A stretch of 64,000 nucleotides of DNA from Victivallis vadensis (lineage in GTDB: Bacteria > Verrucomicrobiota > Lentisphaeria > Victivallales > Victivallaceae). How positions within the stretch are numbered: position 1 is the first letter of the stretch; each line of letters opens with the position of its first letter. The stretch is from positions 1-64,000 of the forward strand of contig NZ_QEKH01000014.1 in assembly GCF_003096415.1 (NCBI RefSeq), given 5' to 3'. The notes under the pieces were generated by a model. It did no database searches and was not told the origin of the DNA. It saw nothing but the letters and a program-made list of their open reading frames with translations. Made by a program: the position numbers and the translations under genes. This document shows, in pieces, positions 1 through 64,000 of this stretch.

Positions 1-813
1 CAAGGTCAATGTCCGATGGTTTTCCACATCGCAGACGACCACTTTGCGGAGACGTTCCGGATATTTGTCTTGCGAACCACGCAGAAAAATGACTTCATCG
101 CTCAAAACGGTTCCGGGATATTGCTTGACGTCGTATTCCGGGATGTCGTAGGTCGCATTGGTCTTGAGGCGCGTGACAAAATCCACACCGGAGAGATTCC
201 ATTTATACAGCATGGAAAAATCGACGTATCCGCGATCGCAAACCACCATGCTGTCACGCGGGAGTTCCATTCGTCTGGCGCTGTTTACCTCATGAACATC
301 TCCATTGGTGAAATCAACGAACACGGGAAGATGACCATCGTGATCCAACAGCATATTGAGCTTGATTGCCCCTTTGGTTTGCCGATAGGTTGCCCATGGA
401 AAAACTTTAACGCAAAGCTCAATCAGCGTTGCGTCGAGACTGTAAAGTTTCTTGGGAAACGAAAACTCATGCCGTGGCGCAATTGCATGGCAGTGGCCCA
501 GAAGCATATGGAAAATATCGCCGAACATTTTCGGAGAGCGATGGGCATTGGCGTACGACAAGTTGGATTTGGTTGGAGCGGATTCCACTCCAAGATGATT
601 CAACTTGCCTCCGCAGGTTTTCAAACCTCCGCAAATCTCTCGCAGACTATTGGCCTGCGCCAACTGGCAGAAGATCATCGACACAAAATGTGCCCAACTG
701 TCAAAGGACTGTTTTCGCTTGTCTCCATTGTGTTTCATGACTATTTCTTCAAATTCTCGCTTCGGTATCAAATCCAACACTTGACGAAAAAGACTGACTG
801 ATGTATTTTTCAT
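1..813 (-). CDS. IS4-family transposase (DUF4372-type N terminus), cut by window edge
   Basis: DDE transposase that catalyses cut-and-paste movement of an insertion sequence. Reading the minus strand from the ATG at 813 gives 271 open codons with no stop before the window edge. The N-terminal block (SFDSWAHFVSMIFCQL, then SLREI) is typical of the DUF4372 domain that precedes IS4-type catalytic cores. Two of the three catalytic acidic residues are visible, Asp127 in SLDATLIEL and Asp193 in VCDRGYVDF; the DDE glutamate lies outside the window. The start is supported by AGGAGG seven bases upstream. Family assignment is by motif recognition only, and whether the element is intact cannot be judged here. 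Confidence 0.85.
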   Translation of the reverse strand, partial: MKNTSVSLFRQVLDLIPKREFEEIVMKHNGDKRKQSFDSWAHFVSMIFCQLAQANSLREICGGLKTCGGKLNHLGVESAPTKSNLSYANAHRSPKMFGDIFHMLLGHCHAIAPRHEFSFPKKLYSLDATLIELCVKVFPWATYRQTKGAIKLNMLLDHDGHLPVFVDFTNGDVHEVNSARRMELPRDSMVVCDRGYVDFSMLYKWNLSGVDFVTRLKTNATYDIPEYDVKQYPGTVLSDEVIFLRGSQDKYPERLRKVVVCDVENHRTLTL

Positions 814-840
814 TACGGAGCCTCCTTGTGGTTTAGGCAA

Positions 841-859
841 CCGTAATATACTATTACGG
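841..859. repeat. Perfect 8-bp inverted repeat upstream of the transposase
   Basis: CCGTAATA-tac-TATTACGG forms a perfect 8-bp stem about 30 bases upstream of the transposase start. It may be a transposase binding site near the IS terminus or part of its promoter region. Confidence 0.5.
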
Positions 860-937
860 ACAAGTTGGCTCCACTTTTTTCACCCCTTCAAAAGTTTGTT
901 AGGACAGGTGTGAAATTCAACCGATCTTTTTTTGCAT

Positions 938-966
938 TTGAAGTCTTGATCGTGTATTTATATATA
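938..966 (+). promoter_or_regulatory. Possible sigma-70 promoter for the 1012 gene
   Basis: TTGAAG, 17 bases, TATATA, in an AT-rich stretch ending 45 bases before the ATG at 1012. An overlapping TATAAGATA could serve instead. Motif match only. Confidence 0.35.
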
Positions 967-1011
967 AGATAGCACATTTTATCTGAAACTCAACGCAAGA
1001 GGAGGCTTTTC

Positions 1012-2223
1012 ATGACGCTGCGCTTTCTTTCCGGGGCAACCGCCCTCCTGACGGCCTGGACCGTTCTGGCGGCGGAACTTCCGCCGATCCGGGCCGACGA
1101 GGCCGTCGAACGGCCCCGGGTGCAATCCACCGGCGACTTTCTGGTGATCGAAGCCCCCGGTGAAAACAACGCGATCGACACGCCGCGCGGCACGACGGCG
1201 AGCCGGCTCTCCGGCAGCGGCAGGGTCTACCGCTGGACGCCGTCGGACGACACTTCCCGTGTGACCGGCGGCGCCGCGCTGTTCGACGCGGTCCAGAGTC
1301 CCGACGAAAGTTTCCTGCTGCTGGGGGAACGGGTTGGCGCGGCGGACGGCCCCAACTCCAGCCGCCTGATCGGTTTCAACCTCTTCAACAAAAAGCTCGC
1401 GTCGGGAATCACGCTGCCGGAGCGCAAGCTCGGTTCGCTGCGCTTTCTGCCGTCCGGCACGACGCTGCTCGCCGTCGAGAAAGCCCAGCCGCAACTGGCG
1501 CGCCCGGACCGGCTGCTGCTGATCGACCTCGCCGCAGGCAAGACCGTCGCCGAATCCGAAGCGTTGGACCGGCCGGTCGCCGCCGCCGAAACCAACGGCA
1601 AAAAGTGCTGGTTCACCCTCGAAGGCGCCAATCAGTTTCATTCACTCGGCCTCCGGGAGTTCGGAGCTTCCCCGAAAACAGCCCAGACGCTCGTAAAGGG
1701 CGGGAAACTGCTGCTGTCGCCCGACGGCAGCACGCTGGCGATTTACGGTTCCGGCCAATTGGAAATCTACGACGTCGGCGCCGAACCGCCCCGGCTGCTG
1801 CGCGCGATGCCGCTGCCGAAGGGCTTCACGCCCGACTGGGGCCTCGCCCTCTCCGAAAAGCTGGATGAACTGCTGCTGGTCGAATCCGGGCGCAACGCCT
1901 GGCTCGTCAGCGGGAAAAGCCTGCGGCCGCTGGCGGAAAAGAGCGGACAGGCCGGCTGCTACGACTTTTCCGACCGCCGGCTGCTGCTCACGCTGGCCGC
2001 GGACGAAACCATCGGCCTGTATCAGCTTCCCGCCGCGACCGCGCCGTCGATGATGGTTTCGCCGCGCCGTCTGAAGCCGTTCAACCGCAACGACAATTTC
2101 CGGCTTTTCAATCGCTCCGGCAAGGAGCCGCAGGCGATTCTGGTCGATCACCGCGGCAATGTTTCGATTCTGGAAATCCGGCCGCGCCGCTGGAAAAAGA
2201 CGCCGGTCTATCAGATTCCCTGA
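1012..2223 (+). CDS. Exported beta-propeller-like protein of unknown function
   Basis: 403 residues. The first 20 or so residues (MTLRFLSGATALLTAWTVLA) look like a Sec signal peptide. The rest is built of short strand-like repeats of the kind seen in WD40 or YVTN propellers (phrases such as SPDESFLLLG, SPDGSTLAIYG, LPSGTTLLAVEK), suggesting a periplasmic or surface propeller; no catalytic motif is visible. The start follows AAGAGGAGG with good spacing. It stands alone between the insertion sequence and a gene on the opposite strand. The propeller call rests on pattern, not on a family match. Confidence 0.75.
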   Translation: MTLRFLSGATALLTAWTVLAAELPPIRADEAVERPRVQSTGDFLVIEAPGENNAIDTPRGTTASRLSGSGRVYRWTPSDDTSRVTGGAALFDAVQSPDESFLLLGERVGAADGPNSSRLIGFNLFNKKLASGITLPERKLGSLRFLPSGTTLLAVEKAQPQLARPDRLLLIDLAAGKTVAESEALDRPVAAAETNGKKCWFTLEGANQFHSLGLREFGASPKTAQTLVKGGKLLLSPDGSTLAIYGSGQLEIYDVGAEPPRLLRAMPLPKGFTPDWGLALSEKLDELLLVESGRNAWLVSGKSLRPLAEKSGQAGCYDFSDRRLLLTLAADETIGLYQLPAATAPSMMVSPRRLKPFNRNDNFRLFNRSGKEPQAILVDHRGNVSILEIRPRRWKKTPVYQIP

Positions 2224-2234
2224 CCAACCGCTTT

Positions 2235-3323
2235 TCAGGCCAGCGCCTCACGCACCAGCTGCCAGACCGGGGTGAACACATCGCAGGAGTCCATCCGGTT
2301 CTTCAGCACCGCGACCGCGAAATCACCGACCAGGTCGGCTTTCGCGTTGCTGCCGCCGTAACCGCCGTGGCCGAACACCCGGCCGACCGGTTCGCCCGGC
2401 GTCGCGTCCAGCGCATAGCCCAGCCCGAAGTTGCCCCGCTTCCCCGGCGGAACCAGCGGCTGGTGCACCGGCGAAACCGCATACGTCAACTGGTCGGCGG
2501 CGATCAGCTTGCCGTGGACGAGGTCGCCGTACATCCCGGCGATAAACCGGGCGTTCATGATTCCGGTGGAGGCGGGGATGCAGGCGGTCCGGATCGTGGT
2601 GTTGTTCATCCACTGCTCCAGCGGACAGACCTGCGGCGGAATCGCCAGCCGGGCGATCCGGTCGTTCTCGGTCAGCGGCACCGTATCCGACAGCGCCGGC
2701 GGCGACGGATTCGGCTCCAGCCACGCGATCGGCAGCGTTTCCGCTTCACGGAGCGTCATGCCGCAGTAACAGTCTTTCCCGAGGTAGCGGCGCACCAGTT
2801 CATTGAAGGAGCAGCCGGTGATGTTCTTCAGCGGCTTGAAGGCGAGCCAGCTGAAAGTGACCGCGTGGTAGTGGCACTCCGTGCCGGGCTTCCAGAGCGG
2901 TTCCAGCGCCGCAACCGCCGCCGCCATCCGCTCGAAATCTGCAAACTCCTCATGGGATTCCGCCTCAGGCAGTTGCGGCACGCTGGCGGTATGGCTCAGC
3001 ACCATGCGCATCGTGATCTTCTCCTTGCCCCGGCAGCCGAATTCCGGCCAGTAGTCGGCGAGCGGCGCATCGTAGTTGAGCCGTCCCGCCCCCGCGACCA
3101 GGTGAACCAGCGTCGCCGCCACCCCTTTGGTCATCGAGAACACCGGGAAGAGGATATCACGGTCCACCGGCCTTTCCGTCCGCGTATCGGCGATGCCGGA
3201 CCACGCTTCGGCCACGAGTTCGCCGCGATGGACCACCGCCGCCTGAAGGCCGACCGCCTTCCCGGACTTCACCAACTCATCCAGACAGGTCTGGACCCTG
3301 CTTTCCAACTGCGCATACAACAT
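2235..3323 (-). CDS. Serine hydrolase, class C beta-lactamase / esterase family
   Basis: About 362 residues of the beta-lactamase-related PF00144 fold. The nucleophile motif SxxK is SMTKG, near residue 64. A Tyr motif candidate is YHAVTF and the C-terminal HGG box is FGHGGYGGS. No signal peptide is visible, so this is more likely a cytoplasmic esterase or peptidase-like enzyme than a secreted beta-lactamase. The inner ATG at 3323 is preferred over 3335 because GGAG sits six bases before it. It lies downstream of, and on the same strand as, the 3491-3877 gene, but a strong terminator separates them. Confidence 0.85.
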   Translation of the reverse strand: MLYAQLESRVQTCLDELVKSGKAVGLQAAVVHRGELVAEAWSGIADTRTERPVDRDILFPVFSMTKGVAATLVHLVAGAGRLNYDAPLADYWPEFGCRGKEKITMRMVLSHTASVPQLPEAESHEEFADFERMAAAVAALEPLWKPGTECHYHAVTFSWLAFKPLKNITGCSFNELVRRYLGKDCYCGMTLREAETLPIAWLEPNPSPPALSDTVPLTENDRIARLAIPPQVCPLEQWMNNTTIRTACIPASTGIMNARFIAGMYGDLVHGKLIAADQLTYAVSPVHQPLVPPGKRGNFGLGYALDATPGEPVGRVFGHGGYGGSNAKADLVGDFAVAVLKNRMDSCDVFTPVWQLVREALA

Positions 3324-3447
3324 GGGAGACTCCATTCACTTTTTCACAACAGAAAAGTATACCACGAAAAAGGCTCATTGCAAGAATTGAGAAACGAGTT
3401 TTCCCGAAAAACTTCCCGCCGGCTCCGTTTATCCGCCCTTTGCCGAC

Positions 3448-3472
3448 AAAAAACCCCGGCCGGTGGCCGGGG
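3448..3472 (-). terminator. Rho-independent terminator
   Basis: On the minus strand CCCCGGCC-acc-GGCCGGGG is followed by six T, an 8-bp perfect GC stem. It ends the 3491-3877 transcript before the serine hydrolase gene. Confidence 0.9.
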
Positions 3473-3490
3473 TGGATTTCCGCAAGCCGC

Positions 3491-3877
3491 TCACATCTGC
3501 GGTTGAGGCGGATCGATGGGGCTGATGTTGCCCCCCTGCCCGAACGGGGTGAAGCCGCCGCTGTTCGAAACCGGCGCCCAGACCGCACTGTTGACGGTAG
3601 GATCGTTCGGCGCGACGATGCCGAGCTGCAGCACCCAGACCTGTCCGGTGGTGGTGTCCACCTTGAACATCACCTTCTGTTCATTGCCATTGCGCCCGCC
3701 CTGCTGGGAGAGGGTCGCCACATTGATCTCGCCCTCCACCAGCGCATACCGGCCCGGCGTGAAGAGCTGCGAATTGCCGCTGTTGTCCGCCTGTGCCGGA
3801 AGTGAAGTGTAAATACCGACCGCCAGCAAAGCGACCGCTGCAACCGCCGCAACAACCAGAATCTTTTTCATAACCAT
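3491..3877 (-). CDS. Small exported protein, unknown
   Basis: 128 residues with an N-terminal hydrophobic segment after KK (residues 4-25) ending near PAQA, consistent with a signal peptide or anchor. The mature part has a short beta-rich stretch (GRYALVEGEINVATL ... QKVMFKVDTTTGQVWVLQLG) resembling small conserved exported proteins in which the strand after TTGQVW recurs, then a Pro/Gly-rich tail. AGGAGG lies five bases before the first ATG. It is monocistronic, with its own terminator. Function unknown. Confidence 0.75.
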   Translation of the reverse strand: MVMKKILVVAAVAAVALLAVGIYTSLPAQADNSGNSQLFTPGRYALVEGEINVATLSQQGGRNGNEQKVMFKVDTTTGQVWVLQLGIVAPNDPTVNSAVWAPVSNSGGFTPFGQGGNISPIDPPQPQM

Positions 3878-4001
3878 TTTTCCTCCTGTTTGTATCGGAA
3901 TTCAACAACATCGTCAAATTCCGCAACTAATTCCTCTAATCATTAAGATAATACCGGCTGATAAAAATGCAAGAGGAAACAGAAAAATTTCGTCATTCCC
4001 G

Positions 4002-5096
4002 CTATTTACCCTCCACCATCGGCGGCCGGTATCCCCGGTCGCCTCCGAGCCGCATAAAGTGCCGGAACACGACCAGCAGCGAGCAGAAACCGGCGACGCT
4101 CAGCCCCCCATCAGAAAAATCCACGAATAATCGTGCCCCAGCCGGTCCAGCCGCCAGAAATTTATTGCTCAGGTCGATCCGGTTCCAGACGGAGCCGACC
4201 GTCTTTTCCAGCTCACCCGAATTTCGGAACCAGACGTTGGAGTCGCCATAGGCGCAGATGCCGTACCGGTAGTAGCTGTTACGTGGCGCAAGCACCGCCA
4301 TCGTCGGACAGCGCACCGCCGCATCCGGCAGCATCGCCTGCCATGGCCGCGTCTGGTATTCGACTCCGGCGCTCGAATACTTCGGACCGATGATCTCGGT
4401 CCAGTTCCAGTCATTTCCGCTGATTTTCATCGTCAAAGGATAGTAACCGTTGTTCGCATCGCCGTAAAACGCCAGTCCCATCCCGCACTGTTTGAGGTTG
4501 TTCGCGCACTGGATCGCCCGCGCTTTCTCCCGCGCCCGATTCAACGCCGGCAGCAGCATCGCCGCCAATATCGCGATGATGGCGATCACAACGAGCAATT
4601 CAATAAGGGTGAACGGCCTTAAGCGGCGGTATGCGGGGGGCGTGTCCGCCGCCCCCCGCGCCCCCTGCGTCCGGCAAGGTGCCGGTGCCGGGTACGGGAC
4701 GGTCGACTGGCGGGAGCGCGGTCGGCCGGCGGGGAAGGAAGATCCGCAATAACGTGAAGTTGTCTTCCCGCTTTTCTGCGGAAAAACAACTTCACGTTTT
4801 TGCTCCGACTTGCCGCTTGCAGAGCATTGACGAAGACGTGAGAGCTTGCCGGAAGTATGTAAGAGATTGAGGAGGTCTGGTACGGGGAGAGACGCGGCGC
4901 AAGTCGCCGCTTTCTCTCCCCCGAACCCCTCTCTTTTACGCAGAGCGGGAACGAGGGGCCGGGGGAGCACAGCTCCCCAGCGGGATAAGCAGGAGGAACG
5001 CAGTGACGACGCACATCCCCGGCGGCGGCACCTTGCCGCCTCTCTTTTGCGCAGAGCGGTATAAAAGCGGAAATCACATATTTGACAAACTTTCAT
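4002..5096 (-). CDS. Prepilin-type N-terminal methylation protein with interrupted leader
   Basis: Type II secretion / type IV pilin-like exported protein of the large Lentisphaerota family. The class III signal [16 protein letters not shown] begins at 4613, far from the start at 5096. The start itself looks native: AAAGGAG lies seven bases upstream and the leader begins [11 protein letters not shown]. Between leader and signal lie about 150 residues of low-complexity sequence (Arg, Pro, Cys rich) encoded by palindromic repeat DNA, see the repeat entry. After the signal, [24 protein letters not shown] is the usual pilin helix, followed by a short globular domain. The C terminus ([14 protein letters not shown]) lacks the usual H-x9-DG end and may be altered. 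A prepilin peptidase would remove everything before FTLIELL, so the insert may be tolerated. Confidence 0.8.
4751..4798. repeat. Large hairpin inside copy A
   Basis: Arms AACGTGAAGTTGT and ACAACTTCACGTT are a perfect 13-bp match, extended inward by a second GC stem (CCCGC / GCGG) around a TTTTCT loop. Confidence 0.85.
4884..4921. repeat. Second hairpin inside copy A
   Basis: GGGGAGAGA and TCTCTCCCC form a perfect 9-bp outer stem enclosing an inner GCGGCG / CGCCGC stem with an AAGT loop region. Confidence 0.85.
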
Positions 5097-5121
5097 CTTG
5101 CGGCTCCTTTGGATTCTCTCA

Positions 5122-5151
5122 TTGGAAATTCATTTTCATCAGTTATATTAT
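5122..5151 (+). promoter_or_regulatory. Sigma-70 promoter for the AraC regulator
   Basis: TTGGAA, 18 bases, TATTAT, ending 42 bases before the chosen ATG at 5194. It lies in the short divergent region shared with the prepilin gene. Confidence 0.5.
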
Positions 5152-5193
5152 ACAATAACCGTCCGGAGTCGCAAAGTAAAAAGGTCTTTGAAA

Positions 5194-6048
5194 ATGGTCA
5201 ATTCGTACAAAGATAAACGGGACAGGGTCAGTCCTTACTGGAACCTCGACCTGGTTGCCGGCAGGAGCTTCGGCACAGCGAGACACGATATCTGGGAGGG
5301 GCTGCACCCGCGCGCCTGCAATCTGCTGATCGTGATGTCGGGGCGATGCACCGTCCGGAACGGCCGCCAGTCAACCGTGCTGCTGCCCGGTTCGGTCTAT
5401 TTGCTGGCACCGGCGGAATCGCGCGTTTTCGAGCGGTTCGGAAGCTGGGACGCCTACTGGGCGCTGTTCCCCCTGCGGCTGCCGCTGCTCTGGCCCGAAA
5501 TCAATCCGGGCATCTTCCGGATTCAACCGCCGCGCCGGGAACACCGTATCATGCTGCGCAACCTGATCGAGACCGTCAACCTGACCACCGAATGCCGCGG
5601 CGAATGGTATCAGCTGGCCGGAAACCTGATCGACAACGTGGTCCTGCGCGGCAACCGCCTTGCCGGAAACGCTCCCTCCGACCGGCGCATGCTGCTGGCG
5701 GTGAAACTCCTGAGCCGGCCGGAAAACGATCTTGCGATGGATGAGATCGCCGCGAAATGCGGCATGTCGCACTCCACTTTTTTCAGCGAATTCAAGCGCG
5801 TCCACGGCCTCTCTCCACGGCAGTTCCGGGAGCAGGCCCGGCTCCAGATGGCGAAAATCCTGCTGAAATCCGAAAAGCTTTCCATCGGGGAGATCGCCGC
5901 CCGGACCAACCTGATCGACGGCAGCTACCTTTCCAAGCGGTTCCGCAAGGTGTTCGGAGTGACTCCGCGCGAATATGTGCGCAAATTCCGCGAATCGCCG
6001 CCCGGCCCGCTCGAAGAAAAATATCTGCCGCACGATCCGGCCCGGTAA
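5194..6048 (+). CDS. AraC-family transcriptional regulator
   Basis: 284 residues: an N-terminal cupin-like sensory domain (residues 1-150, RACNLLIVMSGRCTV ... VLLPGSVYLLAPAE) and a C-terminal double helix-turn-helix (about 180-275; LAMDEIAAKCGMSHSTFFSEF then LSIGEIAARTNLIDGSYLSKRF), ending in the classic FGVTPREYVRKFR. The start at 5194 is preferred over the open frame beginning at 5098 because that extension would overlap the promoter and AAGG lies upstream of 5194. It is divergent from the interrupted prepilin gene, so that gene is the obvious candidate target. The ligand is probably a carbohydrate, by family habit only. Confidence 0.9.
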   Translation: MVNSYKDKRDRVSPYWNLDLVAGRSFGTARHDIWEGLHPRACNLLIVMSGRCTVRNGRQSTVLLPGSVYLLAPAESRVFERFGSWDAYWALFPLRLPLLWPEINPGIFRIQPPRREHRIMLRNLIETVNLTTECRGEWYQLAGNLIDNVVLRGNRLAGNAPSDRRMLLAVKLLSRPENDLAMDEIAAKCGMSHSTFFSEFKRVHGLSPRQFREQARLQMAKILLKSEKLSIGEIAARTNLIDGSYLSKRFRKVFGVTPREYVRKFRESPPGPLEEKYLPHDPAR

Positions 6049-6050
6049 AT

Positions 6051-7394
6051 TCAGATCCGGCGGTCGCGCCAGCGCCCCTTCCACAGATAGAGGCCGCAAC
6101 CGGCCAGCATCACCACCTGATACAGGATTTCGGTCGTCCACGCCACGGCGGGCGAACAGCGCAGATAAGTGACCAGATAAAGCACCGCCGCCAGATAAAC
6201 TGCAAGTGTGATCAGCTCGATCACCAGCCCAGCCCGGGTGCTTCCGGTCCCGGAAACGATATTGAACCAGATATTGGCCGGCGTCTGCACCAGGTGGGCG
6301 ACAATCATCACATAGACCGCCGGAACCGTCGCCGCGATCAGGTCGGAGTTGTCCGTGTAAATCGACAGCGCCGCGGCGGGAAACAATGCGAGCAGCGCCA
6401 GTACCGGCAGAACAGCCAGATAACCGGTCCCCACCACTTTCCAGCCCAGCTTGAACACTCCGCCGGGGCCTTCCTCGCCGATCAGGTTGCTGACCAGCGA
6501 ACTCCCCGCCGTCGCAAAGGAGTTCAGGATGATGAAGGGAATCGCGGAAAGCGACCGCACCAGATTCACCACCGCGAGCGGCCGCTCACCGAGATGCTCG
6601 ACCGCGATAAAGAAAATGAACCAGACCGACAGCGCCAGAAACAGCTGCATCATCGTCCAGCAGGAGATTGCGAACACCCGGCGCAGCACCGTCACGTCAA
6701 AGAGCTTCAACCCGCCGGAAAATCCGTACTTATGAAGGTCCACCCGCCTGGCGAGATACCAGAAGTAAAAGATCGCCGACCCCAGCTCCGCGGCGGAAGA
6801 AGCGATCGCCGCGCCGGCGATGCCAAGGGGGGGAAAGCCGAACTTCCCGAAAATCAGCGCATAGTTCAGCACCACGTTGGTCAACACCATCACCACCGAA
6901 TTGACCGTCAGGATTTTCGTCTGCGTAACGCCGACGAAGAATGCCCGGAACATCACGCCGGTGAAAGCGAAAAAGAAGCCGAACACCCGCCAGTTGAGAT
7001 ATTGAACGGTCGCGTCGAACACCGCCTCCGACTGAATCACGGGGCGCAATACATGAGGCGACAGCAGCAGCGACGCTCCGCACAGGATTGCGGCCAGAAC
7101 CAGCAGGAATCCCAGACCGGAATAGAAGATTTTTCCGATTTCACCGTAACGCTTCTCACCATTCCGCCGCGCGATCAGGATTTGCGCGCCGATGCTGAAA
7201 CCGAATCCCAGCATGAAAATCGACAGAAAATAGACGCTTCCCAACGCGGACGCACCCAGCTCGACTTCACCGATCCGCCCGAGGAAAGCGGTATCGGTAA
7301 GGCCGATCATATGTTCCATCAACACACTGACCAGCACCGGAAGCGCCACCAGCCATATTTTTCGATACGAATAACTCACAATCCCGCCATTCAA
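6051..7394 (-). CDS. MATE-family multidrug efflux protein
   Basis: 447 residues with 12 predicted membrane helices in two MatE repeats. The N terminus (LPVLVSVLMEHMIGLTDTAFLGRIGEVELGA, in pieces) is the family signature, and the second repeat begins near CWTMMQLFLALSVW. MATE proteins export cationic drugs or metabolites using Na+ or H+ gradients. Its 3' end converges with the AraC gene with only two bases between them. A TATATT-type -10 box lies about 60 bases upstream on the minus strand. Confidence 0.93.
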   Translation of the reverse strand: MNGGIVSYSYRKIWLVALPVLVSVLMEHMIGLTDTAFLGRIGEVELGASALGSVYFLSIFMLGFGFSIGAQILIARRNGEKRYGEIGKIFYSGLGFLLVLAAILCGASLLLSPHVLRPVIQSEAVFDATVQYLNWRVFGFFFAFTGVMFRAFFVGVTQTKILTVNSVVMVLTNVVLNYALIFGKFGFPPLGIAGAAIASSAAELGSAIFYFWYLARRVDLHKYGFSGGLKLFDVTVLRRVFAISCWTMMQLFLALSVWFIFFIAVEHLGERPLAVVNLVRSLSAIPFIILNSFATAGSSLVSNLIGEEGPGGVFKLGWKVVGTGYLAVLPVLALLALFPAAALSIYTDNSDLIAATVPAVYVMIVAHLVQTPANIWFNIVSGTGSTRAGLVIELITLAVYLAAVLYLVTYLRCSPAVAWTTEILYQVVMLAGCGLYLWKGRWRDRRI

Positions 7395-7634
7395 TTACCT
7401 GCACCTGAAAACACCGAAACCATTTCGGCACATTTTCCGGCGATCCATGTAATATAATCGCATTATGCTTTCCGTAAAGCCGTAAACTGCAGGAATTCCG
7501 GAAAAAACAAGAAATATCCCGCCTCTCCCCAACAGACGTGCGCGCGCCCCTTAAAACGACAGTCGAAAAAGCTGGAGTTTCCATTTGCTCCGGTTTCCAT
7601 GCGTCTGAATCATCATTTGTTGTCGGAATGAATT

Positions 7635-7784
7635 GCCGATGAACCCCGTAAACGGATCGACGCGGCGGTCAAATACAACTCCCAGCTTCTGATTTCCGTC
7701 ACCAGATTCAAACGAGAAGAAGAATCGGAATGCCTCGAAGGCCTGATCGACCGGCAGTCGGACGACATCCTTTACAATCCTTAA
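7635..7784 (+). pseudogene. LacI-type regulator remnant
   Basis: About 45 codons read PRKRIDAAVKYNSQLLISV then TRFKREEESECLEGLIDRQ then SDDILYNP and a stop. This matches the start of the periplasmic-binding-like sensor domain of LacI/GalR-type regulators, where the run LI-RQVDGILFNP is typical. No start codon, DNA-binding domain or remainder of the sensor follows. The flanks 7395-7634 and 7785-7958 hold no gene I can recognise. Confidence 0.4.
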
Positions 7785-7958
7785 TCTGAAATCTGAACGC
7801 AGACGGCGGATTATCTGAAGCGAGTTCCAAGCGCCTTGCCCGTCAGAGACACTTTGTGCCCTGCAAAGCCGGGCTGCCGGAGATGCGATTGCACATCAGG
7901 CCGCGCAGCGCATAAGGCCTGCCGCGAAGGCGGCATGGCCTCCCCTGCCCCGCGCGGA

Positions 7959-9761
7959 TTACTCCGCCCCCGCTCTTTCAAGCGGCAACGCGCCCCACAG
8001 TGTGCGCGCCTCCTCCGGCTTCAGCGCATACTCCGGCGAAGCGATCCGGAGCGCCGGAGTGCAGAAACGGTGACGGATTCCCATCAGGTCCAGCATCAGC
8101 TCGAACACCAGATCGTTCGTGAAAACCCGTCCCGCGTTTTTCCGCAGCGTCCATTCCAGCGCGGAACGCTGTTTGCGCAATGTTTCGGAGAGATACAGAA
8201 ACATCGGAATTTCAGTCATCTCCGGCTCGAAGAGGTCGGCGGCATGCCCGACGCCCGGCACTTCGGAGTGATCCGACACATAGACAGCCGCTTTCACGCG
8301 CGGATTCTCCCGGAACATCCCGATCATCTTCTCCAGCAAGGTATCGGTGTACAGAATGCTTTTATCGTAGGGATACCACTCCAATTCCGGCCTGAACTTC
8401 TCCGGGTAACGCCGGAAATACGGCCCGTGACTCCCCATCAGGTGCACCACCACCAGTTTACGCTTCCCCTGAAGCAGCTCCGGCAGCCGTTCCAGCAACG
8501 CGCCGTCGGGACGCGCCCGCCACAGGATGAAATCCTCCATCGTGTTGAGCCAGATCCCCTGCCGCGCCCCGGAAGCCAGCGCCGCCACCGGCGAGTCGAA
8601 CCGTCCGTGCGGATACTGGTTGCTCAGGAACACCGTCTCGTAGGAACAGTAGTTCGCGACGTCGAAGATGCTCGGATACATCCCCTCACTCCGCTTTTCG
8701 TACTGGTTGCGGGCGGTCAGCAGCATGGTCAATACCTGCATGGTCTGCACATGGCAGGAGTAAACCTCCTTCATCAACACGCAGTCCGGCGCGGCCGCGG
8801 CGCGGCGGAGAAACGGCGTAGTGTCCGTTTCGTAACCGTAGGCGCTCGAATGGCGGCGGCTGTGGGACTCTCCGATAATCAGCACGTAGATGCCGTCATC
8901 ACCGCTTTTCTCCACACTCTTCTCCACTTCCGCCAGCCGTGCGGCATCACCGGCTGCGTAGGACTCGATCACATCGAAGTAGCCGAGACTGTCCGTAAAC
9001 AGCACCTTGGTCCGGTTCAACGCCTCCCGGCCGGTGAATTCCTGCAGGATCCACGGCGAAAGCGCCAGCGTCACGGCTGCCGTCGCGATCAGAACTCCGC
9101 GCGGCGCGGGTTCCTTTTTTCCCAGCCGGTTCAACCAGAAAACCCCGCAGCAGACCGCCGCGCCGAGCAGAAGCAGGAAAATTCCGATGAAATGAGTGAA
9201 ACAGTAGTAAAACGCCTCCGCCGGCTCCGTCTGGTAGACCGCCTGAATCGAATCGTAAGTGAATTTGCGCCCCGAAGTCAGCCGGTGCGCCAGGATCGTC
9301 ACCGGCAGCAGAAAAAGCGTTCCGCCCAGCAGCAGCGTCGGCAATCCGGCAAGCCAACGGCATCTTTTCGCGATCAGCTCTCCGGCCACAGCATCCGCGC
9401 ACCAGCACCAGGCCGCCGCCAGCATCGCGAACGCGAGCTGGTATGCCGCATAGTAGCGGTCGACCGGCGCGAAATTCAACGCCTCCTCCCACGCGAGCAC
9501 CGCCGGAAACGCGAAATAGACCAGCCGCGCCCACCGCCGCTTCAGCAGCAGCGCCGCCGAAAGCGCGGCGGCGTACAGGATCGCCGACGCCGTCAGTTTC
9601 CACATCGTCGCCGGTTCGATATAGTCGCCGGGACAGCACCGCAGATACCCGATGCAAACCAACGCGACCATCCCGGAAACCGCCCCGCACAACACGGCGG
9701 CGCGGCGCGGGATGCGCCCGAAACCGAATCGCCCCACAATCACCTCTTTCCGTTCAGCCAT
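7959..9761 (-). CDS. Phosphoethanolamine transferase (EptA/CptA-like, sulfatase fold)
   Basis: About 600 residues: five membrane helices in the N-terminal third, then a periplasmic alkaline-phosphatase-type domain. IIGESHSRRHSSAYGY followed by TTP is the hallmark of the lipid A / LPS-core phosphoethanolamine transferase family, where the threonine in that region is the nucleophile. YVSDHSEVPG and VVHLMGSHGPY are metal- and substrate-site segments. The enzyme would decorate outer-membrane lipid A or surface sugars. The start is uncertain: ATG at 9761 follows a G-rich tract, while the longer frame begins with TTG at 9818 and would add 19 residues. Confidence 0.88.
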   Translation of the reverse strand: MAERKEVIVGRFGFGRIPRRAAVLCGAVSGMVALVCIGYLRCCPGDYIEPATMWKLTASAILYAAALSAALLLKRRWARLVYFAFPAVLAWEEALNFAPVDRYYAAYQLAFAMLAAAWCWCADAVAGELIAKRCRWLAGLPTLLLGGTLFLLPVTILAHRLTSGRKFTYDSIQAVYQTEPAEAFYYCFTHFIGIFLLLLGAAVCCGVFWLNRLGKKEPAPRGVLIATAAVTLALSPWILQEFTGREALNRTKVLFTDSLGYFDVIESYAAGDAARLAEVEKSVEKSGDDGIYVLIIGESHSRRHSSAYGYETDTTPFLRRAAAAPDCVLMKEVYSCHVQTMQVLTMLLTARNQYEKRSEGMYPSIFDVANYCSYETVFLSNQYPHGRFDSPVAALASGARQGIWLNTMEDFILWRARPDGALLERLPELLQGKRKLVVVHLMGSHGPYFRRYPEKFRPELEWYPYDKSILYTDTLLEKMIGMFRENPRVKAAVYVSDHSEVPGVGHAADLFEPEMTEIPMFLYLSETLRKQRSALEWTLRKNAGRVFTNDLVFELMLDLMGIRHRFCTPALRIASPEYALKPEEARTLWGALPLERAGAE

Positions 9762-9861
9762 CCCCCCGGATTGCGTCAATATAGCAGGCGGAAACCATTT
9801 TTTCAATCCCGCCATCAATTGGACGCCGCCACAATATTTTTATTTTTTTTTGTTTTCCCTA

Positions 9862-9890
9862 TTGCTTTTCCTCTTCTCTTATGGTATAAT
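9862..9890 (+). promoter_or_regulatory. Sigma-70 promoter of the GntR gene
   Basis: TTGCTT, exactly 17 bases, TATAAT. Start of transcription expected near 9897, about 60 bases before the ATG at 9957. Confidence 0.8.
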
Positions 9891-9901
9891 ATTGTTAACC
9901 G

Positions 9902-9940
9902 CTATAACTGAAATAACATAAATCGATATAACTAAAATAA
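9902..9940 (+). promoter_or_regulatory. Direct-repeat operator candidate
   Basis: TATAACTnAAATAA occurs twice (9903-9916 and 9927-9940), 24 bases apart, just after the predicted transcription start of the GntR gene. The placement fits autorepression by the regulator. It is a pattern match without experimental support. Confidence 0.5.
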
Positions 9941-9956
9941 AGAATCAAATCACGAT

Positions 9957-10973
9957 ATGCCGAAGAAGATCGAACAACTGCTTGCCGAATTCGCTCCGAC
10001 CGGGAACATGGGCATTCACCGTGAATTGGCCGAGTTTCTGCGCCGGAAGATCGAAGCGGACGAAATCGCAGCCGGTTCCATGCTTCCTTCGCAGCGTGAA
10101 ATGGCGGCACTGTGCCACACCAACGCCTTTTCGGTCAAGCTCGCCAGCGACGAACTCGCCCGGCTCGGCCTGATCGCCAAACAGCCGGGACGCGGAATGT
10201 TCGTAGTGGACCGTTGCGTCGGAATCCGCAATGTCGCGATCTACACCTCGGACAGCGTGGAACACCTTGAAAACCATGCTTTTTCCAGCGCTTTCCGGGA
10301 AATCCTCTGCCGGAAGCTGCAACAGGCAGGCATCGGTTACGAACTTCTCTTCGACTGCCGCCCCGAGGCGGAACATGACTCCCCGCCGGAACAACTGAGG
10401 CGGGCATTGGCCGAAGGCCGGATTCAAGCCGTAATCGGCACGAGCGTGCGCAGTTTCGATGAAGGCTGGTTCAACCGGCTTCCGGTACGGCACCTGAGCC
10501 AGATGTTCGATCCCCGGCTCGAAATTTCCGGCCTGGCCGAATATTTTTCCGGCTGCCGCCGGATTGCGGCTGTGCTGCCCACGCACGGCAACAGCCCCTA
10601 CAGCGATATCCTCGAACTGCTGAAACCGGCCGGTCTCCCGCTCAAGCCGCGCTATATGCGGCAGATCCGCGAATTTGAACACCTGAAGGACAACTACGCC
10701 GGCCTCGGTTACCGGTATGTCCGGGAATTGCTGGAAACGACTCCGCCGCCGGACGCGCTGATCGTCTATCCGGATACCGCGGTTCCCGGCGCGATCATCG
10801 CAATTCTGGAAATGCGGCTCAAGGTGCCGCAGGAGTTGCGCGTGGCTTTTCACCGCAATATGGAACTTCCCTATTTCTGTCCGTTCCCGGTTCATTATCT
10901 GGATACGGAAATCTCCCTTATGGCCGAACAAACCGTCAGGGCGCTTGCTGAAAATTGTTTACCCCAATCGTAA
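9957..10973 (+). CDS. GntR-type regulator with LacI-like sensor domain
   Basis: 338 residues. Residues 15-85 form a winged helix of GntR type (LAEFLRRKIEADEIAAGSMLPS, in pieces, then QREMAALCHTN, LGLIAKQPGRGMFVV). From about 90 onward the protein has the periplasmic-binding-like fold used by LacI sensors (VAIYTSDS ... DALIVYPDTAVPGAIIAIL). Such hybrids in Lentisphaerota usually sit beside carbohydrate-use genes, which fits the downstream secreted glycoside hydrolase. It is followed after 12 bases by the prepilin gene. The ribosome binding site is weak. Confidence 0.88.
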   Translation: MPKKIEQLLAEFAPTGNMGIHRELAEFLRRKIEADEIAAGSMLPSQREMAALCHTNAFSVKLASDELARLGLIAKQPGRGMFVVDRCVGIRNVAIYTSDSVEHLENHAFSSAFREILCRKLQQAGIGYELLFDCRPEAEHDSPPEQLRRALAEGRIQAVIGTSVRSFDEGWFNRLPVRHLSQMFDPRLEISGLAEYFSGCRRIAAVLPTHGNSPYSDILELLKPAGLPLKPRYMRQIREFEHLKDNYAGLGYRYVRELLETTPPPDALIVYPDTAVPGAIIAILEMRLKVPQELRVAFHRNMELPYFCPFPVHYLDTEISLMAEQTVRALAENCLPQS

Positions 10974-10985
10974 GGAGAAGGAACG

Positions 10986-12005
10986 ATGAGTCGAGATTGT
11001 CCAAAATTCACACTGATTGAACTTCTGATTGTAATAGCGATCATCGCCATACTTTCTTTTCCCGGTGAAAAGAAAGTAGGCAAAGAAAAGCCGCGTAACG
11101 GCATGTGCGTCACTTCGTTCCTACTTATGCCGCTGGTGGGCTTCGCCCCCCCGGCCCCCCGGAAAAAAGCAAGAAGTGATTCGCGCGCCCCCCACAGGGG
11201 CATTGGCGCGCGTTACCTGGCGGCGGCACCTTGCCGCACGCTGGTGGGCTTCGCCCCCCCGGCCCCCCGGAAAAAGGGTCATTTCACCCTTATTGAGCTG
11301 CTCATCGTCATAGCGATTATCGCAATCCTTGCCTCCATGCTCCTTCCGGCGTTGAACAAGGCGCGGGACCGGGGCAAGGCGGCCCGCTGTTCCTCCAACC
11401 TGCGGCAGGTCATGCAGGGGGGAATCCTGTACGCCAATGACAACAAAGACGGACTGCTCAGCAAATGGGATGACATCTGGTGGGCCTCTTTGCTGCTGTC
11501 AAAGAGATACGTTGCGGAAAAAGTTCTGTTCTGCTCCGACGCCGTGCCGCGTGGAGACGGTTTTGAAACGGAGTCGAGCCGCTGCTGGTATCCCTCATAC
11601 GGGATGGTGAACATCAGAAGCTCCACCTGGTACTACCAGTACAACGTCAACTCCGCAGCTCCGACGCTCGGCGTCTTCTATGTCAAAGAGGGCGGTGAAA
11701 AGGGGCTGCTCCTCTTCAACAGAATGAAACGGCCGTCCCGGATTCACCTGTTCGGGGAGACCCGCCGGGCAGACAATGCGGCGCTGCACCCCGGGCTGGG
11801 CCACTGGATGTACCACCCCCGTGAAGCTGTGGAGGATGGCGGCCTCGCACTGGTACACGGCTCGGGACGGCTTGCCTTCGCCGATGGGCATGTGGCCGGC
11901 CTGACTCCGGCGACACTGGTGAACGAGTGGAAATTCGACTGCCTGATCGACGGCGGCACCGTCACCCGGTCGGAAGTGTCAATGCCGTGGCCGTGGCTGC
12001 CCTGA
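10986..12005 (+). CDS. Prepilin-type protein with duplicated FTLIELL signal and inserted repeat
   Basis: 339 residues. A prepilin signal ([16 protein letters not shown]) appears at residues 8-23, then about 75 residues of repeat-encoded sequence, then a second [16 protein letters not shown] at about residues 99-114 followed by [20 protein letters not shown] and a normal globular pilin domain ending with the H-x9-DG-type motif [12 protein letters not shown]. The two signal copies encode the same peptide but differ at about 11 synonymous positions, so the upstream copy is not a fresh duplication. AAGGAG precedes the ATG. Only the second signal is adjacent to the pilin domain. Confidence 0.85.
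11050..11280 (+). repeat. Prepilin-linked mosaic palindromic repeat, copy B
   Basis: The insert between the two FTLIELL copies. In order: a 9-bp perfect hairpin CTTTCTTTT/AAAAGAAAG (11053-11077), the shared module GGCATGTGCGTCACTTCGTT closing on TTATGCC, a GC-rich block GCTGGTGGGCTTCGCCCC, a GCGCGC inverted stretch, the second shared module CGGCACCTTGCCGC, and a repeat of the GC-rich block. The GC-rich block is a perfect 36-bp direct repeat (11133-11168 and 11241-11276) offset by 108 bases, a multiple of three. Confidence 0.8.
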
Positions 12006-12027
12006 AAAACAAGAAGGAGTAAAAATC

Positions 12028-14643
12028 GTGAAAGTTTTGTTGCCGTTGTTTCTTGCTGTCGCCGCAGCGGCCGCCTGCGCCGCCGAACCGGTCTTCAGCT
12101 GTCGCGGGAATGTGCCGGGAAACATTCAATTCGCCGCCGGGCCGGTCCGGCTGGAACTTCGTTTTGAAAACCGCGGCTCTCTCGCCGGTGAAGTTACCGA
12201 ACTGGTACGGCTGGCCGATTTTCACGGAAACGGCGAAGCCCCGCTCCGCCGCCGCGTGATGATGGAGCCGGCCGGCGTGCTGGAGCGTGAAATTGTGATT
12301 CCGGCGGAACGCAGGGGTGCGTTCCGCCTCACCTACTCCCTGATGCGGAACGGCGAACTGGTTTTCAGCCGGGACGTCACCGGGGCCATCCTCGAACCGG
12401 TGAAAGCGCTCGATCCCGAAAACTCCCCGATCGGCATGTATTGCTACAACCTCCACTGGAACGGCAAACGCGAACTGCCGGTCCTGCGGAACATGGGAAT
12501 CAGCTGGATACGCGCCAACCTGAGCTGGGGGCGGAGCGAACCGGAACGCGGCCGGTTCGACTGGAAACAGGGAGATGACAGCAGCCGGCTCCTGAAGGAA
12601 TACGGCATGCACGCGATGTTCAATCTGGTCTATCCTCCCCGCTGGGCGGTCGACCGCGTCAATATGTACGGAGGCAATCCGGCCGATTTCGGCGACTACG
12701 CCGCCTTTGCCGCCCGCGCCGCCGCCAGATATTTGCACATCCGGCACTGGAGCATCTGGAACGAGCCGGATGCGGAAAGCCACTGGGAGGGCGGCGGAGC
12801 CGAATTTGCCCGCCTGCTGAAAGCGACCGCTCCGGCGATCCGCGCCGCAAACCCGGAGGCGAAAGTGCTGCCCGGCGGCGTCACCGGTTCGCCCGCGCTG
12901 GCCGAACGTTTCTACCGGGAGCTGCAGCGGGCCGGCGCGCGTCCCGACTTCGACATCTACGAATATCACTACCGGAACATCGGCCTGCACCGGCGCCTGC
13001 TCCGGGAGTTCGGCTGGCGGGATATGCCGCTCTGGAACACGGAAGCCGCCGAAGGCGCGGAGAAAGCGGCGCAGCTGGTGCGTGAAACGGTCTCCGGACT
13101 CGCCGCCGGAGTCGAAAGGACTTTCATTTTCCTGTATGCAATTCCGATGACCCGCCCGGAGGAGTTCGAGGAGTTCGGTCCGGTGGTGATGGTCGATAAC
13201 GACGGCAGGCCGACCGGCAACTTCCCGGTGGTCTACACGATGTCGCGACAGCTCAACGGGATCCGGGAGTGCCGGGAGCTTTCCTCCGGCGGACTGCGTC
13301 TTTTCAGCTGCCGTTACCGCGACGGCGGACCGCGTTACATTCTCTGGAGCAGCACCGGAGCACGCGCCGCAACCTTGAAATGCGGCGGCGAGCTCCGGAT
13401 CACCGACGCCACCGGCACGGAAAGCCGACTGGTTCCTTTTGAAGGTTTCGTCAGCGTCCCCGTTTCAGAAGTCACCTACCTCGACGGAGCGGAAGTGACT
13501 CCCGCAGCGGAACGGGCGATGGCTGAAATCGGTACGCCCCGAACCACTCCGGTATTCGGAAACGAATTTGAGATTCCGCTCTCGTTCCATAATCCCGCAC
13601 CAGGCCCCTTTCACGGTCAGGCGGTTCTGTCCGCTTCCCCCGACTGGGAGGCAGCGACTGCCGAAATCCCGCTGACTCTTGCTCCCGGAGAAAGGCGTGA
13701 AGTACTCTGCCGACTGAAACCGCGCCGCCTCGCCGACCGGGCGGAAACGCGCCTGACCTTGCAATTGTACCGGGAAGACGGCGCGCTCACCGGCTGCGAC
13801 ACGCGGGATATCAGGCTGACGACTGCACTGGACTTTACCCTGAGACCGGCTTTTCGCTGGGGAGAGCCGCGAGTCCGGGCGGATATCGCCAACCCGACCG
13901 CGTCCCCGATCGAAGCATCGATCCGCTTCCGGGTTCCCGGCAGTCCGGAAAAGACGGCGGCCATGCCGGTGACGCTCCCCGCCCTGGCCACGAGCCACGT
14001 CTATTTCGACCCGGAACCGGCGGAGGGCGAAAGCCGCGGCGAAGCGGAGGCGGTCCTCACCTTCCCGGGCGGAACCGTCCGGCGTTCCGCCAAGCTGAAC
14101 TGGCTCGCGCTGAAACCGGCGGGGAATCCCCCGGTCATACTCCAGGAACGCTCCGATTACATCGCCCCTTCGCGGATCCTGTTTCAATGGGACGGCCCCT
14201 CCGACCTCTCCGTGAAAGCGAACCTCGACTGGGACGAACGGCACTTCAAGCTGACCGCGGACGTCACGGACGATGTCCACTCCGCCGATCCGGACCCCGC
14301 CTTGCTCTGGCAGCGCGACTCAATGCAACTCTGGTTCGACGGCATGTTGTTCGACCTCGGCCTGAATGAACGGGGAGCCGTGCTTTTCCGTCATGACAAG
14401 AAATCCGCCGGAATGAAAATCCCGTTCTCCGTCGTCCGTGAAGGTAACACCACCCGCTACCGGATCGCCTTCCCCAAACCGGACGGTTCCCCCTGGAAAG
14501 AGAACGATACAGTGCGGTTCGCCTTCATCGTCAACGACGCCGACCTCGGTGCGGAAAGAAAAGGCTGGATGTATTATCTCTCCGACATCGGCGATCCCCG
14601 CTGCCGTCCCGCCACGCCTGAAATCACTTTGGTAAAAGAATGA
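12028..14643 (+). CDS. Secreted clan GH-A glycoside hydrolase with CBM9-like C terminus
   Basis: 871 residues. A signal peptide (residues 1-19, LAVAAAAACAAEP) leads into a beta-sandwich, then a TIM barrel of the GH39/GH5-like clan A type from about 130 to 430. Glu246 in WSIWNEPD is the acid/base candidate and Glu339 in PLWNTEAAE the nucleophile candidate. Further beta-sandwich domains follow, and residues 700-871 (LSVKANLDWDERHFKLTADV ... MQLWFDG ... RYRIAFP) are CBM9/DOMON-like carbohydrate-binding sequence. It starts at GTG after AAGAAGGAG, 22 bases beyond the prepilin gene, probably in the GntR unit. The exact GH family and substrate are undetermined. Confidence 0.85.
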   Translation: MKVLLPLFLAVAAAAACAAEPVFSCRGNVPGNIQFAAGPVRLELRFENRGSLAGEVTELVRLADFHGNGEAPLRRRVMMEPAGVLEREIVIPAERRGAFRLTYSLMRNGELVFSRDVTGAILEPVKALDPENSPIGMYCYNLHWNGKRELPVLRNMGISWIRANLSWGRSEPERGRFDWKQGDDSSRLLKEYGMHAMFNLVYPPRWAVDRVNMYGGNPADFGDYAAFAARAAARYLHIRHWSIWNEPDAESHWEGGGAEFARLLKATAPAIRAANPEAKVLPGGVTGSPALAERFYRELQRAGARPDFDIYEYHYRNIGLHRRLLREFGWRDMPLWNTEAAEGAEKAAQLVRETVSGLAAGVERTFIFLYAIPMTRPEEFEEFGPVVMVDNDGRPTGNFPVVYTMSRQLNGIRECRELSSGGLRLFSCRYRDGGPRYILWSSTGARAATLKCGGELRITDATGTESRLVPFEGFVSVPVSEVTYLDGAEVTPAAERAMAEIGTPRTTPVFGNEFEIPLSFHNPAPGPFHGQAVLSASPDWEAATAEIPLTLAPGERREVLCRLKPRRLADRAETRLTLQLYREDGALTGCDTRDIRLTTALDFTLRPAFRWGEPRVRADIANPTASPIEASIRFRVPGSPEKTAAMPVTLPALATSHVYFDPEPAEGESRGEAEAVLTFPGGTVRRSAKLNWLALKPAGNPPVILQERSDYIAPSRILFQWDGPSDLSVKANLDWDERHFKLTADVTDDVHSADPDPALLWQRDSMQLWFDGMLFDLGLNERGAVLFRHDKKSAGMKIPFSVVREGNTTRYRIAFPKPDGSPWKENDTVRFAFIVNDADLGAERKGWMYYLSDIGDPRCRPATPEITLVKE

Positions 14644-14682
14644 ATCCCCCTAAATGTAAATTCCGAATAATAAGGAAAAAGC

Positions 14683-15204
14683 ATGATGAAAAAACTGCTG
14701 TGTCTGTCCCTTCTCGCAACCGGAGCAATGCTGTATGCGACAGCCGATCCGCTGAAACCGGAAAACTGGAACAAGCAGTTCTCCACTTCCGGCAAAGCCC
14801 TGAAAATCGCGCACGCGGAAAAGGAGAACGCAGTCCGCTTCCTCGCCTCTTTTCCGGATTCGGTGAAAGACCGCTGGCTTTATCCCGCCATCGCCCTGTC
14901 CCCGGAAGACCGCGACGCGGATACGCTGCACTTTGAAATCCGCGCCGTCCAGAATCCGGCCGGACGCGGCTATAAGAACACTCTGGTCATCTTTCTGGAC
15001 GCCAAAGGGAAACAGCTCGGCGGCATCACGTTTCCGGCACCGCAGGAAGAGTATTCCCTGGTGACGCTCAAGCTGGACGGCCGGCTGAAATTTCCGCTTT
15101 CCGATGCCGCATCAATCCGGATCGGCCTGAACAACCGCGACGCTCAGGAAGTGGCGATGTTCCTGCGCAACATCCGCTTCGGGAAAAAAGCGCCAGCCCG
15201 GTAA
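14683..15204 (+). CDS. Small secreted carbohydrate-binding-like protein
   Basis: 173 residues with a signal peptide ending near residue 21 (ATGAMLYATA). The mature part is predicted all-beta (LHFEIRAVQNPAGRGYKNTL then VIFLDAKGKQLGGITF), reminiscent of galactose-binding jelly rolls that accompany Lentisphaerota glycoside hydrolases. AAGGAAAAAGC precedes the ATG. It lies 40 bases downstream of the glycoside hydrolase on the same strand, so it is likely co-transcribed. No catalytic residues are evident. Confidence 0.75.
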   Translation: MMKKLLCLSLLATGAMLYATADPLKPENWNKQFSTSGKALKIAHAEKENAVRFLASFPDSVKDRWLYPAIALSPEDRDADTLHFEIRAVQNPAGRGYKNTLVIFLDAKGKQLGGITFPAPQEEYSLVTLKLDGRLKFPLSDAASIRIGLNNRDAQEVAMFLRNIRFGKKAPAR

Positions 15205-15209
15205 TAAAT

Positions 15210-15719
15210 CTACTCCCGGTAACCGGTTTTCAGGATTCCGTCGCGGATATCCCACCGTTCCCGGGTCAGGCGGTGCAGGAGTTCCTGCTTCATCCGACGC
15301 AGCTCCGTTTTCTCCAGCTCCCGGCTCCGGCCGCGGTTCTGCAGTTCGATTTCCTGCTGGCTCCTGCCCTCCGTCCAGTTGGTCGGCTCATCCAGACACA
15401 GAATGTCCGGCTCCGCATAAAAGGCACATCCCGGCCGGGCGCGTTTACGCTCCCCGAATGAGAGGGACTCCCAACGTTCGCTCCAACCGGCTTCCAGACC
15501 GAACCGGCACCTGATTTCACAGGCGCGAAAATCCGTTGCGGCAAGCTGTTCCGTCAACTCCGGCGGCGGGACATCGCACTCCTGGCGGCAGAAACAGGTC
15601 GAACCGTTCCGGCCCACCAGCCCCGTCTCCGGCGTCCGCCCCCCTGCCGCGAGTTTCAGCAGTGTGGATTTCCCGCAGCCGTTGAAGCCGGCGATTCCCG
15701 TCCCCCCGGGCGGAAACAC
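15210..15719 (-). pseudogene. ABC-F type ATPase fragment
   Basis: About 170 codons carry Walker A (GFNGCGKSTLLKL), an ABC signature (LSFGERKR) and Walker B (ILCLDEPTN). The spacing between Walker A and the signature is much too short for an intact domain, and there is no second ATPase domain or linker, both expected in ABC-F ribosome-associated proteins. The upstream sequence belongs to unrelated fragments. I regard it as a deletion-derived relic. Confidence 0.7.
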
Positions 15720-15935
15720 CGCATTGAGATGTTCAAAAATTCTGCCTGGCGATATGTTCGGACGACTCCCACTTGCCCGGCTTTTTGACCGCCGGCTCGC
15801 AGGCTTCCGCCAGCGGAACCGGTTTGGCTCCGGTCAGCTCCTGTTTGTAATGCGGACTTGTTGCCGGACGGCGTCGCATAGAGTTCAAGATATGCATTGC
15901 TCTCCTCCGGTTTCAGAAATACACGGATATTCGGC
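15720..15935 (-). pseudogene. CBM9-like hydrolase fragment
   Basis: One frame reads IRVFLKPEESNAYLELYATP then SGNK, resembling the CBM9-like domains appended to secreted hydrolases. After an indel another frame continues YKQELTGAKPVPLAEACEP then AVKKPGKWESSEH. No start or stable frame exists. It joins a GNAT fragment upstream and the ABC-F fragment downstream. Confidence 0.4.
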
Positions 15936-16031
15936 AAAGGTTGCGGTCGTGTGAAGAACATAATAGTTGTAAATCTCCGATAATACCTGAGCATCGCATT
16001 CCGTTGCCGGCCGGATCCGGATTTCATTCAT
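15936..16031 (-). pseudogene. GNAT acetyltransferase N-terminal fragment
   Basis: From ATG at 16031 the minus strand reads MNEIRIRPATECDAQVLSEI then YNYYVLHTTATF, a close match to the N terminus of phosphinothricin-type N-acetyltransferases. Homology stops after about 32 codons, where the sequence switches to CBM9-like sequence. The ATG overlaps the stop of the SsuC fragment by four bases (ATGA), a relic of translational coupling. Confidence 0.65.
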
Positions 16032-16201
16032 TGCTTCTCACCCCGCTTTCTGATAACGGAGCAGATGCGCTCCCCCAATGCAAGGAGTCCGTCGCTGACC
16101 TTGCCGAGAATCGCAAACAATACAACAATACAGGCGATAATCACATCAGCCCGGCTGGTCTGCCGGGCGTCATACATCAGAAATCCAAGTTCCTTTGAAG
16201 C
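16028..16201 (-). pseudogene. C-terminal fragment of an ABC permease (SsuC/TauC type)
   Basis: About 57 codons read KELGFLMYDARQTSRADVII then ACIVVLFAILGKVSDGLL then ALGERICSVIRKRGEKQ and stop. This is the last cytoplasmic loop, last helix and tail of nitrate/sulfonate/taurine-type permeases. The rest of the gene is missing. A complete permease of the same family lies at 21553-22446. Confidence 0.65.
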
Positions 16202-16210
16202 GCCTTCCGG

Positions 16211-16924
16211 TCAGTTTTTCTGCCTGGAAGGTGTTTTCGGTTCCGGGAACGTTGTTTCGTTCAGAACCCGTTTGTAGTAGAATTTTGAGGTGTAGATCGC
16301 CGCTGCCGGATTGTGGCCCAGTACCCGGTCCTTGACGATGAACGTCACTGCCGGCGCCTTGCTGTGACGGGTGAAAATCGCGTCGTGCCCGACACACAGG
16401 CCGACCAGCACATTCAAATCCGCTCCCCAATCGTTGAGCACCTGGGCCTGAAGCGCCGGATTGCAGCAGGATTCGTTGCAGCCGGGGCAGACTTTCAATT
16501 GGTCCGGCAGGCCGATTTCCGTTTTATCGATCGCACCGACCTTGCAGATCACCGTTTTCGTTTCGATTCCGGCTGTCCGTACGATCTTGGCGTAGATCGA
16601 TGCTTCGTCCAGCAGGCCGATGCAGCTTGCAATGCCGAGCTTCTTCACGCCGAGCTTCATCGCAAAGCGGATCGTTTCCTCCAGCCGGGTCAGACGCCCG
16701 TAATATTCGCCTTCGATTTCGGCGGCGGCCCGGGCGAGCCGTCCGTCAATGCCGTCGCTCTCATACAATCTGCGCGTGAGTTCCACGGCATCTTTGTATT
16801 CCTCGGTCAGGCAGAAAGCCGGATATTGCTTTTCACGCCGGTAGCAGTTGCGAACTGCGCACTCCGAGCAGCTCAGGCTGCATTTTTTTTCATCTTCACT
16901 CATCGGATAAGTCTCCATTTTCAT
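16211..16924 (-). CDS. DUF1847 cysteine-rich metal-binding protein
   Basis: 237 residues. The N terminus has a dense cysteine cluster (KKCSLSCSECAVRNCYRRE) and a second cluster CPGCNESCCNP follows mid-protein, with conserved segments IASCIGLLDEA and VGLCVGHDAIF. This matches the uncharacterised DUF1847 family, found mainly in anaerobes and thought to bind metal or Fe-S. It starts five bases after the ThiF fragment and is the only intact gene between the MetY gene and the graveyard. Its role in sulfur metabolism is inference from position. Confidence 0.85.
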   Translation of the reverse strand: MKMETYPMSEDEKKCSLSCSECAVRNCYRREKQYPAFCLTEEYKDAVELTRRLYESDGIDGRLARAAAEIEGEYYGRLTRLEETIRFAMKLGVKKLGIASCIGLLDEASIYAKIVRTAGIETKTVICKVGAIDKTEIGLPDQLKVCPGCNESCCNPALQAQVLNDWGADLNVLVGLCVGHDAIFTRHSKAPAVTFIVKDRVLGHNPAAAIYTSKFYYKRVLNETTFPEPKTPSRQKN

Positions 16925-16929
16925 GATTC

Positions 16930-17241
16930 TCAGATTTCCAGCCCAAGCAGTAATGCAACGATCGTGTTGGCCTGAATTGCGGCAGCGATTCCGCCCCGGG
17001 GCGACGCGGGCGGCAAGGCGGCGGATATCCCGGAAACCAGATCTCCCGCAAGGCCGCTGGCCGCGATCACCGTTTTCCCGATCTGCCGGAGTTCCTCGAT
17101 CAGAACCATTTTGGCATCGGGAGCGTCGAGTGCCTGCCTTCCGCCGCCGCTTCCATTCTGCCGCTGAATTGAAATTCCATCATAAAACTCCATGCAGGCA
17201 CACTGGAACCAATGTGACGTGAACGCCATCCCGGAGTCCAT
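16930..17241 (-). pseudogene. ThiF/MoeB-type adenylyltransferase C-terminal fragment
   Basis: The frame reads ALDAPDAKMVLIEELRQIGK then TVIAASGLAGDLVSG then PRGGIAAAIQANTIVALLLG. This resembles the C-terminal part of ThiF-like enzymes that adenylate sulfur-carrier proteins, which in some anaerobes belong to CysK/MetY clusters. The nucleotide-binding N-terminal half and the zinc CxxC pairs are missing, and the part between SGLAG and PRGG is shortened. It lies seven bases downstream of the MetY gene. Confidence 0.5.
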
Positions 17242-17247
17242 GACCTT

Positions 17248-18537
17248 TCAGATCAGTTTCAGGGCCTCGTCGAGAGCGGCGATGATGTCGTCAACGTGTT
17301 CGAGTCCGATGGAAAGACGAACGAGTTCGGGCGTGAGTCCGGCCTTGCGCTGGTCCTCGTCGGAGAGCTGCGAATGGGTCGTGCTCGCCGGATGGATGAT
17401 CAGGCTCTTGGCATCCCCGACATTGGCGAGAATGCTGAACAGCCCGATGTTGTCCACCAGTTTGATGCCCTCGGCGCTGCCGCCCCTGACGCCGAATACG
17501 ACCATTCCGCCCGCGCCGTCCGGCAGGTATTTCTGCGCGAGATCATGCGACGGATCGCCGAAAAGTCCCGGGTAGCGCACCCATGCGACCTTCGGATGAT
17601 GCTTCAGGAACTCCGCCACCTTCCGCGCATTGGAGCTGTGGCGCTCCATGCGCAGCGGAAGCGATTCGACTCCCTGCAGGAAGAGCCATGCCGCGTCCGG
17701 CGCGAGCGTCGGCCCCTGATTGCGCAGCCCGACCGTACGCAGCCGCAGAATGAACGCCAGCGGATTCAGTTCCCCGAGATCGTGGGCGAAACGCAGTCCG
17801 TGATAACCGCGGTCAGGTTCGTTGTAGAGCGAGAACTTCGGATCGGTCCAGTCGAAATTCCCGGCATCGACGACCACTCCTCCGATGCCGGTTCCATGTC
17901 CTCCGATCCACTTGGAAAGCGAGTGGATCACGATGTTCGCGCCGTGCTCGATCGGACGCAGCAGCGTCGGCGGCGTGAAGGTCGCATCGACGATCAGCGG
18001 CAGGTGATGCTTTTTCGCAATCGCAGCGTAACCTTCGATGTCGGCGACGTCGAGCGCCGGGTTGCCGACGGTTTCGATATAAAGCGCACGGGTCTTTTCA
18101 TTGATCGCAGCCTCTGTCGCCGCAAAATCGTTGACCGGCGCGAAGCGGACCGTGATTCCCTGCTGGGGCAGGATCGCGTCGAACTGCGTGAAGGTGCCGC
18201 CGTAAAGATTGTTTGCGGAGACCAGTTCATCGCCCTGCCTGAGAATATTGGTAACGGCGAAATAGATCGCCGCCGTGCCGCTGGAAAGCGTCAGCGCCGC
18301 TGCGCCGCCGTCGAGCTGCGCCAGGCGTTTTTCCAGCACGTCGTTGGTCGGATTCATCAGCCGGGCGTAGATGTTGCCCGGCTCCCGCAGCGCGAACAGG
18401 TCGGCGCCGTGCTGCGAGCTTTTGAAGTTGTAAGCGGTGGTGCGGTAAACCGGCACAGCCCGGGCGCGGGTGGTCGGTTCGATCTCCTGGCCGGCGTGGA
18501 GCGCCAGCGTTTCGATATGATAGTTTCGATTGTTCAT
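17248..18537 (-). CDS. metY: O-acetylhomoserine (thiol)-lyase
   Basis: 429 residues, PLP-dependent Cys/Met metabolism family. It makes homocysteine from O-acetylhomoserine and sulfide. The PLP lysine lies in VIHSLSKWIGGHGTGIGG, and the N-terminal signature is FETLALHAGQE-like (YHIETLALHAGQE). Length and the insert after SKFSLYNEP-type residues fit the MetY branch rather than cystathionine gamma-synthase. ATG at 18537 is chosen because GGGAGAAG lies upstream and the longer frame overlaps cysK. It is 28 bases downstream of cysK and surely in the same operon. Confidence 0.92.
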   Translation of the reverse strand: MNNRNYHIETLALHAGQEIEPTTRARAVPVYRTTAYNFKSSQHGADLFALREPGNIYARLMNPTNDVLEKRLAQLDGGAAALTLSSGTAAIYFAVTNILRQGDELVSANNLYGGTFTQFDAILPQQGITVRFAPVNDFAATEAAINEKTRALYIETVGNPALDVADIEGYAAIAKKHHLPLIVDATFTPPTLLRPIEHGANIVIHSLSKWIGGHGTGIGGVVVDAGNFDWTDPKFSLYNEPDRGYHGLRFAHDLGELNPLAFILRLRTVGLRNQGPTLAPDAAWLFLQGVESLPLRMERHSSNARKVAEFLKHHPKVAWVRYPGLFGDPSHDLAQKYLPDGAGGMVVFGVRGGSAEGIKLVDNIGLFSILANVGDAKSLIIHPASTTHSQLSDEDQRKAGLTPELVRLSIGLEHVDDIIAALDEALKLI

Positions 18538-18565
18538 GGATGTCTTCTCCCGGTGTTGCGTTGAC

Positions 18566-19492
18566 TCAGTGATTGAACAGCCAGCCGGAGAGATAGCGTT
18601 CTCCCGTATCCGGCAGCAGGGCGATGATCCGTTTGCCCGCATATTCCGGGCGCTTGCTCAGTTCGAGCGCGACGAAAAGCGCGGCTCCGGAACTGATGCC
18701 GACCAGCAGCCCCTCCTGCTTCGCGGCTGCACGGGCGGTGTCGCCCGCCTCTTCGGCTCCGACCGGAAAAATCTCGTCGATGATCTGCGTATCGAGTACC
18801 GAGGGGACGAATCCGGCGCCGATGCCCTGAATTTTGTGCGGTCCGGGCCTGCCGCCGGAGAGCACCGGGGAGTCGGAGGGCTCCACCGCGATCAGCTTCA
18901 CGTCCGGATTGCGCGCTTTCAGCACTTCGCCGACTCCGGTCAGCGTTCCGCCGGTTCCGACGCCGGCGACGAAGGCGTCGACTTTGCCGCCGGCATCCTG
19001 CCAGATCTCCTCGGCGGTCGTGTGCTTGTGGTATTCCGGATTGGCCGGGTTGTCGAACTGTTGAGGAATGAATGAACCCGGATGCGTTTTGGCAAGTTCC
19101 TCCGCTTTGGCGATTGCGCCTTTCATGCCGAGTGCGCCTTCGGTCAGCACGAGCTCCGCGCCGTAGGCGGCGAGCAATTTGCGGCGCTCAATGCTCATGG
19201 TGTCCGGCATGGTGAGGATCAGCCGGTAACCTTTGACTGCCGCAACGAGGGCGAGGCCGATACCGGTATTGCCGCTGGTCGGTTCGATGATCAGCGCTCC
19301 CGGCGCAATCTTTCCCGCCTTTTCCGCCGCCTCGATCATGCCGATGGCGATGCGGTCCTTGACGCTGCCGGCAGGGTTGAAGGATTCCACTTTGACCAGC
19401 ACTTCCGCATTGCCCCGGTTGAGTTTGTTGATCCGCACCAGCGGGGTTTTGCCGATTTTTTCTAGAATGTCATTGCAAATTTTTTCGGACAT
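18566..19492 (-). CDS. cysK: Cysteine synthase A (O-acetylserine sulfhydrylase)
   Basis: 308 residues, fold-type II PLP enzyme making cysteine from O-acetylserine and sulfide. Lys45 in NPAGSVKDR binds PLP, TSGNTG (72-77) binds the substrate carboxylate, and [13 protein letters not shown] is the phosphate loop. AAAGGAGG precedes ATG 19492. It heads an operon with metY. A promoter-like pair and an operator-like site lie upstream on the minus strand. Confidence 0.95.
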
Positions 19493-19512
19493 GATAAAAC
19501 CTCCTTTTTTCC

Positions 19513-19533
19513 AAAACTCTACTTTTTTGGTTG
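19513..19533 (-). promoter_or_regulatory. Rrf2-type operator candidate before cysK
   Basis: Minus strand CAACCAAAAAAGTAGAG, aligning without gaps to the sites before rrf2 and the lipoprotein gene (consensus near CnACCnAAAnAGTAGRG). Confidence 0.5.
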
Positions 19534-19542
19534 TGATATCAT

Positions 19543-19570
19543 AAAATACAGCGTCCCCGGATAAAAACAA
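19543..19570 (-). promoter_or_regulatory. Possible cysK promoter
   Basis: TTGTTT, 16 bases, TATTTT on the minus strand. The operator candidate starts nine bases downstream of the -10 box, the same arrangement as at the lipoprotein promoter. Confidence 0.4.
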
Positions 19571-19649
19571 GTAAACATTGGAATTTTTTTACTTTTTTCT
19601 ATTTCAGGGCGCAATCATGAAAACAGAGCAAAAAAGCAGATGACGGTAC

Positions 19650-19678
19650 TTGAACCTACTCTATCGGTAGTGTATATT
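19650..19678 (+). promoter_or_regulatory. rrf2 promoter with embedded operator
   Basis: TTGAAC, 17 bases, TATATT. The spacer contains the imperfect palindrome ACCTAC-TCTATC-GGTAGT (19654-19671). A repressor bound there would block RNA polymerase, consistent with autoregulation by the Rrf2 protein. Confidence 0.6.
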
Positions 19679-19726
19679 GCTCAGGATGGTTTGCAGGAAA
19701 CGAGATGAATGAAAAAGAGGAAAGTA

Positions 19727-20173
19727 ATGAAAATTTCCACGAAAGGGCGTTACGGTTTGCGGATTCTTCTGGATATCGCCTTGTACCGCGTCGGAGACAA
19801 ACCGCGCATGATCCGTGAAATCGCGAGCAATCAGGAAATTTCCGAAAAGTACATCAGCCGCCTGATCATAGAACTGAGGAAAGCGGGATTCGTGAGGTCG
19901 GTCCGCGGTGTGAATGGCGGTTATACCTTGACGCGCAAGCCGGAAGACATCAGCGTCCTCGATGTACTCGAAACAATGGAGGGGCCGGTCGCCATCGTGG
20001 ACTGCATGAACTCCTCGGGAGAAGTGTGCCGCCGGAAATCACAGTGTCCCACGCAACGGATGTGGACGGAAATCAATCAGAAAATCCGGAGCGCCTTTGC
20101 CGCCTACACCTTGAAGGATCTGGTGGAGCTTTATATCTCCAACGGCGAAACCGTCCTCGACTACTGCATCTGA
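19727..20173 (+). CDS. Rrf2-family regulator (CymR/IscR-like)
   Basis: 148 residues. The N-terminal winged helix (MKISTKGRYGLRILLDIALY ... ISEKYISRLIIELRKAGFV, RGVNGGYTL) is typical of Rrf2 proteins. A three-cysteine region DCMNSSGEVCRRKSQCPTQ matches the Fe-S ligand area of IscR, although some CymR proteins keep cysteines there too. ATG at 19727 follows GAGGAAAGTA. Its place between the cysK-metY and ssu blocks suggests it senses cysteine or sulfur status and represses both; that is inference supported by shared operator motifs. Confidence 0.88.
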   Translation: MKISTKGRYGLRILLDIALYRVGDKPRMIREIASNQEISEKYISRLIIELRKAGFVRSVRGVNGGYTLTRKPEDISVLDVLETMEGPVAIVDCMNSSGEVCRRKSQCPTQRMWTEINQKIRSAFAAYTLKDLVELYISNGETVLDYCI

Positions 20174-20640
20174 CCGCCGCTTCCGGCGGAGATGAAACAA
20201 TTCAGACTTGCGAGAAATGCCCGGTCTTCCGCAATGCTGCGCCCGCGGGTGGTCAGATAGCCGCCGGTAATCATGCTGTTCATCCCGGCAAGCATCAGGA
20301 GTCCCTGGAAGTCTTTCATCGTCGTCTCGCGTCCTGCGGCGAATTTCAGCATCTTCGCGGGGTTGACCAGCCGGAATATCGCAGATGACTTGGCGACATC
20401 GGCAACCTCCATGACCGGAAGATGCTCCAGCGGCGTTCCCCTGACCGGAAGCAGGACATTCAGCGGAATGCCGTCCACATCCAGCTCGCGCACCGCAAAT
20501 GCCATTTTCACCCGGTCGCGCCAGATTTCGCCGAGTCCGAGAATTCCGCCGCAGCAGATTGATACGCCGTACTGCTGCGGACCTCCGTTCCGGCTCCTGC
20601 GGCTCCGTTCAAAGCGGAAGTCAAGGCGCGTTCGGGGCAA
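20161..20640 (-). pseudogene. bioB: Biotin synthase 3' fragment
   Basis: The minus strand reads YGVSICCGGILGLGEIWRDR then VKMAFAVRELDVDGIPLN, a clear match to the second half of BioB, the radical SAM enzyme that inserts sulfur into dethiobiotin. The N-terminal CxxxCxxC cluster is absent. Further upstream only scrambled BioB-like pieces (IGVCPERALTSALNGA in another frame) remain up to the ssuB gene. The 3' end overlaps the rrf2 stop by 13 bases. Confidence 0.8.
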
Positions 20641-20756
20641 ACACCGATTTTCTGCCGGGTGTCTCCATCACCGGACGACACGCTGCGCGCGGAAATTCCG
20701 GAAGGCATTCCGGCGATTTCGCCGGGACAGTCCCTGGGCATCTGTCCGCTGAATAT

Positions 20757-21560
20757 TCAGATGCCGCCGCCGTTCCGGACTTCGGAACGTTTTGCGAGAC
20801 GTTCGAGCATGTCGCTGCGGTAAACTGCCGGAATCTTCTGCTGAAGCGCCTTGATTTCCGGCTGCCGGAACAGAGCGGTGCGATCGTATCGACGCGAAAT
20901 CCGATTTCCCTCGTCGGCGATAATCCGCCCGGGGGAGCTGGAGAATACCACGAGCCGCGTTCCCAGATAAAGGGCCTCGTCGATGTCGTGCGTCACGAAA
21001 ATCACCGTCCGCCGTTTTCCGGCATCACGGTGCAGATTGCGCACCAGCTCCTGCAGGAGCGCCCGGTTTACCGGGTCCAGCGCGCCGAACGGCTCGTCCA
21101 TCAGCAGAATCCCGGAGGGGGACGCCAGCGCCCGCGCGATTGCCGCCCGCTGGCGCATGCCGCCGGACAGCGCCTCCGGATACTGGCCGAAAGAACCGCC
21201 CAGTCCCACGGTTTCGAGATAAGACTCCGCCAGCGCCTTTACCTCCTTCCGGTTTTTATCCGGATATGCGGCATGCAGTGCCAGCGTCAGATTCGCCCCG
21301 GTCGTCATCCAGGGGAAGAGCGAATAATCCTGAAAGACCACGGAACAATGGCGATCCGGCCCGGCGACTGGTTCGCCGTCGATCCGGATTTCTCCGGCCG
21401 ACGGCCGTTCCAGTCCGGCAAGCAGCCGTAAAAGCGTCGATTTTCCGCAGCCGGATTGTCCGAGAATACAGAGAAATTCGCCGTTTTCGATGTTCAGGTC
21501 AATTCCCTGAAGGATCGTCTTCGAATCATAGGAAAAATCAATATGCCTGCATTCAATCAT
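20757..21560 (-). CDS. ssuB: ABC transporter ATPase, nitrate/sulfonate/taurine type
   Basis: 267 residues. Walker A GQSGCGKST (34-42), Q-loop VVFQDYSLFPW, signature ALSGGMRQR, Walker [14 protein letters not shown]-loop VTHDIDEA. It couples ATP hydrolysis to uptake through the adjacent permease. The start overlaps the permease stop by eight bases, so the two are translationally coupled. Substrate is inferred as an organosulfur compound from the sulfur context, but the family also imports nitrate, thiamine precursors and other small molecules. Confidence 0.88.
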   Translation of the reverse strand: MIECRHIDFSYDSKTILQGIDLNIENGEFLCILGQSGCGKSTLLRLLAGLERPSAGEIRIDGEPVAGPDRHCSVVFQDYSLFPWMTTGANLTLALHAAYPDKNRKEVKALAESYLETVGLGGSFGQYPEALSGGMRQRAAIARALASPSGILLMDEPFGALDPVNRALLQELVRNLHRDAGKRRTVIFVTHDIDEALYLGTRLVVFSSSPGRIIADEGNRISRRYDRTALFRQPEIKALQQKIPAVYRSDMLERLAKRSEVRNGGGI

Positions 21561-22446
21561 GTATATTCCTCCGGTAACGCAGCAGCCTGCGCTCCAGTTT
21601 GTTGAAAAGCCACATCAGCGAAGTGACGACGATTCCGATAAAGAGGATGCCGACGATCACCCGTCCGTAATCCGCGAAGTCGGAAAAGTTCTTCACATAC
21701 CAGCCGAGTCCCTCAGTTGCGCCGATCAGCTCGGCGGCGGTCAGCAGGAGAAAACTGAAAATCAGCCCGAGCGAAGCGCCGGTCAGGATCGACGGCATCG
21801 CTCCCGGCAGCAGAATCCGGAAAAAGAACACGCTCCTTTTCAAGTGGAGCATTCTGGCTGAATCCAGCAAAGAATCCGGAATCGTCACTACTCCGGAAAC
21901 CGTATTGACGAAAACCGGCCAGAACGCTCCCGACCAGATCACGAAGATCGAAGCCGAACGGAAACTCGGCAGAAGCGCAATCGCATACGGAATGTAGACG
22001 ATCGGGGGAATTGCGCCCAGCACGCGGGAAAACGGTTCCGCTGCGGCGCGCAGCCTGCGGGAGCTTCCCACGGCGATTCCGGCCGGAATCGCCGTCACAA
22101 GGGCGAGCCCGTAGGCGGAACCGAGCAGATAGGAAGAAGAGAGCAATCCCCTGAGCATATCGCCCAGTTCCGCGAAGAACAGTGCGAGAATCGCCGCCGG
22201 CGGGGGAAACAGCACCGGGTCGGCAAGTCGGAAATTCGCACTGGCCAGCTGCCAGACCAGCAGAACCGCTTCGATTACAGTGGCGGAATCGATCACGGCG
22301 TTGCGCTTCTCTTCCCGCCGGGCGAGCCGGGCGCGTACTGTCGTGACGGCCGGCAGCGCGAGAGCGAGCAGCGCAAGCGGATAATCCCGGTTTCCCAGCG
22401 CGGCCGCAAACAGCGCGAGGCTTATGACTGCGAGCAGATATTTCAT
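21553..22446 (-). CDS. ssuC: ABC transporter permease, nitrate/sulfonate/taurine type
   Basis: 297 residues with about seven membrane helices, more than usual for the family because an extra N-terminal hydrophobic section (residues 1-35) precedes the standard six. The EAA-like loop (LLDSARMLHLKRSVFFFRIL then LPGAMPSIL) contacts the ATPase. ATG 22446 is chosen since the longer frame would overlap the binding-protein gene. Operon order is secretins, binding protein, permease, ATPase. Confidence 0.87.
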   Translation of the reverse strand: MKYLLAVISLALFAAALGNRDYPLALLALALPAVTTVRARLARREEKRNAVIDSATVIEAVLLVWQLASANFRLADPVLFPPPAAILALFFAELGDMLRGLLSSSYLLGSAYGLALVTAIPAGIAVGSSRRLRAAAEPFSRVLGAIPPIVYIPYAIALLPSFRSASIFVIWSGAFWPVFVNTVSGVVTIPDSLLDSARMLHLKRSVFFFRILLPGAMPSILTGASLGLIFSFLLLTAAELIGATEGLGWYVKNFSDFADYGRVIVGILFIGIVVTSLMWLFNKLERRLLRYRRNIHD

Positions 22447-22466
22447 GACCGATTCCACTCCCTGTT

Positions 22467-23492
22467 TCAATTGTTCGCTTTGAAGAAGGCGTCCATTTCC
22501 CGGTATACCGGATCGTCGGGCCACCGTTTCAGCACTTCATCCAGTGCTTCGCGGTAAATCGATGTGTCGATATGGCGGCTGATGTCGACCCGGTTTTCCG
22601 GCAGGTAGCCGATCTCGTTCATCGTATTCCAGAAATCCACGGTTCCCTTTCTCAGAGGGTCGGGGTTGGAGTCGAAGGTATGATCGGTATAGGTGTCCGC
22701 GCGGACAATGCCGGGATCCAGCTTGAAACTGCCGGCGAATATCTTCACGGTTTCCTCCTGATTTTCCCGGTAAAATCTGTACGCCCGGATTTCCGCGATC
22801 AGATATCGCTTGTAGATTTCCCGTTTCGCCTTCAGGTCCTTCGTGTTGGCGATCAGCCGGCAGCAGGTGTAGGCGGGCTGGAAATCGGCGATGTAATTCG
22901 ACACCACAAGACCGTAATTTTTTTTCGCCAGCGAAAAGTGCGGGCTGAATACGATCCCTGCATCCACCGCGCCCTTCCGGACGGCTTCCACCACGGCGCC
23001 CTGGCCGCCGAATTCAATGATTTTAAGATCTTTGTAAGGATCGACCCCCGCCTTTTTCAACGCGCCGCGAAAAATCACGTCGCCGGTGGAGAGTTTGCCA
23101 AGGCCGACTCTTGCTCCCTTGAAGTTCGCAAGATTCCGGAACTTCCCGGCATTCTCCGGCTTGACGATGATCGCCTGACCGCCGATCATCATGCCGCCGA
23201 AGACGGTGAAGTCGACTCCTCGGGCGATGAAAAGCAGCGGCGCCGCCGTGCCGAAGGTCCCGACATCAAGTTTTTTCGCCCGGACCGCTGCGCACCCTTC
23301 CGCAGTGGTATTGAATTGAAACAGATCGGCATCAATTCCTTCTTCGGCGAAAAAGCCTTTTTCCCGGGCGATGAAGTGCAGTCCGTGCGCCGGTTCCGCC
23401 AGATAGCCGACCCTGACCTTGTCTGCGGCGAACGTCCCCGAAGCCGTGAGAGCCAGAATTGCCGAAAGAGTGATTTGGGAAATGTTGTTCAT
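22467..23492 (-). CDS. ssuA: Periplasmic substrate-binding protein, SsuA/NMT1 type
   Basis: 341 residues with a signal peptide (MNNISQITLSAILALTASGT then FAADK). The mature protein has the NMT1/ThiY-like fold: VRVGYLAEPAHGLHFIAREK then GFFAEEGIDADLF, GTAAPLLFIARGVDF, and a C-terminal helical extension to ADTYTDHTFDSNPD. It captures the solute for the ssuC/ssuB pair. It lies 27 bases after the second secretin gene. Confidence 0.88.
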   Translation of the reverse strand: MNNISQITLSAILALTASGTFAADKVRVGYLAEPAHGLHFIAREKGFFAEEGIDADLFQFNTTAEGCAAVRAKKLDVGTFGTAAPLLFIARGVDFTVFGGMMIGGQAIIVKPENAGKFRNLANFKGARVGLGKLSTGDVIFRGALKKAGVDPYKDLKIIEFGGQGAVVEAVRKGAVDAGIVFSPHFSLAKKNYGLVVSNYIADFQPAYTCCRLIANTKDLKAKREIYKRYLIAEIRAYRFYRENQEETVKIFAGSFKLDPGIVRADTYTDHTFDSNPDPLRKGTVDFWNTMNEIGYLPENRVDISRHIDTSIYREALDEVLKRWPDDPVYREMDAFFKANN

Positions 23493-23519
23493 GTTGAAAC
23501 TCCTTGATTTTTTTTCAGA

Positions 23520-25142
23520 TTATTCAATTGTGTCGGAATCAATTCCGTACTGTTCAAACCCGAGATTGTTGAGCGGATTCCGCACACCGGCACGGACGTC
23601 CTCGACGATTTTGCCGACATTGGCCTGGATCTCCGTCGGTACAGGATCGAACGGCGTACTGTATTCCGCGCTCGCCAGAATCACGATCTGCGACTTCTTA
23701 GTCGATTCGCTTTCGGTCGAGAACAGCCAGCCGAGCAGCGGAAGGTCTTTCAGGAGCGGCACTCCCGCGACACCCCGGACGATGTCGAACTTCCTCAGGC
23801 CGCCGATCACGAAATTCTTGCCGCTGTTGCCGATCTGCACTTCCGTTTCGATTTCGGACTTGTTCAGACGCGGTTCCCCGCTGGAATCCCAGCCGATCAG
23901 CGAAACGCTCTCCGCATGGAGCTTCAGAGTGGTGCTGTTGGCCGTGACGATCGGCTCGACGAGATCAAGCGAAAAACGAAACCCTTCTCCGACTTTGGTG
24001 ATCTGCTGCTGCCCCTTCCGGATTTCGAGTTTTCCTGCGTCCGGCACATCCGGTTCGCCTGCGAACGGCGCCGGCAGCCTGCCGGTGTTGCCGGGTTCGA
24101 TTTTTTGCGACACGTCGTCATAGAACAGGCCGGAACCGACATTGATTGAGGTTGTGGTGCGGTTTTTGGCATTCAGCACGCCGCTGGTCAGCACCCGCGC
24201 TTTGCCGCGGCTGGTCAGAAAATCGATGTACTTGCTGTTCCACTTCGGATTGAAATTGAAGAATTCCGTTTTGCTGGAGCCGGAGTTGTTCACTCCCGCA
24301 CCGAACGTGGAAGCCCAATTGCTGCGGAAACGCCCTCCTGCGGAAAAGAAATCCGCGCCGTCGTTGTTTTTCCAGCTCTGAAAATCCAGACCGATCTTGT
24401 CGTCGTTCTCCGCGAAGATTTCGACCACTTTGTAGCGGAAACGGATCTCCGGAATCGGGCGGTCGTATTGCGCAAGCATATTGCTGATATGCTTCCATGA
24501 CCAGAAAGGAGCCGCGACGAACAGCGCGTTAAGTCCGCCGTCGACGATCAGTTTGTCCACTCCGTTGTCGAATTCCACATCAATCGCCGAAGCGCCCACT
24601 TCCGAAACCATTTTCTTCAAAGTCGCCGCTGAATTGATCTTCGGGAAGTAGATGAATTTCGGACGGCCGCTGGAGGCGGTCAGCCCGGGCTGGTCAAGCC
24701 GTTCCACCAGTTTGTCGATGCTCTCTCCGTAACCGTCGTCCTCAAACCGGCAGGCTTCCGCCGAGACGATCAGCAGCTTGCGCCCATTGTTGAATTTGAG
24801 CGCAGCGACGCTCGGCTGATTCTGATCCACGCGCTTGGCGTTGATGATGGCGTTCAGATACCAGCGCAGTCCGTAGGGGTCCGCATGTTTGAGCTCGTAA
24901 GTTCTGGTAATGACGTACGGGTCGTTGTTGTCGCGGATGAAATGGATCGCTTTCGTCCCGTCCTTGACTTCCAGCCGCAGCTGCGCCTGCACGCTGCTGC
25001 TGCCGTAACCGGCGCTGGGGGCGTTGAAATCGGCTTTGGGCTTGCCGGGAATCTGCTCCGGCACAAGTTTGATCGTTTCGCCCACCGTCAGGATGGAAGC
25101 GGGAAAAAGTGCGGCCAGAAGGAGAAATATCTTGTTGTTCAT
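23520..25142 (-). CDS. Secretin-like outer membrane protein 2
   Basis: 540 residues with a signal peptide (ends near residue 20). N-terminal N-domain-like segments (VITRTYELKHADPYGLRWYL; KLLIVSAEACRFEDDGYGES) precede a secretin core whose C-terminal signature is VPLLKDLPLLGWLF followed by VILASAEY. Secretins form multimeric gated outer-membrane channels. A start ATG with only weak ribosome binding context lies 21 bases after the upstream paralogue. Its linkage with an ABC importer operon is unusual. It could instead be an orphan secretin of a pilus-like system. Confidence 0.8.
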   Translation of the reverse strand: MNNKIFLLLAALFPASILTVGETIKLVPEQIPGKPKADFNAPSAGYGSSSVQAQLRLEVKDGTKAIHFIRDNNDPYVITRTYELKHADPYGLRWYLNAIINAKRVDQNQPSVAALKFNNGRKLLIVSAEACRFEDDGYGESIDKLVERLDQPGLTASSGRPKFIYFPKINSAATLKKMVSEVGASAIDVEFDNGVDKLIVDGGLNALFVAAPFWSWKHISNMLAQYDRPIPEIRFRYKVVEIFAENDDKIGLDFQSWKNNDGADFFSAGGRFRSNWASTFGAGVNNSGSSKTEFFNFNPKWNSKYIDFLTSRGKARVLTSGVLNAKNRTTTSINVGSGLFYDDVSQKIEPGNTGRLPAPFAGEPDVPDAGKLEIRKGQQQITKVGEGFRFSLDLVEPIVTANSTTLKLHAESVSLIGWDSSGEPRLNKSEIETEVQIGNSGKNFVIGGLRKFDIVRGVAGVPLLKDLPLLGWLFSTESESTKKSQIVILASAEYSTPFDPVPTEIQANVGKIVEDVRAGVRNPLNNLGFEQYGIDSDTIE

Positions 25143-25163
25143 GAAGTAAAACCTTTCGGAAAA

Positions 25164-26654
25164 TCAGTTGAGTTCTTCCGCAACGACTTCCGGACTGACC
25201 GGAGGAGCCGGCAGAAGTTCGGGGTGGACCAGACGGGCTTCGGCTGTGACGATGATGTAGCTTTTCTCTTTCAGCGTGGTGGTCGTGCCGAACAGATACT
25301 TGAGCACCGGAATCCGCGAGAGAAACGGGATGCCGATCGTTTGTTCAACATCGGTCTCCTTTACATAGCTGCCGAGCAGTTTCTCCTGCTTGAAGCCAAG
25401 TGTCAAAGCGCCGTCGATCCGTGCGTAATTGCTGAGTTCATCTCCTCGATTGTTGCGTTCCACCACGCTGTTCACTCCGAGGTTGTAGGAGAAAATCACT
25501 CCGCCGGTTCTGTTGTTTTCATAAAAATCCCCGGTCGCCGGCACCATGCCGACGGAATCCACTTCACCGGTCTGTGCACCGAAGCAGATCACCGGGTTGG
25601 TGATTTTGAGCGCGACGGCCGGAGTTTCAGCTTGGTCGGCCACGACATCGGTTCGGTCGTCATCATCCTTTTTGAGGTTCTGGTAGCTCGGCGTCAACTC
25701 TGCATAATAGGTGCGCGTGACATCGCGGCCGTCGCCGTAAAGCGGCGTATTGAGAAAGGTCAGGTCCGCATTGGAAACCAGCCGGGCGTTGCCGGATTGC
25801 TGAAGCAGCCGCACGAAACTCAAATCGAACTGCGGCGCCGTGAAAAATCCACCGTAGCTCCAGCTCGTGGAGAAATTTTTCGCAAGATCGGCAAACTGTT
25901 TCGCTCCACCGAGGAGTTGCAGAACCGCTTCGTTGGAGAAAACCTTTCCGGCATCATATCCGGCTGCGAACAGATTCAATCCCGGTCCGTTTTTCCACGC
26001 CAGATAGTCCACGCCGATGTCACGCAGTTTGCTTTCGCGCACCTCATAGTAGTTCAAACGCAGATTCACCTGCGGCACCGGGCGGTCCAGCCGCTGTACC
26101 CAGGCGAGAATCGCCTTGGCGGAAGCCACATCATCTTTCCAGTAGATCGTATTGGTTTCCGCATTGAGATAGGCCGCGCCGATGCCCGTGCGCAAAGCGC
26201 CATTGATGATGTTGACGATATCCTGCGCCGCCCGGTAACGCGGCGTGTAGCTGATGCGGGTCACGCCGGTGCCTTCGATCACGGAGCCGAACTCGTCAAG
26301 TTTGCCCGGCTGGTCGATTTTTGCGATCAGGTCGTCGATCAGCGGGATGATTTCCGGGCCGGTGGAAACGATCAGCCAGTTCTTTTTTGCCGAAAAGTAG
26401 TTGACCCGTTCGACCCGCGACTGCGAGTCGTAACGCTTGACCGCGTTCTCGACAAAGGGACGGATATCGGTCGCCTTGACGTATTTGAGTTCATAGATTT
26501 TGCTTGTAATATTGGTTTGGGCGTCATCCTGAATCAGACGGATCTGCCGCACCTCGTCAGGCACGTTTTTTCTGCCGGCAAACGCCGGAGACTGTCCGAA
26601 GGCGGAGACGGAAAAACCCGCCGCCAATATGATATGGAAAATACTGTTGTTCAT
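25164..26654 (-). CDS. Secretin-like outer membrane protein 1
   Basis: 496 residues, signal peptide ending near SVSAFGQ. N-domain-like segment KIYELKYVKATDIRPFVENA, then a secretin core ending IGIPFLSRIPVLKYLFG and YIIVTAEARLVHPE. Paralogous in layout to the next gene. It is the first gene after a strong terminator at 26718-26742, so it either has its own promoter within 60 bases or depends on read-through. Confidence 0.8.
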   Translation of the reverse strand: MNNSIFHIILAAGFSVSAFGQSPAFAGRKNVPDEVRQIRLIQDDAQTNITSKIYELKYVKATDIRPFVENAVKRYDSQSRVERVNYFSAKKNWLIVSTGPEIIPLIDDLIAKIDQPGKLDEFGSVIEGTGVTRISYTPRYRAAQDIVNIINGALRTGIGAAYLNAETNTIYWKDDVASAKAILAWVQRLDRPVPQVNLRLNYYEVRESKLRDIGVDYLAWKNGPGLNLFAAGYDAGKVFSNEAVLQLLGGAKQFADLAKNFSTSWSYGGFFTAPQFDLSFVRLLQQSGNARLVSNADLTFLNTPLYGDGRDVTRTYYAELTPSYQNLKKDDDDRTDVVADQAETPAVALKITNPVICFGAQTGEVDSVGMVPATGDFYENNRTGGVIFSYNLGVNSVVERNNRGDELSNYARIDGALTLGFKQEKLLGSYVKETDVEQTIGIPFLSRIPVLKYLFGTTTTLKEKSYIIVTAEARLVHPELLPAPPVSPEVVAEELN

Positions 26655-26717
26655 GGTGGTTCCTCATCGGGAAACGCTTCACTCCGAGAACAGAGAAGCG
26701 TAAATTGATCTGGTCAT

Positions 26718-26742
26718 AAAAAACGGACCCGGCACGGGTCCG
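26718..26742 (-). terminator. Rho-independent terminator between lipoprotein and secretin genes
   Basis: Minus strand CGGACCC-gtgcc-GGGTCCG followed by six T: a 7-bp perfect stem with U-tract. It separates the lipoprotein transcript from the secretin-ssu operon. Confidence 0.9.
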
Positions 26743-26765
26743 ATTCTGTCGGCTGCGATGCAGTC

Positions 26766-26894
26766 TCAGCGGCGACATCGGTCCGGCATTCGGCTCATGC
26801 GGCACATCCGGCGGAGCACGGGAGTCATTTTTCCCGTAAAACGGCAGGTTCCGGCGGCATCCGGTAACGAAATGAAACGGTTCGTTTTCATCAT
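26766..26894 (-). CDS. Possible 42-residue basic peptide
   Basis: The frame MMKTNRFISLPDAAGTCRFT then GKMTPVLRRMCRMSRMPDRC ends just before the terminator. AAAGGAG lies directly against the first ATG, too close for normal initiation, three bases from the second. The Cys/Arg/Met-rich tail matches nothing I know. Weak support. Confidence 0.25.
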   Translation of the reverse strand: MMKTNRFISLPDAAGTCRFTGKMTPVLRRMCRMSRMPDRCRR

Positions 26895-26928
26895 CTCCTT
26901 TCCGACGATAATGAATTTCGTCATGATA

Positions 26929-27395
26929 TCAAAGAAAACCAAAGCCGATGACTCGGCTTTCGCCATGCACGGGAGCAATCAGCGCGCGAAACAGAATCTC
27001 CTGCTCAATGACGGAATCATCGCTGCCGGTTCTGCGGAAACAGACTTTCCAGACCAGTGTTTTCAGAACCGGAGTTTTCAATTCCCCGCGATATTCAAAA
27101 GAGTGGATGGTTCCCAGCGTGTTCTGCAGCTGCAGGAACGATTGCGAGAATGCTTCTGGTGTAAATTCCTTCTGAAGATTTTCCGCGAGGACCTCTTTCA
27201 GCAGTTCATATTTTTTTCCTGAAAGGCTCTCAGCACGGCATCTGCGCATTGAAGCGCGGCGCTCCGGTCATATTCCCCGCCGGAAGCGGGATTTTTTTCT
27301 GGTTCCGCCGGGATTTGAACACACCCGGCAACAAAGACGGCCGCTGTCAGAAGCACCGCCTGAAATCGGGCAATTCGGATGATCTGCTTTTTCAT
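26929..27395 (-). CDS. Lipoprotein with a -1 frameshift at an A7 tract
   Basis: From ATG 27395 (AAGGAG upstream) the frame gives a lipoprotein signal with lipobox FVAGC, then a charged linker and ADAVLRAFQEK, and stops at 27198. A -1 shift at seven A (plus-strand T7 at 27211-27217) joins it smoothly to KYELLKEVLAENLQKEFTPE then AFSQSFLQLQNTLG, which runs to a stop at 26929. The fused product of about 155 residues resembles small DUF3887/DUF4019-like exported domains. Either the gene is broken, or the homopolymer causes slippage. It lies upstream of the secretin-ssu block. Confidence 0.6.
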
Positions 27396-27420
27396 AGGGG
27401 CTCCTTCGGTGTCGCTGCAT

Positions 27421-27441
27421 TAATCTCTACTATTTTGATCG
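27421..27441 (-). promoter_or_regulatory. Rrf2-type operator candidate before the lipoprotein gene
   Basis: Minus strand GATCAAAATAGTAGAGATTA, aligning with the sites at 19513-19533 and 19654-19671. It lies seven bases downstream of the predicted -10 box, so a bound regulator would block initiation. Confidence 0.45.
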
Positions 27442-27448
27442 ATTTTGT

Positions 27449-27476
27449 AAAATACATCATATATGCATATTTTCAA
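27449..27476 (-). promoter_or_regulatory. Lipoprotein gene promoter candidate
   Basis: TTGAAA, 16 bases, TATTTT on the minus strand in a very AT-rich stretch. Same spacing and -10 sequence as the cysK candidate. The remaining sequence to 27700 holds no gene I can see. Confidence 0.45.
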
Positions 27477-27700
27477 GTTTTAAAATCTAAAAATATCTAT
27501 TTTTTTAATATTCACAATTAAAAAGGTAGCGTTTATAATCAAGGCCTCCTCTTTCCGAATCTCATTTCGAATCGCTCATGTATTCTTCTGAAAACTCAAG
27601 CTGTCTTCGTCTGCGTCAGCCGAACCGGACGATATCTCCCGGCATCACCTTCGTCATTATTTACCGTTTCTTTCACAATTCTGTAATGCAGGAAGCATTC

Positions 27701-27720
27701 CCTGAACAAATTTGTTCAGG
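27701..27720. promoter_or_regulatory. Perfect 20-bp palindrome, enhancer site candidate
   Basis: CCTGAACAAATTTGTTCAGG is a perfect palindrome located 43 bases upstream of the sigma-54 -24 box. That is a reasonable place for an enhancer-binding protein dimer, although somewhat closer than most. Confidence 0.6.
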
Positions 27721-27762
27721 CCGGGCGCTTCTCTTCCGCCGGTTCACGCTCATTTTGCCGGC

Positions 27763-27778
27763 TGGCACGGAATTTGCT
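27763..27778 (+). promoter_or_regulatory. Sigma-54 promoter of the urea/guanidine operon
   Basis: TGGCACG-GAAT-TTGCT matches the -24/-12 consensus at every conserved position, with GG and GC exactly 12 bases apart. Transcription should start near 27789, giving a 60-base leader with a CGGGAGT/ACTCCCG hairpin (27792-27820). The promoter needs an activator ATPase, consistent with nitrogen control. Confidence 0.9.
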
Positions 27779-27849
27779 TTATCGGATGGCACGGGAGTCC
27801 GATATGTTTCATCACTCCCGCAGCAATCTTTAAGCAAGGAGAGTATGAC

Positions 27850-28839
27850 ATGAAATGGTTCAGACATTTTCTACTGACGGCGACGGCCGTGGTCGCGGCC
27901 GCCGTCTCCGCCGCCGATAAACCGGTATTGCGCATCGGCTACAGCGACTGGCCGGGCTGGACCGCCTGGGAGATCGCTGACAAGAAGGGGTTTTTCGCAA
28001 AGCACGGCGTCGATGTGAAGCTGGAATGGTTCGAATACGGCCCGCAGATGGATGCGTTCGCCGTGGGACGGATCGATGCGGCAGGCATCTCCAACGGCGA
28101 TGCGATGGTGCTCAACGCCTCCGGCGCACGCAACATCATCATCATGATCAACGATTACTCCAACGGCAATGACAAGATCGTCGGCGCGCCCGGCATCGGT
28201 TCGATCAGAGAACTGAAAGGCAGGAAAGTCGGCGTTGAGATCGGCTGCCTGAGCCACATGCTGCTGATGAACGCGCTCGCGAAGAACGGCATGACGGAAA
28301 AAGACGTGACGCTGGTCAACATGCCGACCCACCAGGCGGCGCAGACTCTCGCCTCCGGCGACGTTGCGGCGATCGTCGCGTGGCAGCCGAATTCCGGGGC
28401 GGCGCTCGAACTGGTCAAAGGCTCCCGGGAACTTTACACCAGCGCCGACGAACCCGGCATCATCTACGACACGCTGGCGGTTTCGGCGGAGAGTTTGCTG
28501 AAACACCGAGCCGAGTGGAGCAAGGTCGTCGCGGCGTGGTATGACGTAATCGACTACCTGAACGATCCGGCCAACCGGGACGAAGCGATGAAAATCCTGG
28601 CCGCGCGGGTCGGCGTGACGCCGGAAAAATATGCGACCTATATGAAAGGGACCCGGTTTCTGACCGCCGGCGAAGCGATGAAAATCTTCCGCAAGGCGGA
28701 CGGTTTCGGTTCGGTCTACGGCTCCAGCGCGATTACAGACAAGTTCTTCGTCGACAACAAAATCTATAAAGAGAACGTAAACATCCCCCGCTGCATCGAC
28801 CCGAGTTTCACCCGGGCGTACCTGAAGGGGAGGAAATAA
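27850..28839 (+). CDS. ABC substrate-binding protein, urea carboxylase-associated
   Basis: 329 residues with signal peptide (MKWFRHFLLTATAVVAAAVS then AADK). Mature NMT1-like fold, LRIGYSDWPGWTAWEIADKK, matches the subfamily that accompanies urea/guanidine carboxylase operons. It binds the nitrogen substrate in the periplasm. ATG 27850 is chosen since the open frame upstream contains the sigma-54 promoter, and AAGGAG lies nine bases before it. First gene of a nine-gene operon. Confidence 0.9.
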   Translation: MKWFRHFLLTATAVVAAAVSAADKPVLRIGYSDWPGWTAWEIADKKGFFAKHGVDVKLEWFEYGPQMDAFAVGRIDAAGISNGDAMVLNASGARNIIIMINDYSNGNDKIVGAPGIGSIRELKGRKVGVEIGCLSHMLLMNALAKNGMTEKDVTLVNMPTHQAAQTLASGDVAAIVAWQPNSGAALELVKGSRELYTSADEPGIIYDTLAVSAESLLKHRAEWSKVVAAWYDVIDYLNDPANRDEAMKILAARVGVTPEKYATYMKGTRFLTAGEAMKIFRKADGFGSVYGSSAITDKFFVDNKIYKENVNIPRCIDPSFTRAYLKGRK

Positions 28840-28858
28840 CCGGTTCGGGGAGGCGATT

Positions 28859-29917
28859 ATGACTTTGCGGCAAGGATGCTTCGCCATCCGCAAAAAACTG
28901 ACCCGGCGACAGGAAGGGACGCTTCTGGTGCTGTCGTTCGTGCTGCCGCTCGCATTGTGGGCGGCGGTCAGCTACACTCCCTTCCTCTATCATCCGGACA
29001 TGCGGATCACGGATGCGGGCGACAGCCTGCTCTGCGCGCCCGGCGACCGGATCGACCGTTCGGGGTTCGAGCGGGAAAACAAGGCGATTCTCGAAAACGG
29101 CGGCGTCCCGATGCGGGGCGTCCGGGCCAATCCGGCCTGGCTGCCCGCGCCGCACGAGGTGGCGGCCGCGCTGGTGACCGCATTCAAGACGCCGCCGCGG
29201 CGCGACGGGGAGCCGTGGTTCCATCAGAGCATCGCGCACAGCATCCGGGTGGTGTTCCTCGGATTCCTGCTGTCGTCGCTGCTGGGAGTGCCGCTCGGCA
29301 TCCTGTGCGGGGCGTTCCCGTTCTTCGAGCGGCTGTTCGAGCCGGTGGTGGAATTCATCCGCTACTTTCCGGCCCCGGTTTTCGCGACTCTGGCGGTCGC
29401 AATTCTCGGGATCAACGATGCGCCGAAGGTCGCGATCATCGTGATCGGCACCTTTTTCCAACAGCTGCCGATGATCGCCAATACCACGCGGCAGGCCGAT
29501 CCGGCGCTGATCGAAGCGGCCCAGACGCTCGGAGCAGGCCGCAAGCGCATCCTGATGCGGGTGGTCATCCCGTCGGTGCTGCCGAAACTCTACAAGGACA
29601 TGCGCATCCTGCTCGGCTGGGCGTGGACCTATCTGATCGTCGCGGAGGTGGTCGGCACCACGACCGGCATCAGCTGGTTCATCACCCAGCAGGCCAAATA
29701 CCGGAATTTCGCGAACGTCTACGCGGCGATCGTGATCATCGGCTGCATCGGCCTTGCCTGCGACATGTTCCTCGCGTGGTTCGCAAAACAGATTTTTCCG
29801 TGGGAGGCCGGCTGCCGGACCCGGCTCTACCGGATCTTCGCGGAGGTCTTCGGTCCCCGCGACCAGGTGTTCAGCTTCACCCTGAAAAAACATTCGCCGG
29901 AAAACGTGGAGGAGTAA
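28859..29917 (+). CDS. ABC transporter permease, urea carboxylase-associated
   Basis: 352 residues. One N-terminal helix, then a periplasmic section of about 90 residues ([20 protein letters not shown] onward), then five to six helices with the family loop [20 protein letters not shown]. The periplasmic insert is characteristic of this transporter subfamily rather than ordinary SsuC. GGGGAGG precedes the start. Second in the operon, followed two bases later by the ATPase. Confidence 0.9.
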
Positions 29918-29919
29918 TC

Positions 29920-30807
<888 letters not shown>

Positions 30808-30824
30808 GGAAGGAGAATTTTATC

Positions 30825-31544
30825 ATGGAAAACAATCTTGTTCTGCTCACCGAAACCGTAATCGACGGCGGCTGGAATTATTCCCGGATCGTGAAGCGCG
30901 GCCAGCTGCTGCGCCTGACCGATCTGGAAGGCGGAGCCAACGTATCGGCGATGTTCTACAACGCCGGAAACTTTTCCGAACGGTTCAATCTCGGCGATAC
31001 GCTGAAAATCCAGCACATCTGCCGCCTGACGAAACACTGCTGCATCTACTCCGACATGGGACGCATCCTGATGAGCGTGCCGGAAGACACCTGCGGCTGG
31101 CACGACATGCTCTGCGGCTGCACCCATGCCGCGCTGATCGAGAAGCGGTTCGGCAAAAAGGAGTATCAGGAAGCGCACAATGAATTCTACCGCAACGGTT
31201 ACGATTCTCTGCTCGTCGAACTGGGCAAACACGGCATGACCAAGCGGGACGTGACCGAAATCATCAACTTTTTCAGCAAGGTCACGGTCGATGAAAAAGG
31301 GGCGATGACCTTCGTGCCGGGCAATTCTCCGGCGGGAAGCCATGTAGACCTGCGGGCCGAGATGGATACGCTGGTGGTGCTTGATACCGGCATGCATCCG
31401 CTGAGTCCGGCGACCGAATATCCGCGCAAGCCGGTCAGAGCGGCGCTCTATGCGTGCGAACCCGGCCGCAAAGACGATCCGTGCTTCACCTGGTGCCCGG
31501 AAAACGAACGCGGATTCGCCGCCACCTCGCTCTACAACCTGTAA
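30825..31544 (+). CDS. DUF1989 protein, carboxyguanidine deiminase subunit / UAAP1-like
   Basis: 239 residues of the DUF1989 family, earlier called urea carboxylase- or urea amidolyase-associated protein. In guanidine degraders two such subunits form carboxyguanidine deiminase, converting carboxyguanidine to allophanate. Conserved features seen are GQLLRLTDLEGGANVSAMFY, a Cys/His metal-type patch (EDTCGWHDMLCGCTH) and INFFSKVTVDEKG. It is the most divergent of the three in this operon, with an added C-terminal CFTWCPENERG. AAGGAGA precedes ATG 30825. Confidence 0.85.
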   Translation: MENNLVLLTETVIDGGWNYSRIVKRGQLLRLTDLEGGANVSAMFYNAGNFSERFNLGDTLKIQHICRLTKHCCIYSDMGRILMSVPEDTCGWHDMLCGCTHAALIEKRFGKKEYQEAHNEFYRNGYDSLLVELGKHGMTKRDVTEIINFFSKVTVDEKGAMTFVPGNSPAGSHVDLRAEMDTLVVLDTGMHPLSPATEYPRKPVRAALYACEPGRKDDPCFTWCPENERGFAATSLYNL

Positions 31545-31560
31545 TCCGGAGGACGCAATC

Positions 31561-32217
31561 ATGGTTACCCGATATCTGGAAAGCCCCCGCAAGGAAGCCG
31601 ACGCCGTCCACGTCGAAATCGTAAAGGCCGGAACCGGCTGGATGTATCCGGTCCGGAAAGGACAGATTCTGCGGATCGTCGACATCAACGGCAATCAGGC
31701 GGTCGACACCATTTTCTACAACGCCGACAATACCGCCGAACGTTACAGCGTACAGCAGACCGTGCAGCACCAGCGGAACGCGCTGGTCGGCGTCGGCACC
31801 GACCTGATGAGCAGCGAGGATCGCGTGATGCTGACGGTGGTGGCCGACACCTGCGGCGACCACGACACGCTCGGCAGCGCCTGCTCGTGCGAGAGCAACA
31901 TGATCCGCTACGGTTTCGGCCACCGCTACCAGCACGCCTGCCGCGAAAGTTTCCTCGCCCGGCTGCTGGCGCACGGGATGGACAAGCGCGATCAGGTCAA
32001 CAACCTGAATTTCTTCATGTACGTGCCGCTGGACGAGCGGGGCAATCTGAATTTCGCCGACGGCATCTCCTCGCCGGGCAAGTACATCGAACTCGAAGCG
32101 AAGATGAACGTGCTGGTGCTGGTCTCCAACTGTCCGCAGTTGAACAATCCCTGCAACGGCTATGATCCCACTCCGGTCAAGATGATCGTGTGGGACCCGG
32201 AAGGAGGCTGCCGATGA
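31561..32217 (+). CDS. DUF1989 protein, UAAP2-like, copy 1
   Basis: 218 residues. Key segments GQILRIVDINGNQAVDTIFY, ADTCGDHDTLGSACSCESN, LNFFMYVPLDERG and LEAKMNVLVLVSNCPQLNNP mark the second DUF1989 subgroup. It would pair with the first protein to form the deiminase or a carboxylase-associated complex. GGAGG lies 8 bases before ATG 31561. It shares long near-identical blocks with the next gene, showing an in-operon duplication. Confidence 0.85.
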   Translation: MVTRYLESPRKEADAVHVEIVKAGTGWMYPVRKGQILRIVDINGNQAVDTIFYNADNTAERYSVQQTVQHQRNALVGVGTDLMSSEDRVMLTVVADTCGDHDTLGSACSCESNMIRYGFGHRYQHACRESFLARLLAHGMDKRDQVNNLNFFMYVPLDERGNLNFADGISSPGKYIELEAKMNVLVLVSNCPQLNNPCNGYDPTPVKMIVWDPEGGCR

Positions 32218-32867
32218 ATCCGAAACTCAAAGCGGTGGAACGCGATCCGGCCGAGGCCGTCTGCTCCGCCGTGGTCAAGGCCGGAACCGGCTGGCTGCAT
32301 GAGGTCCGGGCCGGACAGATCCTGCGGATCGTCGACCTGTGCGGCAACCAGTCGGCGGATGTGCTGCTCTACAATGCGCACGACACCGCCGAGCGTTACA
32401 ATGTGAACAACACCATTGCGGCGCAGCGCAGCACGCTGATCGAGCTCGGCACCGAACTGCGTTCCAACGACGACAATGTGATGTTCACGGTCGTGGCCGA
32501 TACCTGCGGTGAGCACGACACGCTCGGCAGCGGCTGTTCGGCGGAGGGCAATGCAATCCGCTACACCGACCGCACCCGCTTCATGCACAGCTGCCGCGAC
32601 ACCTTCGTGCGCCACTTTTCGGACATGCCCGGCATGAGCAAGCGCGACCAGACCTGCAACCTGAACTTCTTCACCAAAGTTCAGCTCGGCACGACGGGGA
32701 GCCTCGAATTTGTGGACGGCATCTCCGGCCCGGGCAAATACGTGGATCTCGAAGCGAAGATGGACGTGCTGGTGCTGCTCTCCAACTGTGCGCAGCTGAA
32801 CAATCCCTGCAACGACTACAACCCGACTCCGGTGCAAATGCTCATCTGGGACGCCGAGAAAGGATAA
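32214..32867 (+). CDS. DUF1989 protein, UAAP2-like, copy 2
   Basis: 217 residues. GQILRIVDLCGNQSADVLLY, ADTCGEHDTLGSGCSAEGN, LNFFTKVQLGTTG and LEAKMDVLVLLSNCAQLNNP parallel the preceding protein almost block by block, with the same predicted metal Cys/His set. The start overlaps the previous stop (ATGA) and follows GAAGGAGG. Standard guanidine or urea carboxylase operons carry two DUF1989 genes, so this third one is extra. Confidence 0.85.
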   Translation: MNPKLKAVERDPAEAVCSAVVKAGTGWLHEVRAGQILRIVDLCGNQSADVLLYNAHDTAERYNVNNTIAAQRSTLIELGTELRSNDDNVMFTVVADTCGEHDTLGSGCSAEGNAIRYTDRTRFMHSCRDTFVRHFSDMPGMSKRDQTCNLNFFTKVQLGTTGSLEFVDGISGPGKYVDLEAKMDVLVLLSNCAQLNNPCNDYNPTPVQMLIWDAEKG

Positions 32868-32874
32868 GTGTTTT

Positions 32875-35800
32875 ATGTTCAAGAAAGTACTGATCGCAAA
32901 CCGCGGCGAAATCGCCTGCCGGATCATCCGGACGCTCAGGGAGATGAAGATCGGTTCGGTCGCGGTCTACTCCGATATCGATGAAACCGCCGCGCACGTG
33001 CTGGCCGCCGACGAGGCGGTCCGGCTCGGTCCGGCTCCGGCCGCCGAAAGCTACCTCAACATTCCGGCGATTCTCGCCGCCGCGCGGGAAACCGGGGCCG
33101 AAGCGATTCATCCCGGCTACGGTTTCCTGAGTGAAAACGCCGATTTCGCCCGGCAGTGCGAAGCGGCCGGAATCGTTTTCATCGGCCCCACGCCGGAACA
33201 GCTGGTCGACTTCGGGCTGAAGCACCGGGCGCGGGAACTGGCGCAGCGGTTCGAGGTGCCGCTGGTTCCGGGAAGCGGCCTGCTGCCGACTGCCGAAGCT
33301 GCGCTCGAAGCCGCCCGCGGAATCGGTTATCCGGTGATGCTCAAAAGTACGGCGGGCGGAGGCGGCATCGGCATGTGCGTGTGCCGTTCCGACGCGGAAC
33401 TGGCCGCCGGTTTCGAACGGATCGGCCGGCTGAGCCGCAATAACTTCAAGGACTCCGGGCTGTTCGTCGAGAAGTACGTCGAATGTTCCCGGCATATCGA
33501 AGTGCAGTTGTTCGGGGACGGGCGGGGTCACGTCGCGATTCTCGGAGAACGCGACTGTTCCACCCAGCGCCGCAACCAGAAGGTGATTGAGGAGACGCCC
33601 GCGCCGGGCCTGCCGGAAGCGACCCGGGCCGCGCTGCACGCCGCCGCCCGCCGCCTCGGTGAAGGGGTCGCCTACCGTTCCGCCGGTACGGTCGAATTCA
33701 TCTACGACTGCCGGACGGGCGACTTTTATTTCCTCGAAGTCAACACCCGGCTTCAGGTAGAACACGGCGTGACTGAAGCGGTTTTCGGCATCGACCTCGT
33801 GAAATGGATGATTCTGGAGGCGGCCGGAAACGTTCCTTTCGTTCCCGGGGAGTGTTTTACGCCCTCCGGCGCGGCGATGGAGTTCCGAATCTACGCAGAG
33901 GACCCCGGCAGGAACTACCAGCCGTCGAGCGGCCTTGTGACCGCCGCCGATTTTCCGGACGGAATCCGTTGCGACAGGTGGATCGAAACCGGCTCCGAAG
34001 TCAGTGCATGGTACGATCCGCTGCTCGCCAAACTGATCGTGCACGGCCGCGACCGCGCCGACGTGATCGCGAAGTCCGAACGGGCGCTGGCCGCCAGCCG
34101 TGTCGCCGGATTTGAAACCAATCTGCTGCTGCTGCGCGATGTGCTGAAGCTGGAAAAATTCCGTTCCGGGGAGGTTTCGACCGCCCTGTTGCGGGAGTTC
34201 GCCTATGCCGCGCCGACTTTTGAGGTTCTCGCACCGGGCGCGCAGACCACGGTGCAGGATTATCCCGGCCGCCTCGGCTGCTGGGATGTCGGCGTGCCGC
34301 CGTCGGGCCCGATGGACGATTACCACTTCCGGCTCGCCAACCGCATCGTCGGGAATGCCGAAAACGCTCCGGGGCTGGAAATGACCCTCTCCGGCGCAAC
34401 GCTGCGGTTCAACTGCAAGACGCTGATCGCCGTGACGGGCGGCGATTTTCCGCTGAAACTGAACAACATGCCGGTCGAACGCAACCGTCCCTGCGAAGTG
34501 CATCCGGGCGATGTGCTGAAGATCGGCGTCACCCGCTGCGGCCAGCGCTGCAACCTCGCCGTGCGCGGCGGCATCGACGTGCCGGAATATCTCGGCAGCC
34601 GTTCGACCTTCACGCTCGGCCGTTTCGGCGGTCACGGCGGCCGCGCCCTCGCGGCGGGCGATGTGCTCCACATCGGGGGGATGACCGCGGGGGAACCGCT
34701 GACGCCCCCGGCCGCTTCGCTGCCCGAATTCGGCAGCCGCTGGGAGATCGCGGTCCTGTACGGGCCGCACGGCGCGCCGGACTACCTGACCCCGGAAGAT
34801 GTGAAAACCTTCTTCGATGCGGAGTGGGAGGTGCATTACAACTCCTCGCGCACCGGCGTCCGGCTGATCGGCCCCCATTTTGAATGGGCGCGTCCCGATG
34901 GCGGCGAAGCCGGGCTGCACCCCTCCAACCTGCACGACAACGCCTATGCGGTCGGTACGCTGGATTTCACCGGCGACATGCCGGTAATCCTCGGCAACGA
35001 CGGTCCGAGCCTCGGCGGTTTCGTCTGTCCGGTCACGGTCATCGGCGCCGAACTCTGGAAGGTCGGCCTGCTCCGCAGCGGCGACCGGGTCCGGTTCGTT
35101 CCGGTTTCGGTTGAATATGCGGCGCGCCTGCGCGAGTACCGCGAAGCCGTGCTGGCCGATCCCGCTGCCGCCTGGCCGCCGCCGCCGGTTCCTGAGCCGG
35201 TCGAGCCGGTCACTCCGGTCGTCGCCGAATTCGGCGGCGGCGATGAGATGGAGCGCATCGTCTGCCGCCAGGACGGGGATGCGTATCTGCTGCTGGAATT
35301 CGGCCCGCCGGTGATCGACCTGCGGCTCCGGTTCAAAGTTCACGCCTGGATGCTGAGGCTCGGTGAGCTGCACCATCCTGCCCTGATCGACCTGACGCCC
35401 GGAATCCGCTCTTTGCAACTTCACTTCGACCCGGCGAAACTGCCGCAGCGGGAGCTGCTGGAACTGCTTGCCGGCCTTGCGGAAGAACTGAAGAACAACC
35501 GGATCACCCGTGTCCCGGCCCGGATCGTACATCTGCCGCTGTCATGGGACGATCCCGCCACCCGGCTCGCCATTGAAAAATACGTCAGCACGGTCCGTCC
35601 CGGTGCGCCGTGGTGCTGTCCGAACAACATCGAATTCATCCGCCGCATCAACGGGCTGGACTCGGTTGACGAAGTGTATGAGACCGTGTTCAACGCCCGC
35701 TATCTGGTGATGGGACTCGGCGACGTCTACCTCGGCGCGCCGGTCGCGACCCCGCTCGATCCGCGCCGCCGCCTCGTGACGACCAAATACAATCCGGCCC

Positions 35801-36474
35801 GCACCTGGACGCCAGAAAACGCGGTCGGGATCGGCGGCGCCTACATGTGCGTCTACGGCATGGAGGGGCCCGGCGGCTATCAGTTCGTCGGGCGCACCGT
35901 ACAGATGTGGAACCGGTTTCGCGTCACTCCGGAATTTGAAGCGGGCAAGCCGTGGCTGCTGCGTTTCTTCGACCAGGTCCGTTTCTATCCGGTCGGGCCG
36001 GACGAGCTGATGAGGATGCGCCGGGAGTTCATCGCCGGCAAATTCCATTTGAAGATCGAACCGACGGTTTTCGACATCGGAGAGTACGAAGCGTTTCTGC
36101 ATGACAACGCCGCATCGATCCACGCCTTCGAAGCCCGCCGCAGGCAGGCTTTCGAGGAGGAAAAACAGCGTTGGATCGCCAACGGCCAGCTCACTTTCGA
36201 GACCCATTCCGGCGATGTCGTCGACGCCGCGCCCGAAGCCGTCCTGAAAGCCGGTGAAGAAGGCGTTTACGCCCCTGTCGCCGGAAGCATCTGGAAGCTG
36301 AATGTCGCCGCTCCCGGCACCCGCGTCAAGGCAGGCGAACCACTCGCCGTGATGGAGAGCATGAAAACCGAAATCGCGATTCCCGCAGAGACCGACTGCA
36401 CAGTCACTCAGATCTTCTGCGCCGCCGCTACCGAAGTCAAAAGCGGCCAATGCCTTTTCGCCGTCACCGTATGA
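32875..36474 (+). CDS. Urea/guanidine carboxylase (biotin-dependent)
   Basis: 1199 residues, the size of bacterial urea carboxylases. Biotin carboxylase residues 1-445 (KVLIANRGEIACRIIRTLRE; ATP loop KSTAGGGGIGM; EVNTRLQVEHGVTE). Carboxyltransferase about 450-1110, built of KipA/KipI-like halves (TTVQDYPGRLGCWDVGVPPS, GPMDD; later LTPGIRSLQLHFDP). Biotinyl domain 1125-1199 with AVMESMKTE, whose Lys carries biotin. It makes allophanate from urea, or carboxyguanidine from guanidine. Three DUF1989 neighbours favour guanidine, but the substrate-selecting residues cannot be assigned by eye. Confidence 0.93.
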   Translation: MFKKVLIANRGEIACRIIRTLREMKIGSVAVYSDIDETAAHVLAADEAVRLGPAPAAESYLNIPAILAAARETGAEAIHPGYGFLSENADFARQCEAAGIVFIGPTPEQLVDFGLKHRARELAQRFEVPLVPGSGLLPTAEAALEAARGIGYPVMLKSTAGGGGIGMCVCRSDAELAAGFERIGRLSRNNFKDSGLFVEKYVECSRHIEVQLFGDGRGHVAILGERDCSTQRRNQKVIEETPAPGLPEATRAALHAAARRLGEGVAYRSAGTVEFIYDCRTGDFYFLEVNTRLQVEHGVTEAVFGIDLVKWMILEAAGNVPFVPGECFTPSGAAMEFRIYAEDPGRNYQPSSGLVTAADFPDGIRCDRWIETGSEVSAWYDPLLAKLIVHGRDRADVIAKSERALAASRVAGFETNLLLLRDVLKLEKFRSGEVSTALLREFAYAAPTFEVLAPGAQTTVQDYPGRLGCWDVGVPPSGPMDDYHFRLANRIVGNAENAPGLEMTLSGATLRFNCKTLIAVTGGDFPLKLNNMPVERNRPCEVHPGDVLKIGVTRCGQRCNLAVRGGIDVPEYLGSRSTFTLGRFGGHGGRALAAGDVLHIGGMTAGEPLTPPAASLPEFGSRWEIAVLYGPHGAPDYLTPEDVKTFFDAEWEVHYNSSRTGVRLIGPHFEWARPDGGEAGLHPSNLHDNAYAVGTLDFTGDMPVILGNDGPSLGGFVCPVTVIGAELWKVGLLRSGDRVRFVPVSVEYAARLREYREAVLADPAAAWPPPPVPEPVEPVTPVVAEFGGGDEMERIVCRQDGDAYLLLEFGPPVIDLRLRFKVHAWMLRLGELHHPALIDLTPGIRSLQLHFDPAKLPQRELLELLAGLAEELKNNRITRVPARIVHLPLSWDDPATRLAIEKYVSTVRPGAPWCCPNNIEFIRRINGLDSVDEVYETVFNARYLVMGLGDVYLGAPVATPLDPRRRLVTTKYNPARTWTPENAVGIGGAYMCVYGMEGPGGYQFVGRTVQMWNRFRVTPEFEAGKPWLLRFFDQVRFYPVGPDELMRMRREFIAGKFHLKIEPTVFDIGEYEAFLHDNAASIHAFEARRRQAFEEEKQRWIANGQLTFETHSGDVVDAAPEAVLKAGEEGVYAPVAGSIWKLNVAAPGTRVKAGEPLAVMESMKTEIAIPAETDCTVTQIFCAAATEVKSGQCLFAVTV

Positions 36475-36513
36475 TTCTTCCTTGGAAACCGCATTGCATA
36501 AAGGCACTTGAAC

Positions 36514-38262
36514 ATGCTGACGATCAAAAACTTATTACATCAGTACCGCACCGGGCGGACAACAGTGCGCCGCCGCCTGACCGAACTGTACCGGGCCGCC
36601 TCCGAAGCGCCTGCCGGAATCTGGATCAGCCTGATTCCCGAAGCGCAGCTGGAACAATATCTCGCCCGGCTGGAACGGTTGTCGCCGGACTCGCTGCCGC
36701 TTTACGGCATCCCGTTCGCAGTCAAAGACAACATCGACCTTGCCGGGATTCCGACCACGGCGGCCTGTCCGGCCTACGCCTACACTCCGGAGCGGTCGGC
36801 GCGGGTGGTCGAACTCCTGGTCGAAGCCGGCGCCGTTCCGCTCGGCAAAACCAATATGGACCAGTTCGCGACCGGGCTGGTCGGGGTACGCTCGCCGTAT
36901 GGCGTGACCCCGAACCGGCTTGCTCCCGGTTATGTGGCGGGCGGTTCGAGCAGCGGCTCGGCGGCGGCGCTGACGCACGGACTGTGCAGCTTTTCGCTCG
37001 GCACCGACACCGCCGGTTCCGGACGGATTCCGGCGGCGTTCAATGAACTGGTCGGCGTCAAGCCGAGCCGGGGACTTCTGAGTACCCGCGGCGTGGTTCC
37101 GGCCTGCCGCACCCTCGACTGCGTATCGATCTTCGCATTGACGCTTGAAGATGCCGAAATTCTGCTGGAGGTCACCGTAAAATTCGATCCGAAAGACGCT
37201 TACAGCCGTGCCGCTCCGAAAGTGAATCCCCTGCCGCGCCGCTGGAAATTCGGTGTGCCGCGCGACGAAGAACTTGAGTTCTTCGGGAACCGCGCCTACC
37301 GCGACGCATTTTCCCGCGCGGTGCGGCGGATGGAAGCGGCAGGCGGCAAAAGGGTGACGATCGACTTCGCGCCGTTTCTGGCCGCTGCGCGTCTGCTCTA
37401 CGAAGGACCGTGGGTATTCGAGCGTTACGCGGCGGTCGGCGGATTCATCGAGAGCCATCCCGGCGCGGCGCTTCCGGTGATCGAAACGATCATCACGCCC
37501 GGACATACGCCGCATCCGTCGGAGGTGTTCCGGGGAATGTACCGGCTGCAGGAGTGCAAGGCGAAGGCCGACGCGGAATTGGCGAAGGTTGACCTGCTCC
37601 TGACTCCGACAGCCGGAACCATCTACCGGATCGGCGAAGTCGAAGCCGATCCGATCCGGCTCAACAGCAATCTCGGGTACTATACCAACTACATGAATCT
37701 GCTGGACTATGCCGCCCTTGCAATTCCGGCGGCGCGGGCCGGCAAACTGCCGTTCGGCGTGACGCTGGTCGGCAGGGCGTTCGACGACGGCAGGCTGCTG
37801 GAGGCGGCGCGGCGCTTCCGGCTGGCGGAACCGTACACCGTCGCGGTCTGCGGCGCGCACCTCGCCGGCATGCCGCTCCACTCGGAACTGGAGGAGCTTG
37901 GCGCCCGTTTTCTGGGAAGCGCCGAAACCGCTCCCCGCTACCGGATGTACGCGCTGGAAAAAGGTTCCGTGCCGAAACCGGCGCTGTTGCGAACGGAAAA
38001 AGACGGAACTTCATTTTACGTTGAACTTTACGAACTGTCCGAAAATGCTTTCGCCCGGTTCGCCGCCCGCATTCCGCCTCCGCTCGGCCTCGGCATGCTG
38101 GAACTCCGGGACGGCTCCCGCGTCCCCGGCTTCATCGGCGAGGCCGTGGCGGCGGAGTGCGGCCGCGACATCTCCGGCTTCGCCGACTGGCGCGCCTATA
38201 CCAGAACTTGTACGAAATCAGAATGGAAAGCGGACTCCCATGCAGAAACGAATGCCGTTTGA
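36514..38262 (+). CDS. atzF: Allophanate hydrolase
   Basis: 582 residues. An amidase-signature domain (1-440) carries the Ser-cisSer-Lys triad: Lys in PFAVKDNIDLAG, Ser pair in GGSSSGSAAAL and GTDTAGSGRIPAAF. The C-terminal domain (about 460-582, PRYRMYALEKGSVPKPAL) is the extra domain of AtzF-type enzymes. It splits allophanate to ammonia and CO2, completing the pathway started by the carboxylase. ATG 36514 is preferred over the TTG at 36508. Confidence 0.92.
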   Translation: MLTIKNLLHQYRTGRTTVRRRLTELYRAASEAPAGIWISLIPEAQLEQYLARLERLSPDSLPLYGIPFAVKDNIDLAGIPTTAACPAYAYTPERSARVVELLVEAGAVPLGKTNMDQFATGLVGVRSPYGVTPNRLAPGYVAGGSSSGSAAALTHGLCSFSLGTDTAGSGRIPAAFNELVGVKPSRGLLSTRGVVPACRTLDCVSIFALTLEDAEILLEVTVKFDPKDAYSRAAPKVNPLPRRWKFGVPRDEELEFFGNRAYRDAFSRAVRRMEAAGGKRVTIDFAPFLAAARLLYEGPWVFERYAAVGGFIESHPGAALPVIETIITPGHTPHPSEVFRGMYRLQECKAKADAELAKVDLLLTPTAGTIYRIGEVEADPIRLNSNLGYYTNYMNLLDYAALAIPAARAGKLPFGVTLVGRAFDDGRLLEAARRFRLAEPYTVAVCGAHLAGMPLHSELEELGARFLGSAETAPRYRMYALEKGSVPKPALLRTEKDGTSFYVELYELSENAFARFAARIPPPLGLGMLELRDGSRVPGFIGEAVAAECGRDISGFADWRAYTRTCTKSEWKADSHAETNAV

Positions 38263-39097
38263 AAGATGTGCCGGAATGACCGGACTCGATCGGAAGTTGA
38301 CCGGAACCGAACTTGACGCCGCCTACGACAACACCGGTGCGGTCGCCGACAGCGCCCGGCTGCTCGCCGGGTTCGACGAACGCAGCCGCCTTCTGGCCGA
38401 ACGCCGTCCGGAACGTCTCGACCTGCGGTACGGCGTGCGCGAACGCCAGCGGATCGATTACTTTGCAAGCAGTGCCGTGAATGCGCCGCTTCTGGTTTTC
38501 ATCCACGGCGGCTACTGGCAAATGCGGTGCAAGGAGACCTTCCGTTTTCTGGCGGCGGGACCGCTGCGGCACGGCATCCACGTCGCCCTGCCGGGTTACA
38601 CGCTCGCGCCGGACCAGACGCTGACCGGCATCGTCGCGGAAATCCGCGACTCCCTGCGCTGGCTGCGGGAGCACGCCGCAGCGTGGGGAGCCGACTGCAG
38701 CCGGATCGTGGTCGCCGGCTGGTCGGCGGGCGGACATCTCGCCGCAATGATGTCTGACGAGGCGGGGGTGGTCGGCGTTCTCGCCGTCAGTGGTATTTTC
38801 GACCTGGAACCGATCTCCCGATGCAGCCTGAATGAAAAACTCCGGCTGACGCCGGAAGAAATCACGGGGCTGAGTCCGCAGCATCGTCCCCTTTCCCGGC
38901 GTCCGTTGATCGCGGCCTGCGGTTCTGCCGAATTACCGGAGCTGCTGCGTCAAAGCTGGGATTTTGCGCGGCTTCGCGCGGCTGCGGCGCTGCCCGGCGG
39001 CGCTTTCACGCTTCCCGGGCACAACCACTTCACAATCCTGCATGAACTGGAAGCCCCGGAAGGCAAGCTTACAGCAGCTCTGCTGAGCCTGGTTTAA
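38240..39097 (+). CDS. Alpha/beta hydrolase, arylformamidase-like
   Basis: 285 residues. Oxyanion segment FIHGGYWQ, nucleophile elbow AGWSAGGH, and histidine in PGHNHFTIL give the catalytic set of kynurenine-formamidase-type hydrolases. ATG 38240 overlaps the allophanate hydrolase by 23 bases, so the two are coupled. It may hydrolyse a formamide or related amide by-product. The role in urea or guanidine use is unknown. Last gene of the operon; no clear terminator follows. Confidence 0.82.
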   Translation: MQKRMPFERCAGMTGLDRKLTGTELDAAYDNTGAVADSARLLAGFDERSRLLAERRPERLDLRYGVRERQRIDYFASSAVNAPLLVFIHGGYWQMRCKETFRFLAAGPLRHGIHVALPGYTLAPDQTLTGIVAEIRDSLRWLREHAAAWGADCSRIVVAGWSAGGHLAAMMSDEAGVVGVLAVSGIFDLEPISRCSLNEKLRLTPEEITGLSPQHRPLSRRPLIAACGSAELPELLRQSWDFARLRAAAALPGGAFTLPGHNHFTILHELEAPEGKLTAALLSLV

Positions 39098-39181
39098 CCG
39101 TTTTGAGCAGGGGGAAATCTAAGAAGCCCGGCCGGTCGCGGCCCGGTTGTCAGGCTATTGCTTGAAGGAATTTGCCCCAGC

Positions 39182-39366
39182 GTAATTAATCGCGGTTATC
39201 GCCATACTTTTTTGAAAGCAGGCAACGAACAGCCACATAACGGCATGTGCGTTACTTCGTTCCTGCTTATGCCGCGGGTAAGTTTCGCCGGATTCCCGAA
39301 AAACGTCCTTTTACCAATATTGAGCTGCTTGTTATCATTTTGATCGTCGCGATTCCGGTAGTCTGA
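39182..39366 (+). repeat. Prepilin-linked repeat, copy C (decayed)
   Basis: A relic with the same order of parts as copy B: the tail of a prepilin signal (GTAATtaatCGCGgTtATCGCCATAC), a degenerate CTTT/AAAG hairpin, the shared module GGCATGTGCGTTACTTCGTT then CTTATGCCG (hairpin arms 39241-39246 and 39269-39274), and a downstream signal whose frame reads RPFTNIELLVIILIVAIPVV then stop. No pilin domain remains. The sequence from 39370 to 39477 shows only a possible fragment (GDSAAELLSEEYGNQRSPNH). Confidence 0.7.
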
Positions 39367-39477
39367 AAAATGGAATTTATGGCTGGGGGGACAGCGCCGC
39401 CGAGCTTCTGTCTGAAGAATACGGCAACCAGCGTTCCCCGAATCACAGCGAACATAAATTCAGGCTATTATACTATT

Positions 39478-39630
39478 TTAATTGACGCGTCTGGAAACGT
39501 CCAGCCTTAAGCTAGTCAGGCGTTCCCTGCAACGATGACAATGCTGCAGGTGCAACCGGCAGAAAATGCGACGAAACCATGACATGACATGATTCCGGTA
39601 TTGGTCAAGCTCGAATATGGTATAGTGCAT
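39478..39630 (-). CDS. 50-residue HxxxCxxC zinc-finger-like protein (anti-sigma-like)
   Basis: From ATG 39630 the frame reads MHYTIFELDQYRNHVMSWFR then RIFCRLHLQHCHRCRERLTS, ending in VSRRVN. HLQHCHRC fits the H-x3-C-x2-C motif of zinc-containing anti-sigma factors. AGGAGG, seven bases upstream, lies within the last codons of the sigma gene, and the two genes nearly abut. That supports a sigma/anti-sigma pair. It is short, with no membrane helix. Confidence 0.6.
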   Translation of the reverse strand: MHYTIFELDQYRNHVMSWFRRIFCRLHLQHCHRCRERLTSLRLDVSRRVN

Positions 39631-39632
39631 GG

Positions 39633-40130
39633 TTATTCCTCCTCCCGCAATTGGCTGACGATTTTTCGAAGTTTGGCAAGCGCCCGGCTCTTGGCGACAT
39701 AAACCATATTGACCGGGATTTTCAGGAATTTCGCCACTTTTTCCGGGGATTCTCCTTTGACCGCATAAAACTCAAACGCCTGAAAGGTGGAATCTTCCAG
39801 TTGAAGTTTCAGCTGCTTCATCGCCAACGTCAGGATATGTTGCCGCCACTCCTCCTGCCAGCGGTCATGGTCATAGGCTTCCAACTCCACTGCTTCGCAA
39901 TCGACCTCATTTTTGCGCCGCTGACGAATGATGTTCAGCGCACAATGATAAATCATCACCCCGAGGTAATCCCGGAATTTTCCCTTGGAACGGTCATAGA
40001 CGAAACTTTTACTTCGGTCAAAAAAACGCAGCATGACCGACTGAACCAGCTCGTTGATTTCGGCAACATTGAGCTTGTAGTCCCGTCCACGCACCACGAT
40101 CAGCGGACGATAGGTTTTATAGAACTCATT
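39633..40130 (-). pseudogene. ECF-type sigma factor, N-terminally truncated
   Basis: The frame is open from about 40160 and reads NEFYKTYRPLIVVRGRDYKL then NVAEINELVQSVMLRFFD, the sigma-2 region typical of PVC-group ECF sigmas, and ends with an intact sigma-4 helix-turn-helix (SPEKVAKFLKIPVNMVYVAK). The first 25 or so residues expected from the paralogue at 41752 (MAFTTRGSLLSAVRRGDEVG) are missing, replaced by sequence that may come from the adjacent nuclease gene. A GTG at 40097 could still start a shortened protein. Confidence 0.7.
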
Positions 40131-40164
40131 TGGTTTGTTTTCTAAAATTTGTCTGAATGATTAT

Positions 40165-40443
40165 TTATTTCTCTCTTGAAAGACGTTGTTTTTCAAGGTT
40201 AGCAGATTTGCGCTCTTCCGGGTTTCCGCTTCTCAGTTCGGGAGTATTGATGCCACGGAGACGGATGGAAATATTCTTTCCGGCGATGGCGGAATGTTCG
40301 TCGATGTCACAGGCGAAGGTATCGCCGTCGATGACGCGCAAAAGGCGGGAGACTTTGACGTCGGGATAAAGTTTATCCTGTGGATGAGTGGCGCATCCGG
40401 CCAGCAGCAGAATTCCGAACAGCAGAAGTAATGTTCTTTTCAT
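40165..40443 (-). pseudogene. Thermonuclease-like lipoprotein, C-terminally truncated
   Basis: 92 residues from ATG 40443 (AAAGGAG upstream). MKRTLLLLFGILLLAGC is a lipoprotein signal. VIDGDTFACDI and ISIRLRGINTPELRSGNPEE are the start of the staphylococcal-nuclease fold (active-site Asp and Arg region). The frame stops after NLEKQRLSREK, losing the rest of the domain. A shifted frame downstream reads SFRQILENK, typical of the next nuclease helix, before turning into the sigma gene. This points to a deletion joining two genes. Confidence 0.65.
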
Positions 40444-40521
40444 TGGTTTCGTCTCCTTTGTCATCTTATGCCGGAATTTATCGGCAATCTTACGCGGCAG
40501 ACGAAAAATTGTGCAAAAAAA

Positions 40522-40655
40522 GAGGTGCTCCCCATGCACCTCATCAAGGCACCGCCAAGCGCCCACTCAAGAATGCAAAAGGGAGCACCAAAACACAATG
40601 GTGCTTTCCCTTCAGCAACGATTCTTGAGTCAAAAGTTTGGCGGTTTCTGATGAG
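40522..40655. repeat. Nested multi-hairpin intergenic element
   Basis: GAGGTGC/GCACCTC (40522-40542) is followed by a long imperfect foldback: CTCATCA (40540) with TGATGAG (40649), CCGCCAA (40552) with TTGGCGG (40638), ACTCAAGAAT (40565) with ATTCTTGAGT (40621), GCACCA with TGGTGC at the tip. GGTGCTCCC (40525) could instead pair with GGGAGCACC (40581), giving mutually exclusive folds. It may be a small mobile hairpin, a recombination site or a structured RNA. Confidence 0.6.
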
Positions 40656-40704
40656 AACGTCTGCTGAAAAGTCTACAAAGACTTAACTATTAAATTGTAA
40701 GAAT

Positions 40705-40896
40705 TTATATGCCTGTTTTACGGCTCCTCATTTTACGAACCAGATATTTGGCCGAAACCACTTTCGGCTTACCGTTCTTTCCGCAAACCACAGCCTGTTG
40801 GCCGAGTTTTGCTTTCTTTTCCAGTTCTTCATTTACGGCATCCTGCAAGGCTTGTACCGCGAGCAAAGAAGTTTTTTGAGTGGCTTCAGCAGTCAT
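40705..40896 (-). CDS. Small partner of the zeta-toxin-like kinase (antitoxin candidate)
   Basis: 63 residues, MTAEATQKTSLLAVQALQDA onward, with VVCGKNGKPKVVSA in the middle and a basic tail. It resembles the short proteins found next to P-loop zeta-like toxins, with an Ala-rich helix followed by a VW-DGKVV-like strand. It overlaps the toxin 3' end by 11 bases and is thus co-translated. The usual order in such pairs is often antitoxin first, so the order here is less common. Confidence 0.6.
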   Translation of the reverse strand: MTAEATQKTSLLAVQALQDAVNEELEKKAKLGQQAVVCGKNGKPKVVSAKYLVRKMRSRKTGI

Positions 40897-41467
40897 GGCA
40901 AAACTCCTTCATCTGTTTATAAATAGTATCGTTATAAATGTTGACCCCGTTGGCGTCAACGTCAAAAATCAAAGAAATTTCCCGTTGGGAGTTATCCACG
41001 CAATGTGTCACATCGCACACGTCGGCATATTCAAACAAATTTGCCACGCTGCGCGGATAACGGCGTTCAATCGCATCGGAGGGAATGTTGTGCCCTCCCT
41101 GCTTGACTCGATATTCCACCCGCCTGGCTGAAAATTCCGCATTCGGCAGATACAAATAAAACAGTTCGACCCGCCATCCGTCATTTTTCCATTGCTTGAT
41201 TTTCTGCAAATACGCTTTGCCGGAAAGCGTTGTCTCAAAGGCGAAATTTTCCCGTGAGCGAATTTTCTCTTCAATCGCATTCAGAAAAATTTTACTTGCC
41301 TGAAGTTGAACAGCCTCCACATTCAGTGGCGAAAGCCCTCTCGCAATCTCATCGGCGTTAATGAAATTCAAACATCCGGCAATTTTCGGAAGATATTTCA
41401 TGGCAAAAGTCGTCTTTCCGGCACCGTTCGGTCCGGCAATGATATAACATGTTGGAGACTTTTGCAT
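40886..41467 (-). CDS. Zeta-toxin-family P-loop kinase
   Basis: 193 residues. Walker A is IIAGPNGAGKTTFA (residues 9-22), followed by NFINADEIARGLSP, which fits the NADE-type acidic site of zeta/PezT-like kinases, and FAFETTLSGK. Such proteins phosphorylate UDP-amino sugars or similar substrates, although many chromosomal relatives are uncharacterised. AAGGAAAAG lies upstream and a promoter candidate is at 41503-41532. Part of the AT-richer accessory region. Confidence 0.82.
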   Translation of the reverse strand: MQKSPTCYIIAGPNGAGKTTFAMKYLPKIAGCLNFINADEIARGLSPLNVEAVQLQASKIFLNAIEEKIRSRENFAFETTLSGKAYLQKIKQWKNDGWRVELFYLYLPNAEFSARRVEYRVKQGGHNIPSDAIERRYPRSVANLFEYADVCDVTHCVDNSQREISLIFDVDANGVNIYNDTIYKQMKEFCHDC

Positions 41468-41502
41468 CAGAATACTTTTCCTTCATTTCATCGGTATCCG
41501 TT

Positions 41503-41532
41503 ATAATATATTCCGGCGAGATAAAATATCAA
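41503..41532 (-). promoter_or_regulatory. Promoter of the toxin pair
   Basis: TTGATA, 18 bases, TATTAT on the minus strand, ending 36 bases before the toxin ATG. Confidence 0.55.
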
Positions 41533-41585
41533 CTTTCTTTTGCTCTTCGGCATAAGAAATCGGGAAAACCCCGGCATTAGTTCAC

Positions 41586-41681
41586 GGAAGCACTTCGGAC
41601 CCCGTAGAAAAATCGCCAGGCCCGGCACAGCATAACGCTCCGGGCAAGAATACCGGGAAATCCGAAGATGCTTCCTTTTTT
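41586..41681 (+). ncRNA. Nested hairpin with U-tract; possible small RNA or attenuator
   Basis: GGAAGCA-c-TTCGGA (41586-41599) pairs with TCCGAA-ga-TGCTTCC (41661-41675), with an inner CCCGG/CCGGG stem, and six T follow at once (41676-41681). It looks like the 3' end of an RNA with an intrinsic terminator. No coding frame explains it. It lies between the divergent toxin and sigma promoters. Confidence 0.45.
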
Positions 41682-41685
41682 ACGC

Positions 41686-41714
41686 TTGACCTTCAGGAAT
41701 TCAGCCCATATATT
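41686..41714 (+). promoter_or_regulatory. Sigma-70 promoter of the 41752 sigma gene
   Basis: TTGACC, exactly 17 bases, TATATT, 37 bases before the ATG. Confidence 0.75.
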
Positions 41715-41751
41715 ACCTTGCGAAGCGGAATTACAGCAAGAAATTTGATAT

Positions 41752-42296
41752 ATGGCATTTACAACCAGAGGAAGTTTATTATCCGCCGTCCGGCGCGGCG
41801 ATGAAGTCGGCTGGGGTGAATTCTATGCGCTGTACAAGCCGCTCATTCTGTTGCGCGGCGGCGACCTCCGGCTCAGCCAGACCGAGAAGGAAGAACTGGT
41901 TCAACTGGTGATGCTGGACTTCTTCAAGGGAAGCCGTTCTTTCGTCTATGACAAATCCAAGGGGCGTTTCCGGGACTACCTGAAGCGGATTATTCACAAC
42001 AAAGCCTGTGACCTGATGCGCAAACGGCAGGACGGAACCGTTTCCATCGAATCGGAAGATTTCGGCATTGAAGAGCTTCCGGCTGAAGCTGAGGATATCT
42101 GGGAAAAACAATGGCGTGCAACCGTGTTGGCTCAGGCGCTTTTGGAAATCAAGCAGAAATGTGACCCCACGACTTATCAGTCCTACATGTACTTTGCTCT
42201 CCAAGATATGTCTGCCCAAGAGGTGGCAAATCTGCTGGTACATATAATAGGAAAATCCGACATCAAAACACACTGGCGGATATGAAAAAAGTTTGA
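41752..42296 (+). pseudogene. ECF-type sigma factor with a deletion in region 4
   Basis: Residues 1-162 are a good PVC-type ECF sigma (GEFYALYKPLILLRGGDLRL, SKGRFRDYLKRIIHNKACDL, QEVANLL). At about 42238 the frame loses homology and ends LVHIIGKSDIKTHWRI. The next frame reads TYNRKIRHQNTLADMKKV then stop at 42296, which is the expected end of the helix-turn-helix. Comparison with the 39633 gene suggests about 16-19 bases were lost inside the recognition-helix turn. The product as it stands would lack a working -35 reader. Confidence 0.75.
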
Positions 42297-42362
42297 AATT
42301 TCTTTTCTGAGCAGGAAAAATCCCCGACAGACAGGGAACTCTTCCCTGCTGCCGGGAGTGCG

Positions 42363-43823
42363 TTACGCCGCTAGAAGCTCCTGCCGTATCTTTTGAATTT
42401 CGTCCTCCTCAATAATTTTATTGCAGACCCGCCTGCTTCTGAGGACGCCGAATTTGTCCATCCAGTTTTTTACCGCCACATCGGAGATATTATAGATGAG
42501 CCCGATGGTTCGGTTGCTGTATCGGTTAACGAGCCGGGAAAGTGCTTCCGGTGTCGGGCGCAATGGTTGCATCTTCTTTGCCTCTTCGGGGACTTCAAAG
42601 TTGATTTCCTCTGTCACAGCAAAAAGCTTTTTGCAACGCGCATCCATATCTCCGCGAGCTTTCTCCAACATTTTTGTGTAAAGTTTTATCATCTCCACCG
42701 ATTCCCAGCAGAAGATACGCATCGCGTCACGCATAGGGCAATCTCTGGCGGCCAGCCATGACATCAACGTAGTCCGGAAAGAGTGAAAACCGTAGATGCA
42801 ACCGTTACGCTGTCGCCTGAGCCCCTCTTTTGAGAGCTGGGTAGTCTCCTTGCCAAGAGCTTCTTTAAAGATTTTCGTGCATTTCTTGTAGACTTCTTTG
42901 TCGTTGTACTCATTAGCAATAACCGGATTGACGTAAGAAGATACTCTATCTTGCATTCGGCGCTGAAGAAGTTCCATAAGATTGGCTGATATCGGAATTC
43001 TTGCTGTCGAACCGGCACACTTACGCATTGTTTTATAAGGGTGAAACTCAATAAAACCGGTTTTGAAATCAACATGTTCCCATTTGAGAAGGCAACAGTC
43101 TTTCAGCCTTGCGCCAATACTTGCGCCGACGATAAACAAATCTATATAGTCCTGACCATAATTTGCCACTGTTTTCATCACCGCATCCAGCATATGGGGC
43201 TCCAAGGGCATGTGGGTTGATTCGGAACCATCTGATTTCGGCTTGCGCCTGACGATGTCGGGGTGAAAAGGGTCTCCGTTCGGCAACTGGTGATTGACTG
43301 AGACACAACGAAAGACGTTCGATAAAAGGTTGATTTTTTTATTGAACGTAGTCCCCCGGATATGGGTGCTGTTCCACAAATGCAGTGCATAATCTACGGA
43401 AATATCATTGCTGATTTCATCCATGTATCTGAGCTTTTTCTGCTCGCACCATGCTTTGAAATGGGCGTAGTTGCTGCGGATGTGCTTCTGGCGGAGAAGC
43501 GAGTTATCCAACTGTTCAGGATTTCTTTTAAGCCAGTAATCGAACCCCTCCTGAAATGTCAGGCGCGGAATTTCGAGGCCGTCCACCACTTCGGAAAGAT
43601 TGCGGATGACCTTGAGGGCGTTCTGCCGTTTGCGGGTGATGAGTTCGGCTCCCACCGTCTCCGAGGCAATGGAGCGGTCCCGGAAGGCCACCGCTTCCTG
43701 ATAATTACTGGTTCCGGTGTAGAAAGTCTTACGCTTTCCGTTGATAAGGCGGCGAAACGTCCATTCGCCATTCGGGGAACATCTTTGTTCCAGCGTCGGT
43801 GCTTTTGATTTTGTTCTCGGCAT
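42363..43823 (-). CDS. Tyrosine recombinase / integrase
   Basis: 486 residues. A core-binding helical domain (about 90-190) precedes a catalytic domain with Arg in GASIGARLKDCCLLKWEHV, the HxxR box YGFHSFRTTL and the tyrosine in MIKLYTKM. The C terminus adds a helix-turn-helix-like block (TIGLIYNISDVAVKNWMDKF). ATG 43823 follows GAGGAGATAAG. The gene begins 163 bases beyond the 3' end of tRNA-Arg and reads away from it, the layout of tRNA-integrated elements. Confidence 0.88.
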   Translation of the reverse strand: MPRTKSKAPTLEQRCSPNGEWTFRRLINGKRKTFYTGTSNYQEAVAFRDRSIASETVGAELITRKRQNALKVIRNLSEVVDGLEIPRLTFQEGFDYWLKRNPEQLDNSLLRQKHIRSNYAHFKAWCEQKKLRYMDEISNDISVDYALHLWNSTHIRGTTFNKKINLLSNVFRCVSVNHQLPNGDPFHPDIVRRKPKSDGSESTHMPLEPHMLDAVMKTVANYGQDYIDLFIVGASIGARLKDCCLLKWEHVDFKTGFIEFHPYKTMRKCAGSTARIPISANLMELLQRRMQDRVSSYVNPVIANEYNDKEVYKKCTKIFKEALGKETTQLSKEGLRRQRNGCIYGFHSFRTTLMSWLAARDCPMRDAMRIFCWESVEMIKLYTKMLEKARGDMDARCKKLFAVTEEINFEVPEEAKKMQPLRPTPEALSRLVNRYSNRTIGLIYNISDVAVKNWMDKFGVLRSRRVCNKIIEEDEIQKIRQELLAA

Positions 43824-43986
43824 TTTCTTATCTCCTCTGTTTCGGTAATTATAATACCGGACGAGATAAGACAAAAACACACGCCGTTCTGAAAAATCCA
43901 AGGATATTGGCTACAATATTGGCACAGAACGCACTTTTTGCGGGTTCCGGATTGGCGGGTTATCCTTGTTTTGAGGCGAAAAAAAA

Positions 43987-44063
43987 TGGTACACCCGACG
44001 AGATTCGAACTCATGACCTTCTACTCCGGAGGCAGACGCTCTATCCAGCTGAGCTACGGGTGC
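43987..44063 (-). tRNA. tRNA-Arg (anticodon CCG)
   Basis: 77 bases including encoded CCA. Acceptor GCACCCG/CGGGTGT (1-72 is a G-U pair), D stem GCTC/GAGC, anticodon stem TCTGC/GTAGA with loop CTCCGGA giving anticodon CCG, T stem ATGAG/CTCGT with loop TTCGAAT, discriminator A. Decodes CGG. It flanks an integrase gene, so its 3' half is a likely integration site. Confidence 0.93.
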
Positions 44064-44196
44064 CCATGTTTGTTGTTATATAAGATAGCGCCGTTTTTGG
44101 ATTTTTAAAGCAGCTTTCTGAAGAATATTTGATTTTTTTTATTCATTTTGAGGCTGAACAATCATTTTTCATCAATTAAAGAAGAAAATCCGGCTC

Positions 44197-46692
44197 CTAT
44201 GGCTGCTTCGGCACTCTCAAGCCCCGGCGCATCGCACGGATGTTCCGCTGCACCAGAACCGCACTCCGGCGGGAAATCTCTCCGGTTCCGTATTCCGCCT
44301 CGTAAAAAGCCAGCACCACCGTCGTCATCCGGCGGTCAAAACCTTCGCGGAAATCCGCAAGCATCCGGGCATAGTCCAGTAACTCCTCGTTCCGACGGCG
44401 CGGCACCCCGGCAAGCGTCAACTCAATCCGAATCGCCTGATAGCCGAAAAGCACGCTCTCCCGGTATTCACCCGCCTTCAACGCCGCCGCCGCCTTCTCA
44501 AAACAAGCCTTCGCCTCCTCCTCTTGCCGATGAAGCCGACGAAGTCGCAACTGTTTGCGCAACAGTACATAAGCCGCAATCAGCGCCGCTCCAGCCAGAA
44601 CCACCGCCGGATAGTACCGCCGCAGAAACTCCTGCCCGATTCGGAGATAATGCTGACTTCGACTCCCAAGCTGCTTGAGATACTCCCAGGCCGCCTCCCC
44701 TCTGGTCTTCTTTTTATCGGAGGCGCGATTCGCGGATTTCGGCGCCACCTTCCTGTAGGTTTCCTTGATCTGCTTGCGGATCTCCTCCTGCACCTCCGCG
44801 ACCTGCATGATGATTTCCGCGGCTTTCGACGGCGTCTCCTCCGCCCGCACCTGCTTCAGATACATGTCTTTCAACGTCTGAAGCGTATGCTCGGTCAACT
44901 CCGGCGGCGTAACCCGCCATTCATCTCCGAAGGGATCCCGCAGCTTGCCGATCCCAATCGGAGTCGTCTGCGACCGGATCTCACCCGGCGGCGTCGCATC
45001 CATAGTCAGCCAACCGTATTCCGGCACGAAAATCTGAGTCCACGCATGAGCATGGTATTCATATACCTCAAACACATTCTGCAAAGTATTAAAATCGCCC
45101 GGCGAAAATCCGGCCGCAGTACGGGACGGCAATCCCGCCAGCCGCGCCATCACCGCCAAAGACGCGGCAAAGTACTCGCAATGCCCCTCCTTCAGCTCAA
45201 AGACGAAGTAATCCACCGTCTCCTTCCCTTCCGGAACCGGCCGGGAATACTGCTGATACTTGAAGTTGTTGCGCAGGTAATCCCGCAGAATCAACGCTTT
45301 TTCGTAATCATTTTTGGCATTCCGCGTCAGTTCTTCCACCTTCTTCTTCAACCGCTCCGAAATTTTCTTCTCCGGCAGTTTCAGATAATGGGCGCGCGCA
45401 GGCCGTTCGCGCCAGCGCCGCCGGGTACGCTCCGACAACGGGTTCTCCAGCTCCGTACTGATTTCACTGGAAACCAGATAGGAAAACGGCAGATTCGGAT
45501 AATTGTTCGAGGCCAGTTCGCTGTTATAAAAGGTCGTCCTGAGCAGGCTGTAAGGCGCCGTGTCGTTGTTCCGCTCGAAAGAGACCGGGCGGTAAGGCGC
45601 ATAAAGTTTGGGACTCAGCCATTTCAGGATCGTGTAGCGCGATGAAACCATCCGGGAGGCGGAACGCTCGGAACTGCGCACATTGATCCTGCCCCGCTTC
45701 AGTTCCGCGGACGCCAGCCAGCGCGTCCCGTCATATTCATCATACAACTGCGCCAGATGGTACAGCTTCAGGGGCGACTTCACCCGCAATACCAGGTCGC
45801 GTCCCGGCGGAGCGCTGCCGGAACCGTCCTGAGATGAAGAATCGGGTTGTTTTCCCTTGATCTTCATCGGAGTTCCGCCGGCTTCCAGCGTATCGGGGGT
45901 CCCATTGCGGATAATGCGGACGCCTCCCTGTTCCTGTTTGACTTTTTCAGACTGAAACCACTGTTGCAGGTTGGCGGGCAGCATTGAAGATTTATCCGTA
46001 TTGAATGCCACGGCAAAAATTCCCTTCGAACCGCTCGGGTCCGTCGGGAACAGCGGAAAAATCAGCGCAAAGCACCCGGCGACCAGCCCCAGATGCAATG
46101 CCAGGATATGCCAGTTCCGCCGCAGAATCCGGCGCGGATTCGGCAGACGCGGGTTTGCGGACAACTGCTGCAGGCGGTTGCTGTACAACAATATGAGCAT
46201 ACTGCCGAAAGCCACACCCAGGCACCACAGATAGACCGTGCGCGGCAACAGCGCCCCGTATGCCAGCAGAATCATCGAGATCGCAAATAAATAACCGTAA
46301 TCGCGCGCGTTCTGTGCCATCAGAAAGATCAGACTGGTGATGGCCAATACCTCCGACAGCGCCTTGTCCGCCGGGATGCCGTGCGTCAGCCGGTACATCA
46401 GCCAGACCGCCGCGGCGGCGACCACGGCAAGCTGAATCATAAATCGCCACCACGAGGGAATGACCCGGTACGGCACATAAGCCAGCAGCGCCAATACCGG
46501 GATCAGCCCCAATACCGCGAAGGTCAACTGAGGCTGGGCATACTGCCACAGCGAAGCGACCACGGCGGCGCCGCACAATATGGTATAGACCAGATGCTGC
46601 GGCAGCCGCTCCGGGGTCTGCCGCCGCCGGGAGTGGTCCACGATCCGCTTGACAGGAAGAATCCGCAGAATATATTTACGCCAGAGCTTCAT
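44197..46692 (-). CDS. Membrane transglutaminase-like protein (TgpA type)
   Basis: 831 residues. Six or so N-terminal membrane helices, a periplasmic region, a transglutaminase-like domain with the Cys-His-Asp triad (EGHCEYFAAS; YHAHAWTQIF; WLTMDATPP), another membrane helix (YYPAVVLAGAALIAAYVLL) and a cytoplasmic DUF4129-like C terminus. Last gene of a three-gene operon with DUF58 and MoxR proteins; the start overlaps the DUF58 stop (ATGA). The set is common in bacteria, and its role may be in protein maturation or envelope stress. Confidence 0.9.
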   Translation of the reverse strand: MKLWRKYILRILPVKRIVDHSRRRQTPERLPQHLVYTILCGAAVVASLWQYAQPQLTFAVLGLIPVLALLAYVPYRVIPSWWRFMIQLAVVAAAAVWLMYRLTHGIPADKALSEVLAITSLIFLMAQNARDYGYLFAISMILLAYGALLPRTVYLWCLGVAFGSMLILLYSNRLQQLSANPRLPNPRRILRRNWHILALHLGLVAGCFALIFPLFPTDPSGSKGIFAVAFNTDKSSMLPANLQQWFQSEKVKQEQGGVRIIRNGTPDTLEAGGTPMKIKGKQPDSSSQDGSGSAPPGRDLVLRVKSPLKLYHLAQLYDEYDGTRWLASAELKRGRINVRSSERSASRMVSSRYTILKWLSPKLYAPYRPVSFERNNDTAPYSLLRTTFYNSELASNNYPNLPFSYLVSSEISTELENPLSERTRRRWRERPARAHYLKLPEKKISERLKKKVEELTRNAKNDYEKALILRDYLRNNFKYQQYSRPVPEGKETVDYFVFELKEGHCEYFAASLAVMARLAGLPSRTAAGFSPGDFNTLQNVFEVYEYHAHAWTQIFVPEYGWLTMDATPPGEIRSQTTPIGIGKLRDPFGDEWRVTPPELTEHTLQTLKDMYLKQVRAEETPSKAAEIIMQVAEVQEEIRKQIKETYRKVAPKSANRASDKKKTRGEAAWEYLKQLGSRSQHYLRIGQEFLRRYYPAVVLAGAALIAAYVLLRKQLRLRRLHRQEEEAKACFEKAAAALKAGEYRESVLFGYQAIRIELTLAGVPRRRNEELLDYARMLADFREGFDRRMTTVVLAFYEAEYGTGEISRRSAVLVQRNIRAMRRGLRVPKQP

Positions 46693-47918
46693 TTTTCCAG
46701 CACCTCTTCCAAAGTGTTCGCGAAACAGACCTCGCGCGGCTTGACCGCCCCGCGGAACCGCCGCAACGAGCGGTCGCCGTACACAATGCGCGGTTCATCC
46801 GGCAGAATCGGCGGAAAGTTGCCCTTCGGCGCCAGAATCCAGTTGACCCGGCAGCCGTTGTCAAGCAGAAGCTCCAGAAGCCCCTTCGAAGCGTCGTCCG
46901 CCTCCATCGACAGCGCATACACCAGCACGCCGCCGGGTATCTGCTCAACCGCCTCCAGAAGGGTATCCGCAAACGGCACCTCCGCCGGTTCCAGCATCAT
47001 CAAAGTCTGCATCAGCCGCCAGTGCATCACCGAAGCGTCTCCCGAAAGATGGAGCCGCTCGCCGCTGCGCCCGTCCGCCGCGAAAAAGTGAATCCGGCAG
47101 TACATCTCCTTGAGATGCTCCGACAGGCTTGCCGCCGCACTGACCAGAAATTCGAGGTTGTTTTCCCGCGGATCGTTGCCGACCAGCGCTTTTCTGGTAT
47201 CCAGTATGATCACGATCTGGTCGACCGTATTGGCTTCAAATTCGCGGATCATCAACTGCTGCCGCCCCGCCGATCCTTTCCAGTGGATAAACCGGATCTC
47301 GTCGCCCGGCCGGTACGGGCGGACTCCGAAAAATTCCTGACCGTGCCCGGATTGCCCGAGCGGACGGCCGTCGAAGCTCGGCATCGGGTTGCTTTCGGCC
47401 TGCAGCTGCAATGAATCAAGCCGGACTGTGCCGGGGTAGATCTGAATTTCACCCGGCAGCCTGAACTTCCGGGTACGCCGGAACAGGCCGGCCGGATCAC
47501 CGCCGGAGACTTTCACCTCCAGCAGCCTGGCGCAGCCGCGCTTCTCCGCGATGCAGGTCCGGTTCAGAAGCAGCGACTCCCCCGGCCCCAGCGGGGGAAC
47601 GGCGGCATGCAGCACGCCGCCCGGAGCAAATTCGCATTTCTCCGTAATCACCATCGGCTGCCGAAAGAGGAAAGTGCGGTTGGTGACCAGCAGCGGCAGC
47701 GCGACTTCGGTTCCGAAAAAGCCGTCGCTGTTCGGCCGCCGTTCAATCCTGATCCGGTACAGCGAAAACTGGGCCAGCAGGAAGCTGGCCGCCAGAAGCG
47801 AACAGAAAATCGAAGCCGCCAACGCGGTCGCCAGCCCGACGTTGACCAGCGCCACCCCGACAGTTCCGACCGTCATCAGAATCAGCAGAAAGCCGCGGGC
47901 GGTCGGAAACGCCATCAT
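46689..47918 (-). CDS. DUF58 protein
   Basis: 409 residues: two N-terminal membrane helices (residues 8-50), a beta-rich section, then DUF58 with the hallmark YRPGDEIRFIHWKGSAGR and a von Willebrand-A-like fold (QIVIILDTRKA). Works with MoxR ATPases in an uncharacterised chaperone-like system. It overlaps both neighbours by four bases, so all three are translationally coupled. Confidence 0.92.
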   Translation of the reverse strand: MMAFPTARGFLLILMTVGTVGVALVNVGLATALAASIFCSLLAASFLLAQFSLYRIRIERRPNSDGFFGTEVALPLLVTNRTFLFRQPMVITEKCEFAPGGVLHAAVPPLGPGESLLLNRTCIAEKRGCARLLEVKVSGGDPAGLFRRTRKFRLPGEIQIYPGTVRLDSLQLQAESNPMPSFDGRPLGQSGHGQEFFGVRPYRPGDEIRFIHWKGSAGRQQLMIREFEANTVDQIVIILDTRKALVGNDPRENNLEFLVSAAASLSEHLKEMYCRIHFFAADGRSGERLHLSGDASVMHWRLMQTLMMLEPAEVPFADTLLEAVEQIPGGVLVYALSMEADDASKGLLELLLDNGCRVNWILAPKGNFPPILPDEPRIVYGDRSLRRFRGAVKPREVCFANTLEEVLEK

Positions 47919-49249
47919 ATCGCGGGTTCCTCATTGACCATCGGAATCCCCTCCATGATGGAATCGAGCACATTGTCCACCTTGTGCCATTCCCCCTGGA
48001 AGCGCAGCCGCAGCCGCATCCTGTGCGCCAGCACCACCTTGACCATCGCGCGCACATCCTGCGGCGTTACATAATTCCGGCCGCTGTAGGCGGCGAGACT
48101 CTGGCTGCACCGCATCAGCGCCAGCGTGGCGCGGGGGCTGCAGCCGTTGGCGAGCGCCGGATGCTGCCGGGTCGCATCGGTGACTTTGATGATGTATTCC
48201 TTGATCTTCTGATCCACCGACACATTGCGCACCAGCGCATGGCAGTGCACGATATCCGATCCCTTGATCACATAGGAGATGCGCGAGAGCGGATGGCTTC
48301 CCTGCTGCGAACTCAGAATTTCCAGCTCCGCTTCAGGCGACGGATATCCGATCGAAAGGCGCATCATGAAGCGGTCGAGCTGCGGTTCCGGCAGCGGATA
48401 GGTGCCGTGGTAATCCTCCGGATTCTGGGTTGCGACCACGAAAAACGGCTTCGGCAGCACATGCGCCTTGCCGTCGACGGTGACCACCGATTCGGCCATG
48501 CACTCCAGCAGGCTCGACTGGGTGCGCGGCGTGGTGCGGTTGATCTCATCGGCCAGAATCACATTGCCGAAAATCGGGCCGGGAATAAACCGGAACTGTT
48601 TGAGCTTCTCATCGTAAATATTCGTACCGGTGATATCGCACGGCAGCATATCCGGCGTGAACTGGATGCGGCGGTAATTCGCCTGAATGGATTTCGCCAG
48701 CGCCTGCGCGAGAATGCTCTTCCCGACGCCGGGAGCGTCCTCCAGCAGCAGATGGCCGTCGGCCATCAGGCAGACGATCATGTTCCGCACCACCTCCGGC
48801 TTGCCCTTGAACACCACCTCGATGTTCTGCTCCAACTGCCGGATCACCTTGCGCATCGATTCAAACGTGAATTCGCTGTCGGGAGTATCCGCCCGTTTCT
48901 CGCCGGCCCGGGCGATCCCCGGATTGTTCGGATCGTTGAAAACCAGCATGGAACTGCCGATCTGGATCGTATCCAGATGCTTGATCTGCACCTGCACGAT
49001 CGGCGCGGAATTCACGAACGTGCCGTTCGCACTGCCGAGATCCTCAATGAAAACCCCTTCCGCCGTAGAGCTGATCACCGCATGATGCCGGGAAACATTG
49101 GGTTCCGCAATCACGATATCGCTGTCGTTCTCACGCCCGATAATCAGAGATTTCCGGTTGATCGGAATCTCCCGGGTATTGCCGTACCCCTCCTGAAGCG
49201 TGATGGTCGGAAACTCGCGTTGCGCCGATGATATATCTTTTTGTGCCAT
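47915..49249 (-). CDS. MoxR AAA+ ATPase with N-terminal FHA domain
   Basis: 444 residues. Residues 20-105 are a forkhead-associated domain (SLIIGRENDSDIVI, PNVSRHHAVI, DLGSANGTFVN) that binds phosphothreonine. A linker follows, then a MoxR-type AAA+ module (Walker A EDAPGVGKSILA, Walker B VILADEINRTTPRTQSSLL, sensor VVATQNPEDYHGTYPLPE). MoxR proteins are normally about 320 residues without FHA. The fusion suggests control by a Ser/Thr kinase. First gene of the operon. Confidence 0.92.
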   Translation of the reverse strand: MAQKDISSAQREFPTITLQEGYGNTREIPINRKSLIIGRENDSDIVIAEPNVSRHHAVISSTAEGVFIEDLGSANGTFVNSAPIVQVQIKHLDTIQIGSSMLVFNDPNNPGIARAGEKRADTPDSEFTFESMRKVIRQLEQNIEVVFKGKPEVVRNMIVCLMADGHLLLEDAPGVGKSILAQALAKSIQANYRRIQFTPDMLPCDITGTNIYDEKLKQFRFIPGPIFGNVILADEINRTTPRTQSSLLECMAESVVTVDGKAHVLPKPFFVVATQNPEDYHGTYPLPEPQLDRFMMRLSIGYPSPEAELEILSSQQGSHPLSRISYVIKGSDIVHCHALVRNVSVDQKIKEYIIKVTDATRQHPALANGCSPRATLALMRCSQSLAAYSGRNYVTPQDVRAMVKVVLAHRMRLRLRFQGEWHKVDNVLDSIMEGIPMVNEEPAI

Positions 49250-49459
49250 ATCTAATGTGATCTACTCTCTTTGACTTATCGTTCCGGAAGGAAAATGAAA
49301 ATTACGGAATTCTTTACTTTCATCCTTTCCTTTTTATATAAGATACCCGACTCAAAGGGATTTTCAAACGCCGCCGATACTTTTTTCGTCAATGACGCTC
49401 AAAAAAATGAAACTTTTTTGTTTCGTTCCTTCAAAGCGGTCCGCACCGCCTGCGGCAGG

Positions 49460-50398
49460 TCATTTTTTCATAGCGGCAGTGCGGCGGTTAAAGGCCTCGA
49501 CTCCGTCGGCGACGGCGGCGGCGACTTTCCGCTGACGCGCCGGGTCGGCAATCGCCAGCTCCTCCTTCGGGGTGGTGATGAAGCCGGCTTCGACCAACAC
49601 GGCCGGACAGTGCGCCTTGACCAGAACCCGGAAACGGGCGAATTTCACCCCCCGATCCGGCCCGCCGGTGGCTTTGACCAGGCGGGATTGAATCTCCTGC
49701 GCGAGATTCAGGTTGGCGCCGTCATACCGGTTCGACAGCGTCGCCTGCTTCGGGACGGCTCCGCCGCCGGTGCTGCGGCAGCCGTCCGGCGTCATCGCGA
49801 AGGTTTCGACGCCGGTGCCGGTCCGGTTGGCAGCGGCGTTGTGATGCACGGAAATGAACAGATCGGCTTTCAACGTTCCGGAGAGGTTGCCGCGCGCATC
49901 CAGCGAAACATCCTTATCCGTATCGCGGGTCATTTTCACTGTGAAGCCGCGTTTGACCAGTTCATCCCGGATTTTCTGCGCAAGGGCGAAATTCAGCGTT
50001 TTCTCCTGATGCTTCGCACCGGTCGCGCCGGTTTCGCTGCCGCCGTGGCCCGGATCGATCAAAATCATTTTCACCGGTTTCGCAGGGGCGACCTCCCGGT
50101 TCAACAGCGGGGCGACCACCTTTTTCAGATTGGCCTCCGACAGCGAATAGACGCCGGATTTTCCTTCCGTCCGCTGCGCCGGTTCCACCAGATGCACCCA
50201 GCCGCCGTTGAAGTTGGCGCGCAGGCTGCCGGGATAGATCGTAATGAAGTTGCCGTTCCTGCGCAGCGTACAGCTCCGTTCGGAGGCTTCGCTCTGAACG
50301 CCGAGCGCGCGGATTTCGCGCGAGACCGGCGAGTGGCAACCGGCGAACGTCAGGCCGACGGCCGCCGCTGCGCCGCACAACAGGATGGTTTGCTTCAC
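49460..50398 (-). CDS. N-acetylmuramoyl-L-alanine amidase lipoprotein
   Basis: 312 residues. The lipobox LTFAGC makes it a lipoprotein. After a linker of about 100 residues the Amidase_3 domain runs from [12 protein letters not shown] (zinc His) through SVHHNAA to [11 protein letters not shown] (catalytic Glu). Cleaves the amide between muramic acid and the peptide stem. Start overlaps the dut stop by four bases. Confidence 0.92.
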
Positions 50399-50853
50399 AA
50401 TGATTTTCCTTCGCCGATGCCGGTGCTGCCGAAGCCGCCCGCGCCGCGCTGCGTTTCGGAGAGCTCCTCCGCCGGAACCAGTTCCACGGCGGCCAGTTCC
50501 GCGATCACCATCTGGGCGATCCGGTCGCCCCGCCGCACCTGAAACACCGCCGGGCCGGGATTGAACATGATCACTCCGACTTCCCCGCGGTATCCGGCGT
50601 CGATGGTGCCGGGAGAGTTGGTCAGCGAGAGATTGTGCTTCAACGCCAGTCCGCTGCGGGGGCGCACCTGCGCCTCAAATCCGACCGGAAGCTCCAGAAA
50701 CAATCCGGTCGGCACCAGCGTGCTCTTCCCGACGGCCAGTTCGATGTCGGTGCGGGCCTTAAGGTCGTAGGCGGCATCGTCGGGATGCGCTTTGGCGGGA
50801 GCCAGGTCGGAACAGCCGGAGGCCATCTTGAATTTTATCATATTTTTGAGCAT
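50395..50853 (-). CDS. dut: dUTP diphosphatase
   Basis: 152 residues, trimeric dUTPase with all five motifs: [41 protein letters not shown] and [10 protein letters not shown]. Hydrolyses dUTP to dUMP. ATG 50853 is preferred over the GTG at 50862 since GGAAAG lies nine bases ahead of it. Coupled to the amidase gene downstream. Confidence 0.95.
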
Positions 50854-50983
50854 AAATCTCACTTTCCGATTTGTTTTGCATCGAGAACGGTATTAAAGTA
50901 TCATTGCTCAGAATCGATGTCAAGAGAGCGTCCAGAAGAAAGAGGCGCATTACTGTTTATCTGATCCCGGGAAAGGAAATTTC

Positions 50984-53182
50984 ATGAATCTGATCGACCT
51001 GCTTCAATATGCGATGGATTCCGGCGGTTCGGACCTGTTCATCACCACCGGCAAAATCCCGTCCATGCGGCGCAGCGGCACCATCTACCAGATCGGCGAA
51101 GAGGTCATTCAGGCGGAAACCGTCGACGAATTCCGCCGGACCGTGCTCGACCAGGAGCGCGAGGCGGAATACCGGCAGCGCGGCACCGCCGACGCGGGCT
51201 TCAACATCGACCTCGCCCACCGCTTCCGCATCAACTTCATGAGTACGCTGAACGGCCCCGGCTTCGTCGCCCGCCCGATCCACTCCGGGCGCGACCTGGA
51301 TATGGTCAAACTGCATATTCCGGTCCAGATCCAGAAGATGTGCGAGGCTCCCGCCGGAATCATCCTGGTGGTCGGCGCCACCGGCAGCGGCAAGTCCACC
51401 ACGCTCGCGGCCATGGTCAACTATATCAACGCCAACCTCAACAAACATATCATCACGCTGGAAGACCCGATCGAATACATCCATGAGGACCAGCGGAGCA
51501 TCATCACCCAGCGCGAACTCAACTCCGATGCGGTCAGTTTCGCGGACGCGCTGCGCAGCGCTCTGCGCGAAGCGCCCAATGTGATCGTAATCGGCGAAAT
51601 GCGCGACACCGACACGGTCAGCACCGCGGTGGCGGCGGCGATGAGCGGCCACCTCGTGCTGTCCACGCTGCACACCTCCGACGCGATCCAGTCGGTGGAG
51701 CGGGTGATCGACCTGTTTCCGGAGGACCAGAGAATGCAGGTGGCGACCGATCTCGGCAACGCGCTGGTCGGCGTAATCGCGCAGCGGCTGATTCCGACGC
51801 CGACGCACGACGGCATGATCCCCGCCTTTGAAATCCTGATCGGCACGCCGCCGGTGCGCAAGCTGGTCGGCGAACGCGATTACAGCGGCCTTGAGGACGC
51901 GCTCCGGCGCGGCGGCGAAAGCGGCATGCAGACTTTCAACCGCACCATCTACCGCATGACCAAGGAGCACCTGATCGCGGAAGAAGATGCGCTCAAGGCG
52001 GTCACCAATCCCGATGAATTCCGGCTGCTTTTAAAAGGAATGGAGTCCGGCGTGGATTCGCTGCGCAGCCTGTACGGCACCGCCGAGGACTCCGAGGACG
52101 GCAAGTTCATCGACATGCGCCGGCTGCTGCGCAGCGCGGTCAAGATCGGCGCGTCGGACCTGCACCTCTCCTGCGGTGCGCCGCCGACGCTCCGGCTCAA
52201 CGGCGAACTGCGCGCGCTGGAGCTGCCGCCGCTGACCCCTTCCGACACCCAGCGGCTGCTCTTCAGCGTACTGACGCCGCGCCAGCGGGTCGAATTCGAG
52301 GAGAAGCGGGAGATCGACCTCGCGCTGTCGGTCACGATGAACATCGGCAGCAACAACCCGAACGACACGATCCGTTTCCGCATCAACGGCTACTTCCAGC
52401 GCGGCTGCGTCGGCGTGGCCGCCCGCGTGATCGCGGTGCATATCCCGACGCCCGAGGCGCTGGGCCTGCCGCAGAGCCTGCTCGACATCAGCAAGAAGAA
52501 ACAGGGACTGATCCTGATCACCGGCCCGACCGGCAGCGGCAAGTCCACCACGCTCGCCAGCGTGATCGACCAGATCAACCGCACCAAGGCCGACCACATC
52601 ATCACAGTCGAGGATCCGATCGAATTCGTGCACAAAAACAAGATGGCATTGATCGAGCAGCGCGAGGTGCACGCCGACACGCTGAGCTTCTTCAACGCGC
52701 TCAAGTACGCGCTGCGCGAAGACCCCGATGTGATCATGGTCGGCGAGATGCGCGACACCGAAACCATCGCCGCCGCGCTGACCGCCGCCGAAACCGGCCA
52801 TCTGGTGTTCGGAACTTTGCACACCAACAACGCGCCGCAGACGGTGGACCGCATCATCGACTCCTTCCCTGCCCACCAGCAGAACCAGATCCGCCAGCAG
52901 CTCGCCAGCGTGATCCTCGGCGTGGTCGCGCAACGGCTGCTGCCGAATCTCGACGGCCGGGGACGGAGCGCCGCGTTTGAGATCATGATCGGCACGCCGC
53001 CGGTCCAGGCGCTGATCCGCGAAAACAAGACCGGCCAGCTCCAGTCGATTCTGGAAACCAACTTCAAGGACGGCATGATCACCATGCGCCGCTCGCTCGA
53101 AGAACTGGTCGCCGCCGGCAAGATTTCACAGGAGCAGGCCAATGCGCTGTCGATGGACGCCAAGCAGGTAGAGGCTTTCTAG
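50984..53182 (+). CDS. Tandem PilT-type retraction ATPase (two complete domains)
   Basis: 732 residues, double the usual 350-380. First unit 1-360: Walker A GATGSGKSTT, Asp box HIITLEDPIEY, Walker B VIVIGEMRDTDT, His box STLHTSDA. Second unit 380-732: GPTGSGKSTT, HIITVEDPIEF, VIMVGEMRDTET, GTLHTNNA. Each keeps its N-terminal PAS-like region (GGSDLFITTG and GASDLHLSCG). PilT hexamers depolymerise type IV pili. A fusion would give a trimer of dimers with two alternating ATPase types. GGAAAGG precedes the start. It links well with the many prepilin-like genes of such genomes. Confidence 0.93.
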   Translation: MNLIDLLQYAMDSGGSDLFITTGKIPSMRRSGTIYQIGEEVIQAETVDEFRRTVLDQEREAEYRQRGTADAGFNIDLAHRFRINFMSTLNGPGFVARPIHSGRDLDMVKLHIPVQIQKMCEAPAGIILVVGATGSGKSTTLAAMVNYINANLNKHIITLEDPIEYIHEDQRSIITQRELNSDAVSFADALRSALREAPNVIVIGEMRDTDTVSTAVAAAMSGHLVLSTLHTSDAIQSVERVIDLFPEDQRMQVATDLGNALVGVIAQRLIPTPTHDGMIPAFEILIGTPPVRKLVGERDYSGLEDALRRGGESGMQTFNRTIYRMTKEHLIAEEDALKAVTNPDEFRLLLKGMESGVDSLRSLYGTAEDSEDGKFIDMRRLLRSAVKIGASDLHLSCGAPPTLRLNGELRALELPPLTPSDTQRLLFSVLTPRQRVEFEEKREIDLALSVTMNIGSNNPNDTIRFRINGYFQRGCVGVAARVIAVHIPTPEALGLPQSLLDISKKKQGLILITGPTGSGKSTTLASVIDQINRTKADHIITVEDPIEFVHKNKMALIEQREVHADTLSFFNALKYALREDPDVIMVGEMRDTETIAAALTAAETGHLVFGTLHTNNAPQTVDRIIDSFPAHQQNQIRQQLASVILGVVAQRLLPNLDGRGRSAAFEIMIGTPPVQALIRENKTGQLQSILETNFKDGMITMRRSLEELVAAGKISQEQANALSMDAKQVEAF

Positions 53183-53207
53183 TCCGCCGGCGGGCAAGCC
53201 GCGAAGA

Positions 53208-53239
53208 GCGCAGCCGTTTTAAAAGAGCGACGGCTGCGC
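53208..53239. terminator. Possible bidirectional terminator
   Basis: GCGCAGCCGT and ACGGCTGCGC form a perfect 10-bp stem between the convergent pilT and mutY genes, covering the mutY stop. No long U-tract on either strand. Confidence 0.4.
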
Positions 53240-54289
53240 GCTTTCCGCGTCGAGTGCTTCGACAAAGGGCCTGAACGCGGTCGGCAGCGAAATTTCCCGC
53301 TCCAACTCGTCGCGGGTCACCCAATGGAAGCCGCCGTTTTCCGCCTTGCAATCGGCGAGAAAGCCGGACATGTGCCATTCCAGATGGGTGAAGACATGCT
53401 TTGCGCCGCCGGTCGCGATGATCCGTTCCGCGAAGATTCCCTGCCCGGCCATCCATTCGGCAGCTTCGGCGACAGTCAGGCTTCCGGCGGTATTCGGGAA
53501 CTCCCAGAGCCCGGCCAGCAGGCCGTTGCCGGGACGGCGAAGCAGCGCGATCCGGTCGCCGCAGCGGAGCAGGAACACCGTCCGCGGCTCGATCCGGCGC
53601 GGCTTCCTGCCGGGCTTTACCGGCAGCCCGGCGGCAATCCCTTCGCGCCGTCCGGCACAAAGCTCCGCCAGCGGACACTCCGCGCACCTCGGCGCGCCGT
53701 TCGGCAGGCAGACCGTCGCGCCCAGCTCCATCAAACTCTGCGTGAAATCACCGCAGCGTCCGGCGGGATAAACCTGCCGCAACGCATCGGAAATCGCCCC
53801 CTTGACCTTGGGACTGGAGATATCCTCCCGGCTCGCGGCAAGCCGCGAAACCACCCGCAGCACATTTCCGTCCACCGCCGGCTCCGGCCGGTTGAAGGAG
53901 ATCGACGCGATCGCCCCGGCGGTATACTCCCCGATGCCGGGCAAAGAGCGCAGCGTTTCCACATCGCGCGGGAACTCGCCGCCGTACTCGCTGACGATTA
54001 CCCGTGCCGCCTTCTGCAGATTGCGCACCCGGTTGTAGTAGCCCAACCCCTCCCACAGCTTCAGCAGCTGCGGTTCGGAAGCCTCCGCGAGTGCGTGCAG
54101 ATCGGGCAGCTCCTTCAGGAACCGGTCGTAATACGGCTTCACCGCCTCGACGCGGGTCTGCTGCAGCATGATCTCCGAAATCCATACCCGGTAAGGTTCG
54201 GGGCTTTCGCGCCACGGCAGAATCCGGGCGTGCCTGTCATACCACTCCAGCAGCGGAGCGACGATTGCCTGCAATGATTCCGAATCCAT
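53219..54289 (-). CDS. mutY: A/G-specific adenine glycosylase
   Basis: 356 residues. Helix-hairpin-helix with catalytic residues (LQQTRVEAV with Glu; PGIGEYTAGAIASI; Asp in PAVDGNV), Fe-S cluster cysteines CLPNGAPRCAECPLAELC, and a C-terminal NUDIX-like domain (LWEFPNTAG; KHVFTHLEWHMSGF) that recognises 8-oxoG. Removes A opposite 8-oxoG. ATG 54289 follows AAAGGGGA. Confidence 0.95.
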   Translation of the reverse strand: MDSESLQAIVAPLLEWYDRHARILPWRESPEPYRVWISEIMLQQTRVEAVKPYYDRFLKELPDLHALAEASEPQLLKLWEGLGYYNRVRNLQKAARVIVSEYGGEFPRDVETLRSLPGIGEYTAGAIASISFNRPEPAVDGNVLRVVSRLAASREDISSPKVKGAISDALRQVYPAGRCGDFTQSLMELGATVCLPNGAPRCAECPLAELCAGRREGIAAGLPVKPGRKPRRIEPRTVFLLRCGDRIALLRRPGNGLLAGLWEFPNTAGSLTVAEAAEWMAGQGIFAERIIATGGAKHVFTHLEWHMSGFLADCKAENGGFHWVTRDELEREISLPTAFRPFVEALDAESAQPSLF

Positions 54290-54377
54290 GTCCGTCCCCT
54301 TTATTTGAAAATGGAAAATATAGACCGCTCCCACCCGGAAAGCAAACCGAACTTTATGACTTTTCAATATCTTTCAT

Positions 54378-54407
54378 TTGAGAAAACGCCTACCGGCAGT
54401 ATATTAT
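54378..54407 (+). promoter_or_regulatory. Promoter of the GH31 gene
   Basis: TTGAGA, 18 bases, TATTAT (or 16 bases to TATATT), 31 bases before ATG 54438. Confidence 0.5.
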
Positions 54408-54437
54408 TCAGAAAAATTGATCATTATGAGGTACTTC

Positions 54438-56474
54438 ATGGAATTTTTACCCGGTGTTTTCCGGTTCCGATTCGGGCAGCCCGAAAACGGCACGCCCTCG
54501 CAGCAGATGTATGTGAAGCCGCCCCGGCGCGAAGCGATGGCTGAACTGCCGCACGCGGAGCCGCCGTTCGACGCTTCGCAGATCAAATTCACCGTCAGCC
54601 GCCGCGGCTGCCGCCTCGAACTGCCGCTCACTTCCGGCGAGGATATCTACGGGCTCGGCCTCAACCTCAAAAGCCTGCGCCACACCGGCAAAAAACGGAC
54701 GCTCCGGGTCAACAGCGACCCGGCCACCGACACCGGCGACAGCCACGCGCCCGCCCCGCTCTATTTCACGACCGCCGGTTACGGCGTGTTGGTCGATACC
54801 GCCCGCTATGCGTCCTTCTACTGCGGCGGCAACGCCCATCTGAACCCCAAGGAAGAGACGCGGGCGCCGGAACAAGGCGGCGTAAAACTTTCCGAAGCGG
54901 AACTTTATGCGCTGGACAGCTCCGCCTCCGCCCCGATGGTGATCGACATTCCCGCTGCCCCCGGCGTGGACCTCTACTTGTTCACCGGCCCGGCGTTGCT
55001 CGACGCGGTGCGGCGCTACGTGCTGTTCACCGGCGGCGGCGCCCTGCCCCCCGAATGGGGCCTCGGCTGCTGGTACCGCACCTGCGGCGCGAGCGATGCC
55101 GCGCAGGTGCTGGCGATGGCGAAGGAGCTGCGCGACAAGTCGATTCCGTGCGACGTGCTCGGCCTCGAACCGGGCTGGCAGTCGAAAGCCTACTCGTGCA
55201 GTTTCAAATGGAGCCCGGAACGCTTTCCGCAGCCGGACCGGACCGTCGCCGCCCTGAACAATATGGGCTATCACGTGAATCTGTGGGAACACCTTTTCAC
55301 CCATCCGACCTCCCCGATCTACCGTGACCTGGTCCCCTATTCCGGCGACTTCAAGGTCTGGGACGGGGCGGTGCCGGACCTGACGCTGGCCCCGGCCAGT
55401 GAATGTTTCGCCTCCTACCACGCCCGCACCTTCACCTCGCGCGGAATCAGCTCGTTCAAGCTCGACGAGTGCGACAATTCGGACTTCATTTCGAGTCCGT
55501 GGTCGTTCCCGGAATGTTCGCAGTTTCCCTCCGGGCAGGACGGCGAAACCATGCACTCGATGCTCGGCATGCTCTATATGGAAACCATCGGCCGCGCCTG
55601 CCGCAAAAGCAATATCCGCACCTACGGCAGCGTCCGCAACGCCCACGCCTTCGCGCCGCCGCAGCCGTTCGTGCTGTACAGCGACCTCTACGACCACGCG
55701 GAGTTTATCCGGGGCGTGACCACCTGCGGCTTTTCCGGGATGCTCTGGACCCCGGAGCTGCGCCACGCGGTGTCGCCTGAAGACTATCTGCGCCGCCTGC
55801 AGGCGATGGTGCTGTCGCCGCAGATGCTGCTGAACATCTGGTCGATGCCGCACCCGCCGTGGCGGCAGCTCCGGCGCGAACTCAACAGCGCCGGAGAATT
55901 TTACCCTGAGGAGGAACAGCTCCGGCTGGAAAAGGCGACCCGCGACATCCTCGAACTGCGGATGCGCTTCCTGCCCTATCTGTACGCCGCTTTCGCGGAA
56001 TACAGCTTCCACGGCACGCCACCTTTCCGGGCGCTGACGATGGATGTCCCGGACGATCCCCGGCTGCGCGACGTCGACTACGCCTGGATGGCGGGCGACC
56101 GGCTGCTGGCGGTTCCCTTCCGCGCCGGAATGACCGAGCTGACCGTGCCGCTGCCGGAAGGCGACTGGTACGACTTCCATACCGGCGAAAAATACACCGG
56201 GGAAGTCACTCTGCGCCCTGCGCCGGAAGAGCTGCCGATCCTGGTCAAAGGTTCGGCGGTGGTTCCGCTCGCGGAACCGGTCCCGCATATCACCGACGGC
56301 ATGAAATTCAAACTGCGCCTCAAATGCTTCGGGGACGCCCCGCGCCCGGCCCGGCTCTTTGCCGACGACGGCTTCAGCTTCGCCTATGAAAACGAAACTC
56401 CCCGCTGGGGCGAAGTCCGCGCGGACGGCACTCTCTCGCCGGAACTGGCCGCCCGCTACGAAGTGCTCCCCTGA
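54438..56474 (+). CDS. GH31 alpha-glucosidase-family hydrolase
   Basis: 678 residues, no signal peptide. An N-terminal beta-sandwich (EDIYGLGLNLKSLRHTGKK), a TIM barrel with ALPPEWGLGCWYRTCG and nucleophile Asp in SSFKLDECDN, and a C-terminal beta domain (RLFADDGFSFAYENE). GH31 enzymes hydrolyse alpha-glucosides, alpha-xylosides or sulfoquinovosides; the substrate is not assignable here. ATG 54438 is preferred because GAGG lies seven bases upstream, inside the longer frame. Confidence 0.9.
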   Translation: MEFLPGVFRFRFGQPENGTPSQQMYVKPPRREAMAELPHAEPPFDASQIKFTVSRRGCRLELPLTSGEDIYGLGLNLKSLRHTGKKRTLRVNSDPATDTGDSHAPAPLYFTTAGYGVLVDTARYASFYCGGNAHLNPKEETRAPEQGGVKLSEAELYALDSSASAPMVIDIPAAPGVDLYLFTGPALLDAVRRYVLFTGGGALPPEWGLGCWYRTCGASDAAQVLAMAKELRDKSIPCDVLGLEPGWQSKAYSCSFKWSPERFPQPDRTVAALNNMGYHVNLWEHLFTHPTSPIYRDLVPYSGDFKVWDGAVPDLTLAPASECFASYHARTFTSRGISSFKLDECDNSDFISSPWSFPECSQFPSGQDGETMHSMLGMLYMETIGRACRKSNIRTYGSVRNAHAFAPPQPFVLYSDLYDHAEFIRGVTTCGFSGMLWTPELRHAVSPEDYLRRLQAMVLSPQMLLNIWSMPHPPWRQLRRELNSAGEFYPEEEQLRLEKATRDILELRMRFLPYLYAAFAEYSFHGTPPFRALTMDVPDDPRLRDVDYAWMAGDRLLAVPFRAGMTELTVPLPEGDWYDFHTGEKYTGEVTLRPAPEELPILVKGSAVVPLAEPVPHITDGMKFKLRLKCFGDAPRPARLFADDGFSFAYENETPRWGEVRADGTLSPELAARYEVLP

Positions 56475-56678
56475 CGCGGGAACTGCCTCCGGCGGGTCAG
56501 GGGCAAACGCCTTGCCCGTTGAAGACGGCACAGCTTTCCCCGCGACCGGTCTTTTTATCTTTCCCTGATGCGGACTGGCAAATTCCGCAAATGATGATAC
56601 ATTATAACGCGTAACGAAATGTTCAACCCGGAGGAGCCCGGCAAACGGGTTCCTTCTCATCTGTAAGGAATGGATGTC

Positions 56679-58016
56679 ATGGCCGAAGAAGAGGTAAAAG
56701 ATCTGGAGCTGATGGACAAGATCGTCAGTTTATGCAAACGTCGCGGATTCATATTCCCGAGTTCCGAAATCTACGGCGGGATCAACGGCTTCTGGGATTA
56801 CGGCCCCTACGGCGCGCGCATGAAACGCGCCATCGAAAACCTCTGGTGGCATGAAATGGTCGAAACCCGCGACAACGTCGAAGGACTTGATTCGACCATC
56901 ATCTGCCATCCCCGCGTCTGGAAGGCTTCCGGCCACCTCGACCAGTTCAGCGACCTGATGACCGACTGCAAGAAGTGCAAATCCCGCTACCGCGTCGACC
57001 AGATGGCCGACCCGACCACCTGTCCGAACTGCGGTTCCAAGGACCTGACCGAGCCGCGCGAATTCAACCTGATGATGAAAACCTTCGTCGGCCCGGTCTT
57101 CGACGAGGAGCACACCGCGTGGCTCCGCGCCGAAACCTGCCAGCCGATTTTCGTGGATTTCCACAGCGTCCGCGTCGCGACCCGCCAGAAGCTGCCTTTC
57201 GGCATCGCGCAGATCGGCAAGGCGTTCCGCAATGAGATCAACCCGCGCAACTTCACCTTCCGCAGCCGCGAATTCACCCAGATGGAGATGGAATTCTTCT
57301 GCGACGGCGAGGAGGGCATGGAGTGGTTCGAGTACTGGAAGCAGCAGCGGATCAACTACTATAAGAACAAACTGAAGTTCTCCGACGACTTCTTCCGCAT
57401 CTACGTCCACGAGAAGCTCGCCCACTACGCGAAGGCGGCGATCGATATCGAAGTGAAGTTCCCGTTCGGCTGGGGCGAGCTTGAGGGCGTCCACCACCGC
57501 GGCACCTGGGACCTCACCCGCCACAGCGAATTTTCGGGAGAAGACCTGCAGTACATGGACCATGACAACAGCCGCAAGCTGATGCCGACCGTGATCGAAA
57601 CCTCCGTCGGACTCGACCGCACCATGCTGGCGCTGCTCTGCCGCGCCTACGACGAGGAGAAGGCCGCCACCGCCAAGGAGGGCATGGACGAGGATACCCG
57701 CGTCGTGCTGCACCTGCCGCCGCTGGTCGCGCCGATTCAGGTCGCGGTGCTGCCGCTCTCCAAGAAGCTGAAGGAACCGGCCTATGCGCTGTACAAGGAG
57801 ATCGACCGCCACTTCCGCTGCGAATACGACGAGACCGGCAGCGTCGGCAAACGTTACCGCCGCCAGGACGAAATCGGCACGCCGTTCAGCGTGACGTTCG
57901 ACTTCGATTCGGCGAACGACAACGCGGTCACCGTCCGCAACCGCGACACGATGGAGCAGGAACGCGTCAACGTGACCCAGCTGCGCGACTATCTCGAAAA
58001 GCAGATCGAAGCGTAA
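56679..58016 (+). CDS. glyS: Glycyl-tRNA synthetase (class II, alpha2 type)
   Basis: 445 residues. Class II motifs FRNEINPRNFTFRSREFTQM and ETSVGLDRTMLALL, zinc-type insert CKKCKSRYRVDQ ... CPNCGS, and a C-terminal anticodon-binding domain (PIQVAVLPLSKK). Charges tRNA-Gly. ATG 56679 is chosen because AAGGA lies nine bases upstream but directly abuts the ATG at 56670. A terminator follows. Confidence 0.94.
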   Translation: MAEEEVKDLELMDKIVSLCKRRGFIFPSSEIYGGINGFWDYGPYGARMKRAIENLWWHEMVETRDNVEGLDSTIICHPRVWKASGHLDQFSDLMTDCKKCKSRYRVDQMADPTTCPNCGSKDLTEPREFNLMMKTFVGPVFDEEHTAWLRAETCQPIFVDFHSVRVATRQKLPFGIAQIGKAFRNEINPRNFTFRSREFTQMEMEFFCDGEEGMEWFEYWKQQRINYYKNKLKFSDDFFRIYVHEKLAHYAKAAIDIEVKFPFGWGELEGVHHRGTWDLTRHSEFSGEDLQYMDHDNSRKLMPTVIETSVGLDRTMLALLCRAYDEEKAATAKEGMDEDTRVVLHLPPLVAPIQVAVLPLSKKLKEPAYALYKEIDRHFRCEYDETGSVGKRYRRQDEIGTPFSVTFDFDSANDNAVTVRNRDTMEQERVNVTQLRDYLEKQIEA

Positions 58017-58029
58017 TTGCCGCCACTCA

Positions 58030-58060
58030 AGGCCGGACAGCCCGTGTCCGGCCTTTTTAT
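58030..58060 (+). terminator. Rho-independent terminator after glyS
   Basis: GGCCGGACA-gcccg-TGTCCGGCC then five T: a perfect 9-bp stem 16 bases after the stop codon. Confidence 0.93.
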
Positions 58061-58079
58061 TTCAGGAAAGGAGCTGATC

Positions 58080-58919
58080 ATGGACAGGCAGGAACTGGAA
58101 AAACTGATTCAAAATCTTTACGTTCAGACCGGAGCCGGGGAGTTCTTTGAACCGCCGACCATTCACGTCGCCTCCGCTTCCGATCCTTTCTTCGCCCGCT
58201 ACAAAACGGTGATCGGCCCCCACCACTGGACGCCGCAGGAGGCGCTGGGCCGCAAGTTCCCGGAAGCGACCGCCCGTTCGGTCGTGGTCTGGGTGCTTCC
58301 GGTCAGCCGCAAGGCGCGCGAAACCAACCGGCGCGAAACCGAACGCCCCTCGGTCGAATGGGCCGCGGTGCGCAGTTTCGGCGAGATCATGAATGAGGAG
58401 ATCCGCAGCCAGACCGCCGGACTGCTGACCGCCGCCGGTTTTCCCGCCGTCGCCCCCCATCTCGAACAGCGCGAAATCTACCCCGCTCCCGGCTGGGATG
58501 TGAAGAATTTCACCTCAAGCTGGTCAGAACGGCATGTCGCTTTCGTCGCCGGGGCCGGCACTTTCGGACTCTCCGCAGGACTGATCACCGCCCACGGCGT
58601 CGCAATGCGGCTCGGCTCCGTGGTCACGGCGCTCGAATTGGCCCCGGACGCCCGCCCCTACGGCAACGATCCGTTCGCGTGGTGCACCCGGTGCGGAGCC
58701 TGCATCCGCCGCTGTCCCGGCCATGCGATCGGCAGGGAATTCACCGACCGCGACAAGCCCGGCTGCGCCAACTACTGCGTAACCCATGTGAATCCGGGCC
58801 GCGAGGAGCATTACGGCTGGCTGAACCGCGCCCTCGGCTGCGCCCTCTGCCAGACTGCGGTGCCCTGTGAATTTCAGCGTCCCGGCGTCCGGGACCTTCA
58901 ACCGTCACCGGCGCAGTAA
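58080..58919 (+). CDS. QueG-like Fe-S protein (epoxyqueuosine reductase-related)
   Basis: 279 residues. The N-terminal half resembles the corrinoid-binding part of QueG-type proteins (AGAGTFGLSAGLITAHGVAM then RLGSVV). The C-terminal ferredoxin domain has CTRCGACIRRCPGHAI and a second cluster at CANYC ... GCALCQTAVPCEF. It is shorter than canonical QueG and may be one of the paralogous 4Fe-4S proteins of unknown reaction. ATG 58080 follows AAAGGAG. Confidence 0.82.
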   Translation: MDRQELEKLIQNLYVQTGAGEFFEPPTIHVASASDPFFARYKTVIGPHHWTPQEALGRKFPEATARSVVVWVLPVSRKARETNRRETERPSVEWAAVRSFGEIMNEEIRSQTAGLLTAAGFPAVAPHLEQREIYPAPGWDVKNFTSSWSERHVAFVAGAGTFGLSAGLITAHGVAMRLGSVVTALELAPDARPYGNDPFAWCTRCGACIRRCPGHAIGREFTDRDKPGCANYCVTHVNPGREEHYGWLNRALGCALCQTAVPCEFQRPGVRDLQPSPAQ

Positions 58920-58938
58920 TCACGTTTTCCGGAACGGG

Positions 58939-58964
58939 TGTGGGCGAATTTGCCCGCATTTTTT
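58939..58964 (+). terminator. Rho-independent terminator
   Basis: TGTGGGC-gaattt-GCCCGCA (one G-U pair) followed by six T, 20 bases after the QueG-like stop. Confidence 0.85.
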
Positions 58965-59064
58965 GCAAAATTGCCGGAATGCAATATTACGGCAATATTC
59001 CCGCGATGTTGATCTGTTATACTATAAAGTAAACAGATCATTTCAAACGTCGAGGGAATATATC

Positions 59065-59322
59065 ATGAAAACCACACTGTTTCTCTTTCTGCTGGCCGCG
59101 ATTCCGATGCTGACCACCATAACCTGCTTCGCGGAGGACGTTCCGGTCCCCGTTGACGACAAGGATTATGTTCCGCCGCAGGCCGCGATTTCCCGTGACG
59201 GCATCTACCTGCCGGAAGCGCTGCTGGCCGATACCCGCGCCACAACTCCGAGTGAGGATGCGCCGGCAACGGAGACAAACCGCGAGGAGGACTCCCTGAC
59301 GGATTCCTCCGCGCAATTCTGA
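59065..59322 (+). CDS. Small exported acidic protein, unknown
   Basis: 85 residues. Signal peptide MKTTLFLFLLAAIPMLTTIT then CFAED. The mature part is short, acidic and Pro/Thr-rich (DDKDYVPPQAAISRDGIYLP) with no recognised fold. GAGGGA lies ahead of ATG 59065 and a TATACT box about 40 bases upstream. Converges on the membrane protein gene with no gap. Confidence 0.65.
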   Translation: MKTTLFLFLLAAIPMLTTITCFAEDVPVPVDDKDYVPPQAAISRDGIYLPEALLADTRATTPSEDAPATETNREEDSLTDSSAQF

Positions 59323-59715
59323 TCACAGCGACGCTTTCAACAGCCTGAACCTGCGACGGCGCCCCCAGGTCTCCAGCAGATAGATCAGGCAATAACAACC
59401 GGGCATTACCAGAAACGCCACCGCCAGCGGTAACGCCAGCATCAGCAGCGACGCATAGATGGATTCAAAGTTCCCCAGCCACAGGTTACCTGCGGCCAGC
59501 GTAATCCAGCCGACTGCCACCGGCAGCAGCCGTTTGCTCCAGTGCATCGGGCGGCAGAAACAGGTCAGCAGCAACGCCATACCGACCGCAGTCAGCGCCG
59601 GGATCGTCAGAATTACCGCGCCAAGCAGCGAATGAGTCAATCCGTAAGGCTCGGCCGCCGGCAGTGAAAATGCGGCCGCGAAGTTGATGATCCGGGACAA
59701 TGTATTCTTTTTCAT
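59323..59715 (-). CDS. Small membrane protein, unknown
   Basis: 130 residues with three or four helices (GAVILTIPALTAVGMALLLT; LLPVAVGWITLAAGNLWL; SLLMLALPLAVAFLVM) and a basic tail. ATG 59715 has GGAGGGG upstream. It follows the 67-residue membrane protein gene after 22 bases and shares its sigma-54 promoter. No family recognised. Confidence 0.7.
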   Translation of the reverse strand: MKKNTLSRIINFAAAFSLPAAEPYGLTHSLLGAVILTIPALTAVGMALLLTCFCRPMHWSKRLLPVAVGWITLAAGNLWLGNFESIYASLLMLALPLAVAFLVMPGCYCLIYLLETWGRRRRFRLLKASL

Positions 59716-59737
59716 GGTTTTCCCCTCCGCCGCTTCA

Positions 59738-59941
59738 TTATTTATGATCCGCAGTACAGATTCTGAATCCGGCGGCAACCGCCGCCGCCATCACCAGCAC
59801 GGCCAGAATCAGAAACGGCGCCAGCGTATTGAATTCCGGGATTCCCAGCAGTTTCCCGACAGTGTACGGTTCCGTCGCCATCGCCTGACCGCCGCTCCAC
59901 ATCGCCATCGCCGCCATCCAGTATTTGCCGAGTTTATTCAT
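59738..59941 (-). CDS. 67-residue membrane protein, unknown
   Basis: MNKLGKYWMAAMAMWSGGQA then MATEP looks like a signal peptide, followed by a single helix (FLILAVLVMAAAVAAGF). AAAGGAAAA precedes the ATG. First gene behind a sigma-54 promoter and divergent from an enhancer-binding protein gene, which suggests dedicated activation. Confidence 0.7.
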   Translation of the reverse strand: MNKLGKYWMAAMAMWSGGQAMATEPYTVGKLLGIPEFNTLAPFLILAVLVMAAAVAAGFRICTADHK

Positions 59942-59986
59942 GATCGATTTTCCTTTCTGTTTCGGGATGATTCCCGCCGCAATAAA

Positions 59987-60002
59987 AGCAAATGCCGTGC
60001 CA
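59987..60002 (-). promoter_or_regulatory. Sigma-54 promoter of the small membrane protein genes
   Basis: Minus strand TGGCACG-GCAT-TTGCT, a full consensus match 46 bases upstream of ATG 59941, nearly identical to the promoter at 27763-27778. Confidence 0.88.
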
Positions 60003-60103
60003 AGCCGTCATCCGATCGCATAATCAATTGGAATTCAAAGCATTATACCACAAACAAGGCAAACTCATTCTTTTTCAATCATCAACAAAAAATGCACATA
60101 CGA

Positions 60104-60132
60104 TTGACACACAATGTACACCATGCTATATT
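60104..60132 (+). promoter_or_regulatory. Sigma-70 promoter of the enhancer-binding protein gene
   Basis: TTGACA, exactly 17 bases, TATATT, 29 bases before ATG 60162. Confidence 0.85.
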
Positions 60133-60161
60133 AACGCCATTCCAAGGAAAGGGTAGGCGAC

Positions 60162-61655
60162 ATGGCGATGTTCACGGCACAGGAAGGGGCGCGTCTGGAA
60201 GCGCTGGGCAGGCTTAATTTCATCAATCCGTTCGCGCCGGAGCGGATCAAACTGGAGGAGACGATCCTCGGTTCCTCCCGGCCGGCTTCCGATGATGTCT
60301 GGAACATGCACTCCGGTTCCAACGGAACCCGCGCGGCAGTGCAGGCGATCGGCGAACTGGCCACCCACTGGGCGAAAGAACTGCGAAAACGCACCGGACG
60401 CACCGGTTTCTCCGCCACTCCGGCTGAAGACAAGCTGTACGACGCGGTGGTGATCTATCATCTATTTGAAAAATACCGTCAACCGATGACGGAGCGGATG
60501 GTTCAGTTTCCGGATGAAACGGAATATCCGGTCTACCGTGACTTCGCCCGGGATTTTCTCGAACTTGCCGCCTATCCCGGACGCAAAACCTCCTTCCGCT
60601 ACGAACCGGAGCGCAGCTTCGCGATCTTCTTTCAGATTCACCGCGCCTTTCACCATATTTTCAGCTTCATCGTCGGCGGAACGCTGGCGGCGGGCGGCCT
60701 GCGCGCCGCGATCTGGCAATCGATTTTCAGCCACGACATCGACCGTTATTTCCGTGTGCTCTATGACAAGATGAACGGCATCACCACGCTGATCACCGGC
60801 GAATCCGGGACCGGAAAGGAACTGGTGGCCCGGGCGATCGCGCTGTCGCAATATATCCCGTTCGACGCGAAAACCTGCCGCTTCGCCTATCCTTATACCG
60901 CGTGCTTCCTGCCGGTGCAGCTTTCGGCCATGCCCCAGACCATGATCGAATCCGAGCTGTTCGGCCACCGCAAGGGAGCTTTCACCGGCGCGACCGGCGA
61001 CCGAATCGGCTACTTTGAAGGCTGCGTGGAATCCGGCAGCGTCTTTCTCGATGAGATCGGTGAAATTCCGCCGGAAACCCAGGTGAAACTGCTGCGGGTG
61101 CTGCAAAGCCGCAAATTCCAGCGGCTCGGCGACAACCGGCTGCTGGAATTCCGGGGGAAAATCATCGCCGCGACCAATCGCGACCTCGGCGAAGCATGCC
61201 GCACAAAAACTTTCCGCAACGATCTTTATTACCGGCTCTGCGCCGATACGGTCAGCACGGTTCCGCTGCGCGAACTGGTTTCCGGCGACGACCGGGAGCT
61301 TGAACACTTCGTGGCAATCCTGTCGGAACGGATTCTGGGGCATCAGGAGGCCGCCCGTTTCACACCGGAGGCGGTCAGGTGGATCCGGCGGCACCTCGGC
61401 GCCTCTTATCCGTGGCCGGGCAACGTGCGCGAGCTTGAGCAGTGTGTGCGCAATCTGGTGATCCGGGGAGAATATACTCCGGCGGCCACGCAGGAAACCG
61501 GGGAACTCGAAACCGCACTGGACCGGACCGATCTTACCTGGGAAGAGCTGCTGCGCCTCTATCTCAGGCGCGGCTACAACCGCCTCGGCAGTTGCCAGGC
61601 GGTCGCTGAATTCGCGGGGCTGGATCGGCGCACTGTCAAAAAATATCTGTCATGA
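60162..61655 (+). CDS. Sigma-54-dependent transcriptional activator (bEBP)
   Basis: 497 residues. An N-terminal region of about 200 residues of unknown type, then the AAA+ domain: Walker [16 protein letters not shown], sigma-54 contact GAFTGA in [17 protein letters not shown], Walker [13 protein letters not shown], and [17 protein letters not shown]; a Fis-type helix-turn-helix ends the protein ([20 protein letters not shown]). No receiver or PAS domain is evident, so the trigger is unknown. Divergent from two membrane protein genes with a sigma-54 promoter, its probable targets. Confidence 0.93.
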
Positions 61656-61827
61656 CGGAAGCCAAGCGCCGTACTGCCTTGAAAAATAACGCCGCGTCCC
61701 GGTTCAAGAAACTTGTACGCGGCGTAAAATAATAAAACGCAAATACTCCGTCTATTGCGTCCCCGGAAATTCATGATATATTATTGAAATGAATAATGGA
61801 AGCAATTGCAACCCGGGAATGAACTCC

Positions 61828-62496
61828 ATGAGGATTCTGCTGATCGAAGATGACGCCAAGACGGCGGAGATTATACTCAAGGGATTCCAACAGGCGGGAT
61901 TCGAGACCTGTCATGCCGCCGACGGACTTGACGGTCTGTTCAAAGCCAAGAGCGCCCTTTTCGACGCGGCAGTGATCGATGTGATGCTGCCGAAACTGAA
62001 CGGTTTCACCGTGATTGAGGAGCTCCGTGCCGCCGGGCTCAAGTTGCCGATCATCGTGCTCAGCGCCAAGGATTCGGTGGAAAGCAAAATCACCGGTTTG
62101 GAAAAAGGCGGCGACGACTATCTGGCCAAGCCGTTTTCCATGGCGGAACTGATCGCACGGGTACACGCGCAATTACGCCGCGCCAGCTGCGCCGCGGAAA
62201 CGACAGTGCTGACAGTAGAGGACCTGACCCTCGACCTGATCAGCCGCAAGGTGGTCCGGGGCGGTGAACGGATCGAGCTGCAGCCGCTGGAATACCAGCT
62301 GCTCGAATATCTGATGCGCAACAAGGGGCGCGTCGTCTCCAAAAACACCATTATGGAACATGTGTGGGAATACCATTTCGACACCCGGACCAATATCGTT
62401 GAATCACGGGTCTGCAGGCTGCGCGAAAAAATAGATAAGCCATTTGCACGCAAATTGATCCGTACCGTCCGGGGCTTCGGGTATGTTCTGGAGTGA
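61828..62496 (+). CDS. OmpR-family response regulator
   Basis: 222 residues. Receiver with acidic pair (IEDDAK), phospho-Asp in AAVIDVMLPKLNG, Lys in DYLAKPFS. C-terminal winged helix (LEYQLLEYLMRNKGRVVSKN, RTVRGFGYVLE). Close in style to CusR/CopR regulators. ATG 61828 is chosen as the residue run MRILLIEDD starts the domain; GGGA lies upstream. Overlaps the kinase gene by 14 bases. Confidence 0.93.
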   Translation: MRILLIEDDAKTAEIILKGFQQAGFETCHAADGLDGLFKAKSALFDAAVIDVMLPKLNGFTVIEELRAAGLKLPIIVLSAKDSVESKITGLEKGGDDYLAKPFSMAELIARVHAQLRRASCAAETTVLTVEDLTLDLISRKVVRGGERIELQPLEYQLLEYLMRNKGRVVSKNTIMEHVWEYHFDTRTNIVESRVCRLREKIDKPFARKLIRTVRGFGYVLE

Positions 62497-64000
62497 CCGC
62501 CCTCCTTTCCGGACGGTGAAGTTCAAAGTCGCCCTCGGCTATGCCCTGCTCTTCGCAGTTTCCACTTGTTTCTGCTTCGCCGCGGTTTATCTCTACCAGC
62601 GCAACCACCTTTATAACACCATCGATCAGAAGCTGCTGACTTTCGTTCAGGAATTCGAATATGAATACCTGACCGGCGACGAGTTTGCGGCCGCTTCGGT
62701 CGCCCTCAACTTCGACCAGGTGCCGCCGGACGTGTTCGCTGTGGTCGGCCAGAAAATAGCGGGTTGGAAGCCGCTGTTCGCCGCCTACCACGGTTCCCGC
62801 AACCACGGCCACTATCTGCTGATCGGCACCGCCGGCAACCGGCTTCAGGAATTCATCGTCCGGTGGCCTTCGCTGACCATAGGGGTCCGGGAACTCACGC
62901 TGGTCGACCGGGCCGCGGTTATGAATCATAAATTCAACAGCGAATCTTACGGAGAAGGCATAAACCAGATATTCTTCCTGCTGCTCTCCGAAAACGGCAG
63001 GGTTCTGGCCCGGTCCGACTTCCGGGAGCGGCTGCTGCCTTTTTTTACCGGACAGGACTTTGCGAAATACCGCTGTTCCCGCTGGTTTGCCACTCTCTCC
63101 GGCAAGTGCGCTCCGATCCGCGTGCTGAACCAACGGCTGATCGACGGCAATATCCTGGTCATCGGCTACAGTCTGATGGATATTCAGGAGAATCTGTCCA
63201 GCCTGGTCTTCATCTTCAATTCGATGGTGCTGCTGATGCTGCTGATCGGTTCATGGGCCGGCTGGCTGCTGGCGCGCAAATTCATCAGGGGCGTGGACCG
63301 GGTCACCTGCGCGGCGCGGAAAATCGAAGCCGGAGATTTTTCGCTGCGGGTCGGGCATGGCGATGAGGGCGAAGAGATCGACAATCTGGTCGACGCCTTC
63401 AATAACATGACAGCCAACACCGAAAAATTACTGAAGGAACTGAAAACAATCTCCGACAACATCGCCCATGATCTGCGCACTCCGATCACCCGCATCCGGG
63501 GCAAAGCCGAATTAGCCGTGCTCAATCCCGAAGACAGCTCGGAACTGGCCGGCGATGTAGCCGAAGAGTGTGCCGAAATGCTGACTATGATCAATACCAT
63601 GCTGGAGATTACTCAGACCGAATCCGGCATTGCCCAGGATGACTTTGATGATCTTGACCTGACCGCCCTCACCGCCGCGGTACTGGAACTTTTTTCCACA
63701 GTGGCCGAGGATAAGGGGATTACATTGCATCAGGAGCTTCCGGCACAACCGCTTTCCGCCTGCGGCAACAAAGTGAAATACCAGCGGCTGCTGGCCAATC
63801 TGCTGGACAACGCGATCAAATTCACTCCGTCCGGCGGTACGGTTTCCGTCCGTTTGGAACCCGGCGATTCGGAATTCACGCTCCGCATCAGCGATACCGG
63901 CTGCGGAATACCGCCGGAAGCCCGGTCTCATATTTTCGAACGATTTTACCGTTCCGATTCCAGCCGGAGCCTGCCGGGCAACGGTCTGGGGCTCAGTCTG
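62483..64000 (+). CDS. Sensor histidine kinase, cut by window edge
   Basis: 506 codons in window with no stop. Two helices (FKVALGYALLFAVSTCFCFA; SLVFIFNSMVLLMLLIGSWA) bracket a periplasmic sensor of about 200 residues, then HAMP (RKFIRGVDRVTCAARKIEAG), phospho-His in SDNIAHDLRTPITRIRG, and N, G1, F boxes (LLANLLDNAIKFTPSGG; ISDTGCGIPPEA; IFERFYRSDSS); the window ends in the G2 box GNGLGLSL. Partner of the OmpR-type regulator; CusS-like overall. Confidence 0.93.
   Translation, partial: MFWSDRPPFRTVKFKVALGYALLFAVSTCFCFAAVYLYQRNHLYNTIDQKLLTFVQEFEYEYLTGDEFAAASVALNFDQVPPDVFAVVGQKIAGWKPLFAAYHGSRNHGHYLLIGTAGNRLQEFIVRWPSLTIGVRELTLVDRAAVMNHKFNSESYGEGINQIFFLLLSENGRVLARSDFRERLLPFFTGQDFAKYRCSRWFATLSGKCAPIRVLNQRLIDGNILVIGYSLMDIQENLSSLVFIFNSMVLLMLLIGSWAGWLLARKFIRGVDRVTCAARKIEAGDFSLRVGHGDEGEEIDNLVDAFNNMTANTEKLLKELKTISDNIAHDLRTPITRIRGKAELAVLNPEDSSELAGDVAEECAEMLTMINTMLEITQTESGIAQDDFDDLDLTALTAAVLELFSTVAEDKGITLHQELPAQPLSACGNKVKYQRLLANLLDNAIKFTPSGGTVSVRLEPGDSEFTLRISDTGCGIPPEARSHIFERFYRSDSSRSLPGNGLGLSL

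Follow-up and report, generated by a model that had tools for sequence, protein, structure and literature searches.

A tandem secretin pair heading an ABC importer operon in a sulfur gene neighborhood of Victivallis vadensis

Known secretins and importers in comparison with the locus

Secretins are the gates through which proteins, pili, and phage leave the cell, and they also take part in DNA uptake in competence. Most members of the family serve export, and the N0 domain couples secretins to inner-membrane parts. HofQ, judged by its family name, constitutes a precedent for the use of a secretin in uptake. To our knowledge, the SsuABC and TauABC importers have no dedicated secretin, and no nutrient importer equipped with two paired secretins has been described. 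Among the literature titles listed for secretins (Lentisphaerota, Victivallis, Planctomycetes, nutrient uptake, heteromers, and leakiness) and for DUF1847, none concerns paired secretins in importer operons, which is weak evidence of absence.

The stretch of Victivallis vadensis DNA analyzed here (the window, 64,000 nucleotides) contains the following five-gene array:

25164..26654, minus strand: SecA, a secretin of 496 aa and the first gene of the pair (signal peptide, two N1-type domains, and secretin domain)
23520..25142, minus strand: SecB, a secretin of 540 aa and the second gene of the pair (Pfam Secretin, AlphaFold model, and Foldseek)
22467..23492, minus strand: periplasmic binding protein (SBP), SsuA/NMT1-like (Pfam NMT1, 66 bits)
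21553..22524, minus strand: ABC importer permease, SsuC/TauC/NtrB-like (Pfam BPD_transp_1, 74 bits; NCBIfam)
20757..21560, minus strand: ABC importer ATPase, SsuB/TauB/NtrCD-like (Pfam ABC_tran, 113 bits; NCBIfam)

The initial annotation had described two secretins heading SsuA-, SsuC-, and SsuB-like genes at 20757-26654, and all five indeed lie there on the minus strand. The spacing of 21-27 bp that it had given holds for SecA-SecB (21 bp) and SecB-SBP (27 bp) but not further downstream, where SBP and permease, and permease and ATPase, overlap. The separating terminator or promoter that would have spoken against its proposal is not seen: the SecB-SBP junction has neither a terminator-like nor a promoter-like site on the minus strand. 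Its remark that no other secretion gene is present is true of the operon but not of the window, which encodes a 732-aa protein with two tandem T2SSE domains, resembling two fused PilT ATPases (50984-53182, plus strand); outside the operon, the genome also contains T2SS and pilus-type loci and T2SSE-type ATPases. Directly after the importer ATPase, a short ORF (20161-20640, minus strand) is limited to the BATS domain of a protein resembling BioB and looks like a truncated biotin synthase gene.

SecA and SecB are true secretins. Both exceed the Pfam cut-off for the secretin domain (PF00263, 27.5 bits), SecA with 34.5 and SecB with 67.7 bits, and SecA is additionally matched by Secretin_N (36 bits against a cut-off of 28.2). 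Sequence profiles, for which 30-34 relatives were used, match the solved structures of GspD, PilQ, pIV, and InvG/MxiD (SecB to GspD at 7e-19 and SecA to phage pIV at 4e-14). The AlphaFold models are of moderate confidence (mean pLDDT of 71 for SecA and 64 for SecB); Foldseek relates both to GspD/PulD/InvG/PilQ/pIV with a probability of 1.0, and their secondary structure comprises two N1-type domains followed by the secretin domain. Domain scores and predicted folds thus agree on membership in the secretin superfamily, as originally annotated. The two proteins are distant paralogs (HHalign probability of 100%, 23% identity), and most relatives of SecB possess a C-terminal tail of the NxGFxQxxLD type.

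GspD/PulD and PilQ resemble SecA and SecB in the secretin domain, the N1-type domains, and the fold. SecA and SecB differ from them in the lack of a detected N0 (Pfam scan and AlphaFold models) or AMIN domain, in forming an obligate paralogous pair, in the absence of adjoining motor or pilus genes, and in scores far below the curated cut-offs (52 and 64 bits against 351 for GspD, TIGR02517; 52 and 59 bits against 284 for PilQ, TIGR02515). The phage export secretin pIV and the DNA-uptake secretin HofQ are likewise similar in the secretin domain, but they are single genes outside importer operons, and the HofQ scores of the pair (27 and 33 bits) are a long way from the cut-off of 554. Of the motor, platform, and pilin genes of a type II secretion or type IV pilus cluster, the operon has none, either in the window or at the other loci where the pair adjoins the importer (linked loci). 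As the operon is free of motor and pseudopilin genes and N0 was not detected, nothing indicates that the pair is coupled to a secretion motor.

The importer shares its three components and a sulfur gene neighborhood with SsuABC and TauABC, but a secretin pair stands upstream and the importer scores lie below the curated sulfonate and taurine cut-offs. In particular, the SBP reaches 111 bits against 163.5 for NCBIfam SsuA_fam, short of the curated score for an SsuABC aliphatic sulfonate importer, and a sulfonate would be a candidate substrate only. The TonB-dependent SusC-SusD pairs offer an analogy only: there, too, the genes for two components of the outer membrane belong to an import operon for a particular nutrient, but the proteins are unrelated to SecA and SecB, and a search of the V. 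vadensis genome for TonB plug domains returned none.

The obligate pair and its association with the importer

In the window's order of Lentisphaerota, SecB directly follows SecA in all 82 fetched SecA genes. Two SecB genes without a full SecA both lie at contig ends. Within a phylum sample, SecA occurs in 47 of 195 genomes, all from this order, and the V. vadensis genome itself encodes three more tandem pairs (contigs C10, C15, and C30), all without an importer downstream. That the two proteins form separate homomeric rings and not a mixed one, whatever the cargo, has only slightly less than an even chance: solved secretins are treated as homomers and each protein carries a full secretin domain, but the obligate 1:1 tandem (median gap of 18.5 bp over the 82 pairs) and the broadly congruent SecA and SecB trees suggest a fixed partnership.

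A small lipoprotein gene accompanies 43 of the 82 pairs. In the window it precedes SecA, a gene that the initial annotation had overlooked together with the additional pairs and the sulfur genes nearby:

26929..27395, minus strand: DUFlp, small lipoprotein gene with the lipobox VAGC (alignment with L045; G and L numbers designate genomes and loci)

No Pfam or NCBIfam family matches DUFlp above cut-off. In the window, a one-base shift at an A7 run (27217-27211, minus strand) disrupts the reading frame, while the gene is intact in the sister genome (G005, L045); a real frameshift, slippage, or a sequencing error could each account for the break. In a clade with longer SecB, a MarR-type regulator is kept in 30 loci (L079, L087, L093, and L096-L124), mostly directly after SecB, which gives a DUFlp-SecA-SecB-MarR module. 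Other secretins of the collection have other neighbors. In L014:3874-9129 (minus strand), genes of the HlyD, ABC ATPase, and MacB types come after a lone secretin of 571 aa, which thus adjoins a MacAB-like exporter in place of the expected TolC. Two long secretins of 850 and 836 aa follow a 622-aa protein, PilM-like by eye, in L012:6933-16601 (minus strand), a cluster that presumably resembles the Akkermansia Amuc_1098 region.

Orthologs of the SBP, searched for at E <= 1e-70 in 388 genomes of the phylum, are rare. They occur in 10 of the 388 (one at just 38% identity) and further in G007 and in additional, mostly rumen, genomes found by name. SecB lies upstream of the SBP ortholog in all 14 decidable genomes, and a full SecA precedes it in 13; the remaining one (L161) has its contig end at SecB, with a DUF1847 gene inserted before the SBP. 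A contig end also falls inside the SBP gene of G020. The gene order is hence kept beyond V. vadensis, in several lineages, a point on which the initial annotation had staked its proposal. Compared with the window, the other linked lineages show 45-60% identity for SecB and 77-87% for the SBP. One linked contig belongs to G298, a genome of a different family in the class; its similarity to the window is unusually high, so that misbinning or transfer is conceivable.

The linkage has a narrow distribution. It is confined to one sub-lineage of the pair-bearing order, and the linked loci make up two or three clades only. SecAB is present and an orthologous SBP absent in G008, G010, G031, G098, G062, and G090, and importers of other phyla at 38-45% identity lack SecAB. 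Several more distant importers in other phyla are located near genes for cysK and O-acetylhomoserine sulfhydrylase. A general specificity of the pair for importers was rejected, as most SecA-SecB pairs in the order have no adjoining importer. ABC importers were seen near six unlinked pairs (L046, L061, L085, L087, L131, and L134), too few cases to establish a general enrichment, and a BPD-type permease was seen at none of the 20 control loci used for comparison.

Sulfur genes, a common promoter motif, and a leader frame

The importer genes of the window are neighbored by a sulfur island:

16211..16924, minus strand: DUF1847 protein, a recurrent neighbor of the importer (Pfam, 187 bits)
17248..18642, minus strand: O-acetylhomoserine sulfhydrylase, OAHS (NCBIfam TIGR01326, 597 bits, cut-off 495)
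18566..19570, minus strand: cysK, cysteine synthase (NCBIfam cysK, 457 bits, cut-off 351)
19709..20173, plus strand: Rrf2-family regulator with three cysteines (Pfam Rrf2, 144 bits)

The regulator clearly belongs to the Rrf2 family (144 bits against 30 in Pfam; 130.5 against 73.3 for TIGR00738), and it falls below the curated cut-offs for CymR (122 bits against 195) and IscR (101 bits). The combination of cysK, OAHS, and Rrf2 is found beside the linked locus in the window, G298, and G007; in G020 the three genes adjoin the importer, and some rumen genomes have a partial set nearby. On the other side of the array, a divergent operon (27712-36474, plus strand) encodes a second NMT1-type SBP with its permease and ATPase, a pair of DUF1989 proteins, and a carboxylase that is biotin-dependent, contains carboxyltransferase domains, and resembles urea or guanidine carboxylases. 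An Rfam scan of the window returned a tRNA as its only match, with no riboswitch.

The motif WWWNNCTACYNWWW recurs in the promoters of the linked locus and of cysK/rrf2. Its copies at these sites, and a promoter-like element between two of them, are the following:

27422..27435, plus strand: motif copy AATCTCTACTATTT, upstream of DUFlp-SecA
27456..27484, minus strand: promoter-like hexamers TTTAAA-17-TATGAT between two motif copies (consensus match only, 9/12)
27521..27534, minus strand: motif copy AAACGCTACCTTTT, inside the plus-strand promoter-like site of the divergent operon (27511-27539)
19514..19527, plus strand: motif copy AAACTCTACTTTTT, upstream of cysK
19662..19675, minus strand: motif copy ATACACTACCGATA, upstream of rrf2

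Five copies were counted in the window, where 0.46 would be expected; two of them lie between cysK and rrf2 and two at the DUFlp-SecA promoter. The fifth (9199-9212, minus strand), seemingly in or beside a long ORF with no evident sulfur gene, may be due to chance. Across loci, the motif is present in front of 11 of the 13 linked pairs and 4 of the 74 unlinked ones (Fisher p about 3e-9, which is indicative only because the loci are related and the pattern was partly read from them). Both linked exceptions are particular: in L056 an OAHS gene lies ahead of SecA and has the motif before it, and the contig of L164 breaks off there. The occurrence of one motif at both the operon and cysK/rrf2 is a stronger point than the p-value, and the likely binder is the Rrf2 regulator. 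A search of the V. vadensis genome for the palindrome TACYN6GGTAGTGTAT at two mismatches gave six sites, fewer than the reversed control. Together, the island and the common motif strengthen the sulfur assignment that had been made from the SsuABC-like genes.

In the rumen relatives, a short cysteine-rich frame with an RMRCC core (MFQESMVFRMRCCTCFAAE in one of them) is located just before SecA (L050-L054, L156, L158, L162, and L164; also L047:5819 and L056:5946). All 11 DNA matches to the core in 2.86 Mb stand before SecA. The frame is a likely cysteine-responsive leader peptide. The frame was not found in the window, L045, or L075; where the relatives have it, the window has a hairpin:

26724..26742, minus strand: terminator-like hairpin of 8 pairs (7 G-C) followed by T6, 70 nt before SecA and identical in the sister genome

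L047 has both motif and leader and no adjoining importer, a hint that SecAB is in itself part of the response to sulfur.

A candidate outer-membrane gate for a sulfur solute

The reading preferred here, to which we assign a probability of roughly 45%, is that the secretin pair is induced by sulfur limitation and serves as the outer-membrane gate for the sulfur solute of this importer. In the window's lineage, the operon of an ABC importer for a sulfur source would have taken up one SecA-SecB copy, and it would be controlled jointly with cysteine synthesis via the common motif, to which the neighboring Rrf2 regulator probably binds. When sulfur is limiting, SecA and SecB would be made, and the small lipoprotein would probably help the pair to reach the outer membrane. 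There, the two proteins, possibly in a shared ring, may form a gated channel through which the sulfur solute enters to reach the SBP and then the permease-ATPase importer. We infer Rrf2 binding, induction, outer-membrane location, inward passage, and the nature of the substrate from genome context and predicted control sequences. As no TonB plug domain was found, specific entry across the outer membrane would have to use other proteins. The retention of the SecB-SBP linkage while SecB diverged, the tight spacing, the motif, the leader, the obligate pairing, and the absence of motor genes and N0 all count in favor of such a gate. Against it count that most pairs are not beside importers, that L047 lacks one, that the linked loci are related and supplied part of the motif pattern, that the G298 contig may be misplaced, and that the importer scores stay below the curated sulfonate and taurine cut-offs; moreover, a small solute is not obviously in need of a secretin-wide pore.

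The main rival is that SecA-SecB constitutes an export channel under sulfur limitation, either for a sulfur-scavenging protein (e.g., a sulfatase or a protease) or for a filament, driven by a type II or pilus motor whose genes lie at another place in the genome. The importer would then take up the product, and the common operon would merely reflect common regulation. The mostly exporting nature of the secretin family, the T2SS locus and T2SSE-type ATPases of the same genome, and the sulfur-type control retained without an importer in L047 are all consistent with this. However, the N0 domain is not detected, no pseudopilin, motor, or exported-enzyme gene occurs in the operon at any linked locus examined, and the strict adjacency to the SBP would be unexplained; the missing domain and neighbors count against export and make it less probable than the gate. 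Less probable still is a general envelope module unrelated to sulfur uptake, which came to be fixed in front of the importer by chance and was co-inherited: the many pairs of the order are mostly without an importer, come with a lipoprotein of their own and, in the clade with longer SecB, a MarR regulator, and are linked in just two or three clades, but a sulfur-type promoter and leader, missing from unlinked pairs, precede SecA, and the linkage was retained while SecB diverged to 45-60% identity.

A wider form of the gate reading holds that a dedicated two-component secretin, possibly a mixed ring, acts as a nutrient-specific and nutrient-regulated import gate, and that the many such pairs with Rrf2 or MarR regulators nearby could partly replace TonB receptors or specific porins in the order; we consider this less likely than not. 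Paired secretins heading a sulfur-import operon occur in a group of gut bacteria. If the gate reading is true, they would represent a new route for small molecules across the outer membrane, in a genome without a detected TonB plug domain, and SecA-SecB would constitute a testable case for a secretin ring built of two different subunits.
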